A stretch of DNA of 36,655 bases from a virus, in IMG/VR virus record IMGVR_UViG_3300046514_000747, positions 1 to 36,655 of that record. One strand, written 5' to 3'. Positions 1 to 36,655 of the stretch are shown in pieces. Under the pieces are notes generated by a model. The model ran no database searches. It had not been told where the DNA came from and saw only the letters and a program-made list of their open reading frames with translations. How positions within the stretch are numbered: the first letter of the stretch is position 1; the number at the start of each line of letters is the position of its first letter. The translations under genes and the position numbers were made by a program.

Positions 1-1482
1 CTCGATCCCCAGATCATTGTCGAGCAGCCGAACCATGCCAGGGACCGCCTCGAGGTAAATAAACGCCTCGGTGGTCTCATCCCAGACATAAACGATCGCC
101 TCCCGATAATCGGGCTGAAGGCTGCTGGTGTATTGCGCTTTGAAAAACGGCACGTTCCGTTCGAAGCTCAGGCCCCAGCCATGTCGGATGTGGGCCTGTG
201 TGTCGGCATTCAATTCGCCCGCGGTGCTGATGGCGGGATTGGCATTGTGCTGCTCGCCCCCGGCGCCGTCGCCGGCCATGAAATCCCAGTCGCTGGGGAC
301 GCGCAGGACGCGAAAGACGGCGCGGAGCTCATCGGTCTGGCGCTTGGCATCCTTTTCCTCGGGGGTGGCGCCGGTGACATCGTGATAGGCCGTCTCATCG
401 GCGGCGCTCCAGCCGCGCTCCAGCGTGTTGTCGGCAATGCTGAAGGTGGCACAGACCAGCAGGTGCTCGCCGCGGGCGACGATGCGCCCATAGCTGCCGC
501 GATCGTCATCGATCAGCCCGGCGGCCGGGACATCGAGCCGATCGGTCAGGTCCATGCTGACGATCTCCGCATTGGCGGGGAGCGTCTGATCATCCAGGGT
601 CTGATCCGTCGCGGCGGTGGAGAAGATGTGCACATGGACGGTTTCATCGCCGGTGTCATCCATCGGGATGGGAACGCGCAGGCACCAGCCGAACCCCTGG
701 CGCGGGTTGATCAGATGATCCAGTGCCTGCTTGAGGGTGAGACCCTGCAGATCCATCTTGGGCAGCAGGATGTCATCCAGCGCGGCATACTGGCCCGCCA
801 GATCGAGGAGCATGTTGTCGGGGGCGAAAAAGCCGATCAGATATTTCACGGCGTTCAGGACCGACCAGTCGGATCCGCCATCGATGGAGCCGTCAAAGAC
901 ATGGGCGGTGCCGCCCCCGTCGATGGCCAGCTCGGCGTTGGAGCGGTTCCCCACCTTGGAGAAGGCCCAGGTGATCCGGTCATTGAAGCTCAGCATCCGG
1001 CTGACGAAGACGGGCGTATCCACCCCGCTGACCGGCTCGCGGACGTAGCTGCCGCGGATTGATTGCAGGTCGAGGAAATGCTCCAGCCCATAGGCGCTGA
1101 AGCGCTGATCGACGGGGGCCTCGTTCTCATCATTGGGGCCCGGACCATGGTGCACCAGGCTGGCGCCCTGAATGATGCCGGTCCATTGCAGCTTGATGGT
1201 CGGGGTATCGGATTCGAGTGTGGCGGGATCCAGCACCTCAATCCGCACGAACCAGCCGGAGAGATTGAGCGGTGGGTAATTCTGCTTGGTGGGTTGATCC
1301 TCCCGCTTGATGTAGCCGGCGTGGTAGATCAGGCTCGCGGAGGGGACCGCGGGCGCGGCGGTGTCGATGAATTCCAGACAATGCAGATAATCGATCACCT
1401 GCCAGGGGGAGTCCCAGCTGGGCGCGACCTTCACGCGCTGCGGAAACGGCCAGGCGGTTTTTTGTCCGGGGGTGAGGGGCAT
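1..1482 (-). CDS. Putative tail tip or baseplate protein, truncated by the window edge
   Basis: An uninterrupted reading frame of 494 codons starts with ATG at 1482 (protein begins MPLTPGQKTAWPFPQR) and is still open at base 1, so the C-terminus is missing. I recognise no named domain. The sequence is rich in beta-strand-forming residues, with few charged helices and no signal peptide or membrane segment, as expected for a virion protein. In the direction of transcription it lies downstream of the tape-measure gene, where siphoviruses encode distal tail, hub or tail-tip proteins. The role is therefore inferred from position only. Long plus-strand frames over the same bases are its antisense shadows. 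An inverted repeat lies just upstream of the start. Confidence 0.6.
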   Translation of the reverse strand, partial: MPLTPGQKTAWPFPQRVKVAPSWDSPWQVIDYLHCLEFIDTAAPAVPSASLIYHAGYIKREDQPTKQNYPPLNLSGWFVRIEVLDPATLESDTPTIKLQWTGIIQGASLVHHGPGPNDENEAPVDQRFSAYGLEHFLDLQSIRGSYVREPVSGVDTPVFVSRMLSFNDRITWAFSKVGNRSNAELAIDGGGTAHVFDGSIDGGSDWSVLNAVKYLIGFFAPDNMLLDLAGQYAALDDILLPKMDLQGLTLKQALDHLINPRQGFGWCLRVPIPMDDTGDETVHVHIFSTAATDQTLDDQTLPANAEIVSMDLTDRLDVPAAGLIDDDRGSYGRIVARGEHLLVCATFSIADNTLERGWSAADETAYHDVTGATPEEKDAKRQTDELRAVFRVLRVPSDWDFMAGDGAGGEQHNANPAISTAGELNADTQAHIRHGWGLSFERNVPFFKAQYTSSLQPDYREAIVYVWDETTEAFIYLEAVPGMVRLLDNDLGIE

Positions 1483-1496
1483 GGATTCAATTCAAA

Positions 1497-1586
1497 TCGA
1501 CACGAAGGAACGAAGGGGACGAAGGAACACGAAGTAAAAAATGGATTGCTTCGTGCTTCTTTGTAATCTTCGTGCCTTCGTGTCGA
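1497..1586. repeat. Stuttered CACGAAGG inverted repeat (hairpin)
   Basis: Two 38-nt arms (1497-1534 and 1549-1586) are inverted repeats matching at about 31 of 38 positions, separated by an A-rich 14-nt spacer. Each arm is built from repeated variants of the word CACGAAGG. It sits between the 147-aa tail gene and the partial tail gene, so the transcript could fold into a long hairpin there. A second element with a closely similar spacer (TAAAAAATG followed by ATT) occurs at 30392-30478. Confidence 0.8.
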
Positions 1587-1594
1587 GTGCTGAT

Positions 1595-2038
1595 TTATGG
1601 ATTGTCAGAGCCGAAGCCGAACGGGGGATCGGGGACGCCGGATTGGAGGGTGAACTGCACGGTCAGCAGGGCGCCGGCATCAGAGCTGACGCCGCCGGCG
1701 GCGTTCAGCAGCGGGCGCATGCTCAGCACCTGCACGTCATGGCAGATGTATCCATCCGCCTGGACGCCGAAGTCATCGATGACGCTGAGGATCTGCCCCT
1801 GGAGAAACGCCAGATCCTGCCGGAGCACGTCACCGGCCGCCAGATCGTCGGCGTCGACCGTGCCGATCATCTGGAATAGGCGGCCGGTGCGGGCCAGCTC
1901 GCGGACGGCGCTGCCGCTGACTCCCCGGCGGGAGATGTCCTCCAGCTGCAGCTGCGGGGAATGCAATTGCCCCTTCAGGGTGATGAAGGGGTATTGCGTT
2001 CTCGATTCGTCGATGAGGATGCTGTGGGGGGAAGCCAT
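1595..2038 (-). CDS. Hypothetical phage tail-region protein (147 aa)
   Basis: This 147-residue protein begins MASPHSILIDESRTQYPF. I do not recognise a family. The N-terminal half has alternating hydrophobic strands (YPFITLKGQLHSPQLQLEDI) and a basic stretch (SRRGVSGSAVRELARTGR). No membrane segment, signal peptide or enzymatic motif is visible. It lies in the tail operon between a 123-aa structural-looking protein and the partial tail protein, so a baseplate or tail accessory role is likely but unproven. Only 28 bp separate it from the upstream gene, which supports co-transcription. Confidence 0.6.
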   Translation of the reverse strand: MASPHSILIDESRTQYPFITLKGQLHSPQLQLEDISRRGVSGSAVRELARTGRLFQMIGTVDADDLAAGDVLRQDLAFLQGQILSVIDDFGVQADGYICHDVQVLSMRPLLNAAGGVSSDAGALLTVQFTLQSGVPDPPFGFGSDNP

Positions 2039-2066
2039 ACTGGGGAGAGCTGCGAGTTGCTGGTTG

Positions 2067-2438
2067 TTAGTTGCTCAGCGCCTCGAATTCCAGATTGACC
2101 GGGGCGGTGTGGGCCTTGGCGTAATAGGTGACGCCGGGGGAGAGGCGGATGGGGTATCCCTCGCCTGGGTTGAATCGGTTGGTGGGATAGAACGTCGCGG
2201 ACACCACCACGCCGATCTCCACATAGTTGGTGGCGTCGAGATTCTGGATCCAGGCCCAGCCGAGGGTGGCGACGTCGGAACCGATGGCGATCGCCTCCTG
2301 GGTGGTGCCGATGACCTGCACGCCCGGCCCGCCGCGGATGCCGGTGGCCTGGTCGGCCTTGAAGTTGGCGCCCCGGGCGAATTTGAGATTGCCATTGGCG
2401 AGCTGGAGGGAGGTCTGGACGGTGATTTCATTGGCCAT
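2067..2438 (-). CDS. Small beta-rich virion protein candidate (123 aa)
   Basis: The protein starts MANEITVQTSLQLANGNLKF and is made almost entirely of short beta-strand-like segments with Gly/Asn turns, without Cys, membrane or catalytic motifs. That composition is typical of small phage tail or decoration proteins, but I cannot name a family. The start is supported by an AGGAG-like ribosome binding site (transcript sequence TAGGAGTTTCC before ATG). It directly follows the tape-measure gene with a 20-bp gap, so it belongs to the tail operon. The features seen could fit a distal tail or fibre-attachment component. Confidence 0.6.
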   Translation of the reverse strand: MANEITVQTSLQLANGNLKFARGANFKADQATGIRGGPGVQVIGTTQEAIAIGSDVATLGWAWIQNLDATNYVEIGVVVSATFYPTNRFNPGEGYPIRLSPGVTYYAKAHTAPVNLEFEALSN

Positions 2439-2458
2439 GGAAACTCCTATGCATTCTA

Positions 2459-3952
2459 TTATTGCGGTCCGGTGAATCCGCCGGGGTTGCGCAACATGAC
2501 GCGGGGTCGCTTGGGCATTTTCTGCGCGGCGGAGATCAGCAGATGCCCGGCGGCCTCGATCTGATCGCCGGCCTCGTCGTTGGAACTGGGCTGCGTGGTT
2601 GCGCCGCGGATCGGAGCGCGAATCTGCGCGGTGTCGATGGCCGCGGCCTGGCCGATGTTAATGAAATCGCGACCAGCCGGGCCGGTCGGATCCAGGATGC
2701 CCAGATTCGCCATGATGGTGTAAGATTGCCGACCGAACGCGCCGCGAAATCCCTGCTGCTCGGGAGCGTTGTAAAAGGCATTGATACCCTGCCGCATCAT
2801 TTCCAGATCATGGGCCTGATTCTGAAGTGCTTCCGGCGCATTCAATCGCTGCAATTCAGCCCCCTGCCCGGCACGGCGTTCCTGGCGCATCCTGGCGATC
2901 TGCGGCGTCGCCTCCATGGTGCGGGTCAGCTGTTCGGTCGGCTCCCCGGTCATATATTTCTCCGCGCCCGCCTGGCCGGCGGCGAAGAGCTCGGGATGTT
3001 GGGCGGCGAAGGCAATCGCGCCCGAGATGCGCGGGCCCACCTCGCGGGTGATCTGGGCCATGGCCGCCGGGTTGGTCTGCTGGAGCGTGTTGAGCTGTTG
3101 AAGGTATCCCTGGACGCTGCTGTCGGGCTTGAGTAGCCCCTGCTGGAGCAGCTCAGGAATCTTGGTCAGGGACATCAGCAGCCCCTGCGCGGTGCGCGAT
3201 GGATCGCCCCCGGCATGGCCGGCGATGCCCATGATGCCGCCGATGTCACCCGGGCCCAGGCCGATCGCGGGGGCCATTTGCAGCGCTTTCTGCAGCGCCC
3301 CCTCCTGCTGATCGACGGGAAGCCCGCCCATGTCGCGCATGGCCTGCACCAGACCCAGCGCCTGCTTTTCGGTCATCTTGTTGAAGGCGTTCCGCAGGTC
3401 CTGGGTGATGTTCAGGACCGCCTCGGGCTTTTCGCCGGTATTCTCGGCGAAGCTGAGGATCGATCGCACCTGCTGATCGATGGTGGTCTTGTCCGTCCCG
3501 GCCGCGGCGCGGACGCCGGCCAGATAGCGGAGCTGATTGACCTGATTGACGTCGAAGCCCGTCCCCTGGGAGATGCTCGCGGATTGCTGCATGAACGCCG
3601 CGGCCCCGCCGGGGGCGTTGAGATAGAGCGGCAGGCTCAGGGCGCGCTGCCCGCCCCCCTCGTAGAACTTGTTGCGCGCCTCATTCAGCTTGAGCATCTG
3701 CTCAACCATGTCCTCCAGGATTTTCTTGATGCCTTCAAAGCTCAGGAACTGAAGCACCAGATTCTGGATCCCGCTGGCGAATTCGCGGGTGATCTCCGCC
3801 CCCTTCTCCAGGACGGCGTTATGTTCGCGCCCATGGCGCGCGGCGTCGCGCGACCCATCGCCGGTTTTCTTTTGCGCGTCGACCACGCGCAAAAAAGCAT
3901 CCACCGCCTTGGCGGACTCGGCATCGACAACGAATTTGACTTGGCCGGGCAT
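2459..3952 (-). CDS. Tape-measure protein
   Basis: This 497-aa protein is predicted to be mostly alpha-helical, with a coiled-coil N-terminal third (AESAKAVDAFLRVVDAQKK, then a hydrophobic helix near residues 60-85) and repeated helical Ala/Gln/Leu-rich stretches. In the middle it has GIMGIAGHAGGDPSRTAQGL, a segment of the kind seen in phage tail-length proteins before a second helical region. Tape-measure proteins set tail length and help DNA ejection. At about 500 residues it would specify a short tail compared with lambda gpH (853 aa). It lies between tail-tube-side genes and tail-tip-side genes, the expected place. No clear Shine-Dalgarno precedes the ATG. Confidence 0.75.
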   Translation of the reverse strand: MPGQVKFVVDAESAKAVDAFLRVVDAQKKTGDGSRDAARHGREHNAVLEKGAEITREFASGIQNLVLQFLSFEGIKKILEDMVEQMLKLNEARNKFYEGGGQRALSLPLYLNAPGGAAAFMQQSASISQGTGFDVNQVNQLRYLAGVRAAAGTDKTTIDQQVRSILSFAENTGEKPEAVLNITQDLRNAFNKMTEKQALGLVQAMRDMGGLPVDQQEGALQKALQMAPAIGLGPGDIGGIMGIAGHAGGDPSRTAQGLLMSLTKIPELLQQGLLKPDSSVQGYLQQLNTLQQTNPAAMAQITREVGPRISGAIAFAAQHPELFAAGQAGAEKYMTGEPTEQLTRTMEATPQIARMRQERRAGQGAELQRLNAPEALQNQAHDLEMMRQGINAFYNAPEQQGFRGAFGRQSYTIMANLGILDPTGPAGRDFINIGQAAAIDTAQIRAPIRGATTQPSSNDEAGDQIEAAGHLLISAAQKMPKRPRVMLRNPGGFTGPQ

Positions 3953-3987
3953 GGTAATTTACTACAGAAATTCCTGCTGCATCAGGG

Positions 3988-4767
3988 TCAGGTCCCCGAA
4001 GGTGGGGACATAATCGGGGAGCTTTCCCTCGCGCCAGAGTCGGTGGATGAGCCAGCGGCGTCCGATGCTTTTTTTTGATGTTCCAGGGCGATCTGCATGA
4101 CCGCGCTGAGGTCGATCATCGCCTGGAGAATCTCCCAGATGTTTTGGGTGGTGAGCAGCCGCAGGAGGGAGGCCTCGAGGATCCCGAGGCGGTAATTAAC
4201 GCCCAGCGCCGCGGCGGCGATCCGCGTCGCCTCCTTGAGATTGAATTCGATTTGGCCGGCTTGGGATTTCTGGAAGGCCGCCCAGATCGTCTCGGCATCC
4301 CCGCAGAGGGAGATGAATTCCGGCAGCTCCTCGAGGGTCCAGCTCTCCCCGTCCTCACCCAGCACCAGCGCCTTGGGCAGGCTGGAGCCCCGCGCGATGG
4401 AGAGACAGATGGGGATGGTCCAATCGTTCCCATCGGCCAGGCGGATGGGAATCCCGCTGATGAATCGAGCCCGGATGAGCTGCTCGGGCGCCGGCCGGCC
4501 CGGGTTCGTGAGCCCGACCCAGAATTTCCCATCGGCTCGTTTGCGCCAGGTTTGATCCTGCGGCGCATAGCGGAGCGGGGAGCCCTCTGCCGCCGCGCCG
4601 GGCGCCGGCTCGATCAGGCAGAGAAGCCCAGGAGCAGCGCCCGGACCGGATTGGATCCGCAGGCTGTTTACCGCCGGCGGATCGTTCAGGGCATATCCGA
4701 GCCCGACGCTTTTCAATAGCGCGGCGTCGGCGATGCCCTTGTCGGTCGGGATGAAGTAGAGAAACAT
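3988..4767 (-). CDS. Hypothetical tail-region protein, assembly-chaperone position (259 aa)
   Basis: I chose the ATG at 4767 (MFLYFIPTDKGIADAALL) over an in-frame TTG 18 bp upstream, because a GGAG motif lies upstream of the ATG. The first half is mixed alpha/beta with many Pro/Gly; the second half (EFISLCGDAETIWAAFQKSQ and NIWEILQAMIDLSAVMQIAL) is helical, and the tail is hydrophilic. No family is recognised. It sits between the tail-tube-side genes and the tape measure, where siphoviruses encode tail assembly chaperones. I see no programmed frameshift signal, so the chaperone role is only positional. Confidence 0.55.
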   Translation of the reverse strand: MFLYFIPTDKGIADAALLKSVGLGYALNDPPAVNSLRIQSGPGAAPGLLCLIEPAPGAAAEGSPLRYAPQDQTWRKRADGKFWVGLTNPGRPAPEQLIRARFISGIPIRLADGNDWTIPICLSIARGSSLPKALVLGEDGESWTLEELPEFISLCGDAETIWAAFQKSQAGQIEFNLKEATRIAAAALGVNYRLGILEASLLRLLTTQNIWEILQAMIDLSAVMQIALEHQKKASDAAGSSTDSGARESSPIMSPPSGT

Positions 4768-4775
4768 GACGGGCG

Positions 4776-4862
4776 GAAGCTCCAAAAGACAAGCTCACAA
4801 GCTCCAAAGGGGAGCGGCTCTCCTACTTGGGATTTGGAGCTTGATCCGTCTTTGGAGCTTGC
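4776..4862. repeat. Stuttered CAAGCTCC inverted repeat
   Basis: The left arm (about 4776-4809) holds three AAGCTC words, and the right arm (about 4833-4862) holds the complement (TTTGGAGCTT twice). The right arm is inside the 3' end of the 66-aa gene and encodes its Gln/Ala/Pro/Lys-rich tail. The left arm lies around the start of the next gene. The same word family recurs as direct repeats at 23836-23868. Confidence 0.7.
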
Positions 4863-5023
4863 GCTGAATCCGCCGGCCGGTTCAGCGTCAGGTGTCCGTT
4901 TGCGATGCCGCGGACGATGCAGTCCAGGTCATGATCGGTCTCGATGGTGACCGGCGATTCGCCGCCCTTGATCACCTTGCCGGCGAGATTCAGCTCGCGG
5001 GTGGCGTAAAACTTGTGACGCAT
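4823..5023 (-). CDS. Small hypothetical protein (66 aa)
   Basis: The start is ATG at 5023 (MRHKFYATRELNLAGKVIKG), preceded by AGGAG at a normal distance; a longer frame upstream has no such site. The core resembles small phage head or tail accessory proteins with a compact beta fold (KFYATRELNLAGKVIKGG, then SPVTIETDHDLDCIVRGI), but I cannot name a family. The last ~15 residues (AQAPKTDQAPNPK) are encoded by one arm of a stuttered inverted repeat, suggesting the repeat inserted into or extended the gene end. It lies between the tail tube and the chaperone-position gene. Confidence 0.6.
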   Translation of the reverse strand: MRHKFYATRELNLAGKVIKGGESPVTIETDHDLDCIVRGIANGHLTLNRPADSAQAPKTDQAPNPK

Positions 5024-5030
5024 GGGAACT

Positions 5031-5112
5031 CCTGTGAAGACGTGAAACATGAAACGTGAAAGATGAGCACCGATCGGGCGCATTCATGTCTTCATGTTTT
5101 CATGTTTCATCG
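5031..5112. repeat. Stuttered CATGAAAC inverted repeat
   Basis: The left arm contains GTGAAAC/CATGAAAC/GTGAAAG words, and the right arm contains the complement (TCATGT and TTTCATG words), around a GC-rich centre near 5065-5080. It fills the junction between the tail-tube candidate and the 66-aa gene. The transcript could form a long imperfect hairpin there. Confidence 0.7.
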
Positions 5113-5116
5113 ATGA

Positions 5117-6022
5117 TTAGCTGATGGCCGAGCCGGTGCTGACGGCCACGGTGCTGTTGGTCCCATCGAAGGTCGGCACGATGTTCCATTCCCCCGTTAG
5201 CGGGCGGTTATTGGGGCCTCGCGCGCCGCGAGGGAGGAGCATCCCCTCGGTGCCGGAGAATTTGATATGTGACGCGGTCACCTCGGCCACCCGCACGCCT
5301 CCCTCGGCGATCTTGCGGAAGAAACTCTTGAAGGTGGTCAGCGCCAGCCCATTGAGGCCGAAGGTGCTCAGGGCGCTGATGTCCAGCCCATTGATGGCGC
5401 AGGTCATCTGCCGGGTGCTGACGCCGCAGAAGGTGGGATAGGCGTGTCCCTCGGCCCCCAGCACCTCCATGTTCGGGTTGAAGGTCCAGTCCACGCTCTG
5501 CACGGCCGAGAGGGAGGTGTTGTTGATGCTCACCGGACCGAGGGTGAAGAGTTCGCTGGTTCCCAGCACGGTGGGGAGCGCCACGCCCGTGCTGATGCTG
5601 ATCGGCGCGGTCAGCCCGTCGGAGCTGATGGCATACAGATCATAGGTGAGCCGGGCCGGCTGCCCCTGGCTGGCGGCGAGCCGGCGCGGGAAGACCATCC
5701 CCAGCGCCAGGGTCAGCTTGATGTGGGAGCTCCCCGAGGCGACCAGCCCGCCCTGGGCGATCTTGGAGAAATACATATCGGTGTTGGCGGCGATGGCGTA
5801 GCCGTCCAGCCCGACGTAGCCGAGCATGGTGGCCAGGGCGCTGCTGCTGAAGGTGGCCATCGGCTTGGCCTCGCCGACGGCGGCGAATTCCAGATCGATG
5901 CCGGCGGTGCCGCGCTCCAGCAGCTCGGAGATCCCGGGCCGATAATCGGTGTCCTGAATCTGCGGCACCTGGCCGGCAGCCAGCACGATGGCGGAGAGTT
6001 TATAGATGTTGCCAACGGACAT
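5117..6022 (-). CDS. Major tail tube protein candidate
   Basis: This 301-aa protein (MSVGNIYKLSAIVLAAGQVP) is beta-rich, with paired segments that look internally related: residues 60-110 (SALATMLGYVGLDGYAIAAN) and 210-255 (ALSTFGLNGLALTTFKSFF). A two-domain or duplicated jelly-like fold is typical of phage tail tube subunits. It is in the tail operon between the head-tail/tail-completion genes and the tape measure. There is no signal peptide or membrane segment. I infer the role from position, size and composition rather than a clear family motif. A GAGG-type ribosome binding site precedes the ATG. Confidence 0.65.
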   Translation of the reverse strand: MSVGNIYKLSAIVLAAGQVPQIQDTDYRPGISELLERGTAGIDLEFAAVGEAKPMATFSSSALATMLGYVGLDGYAIAANTDMYFSKIAQGGLVASGSSHIKLTLALGMVFPRRLAASQGQPARLTYDLYAISSDGLTAPISISTGVALPTVLGTSELFTLGPVSINNTSLSAVQSVDWTFNPNMEVLGAEGHAYPTFCGVSTRQMTCAINGLDISALSTFGLNGLALTTFKSFFRKIAEGGVRVAEVTASHIKFSGTEGMLLPRGARGPNNRPLTGEWNIVPTFDGTNSTVAVSTGSAIS

Positions 6023-6048
6023 GATGACCTCGGTTCAAATTTGAATCG

Positions 6049-6642
6049 TCAGAGGGAAAGGACCTCGTATTCGCGCCGCACGGGCATCGTGTCGAGAAAA
6101 TCGAGCATGGCCTCGCGATGTGCTTTGCCCATCTCGGTCACTTCGTCAATCGTCACGCGCACAAGCTCATCCGCCTTGTCGATGGGGGTGCGCCCGCCGC
6201 CCAGATCCGTGCGGTATTGATAAAAATAGCGCGGGAGAAAAGGGAACGTGCCCGTGCCGCGCTTCGGGGTCGCGGTGATCTTGATGTTACCCGGCGCAGT
6301 CGCGCTCTCCGATCGACCGGTCCGCACCAGGGGCAGGGTTCCAAACCCCTGCCGCTTTTTGATCCAGTAATAATGCGGATTGCGGATCATGCGGAACTTG
6401 CGGCGCCCGAGGGTCCGCTCATCCTTGCTCGCCACGTCGCGCGGGATCCATTCCGGCTCATCCTGCCCCAGGCGATGCTGGTAGGCATAGCGGGTGAAGG
6501 CCTGCTCGGTGAAATGGAGCGGCGTGAAATGGACGTTCCAATATTCGACGGCCGCTGAGTTGCCGGCGCGCAGGGCATTGTTGAACTGCTGCGCCGTGTA
6601 TTGCGGCGAGTTCACATAGGTGATGGTGGTGCGGAGATTCAC
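6049..6642 (-). CDS. Putative HK97 gp10-like or neck protein (197 aa)
   Basis: The frame starts with GTG at 6642, seven nt after the stop of the upstream gene. The protein is basic in the middle (LGRRKFRMIRNPHYYWIKKR), with a conserved-looking LPLVRTGRSESATA segment and an alpha-helical, acidic C-terminus (DKADELVRVTIDEVTEMGKA). HK97 gp10-type and minor-tail proteins often have a basic N-terminal part followed by a 'VRTG.L..SI'-like motif, and LVRTGRSES fits this loosely. Its place between tail-completion and tail-tube genes agrees. The GTG start lacks a clear ribosome binding site and may rely on translational coupling. Confidence 0.5.
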   Translation of the reverse strand: MNLRTTITYVNSPQYTAQQFNNALRAGNSAAVEYWNVHFTPLHFTEQAFTRYAYQHRLGQDEPEWIPRDVASKDERTLGRRKFRMIRNPHYYWIKKRQGFGTLPLVRTGRSESATAPGNIKITATPKRGTGTFPFLPRYFYQYRTDLGGGRTPIDKADELVRVTIDEVTEMGKAHREAMLDFLDTMPVRREYEVLSL

Positions 6643-6648
6643 GCAGAT

Positions 6649-7194
6649 TCACGGGATATACGGCCCCGTCTCGATCAGGAGCGTGCAGGTCCAGAGGTCC
6701 CCGATGCCGGCCTTGTCCTCGCGCGGGCTGCGCCGGGGCGGGGCGAACAGCGTCGGCTGCTGGATGGAGAGATAATCGCCCGTCCCCTGCAGGGTCAGCA
6801 TATCGGTCAGGACCCCCTGCACCTTCTGGGCGAACCAGAGGAACGGCTCGCTATTCTGCGCTTTCATTTCGTCGGGCGTGTCGGCCTCGAAAGTGACGAA
6901 GACCTTCGCCGTCACCACGAACTGGCCCAGGGCCAGCTGCTCGCCGCTCATCGGCTCGCCGCCGGTCCCCTGCCGGCCGGTGAACCAATCAACGATGCAG
7001 AAGGGACGCTGGATCTCCAGCTCATCCTTGGTGTAGGCCTCGCCCGCCGCGGGTGGCGGGAGCATCAGAAATGTATGCGTCCGCGCATCCGTGGCATTCG
7101 CCGTGGCGGTCCAGGTCTGCCAGTTGCTGCTGGCGGCCACCAGGCTGCGCAGATTCTCCAAGGGACCGACGATGAGACCGGTATCGGCGGGCAT
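6649..7194 (-). CDS. Tail completion/terminator candidate (181 aa)
   Basis: The protein starts MPADTGLIVGPLENLRSLVA, then has a Trp-rich stretch (SNWQTWTATANATDA), a proline/acidic loop and a beta-rich C-terminal half (LALGQFVVTAKVFVTFEAD, ending LWTCTLLIETGPYIP). The N-terminal helix followed by a beta domain, and the position between head-tail connector and tail tube, suit a tail terminator or completion protein. No diagnostic motif was recognised. The next gene starts seven nt after its stop, so the two may be translationally coupled. Its upstream region is occupied by a stuttered GGTGACA repeat. Confidence 0.5.
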   Translation of the reverse strand: MPADTGLIVGPLENLRSLVAASSNWQTWTATANATDARTHTFLMLPPPAAGEAYTKDELEIQRPFCIVDWFTGRQGTGGEPMSGEQLALGQFVVTAKVFVTFEADTPDEMKAQNSEPFLWFAQKVQGVLTDMLTLQGTGDYLSIQQPTLFAPPRRSPREDKAGIGDLWTCTLLIETGPYIP

Positions 7195-7196
7195 GA

Positions 7197-7300
7197 TCGT
7201 GACAGGGTGACAGGGTGAGGGGGTGACAAGGTGACAGAAAGACGCCTGCGCGTCACCCGGTCACCTTGTCACCCGGTCAGCTTGTCATCTTGTCATCCTC
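7197..7300. repeat. Stuttered GGTGACA inverted repeat
   Basis: The left arm (about 7197-7241) has several GGTGACA/GGTGAC words in tandem; the right arm (about 7253-7298) has the complement (GGTCACCTTGTCAC-type words). It lies at the junction before the tail-completion gene and partly overlaps the end of the head-tail connector gene. A sibling with the same words sits at 7667-7745, so this connector gene is flanked by the same repeat family. Confidence 0.8.
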
Positions 7301-7659
7301 CCCGCCGGATCGGCGCGGAGCGGCCTTCTCAGCTCGAGGACGGCCCAGCCGGTGATGTTGCTGAAGCTGCTTTCGCTGAAAACGACCCAGTCATCCCCGT
7401 CGATGGTGTAGATGCCGCCGCGGATGCGCTCGGAGGGCCCGCCCTCGGCGGTGGCGATCGGGACCTGAATGAACCGTCGCTGCGTCTTGATCTGCTGCTG
7501 GTTGCTGTCATCGACGAAATTTCCCTCGACCTCCCCCGGGATGCCGGTGACGGTTTCGGGATCCGCGTCCGGGTCGGCCGGCTGAAACGAATAGGAGGCC
7601 CCGTGCTGCGCGAGCAGCTCGGAGCGGCCGATGTCAGAGAAGGATTGGAAGGCGGACAT
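7285..7659 (-). CDS. Head-tail connector/joining protein candidate (124 aa)
   Basis: I start it at ATG 7659 (MSAFQSFSDIGRSELLAQHG), because the longer frame would run through a stuttered repeat. The core (NQQQIKTQRRFIQVPIATAE, GGIYTIDGDDWVVF) is a compact beta fold ending in a basic tail. The size and position after the capsid gene suit a lambda FII/HK97 gp6-gp7-like head-tail joining protein. No unambiguous family signature is visible and no Shine-Dalgarno motif precedes the ATG. Its C-terminal Arg/Pro-rich end overlaps the next repeat, so the last residues may be repeat-derived. Confidence 0.55.
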   Translation of the reverse strand: MSAFQSFSDIGRSELLAQHGASYSFQPADPDADPETVTGIPGEVEGNFVDDSNQQQIKTQRRFIQVPIATAEGGPSERIRGGIYTIDGDDWVVFSESSFSNITGWAVLELRRPLRADPAGRMTR

Positions 7660-7666
7660 GGGAGGG

Positions 7667-7745
7667 ATGACAAGGTGACAGGGTGACAAGGTGAAGGCGA
7701 CTTCCATGGTCACCTTGTCACCTTGTCACCCCCTCACCTTGTCAG
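7667..7745. repeat. Second stuttered GGTGACA inverted repeat
   Basis: The left arm (about 7667-7697) is four tandem GACAAGGT/GACAGGGT words; the right arm (about 7710-7745) is the complement (CACCTTGTCACCTTGTCACC-type). It lies immediately downstream of the capsid stop and upstream of the connector gene. It could fold as a strong hairpin in the late transcript and may attenuate tail gene expression after capsid. Confidence 0.8.
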
Positions 7746-7747
7746 AC

Positions 7748-8713
7748 TTACGAGCTGACGCCGGTCAGGAGGTGACCACACTCCTTGTTGATCACCTTCT
7801 CGCCCGTGCGATGGCGCACCCGGATGATGCTGGAACGCCGCTTTTCCTCGCGGTATTCCTCGACGACCCCCTCGGGGGTGCCGCCGGTGCCGGTGAAGTT
7901 GAAGGTGCGGGCCAGGGCCGGCTCGCGCAGATCATCGCTGGTGGCGACCTTGGCGACCATGACCGAGCCCTTGGGCCAGATGGCCGCCAGGCTCGCCGAC
8001 TGGCCGCTGTTGGCGCTGTTGTAGACGGCGTTGCCCACCAGCACCTGCGAGACATCCCACACCTCGGCCAGCATCTGGGTGGTGATGTTCTTCGGGTCAT
8101 CGCGGCCCGAATACTTGATGCGGTCCACGATCTGGGCGCACTCGCGCACGTCCCGGAAATCCTGCCAGGTGAGGATGACCGAATTCGGCACGATGCCGAA
8201 GTTGAGATAGACCTTCTTGCTGGCCCCCAGCACGTCGTCGATCGGCGTGGCGGTGGCATGCGTGGTCCAGGGGGTGCTGACGCCGGTGGTCAGGCTGGAG
8301 CCGGTCCAGGTGGTGGTGTTGATCACCAGGGTCTTGACCCGCACCTCGTAATTGCGGGCGATGATGTCCCGCGCCCGCTTGGCGCTGATGAGCTCGGCGT
8401 CGATGGTGTAGGCGTAAATCGCCTGCTCCTCATCGTCGACCGGCTCCTCCCAGCCGTTCTCGGTGGTGACGTAGTTGTCCTGGGTGAAGGTGGACTGCCC
8501 GCGCGAGTAGCCGGCGCCGGGGGCGCGGGCCGTGTTCGGGCTCGGCTCCAGGAGCTGCTCGATTTTCACGCGCGAGAAGTTGGCCGTCGCCAGGGCGACG
8601 TCGATGACCGGGGCGACCTTGGCCCCGATGAAGCCGGCACGGGAGGCCTCCAGGTCGAATTCCTCGAGGGCCAGCCCGAGATCGGGCCGTTGAATTGCAC
8701 TACTGGGTTGCAT
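7748..8713 (-). CDS. Major capsid protein (HK97/lambda gpE-like)
   Basis: A 321-aa protein (MQPSSAIQRPDLGLALEEFD) with the profile of a lambda-E/Mu gpT-type capsid protein: an N-terminal arm, a P-domain-like segment with GYSRGQSTFTQDNYVTTEN, a central long helix (EEQAIYAYTIDAELISAKRA), a beta region and a final KRRSSIIRVRHRTGEKVIN stretch. The order (protease/scaffold, decoration, capsid, connectors) is that of lambda. The start has a good GGAAGGAAC site. A 196-bp leader separates it from the decoration gene and may allow independent regulation of this most abundant protein. The family assignment rests on context and general fold cues. Confidence 0.8.
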   Translation of the reverse strand: MQPSSAIQRPDLGLALEEFDLEASRAGFIGAKVAPVIDVALATANFSRVKIEQLLEPSPNTARAPGAGYSRGQSTFTQDNYVTTENGWEEPVDDEEQAIYAYTIDAELISAKRARDIIARNYEVRVKTLVINTTTWTGSSLTTGVSTPWTTHATATPIDDVLGASKKVYLNFGIVPNSVILTWQDFRDVRECAQIVDRIKYSGRDDPKNITTQMLAEVWDVSQVLVGNAVYNSANSGQSASLAAIWPKGSVMVAKVATSDDLREPALARTFNFTGTGGTPEGVVEEYREEKRRSSIIRVRHRTGEKVINKECGHLLTGVSS

Positions 8714-8888
8714 GATCAGGTTCCTTCCGGACCCGGGGGCCCGGAGTGGTCACCTGTCGCAGAGGCGGTGTTTACCCGCCAGGTGGAGGCTGTCGCGGAT
8801 GAAGATTAAAAAGGGGCGTGAACCGTCGCGACAACGATTCGGGCTGTACGGGCCCTGCCCCAGGATAAAATTTCTGATGATCAGAGAG

Positions 8889-8909
8889 GCCCACGGCTGA
8901 GCCGTGGGC
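8889..8909 (-). terminator. Perfect 9-bp hairpin after the decoration gene
   Basis: The sequence GCCCACGGC, a TGA/TCA loop and GCCGTGGGC form a perfect 9-bp stem directly after the decoration gene stop (8910-8912). There is no T-run immediately after it in the minus direction, so it does not look like a classical intrinsic terminator; it could be an RNA stabiliser or attenuator between decoration and capsid. A weaker terminator-like T-tract follows further downstream in the same leader. Confidence 0.35.
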
Positions 8910-9728
8910 TTATGCGGCGAGCCGCTCCACCGACAGTAGATCGAGCCGGCAGCTGTTGGAGGTGCTGGCGACCGACCAGGTGGCCGTCACGGTGATCGCC
9001 TGGGTGGCGGTCGTGTCGATCGCGGTGGAGTTGAGCATGCGCGCCGTGGCGGTGGTCTTGATCGTCGCCACGCCGTTGCCGATGACCGTTCCCGAGGCCC
9101 CGCTGGTGCGGATGGTCAGTTCGGCATCGATGAAGAAGCAATCATTGTCGGCCACATCCACCGCGGCGGTGGCGAAGACCGTGGTGCTGCCAATTTTGAG
9201 GGTGATGGCCAGCGTGTCGGTGGAGTTGGTGGCCGTGGCGATCCCGCCCAGCCGGATGCGCAGGCGGTCGCCCGCCTGGAGCATGTTGGCGAGGATGGTG
9301 TAGCTCACATCGAATGCGGTGGCAGCCGTGGTGTTGGTCACCGCCGAGCTGGCTGCCACGTTGGTGTAGAGCTTCTGATGCGGATCCTCGGTGCGGAGGA
9401 CCTCGATCTCATCCCCGTCGGCGGTGGCCGCCGTCAGGGCGATGCCCACGTAGACGGAGCCGGACTGCTGCACCTTGCCGTTGTCATCGGCATAGATGCG
9501 GGTGTTGGCGGCGATGGCGCCGGACGCCACGCAGATCATGGTGCGGTTGTCGCACTGGAGCTGCACGGCGGCGTAGGCGTCGCCCGATTGGCAGGATCGA
9601 TCGAGAGTGCCATAGCCACGCTGATCCTTGGTGGCATAGGCCAGCACGCCGCTGGCGATCGCGACGCGACGATATTGAGCAAGCGCGGAGCTGTTGGGAA
9701 AAGCCCGCGGAGAGACAACGCGATTCAT
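8910..9728 (-). CDS. Capsid decoration protein, DUF2190-like N-terminus
   Basis: The first ~110 residues (MNRVVSPRAFPNSSALAQYR ... DNRTMICVASGAIAANTRIY ... DNGKVQQSGSVYVGIALTAA) match the pattern of DUF2190 phage decoration proteins, which bind the capsid surface and stabilise it. The rest (~160 residues, rich in Thr/Ala/Val beta strands with TATNSTDTLAITLKIGSTTV) is an extra beta-rich domain that is longer than usual for this family. It lies between protease/scaffold and capsid as in lambda (gpD). A GGAGG site precedes the ATG. A small 6-bp hairpin (CCGGGC/GCCCGG, 9745-9765) lies just upstream. Confidence 0.75.
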   Translation of the reverse strand: MNRVVSPRAFPNSSALAQYRRVAIASGVLAYATKDQRGYGTLDRSCQSGDAYAAVQLQCDNRTMICVASGAIAANTRIYADDNGKVQQSGSVYVGIALTAATADGDEIEVLRTEDPHQKLYTNVAASSAVTNTTAATAFDVSYTILANMLQAGDRLRIRLGGIATATNSTDTLAITLKIGSTTVFATAAVDVADNDCFFIDAELTIRTSGASGTVIGNGVATIKTTATARMLNSTAIDTTATQAITVTATWSVASTSNSCRLDLLSVERLAA

Positions 9729-9806
9729 AGTAAACCTCCAAAGCCCGGGCGCGGATTGGGCCCGGTTGGAACGAGAAAGAAATCAGAATTCAGGAATGGG
9801 AAGCGC

Positions 9807-10343
9807 TCAGGCGAGCTCGGCCACGCCGATGCGGCCGACGTGATCCTTGGCCGCCTGGAACTTTCGCCCCGGGTTGGCCTCGCTCACGACTTCGGCCTGC
9901 AGCTCGGGGTTCTCCTTGGCGATCTTGCTGACCGCCTTGGCGCGGGGCATCCCCTTGGCCACCTGGGCCTGCACCAGGGCGGCGAAACGCTCATTGGCGC
10001 TCCCCTCCTCAGCGCCGGCATCGGCGGCATTGCCCGATCGGTTGACCGGCGGGCTGGCGATGGGACGCAACCCCGGCGAAGCGCCGGCGGCGGTCTTTCC
10101 CGTCTTCTCCAGCTCGGCGTTCTTGGCGGTCAGGGCCGCGTTCTCCTTGCCGAGCACGTCGGCGAAGGCCCCCTTGGCCTCGACCAGGGTGAGGCACCCC
10201 TTGGCGCATTCCAGCGCGAAGGCCGGATGATTGGGGAAGCTGGTCTGCAGCTCCTCAATGGTGGCGGCCTTGGGGCCGCTGTCTGCGGACGTCGCCGGAT
10301 TCGTGGCGGGCGCCGCGGGATTGGGTTGAGCCTGGTTATTCAT
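9807..10343 (-). CDS. Nested scaffold protein, internal start (178 aa)
   Basis: Within the protease gene, an in-frame ATG at 10343 is preceded by AAAGGAGACTGGT, a strong ribosome binding site at an ideal distance. Translation from here gives MNNQAQPNPAAPATNPATSA, an Ala/Pro/Gln-rich N-terminus, then coiled-coil-like helices (GKENAALTAKNAELEKTGKT) and a basic C-terminal tail. Lambda uses the same layout: gpC protease with an in-frame internal Nu3 scaffold. The sequence therefore predicts two products from one gene, with the protease targeted to the scaffold by the shared C-terminus. The start is strong evidence, but actual expression is not shown by sequence alone. Confidence 0.75.
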   Translation of the reverse strand: MNNQAQPNPAAPATNPATSADSGPKAATIEELQTSFPNHPAFALECAKGCLTLVEAKGAFADVLGKENAALTAKNAELEKTGKTAAGASPGLRPIASPPVNRSGNAADAGAEEGSANERFAALVQAQVAKGMPRAKAVSKIAKENPELQAEVVSEANPGRKFQAAKDHVGRIGVAELA

Positions 10344-11486
10344 ACCAGTCTCCTTTCGTGAATTGGCCTCAGCGCCCGTGGCGGCGTCGGACGCACGCGC
10401 GCCCCCGCCCGCCGCCGCTGCCTCGGCCGTTGGTGTTTGAATGGTTGATTGAATGGGATCCCCCGCCTGCGGTTGTTCGGTTCGTGGTTGTTCGGTTTCC
10501 TGTCGTCGTGCACCGACCGGCTGCTGCTGACTATTCGGTGGATTGACCTCGGCCCGGGCGCGGGCATAAAGCGCGTCCAGCGATTCGACGCGATCGATCA
10601 GCCCCAGTTTCTTCGCCTTGCCGGCGATCCAGATGCCCCCGTCGGCCACCGCCTCCACCTGCGGGCGGGTCATCTTGCGACCCTTTTCCACGGCGGCCAG
10701 GAACCCCTCGTTCAGATCGTCGATCTCCTCCTGCCAGCGCGCCAGCTGATCGGCGGTGATTTCGCTCCCCGGCGTGCCGGCCCCCTTCATCGGCGCGGGC
10801 TTGCCTCCCACCTGACCGCGCAGGAGATGCACGCGCACGCCCTGCATGGCCGCCGCGGCGGATTGGTCATAGACCACGCCGACGGTGCCGATCGAACCCA
10901 CCTCGGCGTTTCCGTTGGCGCTGATCGATCGGGTCTGCACCGCCTGGAGATAGGCCGCCGATGCGCCCAGGTCCTCAATAAAGGCGTAACAGGGCTTGGC
11001 GCCCGACAGCATGGAGATGTCCGAAGCAAGGTCATAGGCGCCCGCCACCGTGCCGCCGGGGGAATCGATTCGCAGCAGGACGCATTTGACGCGCTCATCC
11101 GATGTCATCCGCCGGATGGTCTGCCGCATCATGACCGTGCTGGTGGTGTCCCCCGAGGCCTCGTGCTTCATCATCTTGCCGGAAATGTCCGCCATGGCCA
11201 CGCCATCGAGGATTTCGTAGTCATACCCATGATTGACCTCGACCGTCTCCCGGTTGGTGGCGCTGAAGCTGCCGGACCATTTGCTGCTCGCCGGCGGCTG
11301 GCGGCGCGGCGGCTCGTCATCCTCCATCTGTCGCACCTGCACCTGCTGAAGGTGCATGGAGAGATTGAGGCTCTGCACGAAGCGCAGCAGCTTCGCCCCG
11401 CGCTCGGGTTCCATGAACCAGTAGCCGAACCACTGGCTCAGGTAGGGAATCTGCATCGACTGATCGAATTGCATGCGATTACTCAT
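9807..11486 (-). CDS. S49 (SppA-type) prohead protease fused to scaffold
   Basis: This 559-aa protein has an S49 peptidase domain: LLRIDSPGGTVAGAYDLA (residues ~138-155), the catalytic-Ser segment GAS176AAYLQ, and VGSIGTVGVVYD (~197-207), followed by ADGGIWIAGKAKKLGLIDRV, the usual end of the domain. In lambda-like phages this enzyme degrades the scaffold and itself during prohead maturation. After ~residue 330 a Gln/Pro/Glu-rich linker leads to an Ala-rich, helical scaffold region. A second in-frame ATG with a strong ribosome binding site lies at 10343 (see nested gene). The Glu/Gln/Pro linker is encoded by a stuttered GAACAACC-like repeat. N-terminal ~80 residues look like a non-catalytic extension. 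Confidence 0.85.
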   Translation of the reverse strand: MSNRMQFDQSMQIPYLSQWFGYWFMEPERGAKLLRFVQSLNLSMHLQQVQVRQMEDDEPPRRQPPASSKWSGSFSATNRETVEVNHGYDYEILDGVAMADISGKMMKHEASGDTTSTVMMRQTIRRMTSDERVKCVLLRIDSPGGTVAGAYDLASDISMLSGAKPCYAFIEDLGASAAYLQAVQTRSISANGNAEVGSIGTVGVVYDQSAAAAMQGVRVHLLRGQVGGKPAPMKGAGTPGSEITADQLARWQEEIDDLNEGFLAAVEKGRKMTRPQVEAVADGGIWIAGKAKKLGLIDRVESLDALYARARAEVNPPNSQQQPVGARRQETEQPRTEQPQAGDPIQSTIQTPTAEAAAAGGGARASDAATGAEANSRKETGMNNQAQPNPAAPATNPATSADSGPKAATIEELQTSFPNHPAFALECAKGCLTLVEAKGAFADVLGKENAALTAKNAELEKTGKTAAGASPGLRPIASPPVNRSGNAADAGAEEGSANERFAALVQAQVAKGMPRAKAVSKIAKENPELQAEVVSEANPGRKFQAAKDHVGRIGVAELA

Positions 11487-11534
11487 GAGGGTTCCAGTGG
11501 GAGAGGAGAGATTTAACCCTCCTGATATTTTCGC

Positions 11535-12026
11535 TTAGAGCGTCGCGGCGAGTGTCCGCAGCATCCAGCCGAATAGATCCTGCTGGCGGTTCAGTTGCAC
11601 GCGCTCGGCATCGGCAGCGCTATAGAGCCGCGCCAGCATTTCCGACTCTGCGGCGCTGAGACGGAACTCGCCCGTCATGATGCGCAAACCCGTCGGGATA
11701 TTTCCCGCGGCGTTGTTCGCCGCCAAGCGCTTGAAAACGCGATCATGCTCTGGCGCGGAGGTTTCATCCGTCGCCGGCAGCTCGGCCGCTGATTCGATCG
11801 GGAGATCAGTCGGTGGCTGCTCATCCGTGCTCGGCTGCTCGGGTGTCAGTTCGGTGACAGTCAGTTCGGGAGTGGGCTCGGCCGCCGCCGCAGCTTCCGC
11901 CGCCGCGCCGTCCAGGATGGGCGGCGTTGTCATCTCGCCCGCTGGCGGATTCGTCTCGGCAGCCGGCGGAGTCGTTTCACCATTCGCGGCATTCGTCTCA
12001 GGATTGGCGTCATTCGTTTCAGTCAT
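11535..12026 (-). CDS. Pro/Glu/Thr-rich hypothetical protein (163 aa)
   Basis: The protein begins MTETNDANPETNAANGETTP. The first ~90 residues are a low-complexity acidic, Pro/Thr/Glu/Ala-rich region, and the last ~65 form a helical domain (FKRLAANNAAGNIPTGLRIM, AAESEMLARLYSAADAERVQ). I recognise no family. Low-complexity acidic arms followed by a helical part are common in phage capsid-associated or scaffolding accessory proteins. It lies directly upstream of the protease/scaffold in the same direction. A GAGGTG site supports the ATG start. Function is not inferable beyond a possible head-assembly role. Confidence 0.6.
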   Translation of the reverse strand: MTETNDANPETNAANGETTPPAAETNPPAGEMTTPPILDGAAAEAAAAAEPTPELTVTELTPEQPSTDEQPPTDLPIESAAELPATDETSAPEHDRVFKRLAANNAAGNIPTGLRIMTGEFRLSAAESEMLARLYSAADAERVQLNRQQDLFGWMLRTLAATL

Positions 12027-12064
12027 GATTCACCTCAATTAAAAGTCCAGGCGTTCAGCAACGT

Positions 12065-12721
12065 TCATTCCACCCAGTTCGGGAACTCGCTCCGCCCGCA
12101 ATGGAGGGCGCGAATCTTACCCGTCGCGCCGAAGGGGATTTTGCGCTTGGCCAGCCAGCGGCTCATCATCCAATCCTCAGAGATGCAGCGGGCTTCGAAA
12201 ATGCCCTGCTCGTTCTGGACGATGTCATCATGAATCTGAAAATGAAACTCCCGCGTCCAGGGTCGGCGCAGGTCGATGATCAATAGCCCGCTATTGATCA
12301 GCAGCCGCGGCTCGGCCAGGCTGGTCAGGGTCTGCCCCGTCAGGTCCTCGATCCGCAGCTGTTTCGGAACCGGCTGATCGTCGATGGCCGTGCTGGTCAG
12401 TCCCGACCGGTTCCGCAGGGGCATATGGACCGCCAGGGCATCCAGCTTCTGGGCCATCAGCTCCTGCATCAGGTCGCGCGCCCAGTGTTCCCCCTGCGGC
12501 ACGATGTCATCGTGGAGCAGGATGAAATGGGTCACCCCCTGCGCCGTCATGTTCAGCGCGTCGGCCAGCAGGCAATTGAAGTTCATCGCCAGCAGGGACA
12601 TCGACTGCACCCGCACGCAGTTTCCCGGAAAGTCGCGGGCAAAGTGGAGCAGGGCCAGCCGCTGCCGCGATTCCAGCATCCCCGCGTGGGTGGGGATTCC
12701 GACATAGGGGAATAGATTCAT
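12065..12721 (-). CDS. GT-A-like glycosyltransferase domain protein (218 aa)
   Basis: The sequence MNLFPYVGIPTHAGMLESRQ is followed by THFILLHDDIVPQGEHWARD (residues ~63-83), which resembles the DxD-type metal/nucleotide-sugar site of GT-A fold glycosyltransferases and the way phage versions precede it with a nucleotide-binding strand. ALAVHMPLRNRSGLTSTAID and INSGLLIIDLRRPW fit the later acceptor/donor region. At 218 residues it is a short, single-domain version. It lacks any membrane segment, so it acts in the cytoplasm, possibly modifying a virion protein or DNA. It is next to the head genes and is transcribed with them. Family call is moderate. Confidence 0.6.
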   Translation of the reverse strand: MNLFPYVGIPTHAGMLESRQRLALLHFARDFPGNCVRVQSMSLLAMNFNCLLADALNMTAQGVTHFILLHDDIVPQGEHWARDLMQELMAQKLDALAVHMPLRNRSGLTSTAIDDQPVPKQLRIEDLTGQTLTSLAEPRLLINSGLLIIDLRRPWTREFHFQIHDDIVQNEQGIFEARCISEDWMMSRWLAKRKIPFGATGKIRALHCGRSEFPNWVE

Positions 12722-12731
12722 GGTTTTTCTC

Positions 12732-12926
12732 TCAGCCGCGCGGGTCCAGCGGATCGCGCGGCGGGTCGTTGATCTGATCGACGCCCTGCAGCAGCAGCAG
12801 CTCCGCCGCCTGCCGGCAGGCGACGCGGGATGGATAGAGAATGCTATGGGCCAAGAGGCGCTGCTGAGCGTCGATGAGCACCCATCGCCAGGTTTGCGGG
12901 CCGGATTTCTCCAGATCGATCGTCAT
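12732..12926 (-). CDS. DUF1508/YegP-like small protein (64 aa)
   Basis: I start it at ATG 12926 (MTIDLEKSGPQTWRWVLIDA). The pattern TWRWVLIDAQQRLLAHSILYPSR resembles the short DUF1508 (YegP) repeat, in which a strand (W.L.A.NG..I..S..YSS) is followed by a helix (here VACRQAAELLLLQGV). The C-terminus PPRDPLDPRG is unstructured. It is the first minus-strand gene after the divergent cassette and its start is ~190 bp from the start of the plus-strand VWA gene. Function of YegP-like proteins is not well known. The match is weak and based on pattern only. Confidence 0.45.
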   Translation of the reverse strand: MTIDLEKSGPQTWRWVLIDAQQRLLAHSILYPSRVACRQAAELLLLQGVDQINDPPRDPLDPRG

Positions 12927-12944
12927 CAAGCGCCGATTCGCTCC

Positions 12945-13065
12945 GGCTAACCGCTGTGGGATGCTGCGGTTACGCCATCTCCAGAATCGAGGGTTTTCCT
13001 CGGTAAAACACGATATTTAGCTTGCCCCGCCGTGATCCGCTGTCTATATTGTATTACATGATGTA
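12945..13065 (+). promoter_or_regulatory. Promoter P1 and operator region of cassette unit 1
   Basis: A sigma70-like promoter, TTGCCC (13022-13027), 17 bp, TATATT (13045-13050), lies 52 bp before the VWA gene. A perfect 11-bp palindrome TACATGATGTA (13055-13065) covers the expected transcription start, a good repressor site. Upstream an inverted repeat TAACCGC/GCGGTTA (12948-12954 and 12966-12972) is followed by GCCATCTCCAGAA. The same arrangement, including the palindrome and TTGCCCCGCCG, is found before the AAA+ gene (16957-17080), so the two are co-regulated copies. Confidence 0.75.
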
Positions 13066-13116
13066 TGACATAAACAGCAACACGAACAACGCAAGAGCAA
13101 AGGAGATCAACTGATC

Positions 13117-14637
13117 ATGGCAACGACCACCACCATTTACGGGCAGCTGGCTTATGAGGGCTTCGCTCGCGCCATCGGCTCCAAGCTGGGGCTGAATGTC
13201 AAAGTCGCCAGCGGCAGCAATGCCTGCATCAACGCCAAGGGCGTTATCACGCTCCCCGGCATGAGCACCTACCAGACCGCCCAGCAGTTCACTGTGACCT
13301 GCGGCGTGCTGATTCATGAGATGGCCCACCAGTTCTACAAGTCGCATGACCTGATCGATCCGAAGCGCGACAAGCTGGAGCATGACTGCCTCAACGCGGT
13401 GCTGGATGTCGCCGATGAAACATGGATTGGCGAATGGTTCACCCGCAACGGGAACATCCGCCCCGCCGACCTGCTTGAAATCATCAACAATGACGCGATC
13501 AACCAAAACTTCGCCCAATATTGCGACTGGCAGAATCCCGCTTCCCATGCTTGGAAAATTCTCTGCATCGGGATTTTCAGCGCCCGCGTCCCCACCGGCT
13601 ATAACCGCCGAAGCATCTACCGGCTCCGGCGCTATGCCGATCAGCAGGCCAGCCAAGCTGGAGTCGACGCCAAGGCCTGCTGGCGACTGATCAAGCGGGC
13701 GATCCGGCAAGATCAAGAGGACCCGACCCCGACCGCCAGCCGCTTCCCGAAGCTGCTCAAGCTGGCGAAGAAAATCGCCGCGATCCTGCAGCCGTTCGCC
13801 GCCGCGCACAACGCGGGAGGCCCATCACTGGACGGAGGCGGGACCGGCCCCCTCGATAAGGCGCTGGGTGCGGGCAGCAAGAAAATGCCCAAGGGGGCCA
13901 CTGAAGCGACCGCGATCGATGGAGCGGAGGCCGCTGAGAACGCGATAGGGGGAACCGGCGCAGGCTCCGGCGGGAACTGTGGCTATGAACGCAACGCGAG
14001 CTCCGCGACGTTCGACCTGATCCGCCCCGCCGTGCAGCGCGTGGCCCAGCGGATCGCCACCGATGGGGATGGAGCTCTACTGATCGACGGATTGAATAAC
14101 GGCTCCTCGCTCGGGCAGGCCCATCGATTTCTGACCGACGGACAGTGCCTTGCCCGCTGGAACATTTCCGACAACGCCGAGGGGGTTTCCGTCGCCGTGC
14201 TGCTCGATTGCTCCAGTTCGATGGATCATCAGCTGGCTGATTGTGCGGGGCTCGCCAAGGCGTTCGTGCTCAGCATGAAAGAGGCCGGGGCCGCCAAGGC
14301 GCTGACGTTCAGCGACACCGTGGAGGACTCCGACGATTTCAGCCATGTCACCGTGCAGGGCGGCACCTCCACCGAGCTCGGGATTCGCAAGGCGACCAAC
14401 TGGCTCGCCCCGCGCCCCGGCAAAAAATGGATCGTCGTGATCACCGACGGGGCCCCCAATGACGCGATCGCGACCGATGATGCCTGCACCGAGGCGAGCG
14501 CCAAGGGGATCAAAATCCTAGCCGTGGGGCTCAACTGCCAGATCAAGATGGCGGGAGCAACCGCCGTTACCGCCAGCGATGCCAATCACCTCGCGATCGA
14601 ATTGGACGCGGCGGCGCACCTGATCGAATCAAACTAA
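13117..14637 (+). CDS. Zincin-like metallopeptidase fused to VWA domain
   Basis: The 506-aa protein has an HExxH motif (H67-E-M-A-H71) in GVLIHEMAHQFY with a probable downstream acidic ligand near VLDVADETW (E101), as in VWA-associated zincin-like domains (DUF2201/CobT-like). Residues 230-290 are a Gly/Ala-rich linker. A C-terminal VWA domain has a complete MIDAS: DCSSSM (D364, S366, S368), GGTSTELG (T417/T419) and VITDGAPND (D444). VWA proteins of this type usually partner a MoxR/CobS AAA+ ATPase, which is encoded in unit 2 of this cassette. Start ATG 13117 has AAGGAG. It is the first gene of unit 1, and all catalytic residues are present. Confidence 0.85.
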   Translation: MATTTTIYGQLAYEGFARAIGSKLGLNVKVASGSNACINAKGVITLPGMSTYQTAQQFTVTCGVLIHEMAHQFYKSHDLIDPKRDKLEHDCLNAVLDVADETWIGEWFTRNGNIRPADLLEIINNDAINQNFAQYCDWQNPASHAWKILCIGIFSARVPTGYNRRSIYRLRRYADQQASQAGVDAKACWRLIKRAIRQDQEDPTPTASRFPKLLKLAKKIAAILQPFAAAHNAGGPSLDGGGTGPLDKALGAGSKKMPKGATEATAIDGAEAAENAIGGTGAGSGGNCGYERNASSATFDLIRPAVQRVAQRIATDGDGALLIDGLNNGSSLGQAHRFLTDGQCLARWNISDNAEGVSVAVLLDCSSSMDHQLADCAGLAKAFVLSMKEAGAAKALTFSDTVEDSDDFSHVTVQGGTSTELGIRKATNWLAPRPGKKWIVVITDGAPNDAIATDDACTEASAKGIKILAVGLNCQIKMAGATAVTASDANHLAIELDAAAHLIESN

Positions 14638-14671
14638 CCCAAACCGGCGCAGCAGCGCCCAAGGAGAAGCC

Positions 14672-15820
14672 ATGAGCGTCGAAACTCTCAGTAACCTGCC
14701 GCAAGCCGCCCTGCATTATCAGGATGGCCGCAGCGACAAGGTATACCAGATCGCGGTCGAACCCGCAGGCCCGGCCGGCTATGCCGTCAACTTCGCTTTC
14801 GGGCGGCGCGGCGGCGCGCTGCAGACGGGCAGCAAAACGCCCGCGCCGGTGCCGCTCCCCGAGGCGATGCGAATCTATAACCGCATCATCACCGAGAAGC
14901 GCGCCAAGGGATATGCCGACGCCGCGGGCGGCGCGTTTCAGCCGCAGCAGAGTGCAGAGCCATCCACCGAGGCGCCTGCCGCCGAACCGGCCGCAGCACC
15001 GACCGTCTCCGGCGGGCCGCTTCCGCAGCTGCTCAACCCGATCGATGAGGCGACCGCGCTGGGACTGATCGGCGACAACCGCTGGTGTCTGCAGGAGAAG
15101 CATGACGGCAAGCGCGTCCTGCTCACGATCGACATCGGCGCTGGCATGGTGCAAGGGACCAACCGGCGAGGCCTGCCCTGCAGCATCCCGCAGGTGATCG
15201 TCGACGCCGCTCGCAAGCTGAGCACCGGCGGCATCATCGACGGCGAACTGGTGGGCGACACATTCTATGCCTTCGACCTGCTCTCCCTTCGAGGGCAATC
15301 GATCCGCCAGGTCCGGTATATCGACCGCTACATGCGGCTGCAGACCCTGCTTGGTTCGCACCGGGGTCCCCTCTTCATCAGCGAGACCTATATGGGACAG
15401 CTGGGCAAGTCGCAGGCGCTGGCGCGGCTCCGCAAAGCCAAGGCCGAGGGGGTGGTGTTCAAACAGAATGACGCGCCCCATACAGCGGGGCGACCGTCGA
15501 AGCTGGGCCCGCAGTTGAAACTGAAATTCACCGCCACGGCCAGCGTGATCGTCGCGGGGATTACTCCCGGCAAGCGATCCATCGAAATGGCCCTGCTTGA
15601 AGCAGGCCAGCAGACCGAGGTCGGGCGCTGCACCATCCCGCCGAACGCGACCATCCCCAAGCCCGGTTCGATCGTCGAGGTGCAATACCTCTACGCCTAC
15701 CCGGGCGGCTCCCTCTTCCAGCCCGTCTATCTCGGCGAGCGCGATGACGTGAGCATCGCCGACTGCAGTATCAGCCAGCTGAAATACAAGGCCGATGCCG
15801 AGGAGGAGAGCGAAGCCTGA
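14672..15820 (+). CDS. WGR-domain ATP-dependent DNA ligase
   Basis: Residues 1-80 form a WGR-like nucleic-acid-binding domain in which the namesake motif is FGR (FAFGRRGGALQTGSKT, 41-56). After an Ala/Pro linker a nucleotidyltransferase domain (from ~118) contains ligase motifs: motif I K143-H-D-G146-K-R148 with the adenylated Lys, motif III-like DGELVGDTFYAFDLL (190-204), motif IV EGVVFK (259-264), and motif V LKLKF (282-286). The last ~80 residues form an OB-like domain. It would join nicked DNA using ATP. It lies 34 bp after the VWA gene with AAGGAG before ATG 14672. WGR-ligase fusion is unusual. Confidence 0.85.
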   Translation: MSVETLSNLPQAALHYQDGRSDKVYQIAVEPAGPAGYAVNFAFGRRGGALQTGSKTPAPVPLPEAMRIYNRIITEKRAKGYADAAGGAFQPQQSAEPSTEAPAAEPAAAPTVSGGPLPQLLNPIDEATALGLIGDNRWCLQEKHDGKRVLLTIDIGAGMVQGTNRRGLPCSIPQVIVDAARKLSTGGIIDGELVGDTFYAFDLLSLRGQSIRQVRYIDRYMRLQTLLGSHRGPLFISETYMGQLGKSQALARLRKAKAEGVVFKQNDAPHTAGRPSKLGPQLKLKFTATASVIVAGITPGKRSIEMALLEAGQQTEVGRCTIPPNATIPKPGSIVEVQYLYAYPGGSLFQPVYLGERDDVSIADCSISQLKYKADAEEESEA

Positions 15821-15889
15821 GCGGGTCCGCTGTCAACCCGCTTTCGCGAGCGAGAGCGGGCTACAGCGCACCGGCCGCATTGCCGGACA
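15818..15889 (+). repeat. Direct repeat with hairpin, copy 1
   Basis: This 72-bp element starts at the ligase stop codon (TGA) and ends just before the TTGGAG ribosome binding site of the methyltransferase. It matches the 76-bp copy at 18171-18246, which differs by 4 nt inserted in the hairpin loop. The stem CCCGCTTTCG / CGAGAGCGGG (one G-T pair) would form a stable RNA hairpin between the two genes. Its position at two gene joins suggests a translational or mRNA-processing element. Confidence 0.9.
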
Positions 15890-15902
15890 TTGGAGTTACT
15901 CG

Positions 15903-16910
15903 ATGATGACCGAAACGATCGAACGGACCCCGAAACCCTCAAAGGGGCTCGCGCGCGCCCAGCAGTTCCGCAAGCTGGCGCTCGGGCTGGAGGCCACGAT
16001 CGCCGACAAGCGGCGGCCCATGAGCCAGAATCCCACACCCAAGCGCAACCGCGAATATGGCGAGCGACTGCATGAGGCGGACAATCTTCATCGCCTGCGC
16101 CTTGCCCTGCTGGCGCTCGCCGATGGACATGAGCGGGGAACGATTCCCGCCGGCCTGGCGGCGCTGAAATCCAAGGCGGAGATCGCGCCGCTGATCTATA
16201 AGGGAACCCTATCGGGCGGATATTACGACTGCATCCCCTGTCCCGACTACCGCGATACCTCCCCGGCGGCCAAGCTGGTGCAGACAATGATTGCCAACGG
16301 CCTGGCGTCGATCGAGGCGGGAGCCCGCGAGGCCGAAACCGACCGCCTGGAGCGGGATGCCCTGCTCCGCGGGTATCCGGGATTCTTCCCGACACCGCGC
16401 GACATCGCCCGCCGGGTGGCGGAGCTGGCCCTGCTGCAACCCGGCCAGAGGCTCCTGGAGCCGAGCGCCGGAACCGGCCGGCTGGCCGAGGCCGCCCTGG
16501 CGGAGGTGCCCGACCTGCGGATCACCCTCCTCGAACGGGTGGACGATCTTCGCCGGATCCTGACCCGCAAGGGTTTCAACACCGACCCTTGCGATGATTT
16601 CATGCAATGGAACGGCGCTCTCACCAGCCCATCGATCCTGTTCGATCGGATCGTGATGAATCCGCCCTTTGAAAATGGGCAGGACGCTGAGCATGTCAGC
16701 CACGCCTTCCGGATGCTCAAGCCCGGCGGGCGGCTGGTGGCCATTGTCTCGGCCGGCCTCTTCTTCCGCTCCGACCGCCGCGCCGTCGCGTTCCGGCAGC
16801 TGCTGGACGAGCATGCCGAGGACCCGCAGGGGATGGAGCTGGGCACCGACGCCTTCCGCGAATCGGGGACCGGGGTCAATTGCCGGATCGTGGTGCTGAA
16901 TCGCGATTGA
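15903..16910 (+). CDS. DNA N6-adenine methyltransferase-like protein (335 aa)
   Basis: A class I methyltransferase fold is indicated by LLEPSAGTGRLAEAAL (SAM-binding motif I, residues ~184-199) and NPPF (motif IV, 253-256), which is typical of N6-adenine or N4-cytosine DNA methyltransferases. Upstream FFPTPRDIARRVAELALL is the usual pre-motif helix in phage versions. The first ~115 residues (basic, RNREYGERLHEADNLHRLRL) form an N-terminal helical DNA-binding-like domain with a CxxC (CIPC, 110-113). No target-recognition domain or restriction partner is present, so it probably acts as an orphan enzyme for protection or regulation. It starts at ATG 15903; an earlier frame start lies inside the repeat and is rejected. 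Confidence 0.8.
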   Translation: MMTETIERTPKPSKGLARAQQFRKLALGLEATIADKRRPMSQNPTPKRNREYGERLHEADNLHRLRLALLALADGHERGTIPAGLAALKSKAEIAPLIYKGTLSGGYYDCIPCPDYRDTSPAAKLVQTMIANGLASIEAGAREAETDRLERDALLRGYPGFFPTPRDIARRVAELALLQPGQRLLEPSAGTGRLAEAALAEVPDLRITLLERVDDLRRILTRKGFNTDPCDDFMQWNGALTSPSILFDRIVMNPPFENGQDAEHVSHAFRMLKPGGRLVAIVSAGLFFRSDRRAVAFRQLLDEHAEDPQGMELGTDAFRESGTGVNCRIVVLNRD

Positions 16911-16956
16911 AGGGGCGAGGGATTTCCCGCGATTCCCCGGTGATCCCGCAGACCCG

Positions 16957-16993
16957 ATGGCCTAACCACGGCGAGAAACGAGGGTTAGGCCAT
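16957..16993. repeat. Perfect 11-bp inverted repeat upstream of promoter P2
   Basis: ATGGCCTAACC (16957-16967) and GGTTAGGCCAT (16983-16993) form a perfect inverted repeat with a 15-nt spacer. It lies after the methyltransferase stop and 44 bp before the -35 of P2, so it can act as a transcription terminator for unit 1 or as an operator. A degenerate relative (TAACCGC/GCGGTTA) is at the equivalent place before P1, which favours an operator. Confidence 0.7.
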
Positions 16994-17036
16994 TTCCAGA
17001 AAGCCGCGAAAATCCCGCGAATTCCGGAGATTTGTG

Positions 17037-17080
17037 TTGCCCCGCCGCGTTCCGTTGTCTATATTGCATTACATGATGTA
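17037..17080 (+). promoter_or_regulatory. Promoter P2 and operator of cassette unit 2
   Basis: TTGCCC (17037-17042), 17 bp, TATATT (17060-17065) and TACATGATGTA (17070-17080) reproduce P1 almost base for base over about 60 bp, including the downstream ATGACA-TAACAGCAAC segment. The duplicated block strongly suggests one regulator for the two units. The start ATG of the AAA+ gene is at 17124. Confidence 0.8.
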
Positions 17081-17123
17081 TGACACTAACAGCAACGCGA
17101 ACACTAACACAAGGAGCCCCGCC

Positions 17124-18173
17124 ATGTCCCGCACGTTGACCAATCAGGACCTGACCGACATCGCCAACCGCCGACTCGCCGGTGAAAAATGGAGCGACAT
17201 CGTCGCGAGCACCAAGCTGGGTGCACAAGCGATCCGCAACCGCCTTCGCACGGCGGGGCTTCTGAACGCCGCGATGGGTACGCCAAAGACGCCGCGCCGC
17301 CGCGCCAAGCAGGGGACGCCCAGCGCCAAGCCCGCGACGGAATCCGCCGCCGAGACGACCGGCGCGGTCGCCTCCATTGTGCAGAGCGAGCCAGCCAATA
17401 ATTCCTATTTCGTTGCCCCGAGCTGGTACCCGCTTCTCCGCTTCGCGATGGATTTTGAGAAGGGTGCCACCCTGTTCGGGCCGCGAGGGTGCGGCAAGTC
17501 CACCACCATCCGCGAGCTCGCTCGCGAAATGAAGCGACCAACCATCACCATGCAGTGTGCCGCCAATATGCAAATCGATTCGCTGATCGGCTGCTGGACC
17601 GGCGAAGCGGGCACGCTCAAGTTCATCGACGGGCCGCTGACCACGGCGGGGCGAACCGGCGCGTGGCTGCTCGCTGAGGAATCCAACATGATCCACCCGG
17701 GCGTCTGGTCGCTGGTGAATACCCTGACCGACGCGACGGGCGAGGGCCTGCGACTGCCCACGGGCGAAGTGATCCACTTCAGCCCCGAGTTCCGTCTCGT
17801 GCTGCTCTATAACGACGGCTATACGGGGACCCGCGAAGTCAACGGGGCCTTGAAGGATCGTCTGATGCCCATCTATTGCGGGTATCTGGAACCCCAGCAG
17901 GAGGTCCAGCTGCTCGCGTCGATCACCGGCGCTTCCATGAGCGACTGCAAGCGGATTCAGGACGTCGCCGGAATGATCCGCGCCGCCAAGCTGCGGTTTG
18001 ACCTGTCTCCGCGATCGCTGATCCGCTGGATCAGGCTGGTGCAGAAGGCCGGGCTCAACTGGGTGCAAGCCTTCACCGTCGCGATCATCGATCTGGTGGG
18101 GCCCGTCGAGCTTGCCGGACCGCAGCGGACAGTCCTTGAGGAGATCGCCCGAAACAGCGTGGCTCAGTGGTGA
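17124..18173 (+). CDS. MoxR/CobS-like AAA+ ATPase with N-terminal HTH
   Basis: The 349-aa protein starts MSRTLTNQDLTDIANRRL at ATG 17124 with AAGGAG upstream; a longer frame beginning at 17034 runs through the promoter and is rejected. Residues ~8-48 form an HTH-like helix-turn-helix (SDIVASTKLGAQAIRNRLRT). Walker A GPRGCGKST is at 119-127, Walker B-like AWLLAEESNM at 180-189, and ALKDRL (242-247) supplies a likely Arg finger as in CobS/MoxR proteins. MoxR ATPases remodel proteins through a partner VWA protein. The zincin-VWA protein of unit 1 is the natural partner. The HTH and AAA combination is unusual. Confidence 0.8.
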   Translation: MSRTLTNQDLTDIANRRLAGEKWSDIVASTKLGAQAIRNRLRTAGLLNAAMGTPKTPRRRAKQGTPSAKPATESAAETTGAVASIVQSEPANNSYFVAPSWYPLLRFAMDFEKGATLFGPRGCGKSTTIRELAREMKRPTITMQCAANMQIDSLIGCWTGEAGTLKFIDGPLTTAGRTGAWLLAEESNMIHPGVWSLVNTLTDATGEGLRLPTGEVIHFSPEFRLVLLYNDGYTGTREVNGALKDRLMPIYCGYLEPQQEVQLLASITGASMSDCKRIQDVAGMIRAAKLRFDLSPRSLIRWIRLVQKAGLNWVQAFTVAIIDLVGPVELAGPQRTVLEEIARNSVAQW

Positions 18174-18246
18174 GCGGGTCCGCTGTCAACCCGCTTTCGC
18201 GAACGAGCGAGAGCGGGCTACAGCGCACCGGCCGCATTGCCGGACA
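18171..18246 (+). repeat. Direct repeat with hairpin, copy 2
   Basis: Second copy of the element at 15818-15889. It begins at the AAA+ stop codon (TGA 18171-18173) and ends just before the AAGGA ribosome binding site of the next gene. The stem CCCGCTTTCG/CGAGAGCGGG is intact and the loop is 4 nt longer. The near-identical sequence on both copies suggests recent duplication or selection. Confidence 0.9.
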
Positions 18247-18256
18247 AGGAACTGCC

Positions 18257-18688
18257 ATGCGACGTAAACGGGAACTTTTCTACTGGGGCGACGGGTCCTA
18301 CGACCGCGCCAACACCATCGACGGCATCCAGCGATTCTGCACCGACGCGCTGGACGGGGCCAATTGCGGACAAGTGACCGGGCCGGATGGGGCGAAATAC
18401 AACGTCGCCATCGCCGCGCGGCTCGTCCCGGTGAATCAACCGGTGCGGCCCCCCATCGTGCTGATCGAGGTCGAGGGTGGCTGCGTATCCGAGGTCAGCT
18501 CCAGCGAGCCCATCGAGGTGGTGCTGTTCGATTGGGATAATATCAAGGCGGGCGACCCGATGCCCGCGATGCGCGACGCTTGGGAGGCCAGCGATGACGC
18601 AGAGGGAAAGGTCAGGCAATATCGCGACGATCAAGCCGAGGACCTTCGCGAGGAACGCAAGGGCGCCGCGAAAGGAGCCCCGCGATGA
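18257..18688 (+). CDS. Hypothetical protein of cassette unit 2 (143 aa)
   Basis: The protein begins MRRKRELFYWGDGSYDRANT at ATG 18257, preceded by AAGGA. Residues 1-105 look like a mixed alpha/beta domain (IEVVLFDWDNIKAGDPM is conserved-looking), and the last ~35 residues are a charged helix (DDQAEDLREERKGAAKG). I recognise no family and see no membrane or signal segment. Its stop overlaps the start of the next gene (ATGA), so the two are translationally coupled. It follows the repeat element directly, and belongs to unit 2 with the AAA+ ATPase. Confidence 0.6.
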   Translation: MRRKRELFYWGDGSYDRANTIDGIQRFCTDALDGANCGQVTGPDGAKYNVAIAARLVPVNQPVRPPIVLIEVEGGCVSEVSSSEPIEVVLFDWDNIKAGDPMPAMRDAWEASDDAEGKVRQYRDDQAEDLREERKGAAKGAPR

Positions 18689-19041
18689 AATGCGCCGGAT
18701 GCTCCAACACCGCCAGCGGGCCGGACGGGCTCTGTGACCCCTGCAGCGGCCGGCGGGCCCGGTACTTTGCTTTGCGCGACAAAACGCAATACAATTGCGA
18801 CGACGAATCGAGGATGCCCATGAGCAAACGCAAACAGGCAACGCAGGCCCCGGCCGCGACGGGGGACAACCCCTTCGCGCCGCGCGAGGCGCGGTCGGTG
18901 GTCTTCACCTTCCGCATGACGCCGGGGGAGGATGCCGCCCTGGCCGAACTGGCCGGCAAGGGGGGCGATAAGAGCGAGGTGATCCGCAAGGGGATCGCGC
19001 TGCTCTTCGAACAGCAGCGCCAGCAGGGAGGACGCCGATGA
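18685..19041 (+). CDS. Zn-ribbon plus ribbon-helix-helix-like protein (118 aa)
   Basis: Residues 1-22 have a paired CxxC zinc ribbon (CAGC and CDPC). After a linker, SVVFTFRMTPGEDAALAEL followed by KSEVIRKGIALLFEQQ (residues ~70-112) resembles a ribbon-helix-helix DNA-binding domain, as in CopG/Arc-like regulators. The same frame has an alternative start at 18814 or 18820 with a promoter-like sequence just upstream, so the RHH half could be made alone. It is coupled to its upstream neighbour and overlaps the ASCH gene by ATGA. It is the best candidate for the regulator that binds the palindromes of P1 and P2. Confidence 0.6.
   Translation: MKCAGCSNTASGPDGLCDPCSGRRARYFALRDKTQYNCDDESRMPMSKRKQATQAPAATGDNPFAPREARSVVFTFRMTPGEDAALAELAGKGGDKSEVIRKGIALLFEQQRQQGGRR
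18767..18795 (+). promoter_or_regulatory. Possible internal promoter and palindrome
   Basis: TTGCTT (18767-18772), 17 bp and TACAAT (18790-18795) lie within the Zn-ribbon/RHH gene, ~20 bp before the internal ATG starts at 18814 and 18820. TTGCG and CGCAA (18772-18776 and 18785-18789) form an inverted repeat within the spacer. The -35 fits poorly (3 of 6), so this is tentative. Confidence 0.3.
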
Positions 19042-19382
19042 AGATCAAGGCGCTATCCATCCGCCAGCCGTGGGCCTCGCTGATCGCCCATGGGCAGAAG
19101 ACCGTGGAGAAGCGATCAAGGCCGACCCAGTTCCGGGGAGATTTTCTGGTCTGCGTCTCGGGTCGCGATACCCATCCGGATAAGAGCCTGCCACGGGGCG
19201 TGGCTCTCTGCATCGTCGAGCTGTTCGATTGCCGGCCCCTGCAGCCGGGCGATTGCAGCGCCGGGGGCGGCATCGCCTACGACCCGACCCAGTTCGCCTG
19301 GCTCCTCCGCAATGTGCGACCGCTCAAGACGCCCTTCCCGGTGAAGGGTTCCCTCAGCTGGTTCACCGTCGAGCTCCCCTGA
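19038..19382 (+). CDS. ASCH-domain protein (114 aa)
   Basis: The sequence MKIKALSIRQPWASLIAHGQ with KTVEKRSRPTQFRGDFLV is characteristic of the ASCH fold (PUA-like), which binds RNA or nucleotides and in some members acts as an RNase or amidohydrolase. The length, ~110 residues, is that of a stand-alone ASCH protein. It starts inside the stop of the RHH gene (ATGA overlap), so it is co-translated. It is the last gene of unit 2 and its stop is only 1 bp from the stop of the convergent minus-strand gene, with no terminator visible. It may modify or bind RNA in a regulatory or defence role. Confidence 0.75.
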   Translation: MKIKALSIRQPWASLIAHGQKTVEKRSRPTQFRGDFLVCVSGRDTHPDKSLPRGVALCIVELFDCRPLQPGDCSAGGGIAYDPTQFAWLLRNVRPLKTPFPVKGSLSWFTVELP

Positions 19383-19383
19383 A

Positions 19384-19824
19384 TTACGGCACCGCGGGAA
19401 GCGATTCCCAGTCGCGCTCCCGGCTCTCGCGCGCTATAGCCGGGTACAAGTCCAGTTGGCGCAGCAGCTCCGCCAGGGTGGCGACCCGCTGCCCGCGTCC
19501 CAGATCCAGATTGGAATAGACCAGCAACTTGCCGGCGTCGACGCCGCGCAGGGCCTCGACCAGCGCCGCCGGCTGGCTGATGCTCCACCAGGCGGCCACG
19601 GCGATCGGCTCGCAATGGCGGTTGGCCGCCACCAGGAAATTCTGCAGGCGCCGGCCGGATGGTCCCCCGGCTTCGCAGCTCCAGCGCAGCGAGGGTGCCC
19701 CGTCCATGACCGCCATGGCCAGGCCGGAGCCGACCGCGATCAGCAGGCCCCGCGAGGGGCGAGCATAATCGATCAGCTCAACGCCATATCCGCTGGCAAA
19801 TCGTTCAATCAGCCGGTCGCTCAC
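19384..19824 (-). CDS. Hypothetical protein (146 aa)
   Basis: It begins MSDRLIERFASGYGVELIDY (GTG start) with a start codon that overlaps the stop of the upstream 66-aa gene (GTGA), so translation is coupled. The sequence is mixed alpha/beta with a central SCEAGGPSGRRLQNFLVAAN and a Trp-rich AVAAWWSISQ, and a helical C-terminus. I recognise no family. It is the last gene of the portal-side minus operon and converges on the cassette. It could be an accessory protein of the ParB/ABC-GNAT group. Confidence 0.55.
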   Translation of the reverse strand: MSDRLIERFASGYGVELIDYARPSRGLLIAVGSGLAMAVMDGAPSLRWSCEAGGPSGRRLQNFLVAANRHCEPIAVAAWWSISQPAALVEALRGVDAGKLLVYSNLDLGRGQRVATLAELLRQLDLYPAIARESRERDWESLPAVP

Positions 19825-20021
19825 GCATGCTCCGCGGTGACATCAACGCCCCGATCGGAGTAATAACACTCGATGAGCTGCGCCAGCTCGCGCCGCACCA
19901 GCGGATCCGGCTCGGCGTCCAGCAGGCTTTGCAGGACGCCGCGCCCCTCGTGAGCCTTCATGCGGGCGCGGTCAATTCGGGCTTGCCGTTCTCGCGCATC
20001 GATCGGGGCAGGTATTCCCAT
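19821..20021 (-). CDS. Small hypothetical protein (66 aa), start uncertain
   Basis: I give a start at ATG 20021 (MGIPAPIDARERQARIDRAR), overlapping the end of the ABC-GNAT gene by 64 bp; an alternative ATG at 19961 would overlap its stop as ATGA and give 46 aa. Both versions share the helical C-terminus (HEGRGVLQSLLDAEPDPLVR RELAQLIECYYSDRG). It ends by overlapping the next gene. No family is recognised. Compact overlap with both neighbours suggests a real coupled gene rather than a shadow. Confidence 0.5.
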   Translation of the reverse strand: MGIPAPIDARERQARIDRARMKAHEGRGVLQSLLDAEPDPLVRRELAQLIECYYSDRGVDVTAEHA

Positions 20022-21124
20022 GAGGTCGTGAGCCTTCCGAAACTGGTCTTGACGCGGTGCCCGTAATTGAAGCTGGTCGACGCCGGAGCCAGCGAATGGC
20101 GGTGCAGGATCCACCGGTCGGGGCGGGATAGCCGGTAGGCCTTGATCGAGGGAGAGCTGGTGACCGCCCGGTACCGGAGATGCTCGCGCTCCCAGAGGAG
20201 CTCGGCCACCTCCTCCACCAGCCGGTTGCCCAGCCCGATCCCCTGGAAATCCGGAAGCACCACGGTGCGATGCCCGCGCCGCCAGCCGACGTGCCCCATG
20301 CTGGGGAGGATGCTGAAGAATCCGAACAGCGTCCGCGGGATGGTGGCGCTCTCCAGCGTGGCCAGGAAGACCCGGGCGCTGGGAGAGAGCTCGCCGCTCA
20401 GATAGTGAAACGGCTTAAATAGCGGCCAAAACGATTTTGTCCCGCGCCAAAGGCGGACGGTGATCCCGGGGCGTCGCCAAAGCAACCCCCTTGCGGGATC
20501 GAGCGCGCTGCTGAGGGTCAATCGGTTGATGGCCGGCTCGTAAACCCAGTCCGGCTCGAGCCAGTCGAGCACGTCCCGGTGACAGCTGACGGCGATGAAT
20601 TTCTGATTCCGCCGGCGGACGGTTTTGGCCACCGCGGCCGATCCAATTTGCGCGACGGTCCGGTCCACCACCGAGGTGAACTCATCCACCACCGCGAGCT
20701 GCGGCAGCTCCGCCAGCGTGCGGGCGAGATTCACCCGGAACTGCTCGCCGTTGCTCAGCACCCGGAACGGTCGCACCCACGCCGGCGGGGAGCTGAAGCC
20801 GACGGAGGAGAGGAGGTTGACGATCTCCTTGATCCCCAGCGACTTGGGGAAGGCGTCCAGGATGCTCTTATCGTCGGGCCATTGCCAGCTGCTGACCAGG
20901 TTGTCGCCGAACCATTCGCCGGCGATGGTGGACTTGCCGCATCCCGAGGGCCCGACGATGACGCCGACGTTCCATTTCTCGGGGAGTGTCAGGTCCAGCT
21001 CCCAGGTCTGACGGGACCGCTTCTCCGGCTCAACGTCAAACATGCCGACCATCTGCTGGACCCGCGGGCTGCGCACCACGGGCACCTCGCGGGTGATCTT
21101 CTTTTTGAATTGGATCGCGGGCAT
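19958..21124 (-). CDS. ABC-type ATPase fused to GNAT acetyltransferase
   Basis: The N-terminal half is an ABC-class ATPase: Walker A GPSGCGKST (58-66), signature LSNGEQ (123-128), Walker B LAVVDE (143-148) and H-loop SCH182. The C-terminal half has a GNAT acetyltransferase fold with the acetyl-CoA motif QGIGLGNR (294-301) inside VVLPDFQGIGLGNRLVEEVA. No membrane segment is present, so this is not a transporter. Similar ABC-GNAT fusions occur next to ParB-like genes in many phages; the pair here is separated by 7 bp. Likely it acetylates a small molecule or protein in an ATP-controlled manner, but the substrate is unknown. Confidence 0.8.
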   Translation of the reverse strand: MPAIQFKKKITREVPVVRSPRVQQMVGMFDVEPEKRSRQTWELDLTLPEKWNVGVIVGPSGCGKSTIAGEWFGDNLVSSWQWPDDKSILDAFPKSLGIKEIVNLLSSVGFSSPPAWVRPFRVLSNGEQFRVNLARTLAELPQLAVVDEFTSVVDRTVAQIGSAAVAKTVRRRNQKFIAVSCHRDVLDWLEPDWVYEPAINRLTLSSALDPARGLLWRRPGITVRLWRGTKSFWPLFKPFHYLSGELSPSARVFLATLESATIPRTLFGFFSILPSMGHVGWRRGHRTVVLPDFQGIGLGNRLVEEVAELLWEREHLRYRAVTSSPSIKAYRLSRPDRWILHRHSLAPASTSFNYGHRVKTSFGRLTTSWEYLPRSMRENGKPELTAPA

Positions 21125-21131
21125 GTTGCGC

Positions 21132-21809
21132 TCAGGCGACCTGCGCCTTGCATTCCAAACCCTCGGTCTGGAATTTCTCCAACAGGCTCAGCTGGTGCTG
21201 TTCACTTTCGCATTGGACGATGATCACCCACTGGTCGGCGAGCTCGCGCAGTCGCTCGCTGGGGCGTTTCTTATCGCCGGCAGGGGCGGGCTCGGGGGCC
21301 GCGTCGGAGAGCATCTCCTCCACGTCCTTGTCACTGAGGCCCAGGGCATCCAAGTCCATGTCGGTCTCGCGGAGTTCCTCGATCTGGACGGCCAGCTCCT
21401 CCTCATCCCAGCCGGCCTGCTCGCCGGTCCGGTTGTCGGCGATGGCGAACGCCTTCAGGGCGGCGCCGCTCAGGTTGCTCGGGATGGCGGCGATGTATTT
21501 CCACCCCAGGGCCCGCCCGCCGGCGACGCGGCCGTTGCCGATCTTGACGATTTGATTGTCCGGATCGAAATGAACCAGATGCTGCTGCCCAAACCGCTTC
21601 AGAGAGGCCTGTGTGGAGGCGAGATCCTTCTCCCCATGCAGCCGGGCGTTGTGCGGATCGAGCACCAGCGAATCGATCGCGACGGCAAACCGCCTCAGCT
21701 CGGGGGCGATGTGGGCGAGTTCCTGGTCGGTCGGGGCGGAGGATGCAACCGCCGAGTCGCCGAGACGCCGAGAGGACCGCCGAGTTGAATTATTTTTGGG
21801 TTTACTCAT
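21132..21809 (-). CDS. ParB-like N-terminal domain (Srx fold) protein
   Basis: Residues ~45-160 match the ParB N-terminal (ParB/Srx) fold: DPHNARLHGEKDLASTQASL, KRFGQQHLVHFD, KIGNGRVAGGRALGWKYIAA, then AIADNRTGEQAGWDEEELAV. These are the phage ParB-like proteins with predicted nucleotidase/nuclease or CTP-binding activity. The C-terminal ~50 residues are charged (KKRPSERLRELADQW). The N-terminal stretch (NSTRRSSRRLGDSAVAS) is encoded by a stuttered repeat and is probably not part of the fold; the true start may be further downstream. It is next to ABC-GNAT in a phage-typical pair. Confidence 0.75.
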   Translation of the reverse strand: MSKPKNNSTRRSSRRLGDSAVASSAPTDQELAHIAPELRRFAVAIDSLVLDPHNARLHGEKDLASTQASLKRFGQQHLVHFDPDNQIVKIGNGRVAGGRALGWKYIAAIPSNLSGAALKAFAIADNRTGEQAGWDEEELAVQIEELRETDMDLDALGLSDKDVEEMLSDAAPEPAPAGDKKRPSERLRELADQWVIIVQCESEQHQLSLLEKFQTEGLECKAQVA

Positions 21810-21840
21810 CCGAACTCATCCCCCTCGGCGGCTCGGCGGT
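21757..21840. repeat. Stuttered GCCGAGAC inverted repeat
   Basis: The left arm (about 21760-21784) repeats CGCCGAGTCGCCGAGACGCCGAG and the right arm (about 21825-21840) is CTCGGCGGCTCGGCGG. It spans the start of the ParB-like gene and the end of the portal, so part of it is translated. Another member of the stuttered hairpin class, with its own word. Confidence 0.7.
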
Positions 21841-21845
21841 TTCAT

Positions 21846-23504
21846 TCAATTCTCTTCCGGCTTGTCCGCCCCGCCGGCGGGCGCGGCGTCCTGGCCGTCT
21901 CCAAGGGCGCCGGTCTGGTCGATCGTGTCCTTGAGCGTGGCGCCGCGGTACATATCGCGGTTGAGGATGTCGCGCCAGGTGATCTTGATTTCGCTGTCGG
22001 GGAACTTGTCGTTGAGGGTCGCCGCGGCGGTCATCGCCTGCTCGATGGCGCTGGCGTTGTCCAGGACGGTTTCCTTGATGATGTCCTTGATGTCCACGCC
22101 CCGGTTGGCGCTGATGCGGCGCGGGGAGCTGAGCAGGTTCTGCAATTGGAACGCATCCGCCTGCGCATCCTGGAGCGGCATCACATAGGGCCAGTTGGGC
22201 GTATTCCAGCGATGCTTGAAGACGTCGGGGCCCTTGGCTTGAAAATGATCCCGCAGCTGCCCGGCCAGCTTGTCGGATCCCCGCATGCGGCGGCGCATCC
22301 GCCAGAGATAGAGGGGGCGATGGAAGCGCCGGATGAACTGTTTCTGGTTGGTCCGGAAACCGACGCGGGCGCTGTCCAGGGCCCCGCGCCAGCCCGAGAA
22401 ATTGGTCTCGCGGGCATCCAATAGCACCAGCACCAGGGGCAGCCCCAGATTCAACCCACAAATCTGCAGGAGATATTTCAGATGGGCCATCGCCTCGTTG
22501 GTCGGCATATTGGGATTGAAGCTGGAGGCCTTCACGCCGGCCGGAAGAGCGATCTTCTGCCCCGGGGCGATCGCCTCATTGATGATCTCCGCCAAGGTGC
22601 GCTGGCCCCCGGGAGGGACCTCGCGCGGGCCGGTCTGCGGGTTGAACGGCGCCCCGCCCTGCTGGACCTGCTCGAAGAAGATCCCAAAGCAGGCGGCCAT
22701 CTGCTGCTTGACCAGCAATGCGAAGCTGGTGTCATCCATCATGGTGGCCACGTCCACGATCGGGTGATAGGCGGTCATCCCGCGCGTCAGGCTCTGCCGC
22801 TCGGGGTGATAGACCTGGAAGAGCTGCCGGCCCCCGTCGGCCGCATCCCGAAACGGTATCTCGGTCAGATCGGCCAGATTGACGGTCCGCTTCCACGGCT
22901 CAATGGTCGGCGGCAGGAAAAAGGCGCTGAGCCGCTTGCGGTACTGATCCATCATCACGCCCAGGGCGATGTTTTTCTTGGTGCGCGTCGGGGTGCGGCA
23001 GAGATGTCCCTCGAAGCATTGCAGCTTGAGATCCTCGCCGTCCCCCGATTCGTCGATGCCGGCGATCCAGTGATCGCCATCGACGATCATCGCCTCATAG
23101 GCGCTCTGCTCGATGTCGGGCAGGGCCATTTCGCCCGAGAGATCGATCCGGTCCGGGTCGCTCGCCCAGTCGTGAAAGTCCGCGGCATAGGCCTGGTTCA
23201 GATCCTCATCATCCGTCTGCACATCCAGATGAAAGCCGTTCTGGACCTGCTGCTGGACGGCGCAGCGGGTGATCCGCTTGATCATGGGATCGTTGCGGTG
23301 CATGTCCCGCACATATTCCATCCCCATCAGGTAACGGCTCTCGATGCGGATGTGCCAATCGGCCCCGGCGCCGATCGGTGAGACGCCCGCGCGGAGCCGG
23401 CGGAAGCGGCTCTGCTGGTAGAGCTGGTACTCGGCGTTGTAGCCGTCCCGCGCATCCCGGAACTTCTGGGACATCACGGTCAGAGAATTTTGCGCGGCGA
23501 GCAT
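21846..23504 (-). CDS. Portal protein (lambda gpB family)
   Basis: This 552-aa protein has the layout of a lambda-type portal: an N-terminal wing (FRDARDGYNAEYQLYQQSRF, SRYLMGMEYVRDMHRNDPMI), a beta/alpha stem with ATMMDDTSFALLVKQQMAAC and GLNLGLPLVLVLLDARETNF, the long crown-like helix region, and an acidic, Gly/Ala-rich C-terminus. The portal forms the ring through which DNA enters and leaves. Size fits lambda gpB (533 aa). Upstream is the gpW-position gene. The protease that should follow lies 10 kb further, beyond the cassette. Confidence 0.8.
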   Translation of the reverse strand: MLAAQNSLTVMSQKFRDARDGYNAEYQLYQQSRFRRLRAGVSPIGAGADWHIRIESRYLMGMEYVRDMHRNDPMIKRITRCAVQQQVQNGFHLDVQTDDEDLNQAYAADFHDWASDPDRIDLSGEMALPDIEQSAYEAMIVDGDHWIAGIDESGDGEDLKLQCFEGHLCRTPTRTKKNIALGVMMDQYRKRLSAFFLPPTIEPWKRTVNLADLTEIPFRDAADGGRQLFQVYHPERQSLTRGMTAYHPIVDVATMMDDTSFALLVKQQMAACFGIFFEQVQQGGAPFNPQTGPREVPPGGQRTLAEIINEAIAPGQKIALPAGVKASSFNPNMPTNEAMAHLKYLLQICGLNLGLPLVLVLLDARETNFSGWRGALDSARVGFRTNQKQFIRRFHRPLYLWRMRRRMRGSDKLAGQLRDHFQAKGPDVFKHRWNTPNWPYVMPLQDAQADAFQLQNLLSSPRRISANRGVDIKDIIKETVLDNASAIEQAMTAAATLNDKFPDSEIKITWRDILNRDMYRGATLKDTIDQTGALGDGQDAAPAGGADKPEEN

Positions 23505-23510
23505 GGGAGA

Positions 23511-23822
23511 CTAGGAGCGGAAGTCCGTGAAGTCGGCGCGGGTCACAGATGGCCCGCCGGGGCGATTGATGCCGGTGTCGTTGGCGGCCACGTATTGCAG
23601 CGCCATCTGGAGCTGCGTCTGGATGGTCTCGGGGGCCAGCTCGGTGTGCGCCTCGCGCGAGCCGGTCGAGCGCGGGCGCAGGGCCAGCAGTTTCCGGCAG
23701 GCGGTGATAAAGCTCTTCGCCTTGGCGACGGCGGCGCTGGAGGCGTCCGCCTCGCCGTAGTCGGCGTTGTCCAGATAAGCCTGGAGGGCCGCGTCGGCTT
23801 CGGTTTTGATGTTGACGGACAA
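23511..23822 (-). CDS. gpW-position head-completion protein (103 aa)
   Basis: The protein MSVNIKTEADAALQAYLDNA is predicted largely helical, with a TTG start preceded by GAGG-like bases. Its stop is 6 bp before the portal start. In lambda the small head-completion protein W sits at this point between terminase and portal. Residues ~30-80 (SSAAVAKAKSFITACRKLLAL) are Ala-rich helices. No clear gpW sequence motif is recognised, so the assignment is positional. It could also be an unrelated small connector. Confidence 0.55.
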   Translation of the reverse strand: MSVNIKTEADAALQAYLDNADYGEADASSAAVAKAKSFITACRKLLALRPRSTGSREAHTELAPETIQTQLQMALQYVAANDTGINRPGGPSVTRADFTDFRS

Positions 23823-23835
23823 GGGAGATGTGCCT

Positions 23836-23868
23836 CAAGCTCCAAGGGGCAAGCTCGCAAGCTCCAAA
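23836..23868. repeat. Stuttered CAAGCTCC direct repeat
   Basis: Three AAGCTC words in tandem occur between the fibre gene and the gpW-position gene. The same word family forms the inverted repeat at 4776-4862. No inverted partner arm is obvious here, so this may be a half-element. Confidence 0.6.
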
Positions 23869-23879
23869 TGCGGAACGCG

Positions 23880-25991
23880 CTAGGTCCGTTGTTCCGCAAC
23901 GATGCTCGCTTCGACGACGTCGAGGGAGCCGGCGCTGGGGACTGTGTTCACGTCGGCAAAGATCGTGATCGAATCATTCGAGTTCGTGGTTTCGTAGATG
24001 ACCTCCTGCGTCTCCACGATCATGAAAGTCGCGGTGATCGTTGTGATGATCGCGGTCGCAAGCGTGACGGTGCCGTTGGTAAGATCGCCGGGCGTGTTGT
24101 TGGTGCGGCGGAGCTTGATCGTCACCGTTCTACTGGCGACGAAGGTCGCGCCGTTGTATTTGAGATTGACGCGCGCTTTGATGTTGTAGCGCCCGGGACG
24201 CGAAAGAACCAGCACCGGGTTGGTTGTTCCCATCGCGATCGCCGCGGAGGTGTTGGTCAATGAATAGGCGGTCCCGGTTCCATATCCCGCAAGGATGGGC
24301 GATCCGGTCAGGGCCGGATCTCCCGAATCGTAGTCCTCGCGACGGACGCGGAAATCCAGAAGATGGATGCCAGTCGTCGCCGAACCCGAGCCCAGCATGA
24401 ACATACTCGGCTTACCAATGGCGGTGACAGATGAATCGCTGGCATAGAACTGCGTCCATAGATTCCCGTCAATATAGAGCCTGCCCCGGATGTCACTCCC
24501 GCGCACGGAGAGCGACAGGGTATATTTTGAGTCTGTGCTGATGACGGTGGAACCGCTGGTTCCATACGTGCCGAGCGTGGTCAGGCTGCTGGAGACATTC
24601 TTCGACATCGTGATGTTAAAATGCCCGCCGCTGGCAGCAGCCATCGAGAGACGATAATCCTCCGTGGCATCCGTCTTCTGCCGGGCTGCGACATCCAGCG
24701 TCCAATCCGCCGTGTTCGTTGCGAACTTGAAATCCAGCTCAACGCGATAATCCGGCGTTGATGGGGATACGCCATAATAAACCTGCTGGCCGGTCAGATT
24801 ATTGATGTAGGCTTCCCCATCCGGGTTGATGAGAAAACTACCGGGTCCAAAATTACTGACCCAATCGAAGCCTTGCTCCGAGGTGTTCCCCACCAGCGCC
24901 TGCCCAACCGTATGGCCGCTGGTCAGAATGAAAGCATCGCGGAAAAGCACCGGACCATCAGCCTGTCGAATTTGGTTTATGGCATTTACGATGTCGGCGG
25001 GGATTTGCCCGGATGGGCTTGGTATCAACGTCTGAATCGTCAGATAACCACTGGTCAAGGCGCGGCCCATGCGCTCCTGAAGATTCTGGATATTGAGATT
25101 GCTCACGGCGGTGCGGTCTGGATGGTCGAACCAGTATCCCACCACGCCGCCAAAATTGTCCCACATGATCGTTGGAATTGTTTGCCCGGCCGGGGGCTCT
25201 CCCTCGGCTGGGAACTCCCAGACATCAAAATCGCCGTGCGCGAGCGTATGCTCATGGGTATTATCGATGAGCAGGCATTCCGGCTGATATTGATGAATCA
25301 GCGCGGCAAAGGAATCGTAGGACACGGTTGTATATGGGATCAGCCACGGCGAGCAGTCAATGAGCATGAAATCGAGGTCACCATATTGAGTCAACAATTC
25401 CGTCAGATGGGCCTGCATTCTCGCGGTGTAAGCTGCCGGCGTCGAAGGCTCATTGTATTTGTCCTGGATCGAGAAATAAAATCCTTTCTTCAGGTTGTTC
25501 CGGCGGCACTCATCGACGAATTCCCGACAAATATCGCGCTTGCTGCTGGCGTAATATGAAGTGCCCTGGATGCCGTGCGCGTTCACCGCCGAGGGCCAGA
25601 GGGTGAATCCACCGACATGCATGGCGGTGAGAGCTGCGGACCCAGCGCCCATTTTCTTGATCAAGCTCACCCATTCCCGCATGTCGAGATTGTAATAATT
25701 GAAAATCTGCTCGCTTTCAGTGCCAGCCTCGAGCTCGTCTGGATGAAGGGAAAGGGCGAAACTGGATTCGATGCTGTAATCCACGCAAATCATCAATTTG
25801 GTCTTCAGCAGCTCCGTGATGCGCCGCGTCCGTTGAATCGCTCCAACATTGAGAGCATCCCTGACATCCGCAGCGGTCGCAGCGCCGGTGCCGCCTTGAA
25901 CGAGGGAAAGCGGTTCCGGCAGGACCAATGGATTATGACTCGGATCATTCGGACTCAGATGCTTGAATGCGTTGTCGGCAATATATCCCAT
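23880..25991 (-). CDS. Tail fibre with GH29 fucosidase-like domain
   Basis: Residues 30-50 contain the fibre motif VQGGTGAATAADVRDALNVG. Residues ~60-330 resemble a GH29 alpha-L-fucosidase: GAGSAALTAMHVGGFTLWPS, then YYASSKRDICREFVDECRRN, and LDFMLIDCSP with D212 as the candidate nucleophile. The usual HHD of the GH29 motif is HVG here, so activity or substrate may differ. Residues ~340-700 are beta-rich, with a lectin-like part (YRVELDFKFATNTADWTLDV). It probably binds and degrades host surface sugars. It sits with other adhesins between TerL and portal. Confidence 0.75.
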   Translation of the reverse strand: MGYIADNAFKHLSPNDPSHNPLVLPEPLSLVQGGTGAATAADVRDALNVGAIQRTRRITELLKTKLMICVDYSIESSFALSLHPDELEAGTESEQIFNYYNLDMREWVSLIKKMGAGSAALTAMHVGGFTLWPSAVNAHGIQGTSYYASSKRDICREFVDECRRNNLKKGFYFSIQDKYNEPSTPAAYTARMQAHLTELLTQYGDLDFMLIDCSPWLIPYTTVSYDSFAALIHQYQPECLLIDNTHEHTLAHGDFDVWEFPAEGEPPAGQTIPTIMWDNFGGVVGYWFDHPDRTAVSNLNIQNLQERMGRALTSGYLTIQTLIPSPSGQIPADIVNAINQIRQADGPVLFRDAFILTSGHTVGQALVGNTSEQGFDWVSNFGPGSFLINPDGEAYINNLTGQQVYYGVSPSTPDYRVELDFKFATNTADWTLDVAARQKTDATEDYRLSMAAASGGHFNITMSKNVSSSLTTLGTYGTSGSTVISTDSKYTLSLSVRGSDIRGRLYIDGNLWTQFYASDSSVTAIGKPSMFMLGSGSATTGIHLLDFRVRREDYDSGDPALTGSPILAGYGTGTAYSLTNTSAAIAMGTTNPVLVLSRPGRYNIKARVNLKYNGATFVASRTVTIKLRRTNNTPGDLTNGTVTLATAIITTITATFMIVETQEVIYETTNSNDSITIFADVNTVPSAGSLDVVEASIVAEQRT

Positions 25992-26044
25992 GATTGTCTC
26001 TCTCTTATCTGAGGTTGTCCGTGTTCATCCGTGGTTTCGTCGAA

Positions 26045-26554
26045 TCAGAAGCCCGCATAGAGGGCGTTGGCGCTGGTGGATCCGTTCACGTCCACCTGCA
26101 CCTGGATTTTCTGGCAGCCGAAGATGTCGAGCTTGATCCCCGCGATGGTGTTGTCCGCCTGGGAGAGCAGCTCATAAGCGGCGGTATACGCCGTGGCGGC
26201 GACGATGGTGTCGGCGAAGACCTCGCTGGCGCTGACGTCGCCACCGGTGATGCCGGCGCGGGTGCCCAGGGTGATGGTCAGGACCAGTAGCGGGAACGGG
26301 ATCCAGGTGGACCCGAGCTTGCGCCAGCCGGTGATGCGGATGGTCATCGTCGCGTTGTTGGAGCCGATGCCATAGAAGATCATGAAGAGCTGATTGACGA
26401 TCCCATTCTGCTGACCGCCGAGCGCGCTGGCATCAATGATCCCATCCCCCGTCGGCTCGGTGAGGGTCGGGGCCGGCGCGGTGGTCGAGGCGCTGGTGCT
26501 GTTGGCGGCGAAGACCTTCTTCAGCTCATTGCAAAGCGTGGCGATGGGGTTCAT
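26045..26554 (-). CDS. Structural/adhesin-associated protein (169 aa)
   Basis: The protein MNPIATLCNELKKVFAANST has a helical N-terminus, a Ser/Thr/Ala-rich linker, and a beta-rich body (NQLFMIFYGIGSNNATMTIR, LGSTWIPFPLLVLTITLGT). It has no signal peptide and no catalytic motif. I do not recognise the family. It lies between the Ig/Fn3 protein and the GH29 fibre, in the same direction, so a fibre or tail-attachment subunit is likely. The end (SANALYAGF) is hydrophobic, as in self-assembling virion proteins. Confidence 0.55.
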   Translation of the reverse strand: MNPIATLCNELKKVFAANSTSASTTAPAPTLTEPTGDGIIDASALGGQQNGIVNQLFMIFYGIGSNNATMTIRITGWRKLGSTWIPFPLLVLTITLGTRAGITGGDVSASEVFADTIVAATAYTAAYELLSQADNTIAGIKLDIFGCQKIQVQVDVNGSTSANALYAGF

Positions 26555-26584
26555 GGGATTTCCGATGATTGATTGGTTGAATGA

Positions 26585-27535
26585 TCAGGCGCCCAGCCGC
26601 GCCATCGGGCGGCGGTTGCGCAGCGAGCCGGGAAGCGGGCGGCAGCGGAGGGACGAGCCGGTTGGGGCGCCCGCCGTCGCGTGGGCCGTGTTGCTGTAGG
26701 TGGACGAGCCCGCCGAGTTGGTGGCTCGGATGCGGAAATATTTCGTATCCCCCAGGGTCAGCCCCGTCAGGCTCGCGCTGGTCGCATCGGCCGCCGGGTG
26801 GGTCGTCACCTTGTTCACCGTGAAGGCGGCATCGTCGGCGGTGTCCAGATCGAATTGCGCTTCCTCGTCGCCGGTCGCGGTTCCGCTGTTGTCCGCCCAG
26901 TGGATCCCGATGGAGGTGTCGCCGGTGGAGCGGGCTGAAAGATTCGACGGCGCGGTCGGTGCAGCCAGATCGGTCGTGGCGTTCTGCGTGCTGCTGTAGG
27001 CCCCATTGCCGTTGGCGTTGGTCGCCCGGAGCTTGAAATAATAGGTTATGTTGCCGATCAGCCCGGTCACCGAATAGCTGGTCGTGTCGGCGTTCGGATG
27101 GACCGTCACCACGTTTTGCGTGAAACCGGAATCGGTCGCCCGCACCAGGTCATAGCCCGTCTCCTCATAGATGCCGCTGTTGGCATCGCTCCAATTCAGA
27201 TCGATCTCCGTGCTGGAAATCACTGTAGCGCCCAGATCGCTGATCTGATGCGGAATCCCGTCCCCGATGATCACCGTGCAGGTATCGGTGCCGCTTAACG
27301 AGCCGCTATCCGTCGCCGTCGCGGTGATCGTATGCGTTCCGATGTTCAGCCCGCTGGTGTTGAGCGCGCCGCCCGTCGCCAGCGTTCCGCCCTGGATGTT
27401 GCTGGTCCAGACGATGCCATTGGTCAGCGTGCCGTCCTCGGCGTCCGTCGCCGTCGCGGTGACGCTGTGGCTGCTGCCGAGCAGGTAGGTTCCCGCGCCG
27501 CCGGTGATGGTGACAATTGGAGCAGTGTTCGGCAT
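26585..27535 (-). CDS. Ig-like and fibronectin type III domain protein
   Basis: A PKD/Ig-like domain (residues ~1-92, ending SGTDTCTVIIGDG) is followed by two Fn3-type domains: ~96-190 (EIDLNWSDANSGIYEETGYD, TSYSVTGLIGNITYYFKLRA) and ~193-290 (GIHWADNSGTATGDEEAQFD, TKYFRIRATNSAGSSTYSNT). The two Fn3 copies show the same NxxG/YxFRxRATN pattern. Such domains act as spacers or carbohydrate contacts in phage fibres and secreted bacterial proteins. A basic C-terminus (RCRPLPGSLRNRRPM) ends it. There is no signal peptide, so it fits a virion fibre component. Confidence 0.8.
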   Translation of the reverse strand: MPNTAPIVTITGGAGTYLLGSSHSVTATATDAEDGTLTNGIVWTSNIQGGTLATGGALNTSGLNIGTHTITATATDSGSLSGTDTCTVIIGDGIPHQISDLGATVISSTEIDLNWSDANSGIYEETGYDLVRATDSGFTQNVVTVHPNADTTSYSVTGLIGNITYYFKLRATNANGNGAYSSTQNATTDLAAPTAPSNLSARSTGDTSIGIHWADNSGTATGDEEAQFDLDTADDAAFTVNKVTTHPAADATSASLTGLTLGDTKYFRIRATNSAGSSTYSNTAHATAGAPTGSSLRCRPLPGSLRNRRPMARLGA

Positions 27536-27590
27536 GGTCTACCCGACCGTCACTGCGGCGTTATTGAATTCCGTGGTGATCTTCATTGAG

Positions 27591-29588
27591 CTACTCATTC
27601 CGAAAGCTCGCACCGGCCGTGCTCATCTGGAATCGCTTGCTGAGCCCGATCGTCCTGGCCAGATCGAAATAGCTGTGGTCGGCGACGCAATCGGTCAAAG
27701 CCGCCGGAGGGGAATAACTTTCCGGGGCCGACCAGGAATCCCAGATCGGATTATTCGTCGGATCGCCCAGCACGGAGTTGAGGATCAGATAATTATGGAT
27801 CGACGGCGCCGCCCGGCCATCGTTCCAGAAGGGGCGCTGATGATCAGTCAGGATCATGCAGTTCACCACCGCCACGTCGTTGTTGCCGCTGGTGGAGAGC
27901 CCCTGCGATTCGATCATGGCCGGGTTGCCGTCGGCGTCGACGGTGCGGATGCCATACCAGACCACGTTGTCCGTGCCCGGCCCGCTGAAGCTGGCGACGT
28001 CGGCGTGGTAGCCGGTGATGGAGAAGAGATTCACATCGCTCTCGGTCCCGTTGATGACCACCGTCGCGTCCGACCAGGCGTCCTCGCCAATGTGGCGGAT
28101 CCGGACGTTGCGATTGAAAAACGAATCGCGCGCCGGATTGCGGACGTCATGGAACGTGCAATCGGTGACGTAATCCTGCCGCCGCCAATCGGTGCCCGTT
28201 TCCGCCGGGCTGAAGGCATGGAAAAACCGCAGGTCATCATCCCAGCTGCTGGCATGCAGATCGCAATGGTCATACCAGTTCGGCTGTTGCCAGGCCTGCT
28301 TGACCTGCGTGGTCATCGTCAGGTTGAGAAATCGCTGCAATTTGGTGCGAGCGCCGCTGAAGGCATTGATCACCGCGGCGCTGTTGGGCTGGCTCGGATC
28401 GCCGGCGATCGTCAGCCAACCGCTCGAGGTGGAGACCGCCCCCGGCGATGAGTCATAGCTACCCGGCTCCAGGTAGATGATCCCATTGTCCGCCCTGCCG
28501 GCGACGGCCTGAATGGCCGCAGCGGCTTTGGCGACCGTTCGGAAAGCGGTACCCGGACCCAGACCATTGCCAGCGGTGTCGCTGCCCGTGGTGGCGACAT
28601 AGCGGATCAGACCCGGCAACGTGCCGTGGGCATTTACATTGAGCATCAGGGAATCGAGCAGGCGCGGCAGGCCGACCGCCGGATAGGCGATCGCCCGCAG
28701 CTCGATCGCCCCATCGGCGGCGAACAGCCCTGCCTGCAGGGTGGCGACATATTCAATCACGCCGGTGTCCGGGTTGGCACTCATGGCGCTGACCGGAAGC
28801 CAGGGCCCGCCATTGGCGGAGAATTCGATGCGATCGATCCCGACCGGGTTCACGTGCCATGCGACCACGCCCACGTTCAGATTGCCCCCGATGGTTTGGT
28901 TCGGCACCACGTCCCAGCGCGCGATGGCCAGGGAATTCGAAAACGATCCGGATCCGATTTTCGCCGGCGGAGGCGTCGGGCCGGTGAAGCCGCTGCCAGG
29001 TACCAGGATCGCGGACCCGGGCGGATTGTTTGGTGGTATCGGCTGCGTGGTCGGGGGAATGACCACCACGGGGGCGGCATTGAAAATAATGGTCGCATTG
29101 AGCGTCGGCAGGCCACTTGCGGAAAGCGTTGCCGACCATCGGCCGGATGGAGATTGAGCCGCGTTGGGGCCTGGGCGTCCGAGCAGAATTGTTTGCGTGC
29201 CATTCCCAGTGAATCGCGCACTTCCATTGGGCGCAGTCACGATGATGGGCGAGCTATCACCTTCCTCTGCCACCTTGCCGGCCGGTACGGTCGCAATGAA
29301 CTGGATCGTCGGAGGCGTATATGTCCCGTCGGTGTTCCTCGTCATCGATCCCATCGATGGAGTAAATGACCATGTTCCGCTCGAGGGGATCGCGGGCGGT
29401 GTCACCTTCGCGGAGAGCGTCGCGGGGCCGGTCCATCCAGCGGGATAGGGGCCGATGCCGACGTTCACCGTGCCGGCGGAGTTCAGTGTCGCCGAGCTGG
29501 GGACGAGAGTCTGGGCGCGCAGCGGATTAACCGCGAAGCTCGCGAAGAGCGCGAAGAGGGCCGCGAGGATTGAAAGGTTTCTTTTCAT
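27591..29588 (-). CDS. Secreted right-handed beta-helix protein (665 aa)
   Basis: The N-terminus MKRNLSILAALFALFASFAV NPLRAQ is a clear Sec signal peptide (cleavage near AQ), which is unusual for a phage structural gene. Residues ~30-190 are Ig-like, with a Pro/Asn/Thr-rich linker containing TTQPIPPNN. Residues ~330-640 are a parallel beta-helix with repeated strand-turn units (GIIYLEPGSYDSSPG, TVVINGTESDVNLFSITGYH), as in pectate-lyase-like depolymerases. It could be a secreted or cell-surface host-recognition protein rather than a virion part. The upstream ~70 bp hold a weak hairpin (CCGCTGG/CCAGCGG). Confidence 0.7.
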   Translation of the reverse strand: MKRNLSILAALFALFASFAVNPLRAQTLVPSSATLNSAGTVNVGIGPYPAGWTGPATLSAKVTPPAIPSSGTWSFTPSMGSMTRNTDGTYTPPTIQFIATVPAGKVAEEGDSSPIIVTAPNGSARFTGNGTQTILLGRPGPNAAQSPSGRWSATLSASGLPTLNATIIFNAAPVVVIPPTTQPIPPNNPPGSAILVPGSGFTGPTPPPAKIGSGSFSNSLAIARWDVVPNQTIGGNLNVGVVAWHVNPVGIDRIEFSANGGPWLPVSAMSANPDTGVIEYVATLQAGLFAADGAIELRAIAYPAVGLPRLLDSLMLNVNAHGTLPGLIRYVATTGSDTAGNGLGPGTAFRTVAKAAAAIQAVAGRADNGIIYLEPGSYDSSPGAVSTSSGWLTIAGDPSQPNSAAVINAFSGARTKLQRFLNLTMTTQVKQAWQQPNWYDHCDLHASSWDDDLRFFHAFSPAETGTDWRRQDYVTDCTFHDVRNPARDSFFNRNVRIRHIGEDAWSDATVVINGTESDVNLFSITGYHADVASFSGPGTDNVVWYGIRTVDADGNPAMIESQGLSTSGNNDVAVVNCMILTDHQRPFWNDGRAAPSIHNYLILNSVLGDPTNNPIWDSWSAPESYSPPAALTDCVADHSYFDLARTIGLSKRFQMSTAGASFRNE

Positions 29589-29657
29589 GCTTTTTTGGTG
29601 ATGGGTTCCGCTGGGGATTGCGTTCCTGCTCGGTTCGCGTCCAGCGGGGTGAAGGGA

Positions 29658-29921
29658 CTAATCCGCGCGGGGCGGATGATATTCGACCTTGGGATCCTCG
29701 GGGAAGCGCCAATGGCGCCCGTGCACGCCGCTTTGGTCGGCATCGCTTATGCTGATCTCCCGTTCGATCTGGCGTCCATATTGATCCTTCTTGGACTCGT
29801 CAGTCGAAACGAAAACCACGTTGATGCAGCGACCCCAGTCGATCGTGCAGAGGGCATCGTGATCGATCCCCTTGGGATCCACATAAATCACGCGCTCCCC
29901 GACGTTCGGTCGTCGCGTCAT
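29658..29921 (-). CDS. Hypothetical protein (87 aa)
   Basis: The protein MTRRPNVGERVIYVDPKGID looks like a compact beta domain (VGERVIYVDPKG then HDALCTIDWGRCINVVFVST), similar in style to small SH3-like phage proteins, but I recognise no family. Its ATG is preceded by the strongest ribosome binding site of the window (see next feature), so high expression is predicted. It lies between the beta-helix adhesin and a 72-aa gene in the same direction. Two Cys residues could bind a metal but are too far apart for a classic CxxC. Confidence 0.65.
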   Translation of the reverse strand: MTRRPNVGERVIYVDPKGIDHDALCTIDWGRCINVVFVSTDESKKDQYGRQIEREISISDADQSGVHGRHWRFPEDPKVEYHPPRAD

Positions 29922-29926
29922 AACCC

Positions 29927-29938
29927 ATCACCTCCTTT
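29927..29938 (-). promoter_or_regulatory. Perfect 12-nt Shine-Dalgarno sequence
   Basis: In the transcript sense the sequence is AAAGGAGGTGAT, an exact complement to the usual bacterial 16S rRNA 3' end (ATCACCTCCTTT), spaced 9 nt from GGAGG to the ATG of the 87-aa gene. Other ribosome binding sites in the window are far shorter, so this one is exceptional. Confidence 0.85.
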
Positions 29939-29963
29939 CTTTTGGATTGGCTTCGCATCGATT

Positions 29964-30182
29964 TCAGATGCTTGGATGGCAAGCGGTCCCACAAGCAGAC
30001 CCGGCCGCTTCTGGAATTGGAAAGCGTTCGAACCATGTCAACGAAGACAGCCGAACGTTCGCATGGCGAAGGCCTGCAAGATATTCAGAGAACGCCCGCG
30101 CGTCGGATTCGTCGTGAAACTCTTTGAATAGTTCCAAGCCGGCGCAGCTCGTTGTCCAAAGCACGATCCAGATTTTCTGCAT
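29964..30182 (-). CDS. Small hypothetical protein (72 aa)
   Basis: MQKIWIVLWTTSCAGLELFK EFHDESDARAFSEYLAGLRH is followed by a C-terminal Trp/Phe/Arg-rich end. The first ~45 residues look like a real folded alpha/beta domain (strand-helix-helix), and GAGAGAAGAG precedes the ATG. I do not recognise a family. Its last ~15 residues (GSACGTACHPSI) are less structured. Direction and spacing place it in the same operon as the 87-aa gene. Confidence 0.5.
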   Translation of the reverse strand: MQKIWIVLWTTSCAGLELFKEFHDESDARAFSEYLAGLRHANVRLSSLTWFERFPIPEAAGSACGTACHPSI

Positions 30183-30219
30183 CTCTTCTCTCAGCCTCTC
30201 GGCGGCTGCATTTCAAATC

Positions 30220-30396
30220 TTAAACGCCGCGCTTGAGGATCAGCCGCCATTGGCCGCAGAGGATCACGGGCGGGATGGGCTGGCTGAGAATCTGCCGGAT
30301 GGTCTTTTCGTCCCACTTCTGCTGCCGCATGAGCGTCTCGGCCTCGTTGATGCTGACGACGCGGTCGGTGTAGATGATGGATTCGGATTGAGACAC
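30220..30396 (-). CDS. Small hypothetical protein (58 aa)
   Basis: A GTG-started frame of 58 codons that is too short for a 60-aa cut-off: MSQSESIIYTDRVVSINEAE, then a helical TLMRQQKWDEKTIRQILSQP and a hydrophobic strand (PVILCGQWRLILKRGV). The composition looks like a real small protein rather than a shadow. Its start overlaps the right end of a stuttered CACGAAGG repeat, which could serve as the upstream leader. Family unknown. It ends 37 bp before the next gene start. Confidence 0.5.
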   Translation of the reverse strand: MSQSESIIYTDRVVSINEAETLMRQQKWDEKTIRQILSQPIPPVILCGQWRLILKRGV

Positions 30397-30478
30397 GAAA
30401 TCACGAAGGAACGAAGAGGCACGAAGCTAAAAAATGAATTCCCTTCGTGTTGCTTTGTTTACTTCGTGCCTTCGTGTC
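30392..30478. repeat. Stuttered CACGAAGG inverted repeat, second copy
   Basis: Arms at about 30392-30426 and 30443-30478 repeat CACGAAGG-type words and share the AAAAAATG core spacer with the element at 1497-1586, 29 kb away. The pair is the clearest dispersed repeat in the window. It lies directly downstream of the beta-helix gene stop, where it could stop or slow transcription. Confidence 0.8.
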
Positions 30479-30481
30479 GCA

Positions 30482-31756
30482 TCACGGTCTGACCTTGAAG
30501 CTGCCATCATCGAAGATGTCCAGGGTATGGGTGACCTTCGGGATGACGGGCAACGTCGCCGGCAGCGTGGTCGGTGGGATTGGCTGGGTGGTCGGCGGGG
30601 TTTGCCCGAATTCGCGCAGTGGGCCCGGGCGGCCGCGGGTCAGGAGGGCCTGCTTCACCGTGGCATAATTGTTGGCGTCCCAGGCAACTTTGCCGCCATT
30701 GGTGTCGGTGCCGCCGGTGTTGGTCGCCTCGAGGTAGTTCTCGAAACAGTTCCCCTTGACCGTCCCGCTGGTCTGGGCGTTGGTCACCGTTACGGGCTTG
30801 CGGACACCGGTGACATAGTTGCCGGTGCAGCTGAAGCTGCCGGCGATGGCGAATTCGAAGCCGACGCGCTGGCGGTTGTTGGGGTTGGATTGCCCGTTGG
30901 CGAGCACCACATTGCCGGTGGCGATCACCACGGGGGTCTTGTCTCCCGGCAGGGTGAATCCCATGAGGGCGGTCGGGTTGCCGTAGTCGGGGTCGTCGCT
31001 CCAGCAATCGCGCAGCTCGAAGCGTGCGCCCTGATACTGATATTCCACCGGGTTGGCGCGCTGGCCCTGGAAGTGACATTCCTTGACGAGCTGGTTGGTG
31101 CTCGCGTCGATTCCGTTGATGTGGATCCCATCCCCGCCGCCGGCGAAGTCACAGTTGCGGATGGTCCCCGTGGCGGGATAACAATAGATGAAGGCATCCA
31201 GACCGCAGCCGCTCTGCTCGGCGAAGAGACAATCCGCCAGATCGAGATTATCGAAGGTATGGACCTCGATGACCGTCTTGTGCGCGGTCTCTTTGGTGGA
31301 GGGCGCGAAGATGCAGTTGCGGAGCTTCCAGTTGTGCGCGATGCCGGAATGCCAGAGGGCGGAGCCGGCGAAGGTGATGCCGACGACGGTGATATTATCC
31401 GCGCCGTTGAGCGCGCGGATGTTGGGGGCGATGATGACCGATTGATTCAGCCCGGCATAGTGGGCCGACGGGATGGTGAATCCCGGTAGCGTGGTCGTGT
31501 CATTGTAGCTGGTCAGTCCGATCAGGGTGGTGCCGATCAGGGTCTGGCCGGGGAGGAGCGTCGCCGTGGAGCTCAGGGAATAAGTCCCGGCCTGGGAGAG
31601 GACGATCGTGCCGCCACTGCCGGCAGCGTTGATGGCGTTCTGGATGTTGTCCCCGGGCTTCACGCTCACCGTGACGGCGGCGCAGGAGATTTTGGTCCAG
31701 ATGGCGAGGAGCCAGACGAGGACGAGACTGAAGATGAGTTTTTCCCAGCGGGTCAT
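30482..31756 (-). CDS. Secreted right-handed beta-helix protein (424 aa)
   Basis: Residues 7-26 (LIFSLVLVWLLAIWTKISCA) are a membrane anchor or signal peptide. The following ~350 residues carry parallel beta-helix units: QNAINAAGSGGTIVLSQAGT (the PGDNIQNAI start of pectate-lyase-like folds), DNITVVGITFAGSALWHSGI, WKLRNCIFAPSTKETAHKTV and similar turns. The C-terminus has a Pro/Thr linker with TTQPIPPTTLPATLP and a final strand (HTLDIFDDGSFKVRP). It overlaps the upstream holin-like gene by ATGA. Likely a secreted/cell-surface polysaccharide-binding or cleaving protein. The TTQP linker is shared with the 665-aa adhesin and a lipoprotein. Confidence 0.7.
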   Translation of the reverse strand: MTRWEKLIFSLVLVWLLAIWTKISCAAVTVSVKPGDNIQNAINAAGSGGTIVLSQAGTYSLSSTATLLPGQTLIGTTLIGLTSYNDTTTLPGFTIPSAHYAGLNQSVIIAPNIRALNGADNITVVGITFAGSALWHSGIAHNWKLRNCIFAPSTKETAHKTVIEVHTFDNLDLADCLFAEQSGCGLDAFIYCYPATGTIRNCDFAGGGDGIHINGIDASTNQLVKECHFQGQRANPVEYQYQGARFELRDCWSDDPDYGNPTALMGFTLPGDKTPVVIATGNVVLANGQSNPNNRQRVGFEFAIAGSFSCTGNYVTGVRKPVTVTNAQTSGTVKGNCFENYLEATNTGGTDTNGGKVAWDANNYATVKQALLTRGRPGPLREFGQTPPTTQPIPPTTLPATLPVIPKVTHTLDIFDDGSFKVRP

Positions 31757-32070
31757 GTCAGCCCTCGCGGGTTTTTGGCAGATTTGGCGACGAGCGCATC
31801 GACGGTATTTTTAATTCCGTCGATCTTGAGATTAAGCCTCTGCTCGATTTCGTCATTCTGCTTATATAGTTCATTGAATTTCTGATCACCGTTTTCGAGG
31901 CGCTGATCAACGCGATTCACCTTTTTGGCGACCGACCAAAGCGCAACGAGAATTGCCAGAGCACTGCCGGCAACTTCGGCCCATCCAACCAGATGACCCG
32001 GATCGGCCAGGGCCAAACCGGAACCGATACCCAGAATTGCGAAGGGGACGAATTTCAGGGGGTATCCCAA
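31753..32070 (-). CDS. Holin-like membrane protein with coiled coil (105 aa)
   Basis: I start it at TTG 32070, since a longer frame upstream runs through neighbouring genes. Residues ~5-22 (FVPFAILGIGSGLALA) and ~32-50 (WAEVAGSALAILVALWSV) are two membrane helices, followed by a long charged coiled coil (KKVNRVDQRLENGDQKFNEL, KQNDEIEQRLNLKIDGIKNT). Small two-helix proteins of this kind are common holins or membrane effectors in phages. It overlaps both neighbours (16 bp with the 68-aa gene, 4 bp with the beta-helix gene). It belongs to the lysis/envelope cluster. Confidence 0.55.
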   Translation of the reverse strand: MGYPLKFVPFAILGIGSGLALADPGHLVGWAEVAGSALAILVALWSVAKKVNRVDQRLENGDQKFNELYKQNDEIEQRLNLKIDGIKNTVDALVAKSAKNPRGLT

Positions 32071-32261
32071 TCCGGCTCTACTATTTCTGATCCGATTTGA
32101 TGCGCCGCTTTTTCGCTGGTGGCCTGCACGGCCTTGAGCTGCTTCCAGAGGATCTGATTGTCGTGCTTGAGGTTCTGGACATCCATGTAGAAGCTGATGC
32201 CGAATCCCGCAATAGGGAAGAGGGCCGAGACCAGCGGGAGATAGGCCAGCAACTTTTTCAC
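32055..32261 (-). CDS. Small membrane protein, possible i-spanin-like (68 aa)
   Basis: MKKLLAYLPLVSALFPIAGF GISFYMDVQNLKHDNQILWK begins with one membrane helix (residues ~6-28), followed by a charged coiled-coil-like stretch (LWKQLKAVQATSEKAAHQIG) and an acidic end. One N-terminal transmembrane helix plus a periplasmic coiled coil matches inner-membrane spanin (Rz) topology, though it is short. Lipoproteins that could play the outer-membrane part are encoded ~800 bp upstream. This is an inference from topology only. Confidence 0.5.
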   Translation of the reverse strand: MKKLLAYLPLVSALFPIAGFGISFYMDVQNLKHDNQILWKQLKAVQATSEKAAHQIGSEIVEPDWDTP

Positions 32262-32267
32262 GGAGAA

Positions 32268-32495
32268 TTACTGCGCGACCTGCACGCCCAGGGCGGTGAG
32301 GGCGCCGGCGATCGCCCCGCTGGCAACCGTCGCGGCGAAGAGCTTCCAGTTGAAGGGAGAGCCGGGCGGGGCGGCGAGATAGCCGCGAAGATCGAGCAGG
32401 CAGGCCGAGCCGGCGCCGACGAACGCGCCGATGGCCATGCGGTGCAGCGTAGCGGAATCGAAAACGGGTTGGGTGGTCTGGGCAAGAAGGTGCAT
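32268..32495 (-). CDS. Holin-like small membrane protein (75 aa)
   Basis: MHLLAQTTQPVFDSATLHRM is followed by two hydrophobic segments, AIGAFVGAGSACLLDL and WKLFAATVASGAIAGALTAL, separated by a short loop (RGYLAAPPGSPFN). Two membrane helices, a short length and an Ala/Gly-rich sequence fit small phage holins, and it stands with other membrane proteins and lipoproteins. The N-terminus carries TTQP. No lysin gene is visible nearby, so the lysis role is not proven. Confidence 0.5.
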   Translation of the reverse strand: MHLLAQTTQPVFDSATLHRMAIGAFVGAGSACLLDLRGYLAAPPGSPFNWKLFAATVASGAIAGALTALGVQVAQ

Positions 32496-32550
32496 GGTTT
32501 GGGTTCCCTGATGGAGATTGAAGACGCGAAGACACGAAGGGCCTGGCCGG

Positions 32551-32880
32551 CTACTGCGGACTGGCCGGCACTGGGTTGGACGGATCGGAGCCGAGCTGCT
32601 TGAGCCGATCGCTGATGCCCTGCAGGGCGCTGATCTGCTCGGGCGTAGGGGTCAACCCGGCGGCGAGGTTCAGGGCATCGATCTTCGCCGCGATGGCGTT
32701 GGTCTCGTCATTGAAATCCCCAATCAACTTTTGAATCTGATCATTCATGGCACCAATCTCCTTTCGAATGGATTTGACATCGTGACCGACGATCATTAGC
32801 CGGACCCGAATCTGGATCAGCAGATCACGCAGCCGATCCAATTCAGAAGGCTGGGCCCGCTTCCAGAAGCACCATCTCAT
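32551..32880 (-). CDS. Coiled-coil protein (109 aa)
   Basis: MRWCFWKRAQPSELDRLRDL is followed by continuous heptad-like helix (IQIRVRLMIVGHDVKSIRKE, MNDQIQKLIGDFNDETNAIA AKIDALNLA), and a short Thr/Pro segment (GLTPTPEQISALQGISDRLK). No membrane helix is clear. It starts inside the stop of the 93-aa lipoprotein gene (ATGA), so translation is coupled. Phage genomes often encode such coiled-coil proteins in the lysis or tail-accessory region; a precise role cannot be inferred. Confidence 0.55.
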   Translation of the reverse strand: MRWCFWKRAQPSELDRLRDLLIQIRVRLMIVGHDVKSIRKEIGAMNDQIQKLIGDFNDETNAIAAKIDALNLAAGLTPTPEQISALQGISDRLKQLGSDPSNPVPASPQ

Positions 32881-33158
32881 GGCTTTTTCAGTCCCTCGAC
32901 CACCCCTTCGGTGACGCCGGCGGTGATGGCTTTCACGGCGTCGTCATTGACGCCCGAGTCCAGCCCGTTGATGGAGGCGCTCGAGGTGGTCGGGCGCAGG
33001 TTGACGGTCAGCTTGTTTGCACGGAGGTCGGTCAGGAACGAGACATAGACCGCGCGACGATCGCCATCGCGTACCTCGGCATAGGTACAGCCAGCCAGGG
33101 ATGCAGCTGCGGCACAAAGGAGGAGGGTTTTGCAGGCGCGGGCAAGAGGGCGATCCAT
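32877..33158 (-). CDS. Small lipoprotein (93 aa), overlaps larger lipoprotein
   Basis: MDRPLARACKTLLLCAAAAS LAGC has a lipoprotein signal with the lipobox LAGC (lipidated C24). The mature part is short (TYAEVRDGDRRAVYVSFLTD, then INGLDSGVNDDAVKAITAGV). GGAGG at 4 nt supports the start. Its 5' part overlaps the 3' part of the 157-aa lipoprotein gene by ~127 bp in another frame. It and the small membrane protein(s) could act together as a spanin-like pair. No known family is recognised. Confidence 0.6.
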   Translation of the reverse strand: MDRPLARACKTLLLCAAAASLAGCTYAEVRDGDRRAVYVSFLTDLRANKLTVNLRPTTSSASINGLDSGVNDDAVKAITAGVTEGVVEGLKKP

Positions 33159-33505
33159 AGGGCCTCCACGGATTTCTGTTCATCCTCGAGCGCCTGCCAG
33201 CTGGCTTCGGAATATTCGGCGCGGACGGCGGTCTTCTCGGCCGTCAGCAGATAGGCGGAGCTGAGCTGGCGGGCGGTCTCCACCTTGACGGCATCGGCAT
33301 CGCTCAGCTTCCCCAGCGTGCGGGCGAGGGTCGCCCCGCGGATGGTGTCCAGGTAGGCGGTGCGGACCGCGACAAATTCCTTGACGGCATTGCTGGCCGG
33401 CTGGGTGGTCGGCTGGGCGGCCGGCGGCGGGCCGAAGATGGCGCAGCCCGGGAGGAGCAGCAGGGTCAGGGCGAGCAGGAGGAAGAGGATGGGTTTATGA
33501 CGCAT
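33032..33505 (-). CDS. Lipoprotein (157 aa) with TTQP linker
   Basis: Start ATG 33505 (MRHKPILFLLLALTLLLLPG C) gives a classic lipoprotein signal with LLPGC and lipidated C21; a longer upstream frame has no support. After it, PPPAAQPTTQPASNAV carries the TTQP linker and then a helical domain (FVAVRTAYLDTIRGATLARTL, LSDADAVKVETARQLSSAYL). It is an outer-membrane or cell-surface lipoprotein. The last ~40 residues (PKPSSFVPQ... RSMSRS region) overlap the next gene in another frame and may be an artefact of the overlap. TTQP links it to the beta-helix proteins. Confidence 0.6.
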   Translation of the reverse strand: MRHKPILFLLLALTLLLLPGCAIFGPPPAAQPTTQPASNAVKEFVAVRTAYLDTIRGATLARTLGKLSDADAVKVETARQLSSAYLLTAEKTAVRAEYSEASWQALEDEQKSVEALWIALLPAPAKPSSFVPQLHPWLAVPMPRYAMAIVARSMSRS

Positions 33506-33536
33506 GGAGTCTCCGAAAAGTTTGAAAAGGAACGGC

Positions 33537-33640
33537 CGCCACGAAGACCGCAAAGGGCACGAAGTTGACCCAGCGCGAAGTAAAGGGAATTTCGAAAACC
33601 TTCGCGACTGCCTCCGTGCCCTTCGCGAGCTTCGGGGTTA
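33537..33640. repeat. Stuttered GAAGGGCACG inverted repeat
   Basis: The left arm has CACGAAGACCGCAAAGGGCACG and the right arm has the complement (CGTGCCCTTCGCGAGCTTCG). It lies between the 126-aa gene and the lipoprotein gene. Word sequence is related to the CACGAAGG family but degenerate. Confidence 0.65.
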
Positions 33641-34018
33641 ATCGGTTTTGCTCTGCCCGCTGCGATCGATGCTGGCCAGGAGATGGCTGATCACGTCGCG
33701 GAAGGTGCGGACGGGCCGGCCGCCGGGGAGTTTCGCTTCATCGCGCAGATAGCCGGCCAGCAGACGGGCGGCGATACGGGCCTCGGGAGCGCTCAGGTCG
33801 GAGAGCCGGCGCTCGGCGTAGGTGCCCGGGCGAACGGCGTCGAGGGGCAGCTGGAGCATGATCGCGCCGGGCGAGCCGTTGCTGGGCTGGACCGGGGCAT
33901 CGAAGCTGCTCACTGGAGGCACCTCGACCGATGCCTGGGCGGCGACGGCGGCGGCATCTGGGGCGGAATCAGGAACGGCCGCGCGCGGGGCGGCCCCGGT
34001 ATTTCGGTTTTTCGACAT
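33638..34018 (-). CDS. Hypothetical protein following TerL (126 aa)
   Basis: MSKNRNTGAAPRAAVPDSAP begins an Ala/Pro-rich N-terminus (~50 residues), followed by a folded-looking part with RLSDLSAPEARIAARLLAGY and LPGGRPVRTFRDVISHLLAS. I recognise no family. Its position after TerL suggests a packaging or head accessory role. AGGA before the ATG supports the start. The last residues are hydrophilic. It is the first gene of the non-packaging block. Confidence 0.55.
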   Translation of the reverse strand: MSKNRNTGAAPRAAVPDSAPDAAAVAAQASVEVPPVSSFDAPVQPSNGSPGAIMLQLPLDAVRPGTYAERRLSDLSAPEARIAARLLAGYLRDEAKLPGGRPVRTFRDVISHLLASIDRSGQSKTD

Positions 34019-34051
34019 GGGGTCCTGTTCGGGATCTAACGTCGGATTCTT

Positions 34052-36163
34052 CTAACGTCGCGTGGCCAGGAAATTTCGTCCGTCGGGCATCTGCACGCCG
34101 CCGGCGGTGGAGGGCTGGGATTGATTCAATCGCATGGCGGCCAGATCGGCCGGGCGCGGGGCCAGGCGAACCATCCCCGCGCCGTGGGCGAGGGCGATCT
34201 GTTCAATCTCGCAATCGCGATAATCCACGCGGGCGCCCATCACCTTGGGGCGGTAGGCGAAGAACTTGTCGCCGCGAGAGGAGGTGATCAGCTTGCGGAG
34301 CACGTTGGAGAGATGCCGGTTGTAGTCCTCGTCGTTGAAATCGTTCAACTGCCAGAAGTCCTCCTCCCGATCGGGGATCAATTCGCCGGTCTGCGGATTG
34401 ACCATCGGGAGGCGCTGGCCGATATAGCTGGCCAGCAGGTCCTCGTAATGAACGGCGTCGAAGAAATTGAGCCAGACCGTATAGGCCGCCAGCTTGCCGC
34501 CGGCGGGCTCGCGCTCGATGCGACGCAGGCGCTGTGGCATCTCCTGCGGCCGTCGACCCTCGCCCTTCATGGGCTTGAGCCATTCCGGATCGGTCAGACA
34601 GAATTGATAGACATCATCGGTGCGGGAGCCATCGACGCCGAATTCGTTGGTGCGGCGGATGCCGCCGCCGGAGTCGATCCCGAGCATGTAGCAGCCCAGG
34701 GGCGGGTAAACACCGTTCTCATATTCGAAGCTGCTGCGGTAAAACAACTCGCGCAGCTCATCGAAGCTGAGGGCGCGTCCATGTCTTAGTCGCCGGGAGC
34801 GATAGCCATATCCCCAGCCGCGGATCACGTAATAGAAATGATCCTTCTGGGTGTCGACGGTCATCAGGACGCGGCTGACCCACAGGGGGAGCACCGCCTG
34901 CGGCGCGGGACTGAATCCCGTCTCCGGATCGGGCAGGCAGCGTTTGGCGAACTGGCTGGCGACGGGCGGCGGAGAGGTCGGCTCCTGGAAGACCTCGGCG
35001 AGCAGTTCGTTGTAGTAGCCCCGCAGGGCCTCGGGTGACCCCTCGGCCAGGATGAATTTGCGGGCGATGGCCGTGAAGCGATGCTTGGGTGCCAGCGAGA
35101 TAAAGGCCGGCATCTTCATCGCCACATGGGCGCCGGGAGGCTTGCTCCCCTCCTCATGCCCGTCGGGAAATATCTTCCAGCTCCCATCGAGGGTGCTGAA
35201 ATATCCCGCGGCGACCGCGCGGGCCTTGTGCCGATCATACACGCGGCCCTGTCCGTCCGGATGATCGACGGCGCAGGCTGGGTTGGAGCAGTGCATCCAG
35301 GCCGCGCCCTGATGCACCATCTCGGCGGCGCGCTTCACCTTGTCGGGCTGCTGCGCTTTTTTCGGCTCCCATTCCAGCAGATCATGGCACCAGACCTGGG
35401 GCGCACCGCAATGCGGGCAGGGACAAAAATAAAAGAGCTTGATGTCGGCCAGCTCGAAGAGGTCCGCCGTCGGGTCGGGATCCGCGCCGGGCGTGCTCAG
35501 ATTGACCACGCGCGAATCTTCGTAGGTGGTGGTGCGTGCCTCGATCGATTCGGCGATGGAGACCTTGCCATCGGCCTGAAACTTCGACCGCTCATCGCAG
35601 ATCACCCGCCTCGCTGGATCCGAGGCCACCGAGGAGATCGAGCCCGAATAGCCCAGCCGCAGGACGAAGCCATTGGCCAGGGTGAGCTCGCTGTTTTTGC
35701 TGTCCCATCGCCGGCCGGTGGCCAGATCCGCCAGGACCCTGGTCTCGGCAAACATCGGCAGGATGCGGTTGCGGATGATGCTCTTGCCCTTGTCCTTGTC
35801 GGGCAGCACCAGCAGCAATGGATCGGGTTCGCGCTCGGCCCAATAGGCAATCACGTTGCGGACGGCTTCGCTGGCCCCGACCTGGGAGGCCTTCAGGATC
35901 GTCACCATCTCGATCCCGCGGCGCACCAGCAGCGCCATCAGCGGGACCAGATAGGGAGCCCGTTCGTTTCGCCAGAAGCCCGTGCGATCGGGCGAGGTCT
36001 GCTTGCGCGATAGATAGCGATGCTTCTGGGCCCACTCCCAAACAGCCAGTCGCTCGGGCGGGGCATAAAACCGTTTGACCTCATCGGGCAGGAGCCGGCG
36101 GGAGGCGGTCAGCCGCTGGAGGCGAAGATCCGGAGCGCTTGGTCGATTTCGTCCGCGAGCCAC
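34052..36163 (-). CDS. Terminase large subunit, GpA family
   Basis: The 703-aa protein has the ATPase and nuclease modules of lambda gpA-type terminases. The Walker A-like segment is K91-A-S-Q-V-G-A-S-E99 and the Walker B-like is RRVICDERSKF (D190, E191). A zinc-finger-like segment (CPCPHCG near 250) and CSNPAC follow. The nuclease domain has VDTQKDHFYY and GIDSGGGIRR as candidate acidic metal sites. It cuts and packages DNA with the small subunit. Its start (GTG 36163) overlaps TerS, but another start could be used. It is among the strongest calls in the window. Confidence 0.9.
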   Translation of the reverse strand: MARGRNRPSAPDLRLQRLTASRRLLPDEVKRFYAPPERLAVWEWAQKHRYLSRKQTSPDRTGFWRNERAPYLVPLMALLVRRGIEMVTILKASQVGASEAVRNVIAYWAEREPDPLLLVLPDKDKGKSIIRNRILPMFAETRVLADLATGRRWDSKNSELTLANGFVLRLGYSGSISSVASDPARRVICDERSKFQADGKVSIAESIEARTTTYEDSRVVNLSTPGADPDPTADLFELADIKLFYFCPCPHCGAPQVWCHDLLEWEPKKAQQPDKVKRAAEMVHQGAAWMHCSNPACAVDHPDGQGRVYDRHKARAVAAGYFSTLDGSWKIFPDGHEEGSKPPGAHVAMKMPAFISLAPKHRFTAIARKFILAEGSPEALRGYYNELLAEVFQEPTSPPPVASQFAKRCLPDPETGFSPAPQAVLPLWVSRVLMTVDTQKDHFYYVIRGWGYGYRSRRLRHGRALSFDELRELFYRSSFEYENGVYPPLGCYMLGIDSGGGIRRTNEFGVDGSRTDDVYQFCLTDPEWLKPMKGEGRRPQEMPQRLRRIEREPAGGKLAAYTVWLNFFDAVHYEDLLASYIGQRLPMVNPQTGELIPDREEDFWQLNDFNDEDYNRHLSNVLRKLITSSRGDKFFAYRPKVMGARVDYRDCEIEQIALAHGAGMVRLAPRPADLAAMRLNQSQPSTAGGVQMPDGRNFLATRR

Positions 36164-36576
36164 CGCTTTTGTTCATCCGTCGCGGCCGGCAATCGATCCG
36201 CCAGCGCGAGCAAATAATCCCGCTGGGCGATCACCCATGCGCGATAGGTCGAATTGCAGGTGTCCACCCGATGGTATTCCCGCTCGACGATTCCACGCCG
36301 CGCGCGCGTCAGCTTCGCGTCCTCAATCTTTTTCATGAGCGACGCCTTGTTCAGCGCGCTCAACGCGGATCCCGGGCTGACGCGATCGGCCGCGCCAGGC
36401 TCGGGCGGGATATTGTCTGCGCGCCAGGCCTTCATCCGGGCGGCGAGCTCAGCTCTCCATGGGCCGCGGCCAAATTCCCAAGCCGGGTGATTCAGGCACC
36501 GCGCGGCCGAGTCATGGGAGATCCCAAGCAATCGGCCCAGCGCGCGCACCCCGGAGATTGTCGCCGCGGTGGGCAT
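36109..36576 (-). CDS. Terminase small subunit, Nu1-like (155 aa)
   Basis: MPTAATISGVRALGRLLGIS HDSAARCLNHP contains a helix-turn-helix that would bind DNA at the packaging site. The following part has KKIEDAKLTRARRGIVEREY, typical of the coiled-coil of Nu1-like small terminases, and ends in a helix (EIDQALRIFASSG) that may contact TerL. It overlaps the TerL start by 55 bp. A tandem 8-bp repeat sits immediately upstream of the start codon, and could be its binding site. Confidence 0.8.
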   Translation of the reverse strand: MPTAATISGVRALGRLLGISHDSAARCLNHPAWEFGRGPWRAELAARMKAWRADNIPPEPGAADRVSPGSALSALNKASLMKKIEDAKLTRARRGIVEREYHRVDTCNSTYRAWVIAQRDYLLALADRLPAATDEQKRWLADEIDQALRIFASSG

Positions 36577-36578
36577 CC

Positions 36579-36618
36579 GTCAGGGTGTCAGGGTGTCAGG
36601 GTGTCAGGCTGTCGGCCA
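36579..36618. repeat. Tandem 8-bp repeat upstream of terS
   Basis: Units GTCAGGGT at 36579, 36587 and 36595, then GTCAGGCT at 36603 and GTCGGCCA at 36611, give three perfect copies, one near-perfect and one degenerate. It starts 2 bp before the TerS start codon, where a cos/pac recognition site or an operator could lie. The unit also resembles the stuttered repeats elsewhere. Confidence 0.75.
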
Positions 36619-36655
36619 AAAATGAAATACGCATCGGCGGCGACAAAAAAAAACC

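Follow-up and report, generated by a model that had tools for sequence, protein, structure and literature searches.

Pairs of neighbouring genes encoding a MoxR ATPase and a protein with an N-terminal metallopeptidase and a vWA domain have been described in the group 2.2 jumbo phages (PMC7824862), and a two-gene viral cluster named cobST has also been described (PMC8651126). MoxR-vWA pairs are viewed as capturing and remodelling their clients (PMC7159879). AAA+/zincin-VWA pairs are widespread in phages and plasmids, where they carry misleading names such as CobS/CobT, HNH endonuclease or hypothetical protein. The stretch of DNA analysed here (36,655 nucleotides, called the window) is a 36.7-kb phage contig, incomplete because a minus-strand frame extends past its left end, and it contains such a pair. 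Since the jumbo-phage and cobST pairs have been described, the window pair is not new in kind; it is a divergent member of a pair type already known in phages, and the view of an earlier note on this DNA that the core combination was unknown cannot be kept. The nearest solved AAA+ and VWA folds are those of NorQ-NorD, CbbQ-CbbO and midasin. In these systems the ATPase acts together with a VWA domain or partner on NO reductase, rubisco or pre-60S particles as the client. The VWA partners of this class are not known to be HExxH zincins.

It is useful to compare the window pair with its described relatives. In the group 2.2 jumbo phages and in phage AR9 (g028/g029, DUF2201), as in the window, an AAA_5-type ATPase and its partner are encoded by neighbouring genes, and the partner combines an N-terminal HExxH with a C-terminal MIDAS VWA domain. 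However, the window VWA protein has no Pfam match at E<1 to either DUF2201_N or DUF2201 (PF13203/PF09967), and the window comes from a small lambda-type phage in which the pair has separate twin promoters and shares its block with a ligase and a methyltransferase. The viral cobST pairs (phages OC, ANB28, Mae-Yong1326-1 and B1VFA) resemble the window in the AAA+/VWA gene pair, in the presence of the MIDAS and, in several of them, in an HExxH near residue 70; comparison of the VWA proteins by hhalign gave 98% over the VWA half. In contrast, identity of the AAA+ proteins is 22-25%, the window has no corrin pathway context, and its VWA protein lacks Pfam matches to CobT_C and CobT, whereas B1VFA and ANB28 match.

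The block consists of seven plus-strand genes (13117-19382) flanked by minus-strand genes for the portal (21846-23504) and an S49 protease (9807-11486). It is divided into two units, VWA-ligase-methyltransferase and AAA+-U5-CxxC/RHH-ASCH. The coding scores of the seven ORFs are 0.24-0.36, compared with 0.25-0.55 for the minus-strand structural genes, and no other long plus-strand ORF of the window scores well above background. Judged by homology or codon bias, all seven are real genes, and together with the flanking genes this bears out the earlier description of two units between portal and protease. ParB-like, ABC/GNAT and other minus-strand accessory genes also stand between portal and protease, so the plus-strand block does interrupt this order, as had been claimed, but is not its sole interruption. 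Close relatives of the whole seven-gene cassette were not found in scans of viral and genome contigs, and Rfam and tRNA searches gave no matches.

Each unit is preceded by a copy of a 77-nt plus-strand promoter/operator repeat, at 13012..13088 upstream of the VWA-ligase-methyltransferase unit and at 17027..17103 upstream of the AAA+ unit. The copies are 86% identical, and the repeat core occurs nowhere else in the window (2 occurrences, 0 expected), in agreement with the matching promoters noted earlier. A promoter scan placed the -35/-10 elements at 13022-13050 and 17037-17065; in the first copy, TTGCCC and TATATT are followed by the dyad TGT-N2-TACAT-N-ATGTA-N2-ACA. The similarity of the regions upstream of the VWA and AAA+ genes exceeds that of all 1492 other ORF pairs tested.

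The zincin-VWA protein (13117..14637, plus strand, 506 aa; Pfam VWA, 1.3e-6) contains HEMAH at residues 67-71 with N93 and D97, a low-confidence linker at about 230-355 and the MIDAS sequence DCSSS at 364. Ten residues, H67, E68, H71, N93, D97, D364, S366, S368, T443 and D444, are unchanged across 8 divergent relatives, and in BFVD phage VWFA/CobT proteins match it over its full length (best 9e-14). Motif and alignment thus place it in the phage zincin-vWA subtype, an N-terminal HExxH metallopeptidase-like domain fused to a vWA domain. An AlphaFold model from 8 sequences (pLDDT 63, about 77-93 over residues 61-200) was used in place of a poor model from 3 sequences (49). Its best solved matches are the midasin MIDAS domain (Z 16.1, rmsd 2.8, 173 aligned) and NorD (Z 15.8, rmsd 3.2, 174 aligned), with scores that tie with those of other VWA domains. 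These matches span residues 343-506 and none covers the N-terminal zincin half, so that they are uninformative on the zincin fold.

The AAA+ ATPase (17124..18173, plus strand, 349 aa; Pfam AAA_5, 1.7e-19) has the Walker A sequence GPRGCGKST. In a profile search against the PDB it matched midasin (3e-47), CbbQ (3e-26), NorQ (5e-21) and CobS (4e-11), and both its AAA_5 family and its relation to CbbQ, NorQ and midasin assign it to the MoxR clade. The N-terminal HTH proposed for it earlier has no Pfam match. Its co-encoded VWA protein has an intact MIDAS (DxSxS 364-368, T443, D444), and the two genes are linked in three contigs: they are adjacent or near-adjacent in all members of the family (3/3), namely the window and the two closest AAA+/VWA contigs, G001 and G002. 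G001 also has twin promoters before its AAA+ and VWA genes, unrelated in sequence to those of the window, while G002 has both genes in one operon. Because the linkage holds in all three members, under twin promoters or in one operon, the AAA+ and zincin-VWA proteins very probably form a functional pair. Neither G001 nor G002 carries the ligase, methyltransferase or ASCH gene; the seven genes therefore do not make up a single conserved cassette, and the ligase is optional to the pair.

The third protein of interest is an ATP-dependent DNA ligase of the WGR type (14672..15820, plus strand, 382 aa; Pfam DNA_ligase_A_M, 3.9e-8, and WGR, 1.6e-4; phrog_114, 8.6e-19), in which KHDGKR fits the adenylation motif KxDGxR. 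Eighteen viral relatives were found. Phage WGR-ligases such as Tunturi_5 gp61 have the same WGR, adenylation and C-terminal domains at 31-44% identity; however, gp61 adjoins a PAPS-reductase gene and its 12-kb flanks contain no AAA+/VWA pair. The search for the pair near WGR-ligases that had been proposed in the earlier note was productive: a pair recurs on 6/18 other ligase contigs, the prevalence background being isolated phages and not IMG/VR. The gaps are 0.65, 2.8, 3.4, 5.9, 7.0 and 18.7 kb, always on the same strand, and the closeness gives p=0.020 by a random-placement Fisher test (five contigs). These pairs were detected by a motif scan (HExxH then DxSxS), as the window-family HMMs miss them, and pairs with other motifs may therefore go unnoticed; the scan found no pair on the other 12 of the 18, several of which are fragments, and the pair is missing from G003, the first ligase relative. 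The recurrence of the pair on six contigs, usually within 0.7-7 kb, is support for the ligase being functionally linked to the pair. The pairs in question come from other subfamilies, at least four of them from DUF2201 (DUF2201_N/DUF2201 matches on L032, L034, L037 and the L033 contig), and the link may thus reflect general early-gene clustering. While the pair itself is already known, no description of its recurrent WGR-ligase company was found in the searchable literature. This recurrent partner and the common control of the pair genes offer a testable lead to the role of the pair in infection.

The orphan DNA methyltransferase (15903..16910, plus strand, 335 aa; Pfam MTS, 1.1e-6; phrog_18947, 3.6e-52; DNA methyltransferase phrog_15406, 1.1e-48) has the motifs EPSAGTG and NPPF and is probably an amino-methyltransferase; peptide patterns retrieved no relatives of it from viral contigs. 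U5 (18257..18688, plus strand, 143 aa) has coding bias and no family match. The gene described earlier as Zn-ribbon/RHH (18685..19041, plus strand, 118 aa) has weak matches to both, 0.095 for the Zn-ribbon and 2.1e-4 for the PHROG 876 transcriptional repressor over residues 68-114, and the last gene encodes an ASCH-domain protein (19038..19382, plus strand, 114 aa; Pfam ASCH, 1.4e-7; phrog_3193, 1.9e-33).

We propose, with a probability of roughly 0.5, that the block specifies an early-expressed remodelling protease for protein-DNA complexes, often partnered by a nick-sealing ligase, and that the other genes are accessories. Under its own control, the block would be an accessory set of genes lying on the opposite strand within the late (head) region. 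Its core would be a two-component remodelling machine, in which the MoxR-clade ATPase forms a ring, the MIDAS of the VWA protein binds a client and couples it to the ring, and the HExxH zincin cleaves, or once cleaved, whatever the ring pulls. The likeliest clients may be DNA-bound proteins or proteins of the replication and repair machinery early in infection, and the WGR-ligase would seal the nicks left afterwards. The gene neighbourhood of distant pairs, together with the ligase, favours such a role in DNA metabolism. The distant pair or its AAA+ gene is found near ssb/bet in one setting, near DNA polymerase III alpha in another, near endonuclease subunits and a clamp loader, and in HK2 near RNA polymerase and dCTP deaminase; the AR9 pair follows an annotated early promoter, and the AR9 transcription paper contains no text about g028/g029.

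It is possible, though we lean against it, that the block is moron-like cargo, in which individually useful genes stand behind duplicated promoters, only the AAA+ and VWA proteins cooperate, and the ligase, methyltransferase and ASCH protein are mechanistically unconnected to the pair. The strand and own promoters of the block within a late operon agree with this, and the presence of promoter and hairpin in two copies each suggests that the block was put together by duplication; the end of the second unit has no terminator and no relative with an empty site was found. Of the co-functional cassette suggested in the earlier note, the AAA+/VWA pair stands and the fixed seven-gene set does not, given the gene content of G001, G002 and G003 and the occurrence of methyltransferase and ASCH relatives in unrelated phages with no link to the pair seen, which also speaks for cargo. 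Against cargo, ligase and pair recur together on six other contigs and lie nearer than random, and in L028 the ligase, AAA+ and VWA genes are near-consecutive, each preceded by an identical intergenic palindrome, although this palindrome marks the whole early region.

A role in virion assembly or processing, with the pair remodelling or cleaving structural proteins, has been proposed for the identical architecture of the group 2.2 jumbo phages (PMC7824862). The position of the window block between portal and protease genes would suit it. A related pair of the archaeal virus ATV has reportedly been connected with virion assembly or processing. This role is nevertheless unlikely here, as the block has the opposite strand and its own promoters, the pairs of other phages lie among replication and early genes, and the window phage has a head protease of its own, the S49 protease. 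Equally improbable is counter-defence or superinfection exclusion, in which methylation would shield the phage DNA, the pair disable host defence proteins and the RHH repressor tune the block in lysogens. The orphan methyltransferase, the regulated promoters and the proposal that ternary MoxR-vWA systems are bacterial conflict systems (PMC7159879) are consistent with it; however, PADLOC gave only generic methyltransferase, ATPase and WGR similarities, general, not VMAP-specific, searches with Pfam, NCBIfam and PADLOC found no VMAP, iSTAND or FtsH third component in the block, and no integrase is seen on the incomplete contig. It is also doubtful that WGR-ligase and pair form a recurrent phage module for the repair of protein-blocked DNA ends, in which, much as p97 works with SPRTN/Wss1, ring and zincin would remove or cleave proteins trapped on DNA, while the WGR domain would recognize the break and the ligase seal it. 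A cobaltochelatase that substitutes for CobS/CobT and raises host cobalamin synthesis, by hijacking of host CobN as proposed for viral cobST (PMC8651126), is very improbable despite the CobS/CobT annotation of distant relatives, because the AAA+ protein is nearer to midasin, CbbQ and NorQ than to CobS, the VWA protein lacks the CobT_C and CobT matches, and the block has no corrin gene.

In the preferred reading of a remodelling protease with accessory genes, the CxxC/RHH protein is probably a candidate repressor of both TACATNATGTA promoters, acting through their common dyad. Twin promoters are not a general rule, as the upstream similarity in L028 is not special (5/227 pairs are equally good). 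Each unit also has one copy of a hairpin repeat, as noted earlier, but placed inside the unit: at the ligase/methyltransferase junction (15818-15889, plus strand, -36.5 kcal/mol, folding z -2.2) and at the AAA+/U5 junction (18171-18246, plus strand, -45.6 kcal/mol, folding z -4.4). The exact core of the hairpin is missing from all other viral contigs searched. Intrinsic terminators were not found at the unit ends, and terminator-like sites are about as frequent as expected by chance. The hairpins are ruled out as terminators because they lie inside the units, begin at the stop codon of the upstream gene, end at the next ribosome site and have no T-run. The two copies share 43 identical nucleotides, and ribosome sites of GGAG/AGGA type precede the starts of the methyltransferase (15903), AAA+ (17124) and U5 (18257) genes.

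The core of the plus-strand block of the window, a MoxR-clade AAA+ ATPase gene and a zincin-VWA gene, is a pair of a known kind, the phage MoxR/zincin-vWA pair. The viral cobST genes have been described (PMC8651126), and an AAA/vWA pair is found in Hardycor1 and other haloviruses, the Hardycor1 copy lying within a replication/accessory module (PMC7911831). The AAA+ protein matches Pfam AAA_5 (1.7e-19). The VWA protein has the motif HEMAH at residues 67-71 and a MIDAS at 364, and residues H67, E68, H71, N93, D97, D364, S366, S368, T443, D444 and G445 are invariant in eight divergent phage VWA proteins. This invariance supports an intact zincin-like site, in which D97 would be the third ligand as judged from the alignment. 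The model built from this alignment has a pLDDT of 63 overall, with the N-terminal half and the VWA domain fair. It matches phage VWFA/CobT-like proteins along its length (best 9e-14), and its VWA part matches midasin-MIDAS and NorD, level with other VWA domains. The zincin half found no match among solved structures in the search, which by itself is no sign of a new fold.

Close homologues of both partners were found in only two viral contigs, G001 (AAA+ 58% and VWA 50% identity to the window) and G002 (64% and 36%). In G002 the two genes overlap in one operon, while in G001 they are separated by 0.7 kb and each has its own promoter. The G001 promoters lie in an 87-nt repeat (82% identity, TTGACA-17-TATACT) absent elsewhere in that contig. 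In the window, the regions upstream of VWA and AAA+ have in common a 77-nt repeat (86% identity) with -35 TTGCCC, -10 TATATT and, directly after the latter, the dyad TGT-N2-TACAT-N-ATGTA-N2-ACA; in copy 2 the dyad deviates at one of its end bases. This upstream similarity is unmatched by any of 1492 other ORF pairs, and the repeat core does not occur again within the window. The G001 and window repeats are unrelated, so two phages whose promoter sequences differ each appear to give the two partners separate yet matched promoters. A second repeat of the window, a strong hairpin, runs in each copy from the stop codon (of ligase or of AAA+) to the ribosome site of the gene that follows. It has no T-run, and therefore mRNA processing or attenuation is a more likely role than termination.

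The earlier note suggested a search for such pairs no more than 10 kb from WGR-domain ATP-dependent DNA ligase genes. A three-ligase profile gave 18 viral contigs, and pairs were detected by a motif scan of the ligase loci and then of fetched contigs. Six of the 18 hold a pair, at gaps of 0.65-18.7 kb (L028, 0.65; L032, 3.4; L033, 18.7; L034, 2.8; L037, 5.9; L040, 7.0 kb), in each case a single pair on the strand of the ligase. Under random placement the proximity has a Fisher p=0.020 for five informative contigs, the test being post hoc and the contigs few. L037 and L040 look syntenic and L029 and L030 are near-duplicates, so there are fewer lineages than contigs. As a background, though not a like-for-like one, 50,697 records of isolated phages were used; two of these VWA proteins have homologues in 16 and 428 of them, about 1%. 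Since the pairs near other ligases are mostly of the DUF2201 type, outside the subfamily of the window, the association recurs across separate pair lineages. No report of this link was found among the open-access papers listed for WGR ligases and phage MoxR/vWA. In L028, about 11 intergenic palindromes GAATCnYGTACRRGATTC (1305-8496) precede the ligase, AAA+ and VWA genes among others, and are restricted to the early region of this 42-kb contig.

We favour, with a probability of about 0.5, the reading that the pair would be a remodelling protease that serves DNA metabolism early in infection and often has the ligase as its partner; both protease activity and timing are predictions. Distant pairs, or AAA+ with an unnamed neighbour, occur in isolated phages and in an island with conjugation genes, and are surrounded by genes for ssb/bet, DNA polymerase III alpha, recombination endonuclease and clamp loader. 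In AR9 an annotated early promoter precedes the pair. This reading and its four rivals overlap, and the probabilities given to them do not sum to one.

The block might instead be cargo without a joint mechanism, which is less probable. No methyltransferase linkage was seen, and ASCH was a neighbour of the ligase once, in L030, which has no pair. Plus-strand coding of the seven block ORFs is backed by codon bias, and good ribosome sites are present at the gene starts. The base composition of the block does not differ from that of its flanks, and no relative with an empty site was found. A role of the pair in virion assembly, as suggested for the pair of group 2.2 jumbo phages (PMC7824862), is unlikely here. 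The contig (the whole 36,655-base IMG/VR virus record, incomplete with its left end open) carries on the minus strand a GpA-type terminase (34052-36163), a lambda-type portal (21846-23504), an S49 head protease (9807-11486) and a major head protein (7748-8713), and this pattern of structural genes is broken by the one plus-strand block (13117-19382). Counter-defence is improbable to a like degree. The window ligase (14672-15820) matches the PADLOC models WGR_XIII (1.3e-25, N-terminal) and HEAT-ARM_XIII (2.8e-12, C-terminal), a hint of parts in common between the proteins of these defence models and WGR-ligases. A cobaltochelatase role is very improbable. The distant pair of Mae-Yong1326-1 is annotated CobS/CobT. 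The AAA+ protein of the window matches PDB sequences of midasin (3e-47), CbbQ (3e-26), NorQ (5e-21) and CobS (4e-11), and its VWA protein belongs to neither of the Pfam families CobT and DUF2201.

Zincin-VWA proteins are annotated as 'HNH endonuclease' in INPHARED HK2, Moonfish, XaC1, S-TIM5 (RefSeq) and pYD6-A (RefSeq), among others, apparently a propagated misannotation. In contig L002, a direct repeat at 18909-19278 has seven register copies at 37-nt spacing. Just after the portal, an ABC-ATPase/GNAT fusion (19958-21809, minus strand; phrog_11143, 1.9e-90) adjoins a ParB-like gene, the same neighbours as gp86/gp85 of Gordonia phage Jace. Between terminase and portal lies an alpha-L-fucosidase-like gene (23880-25991, minus strand) of lower G+C (0.54-0.57), whose C-terminal 128 amino acids have 50% identity to the stretch 14144-14524 of G002.
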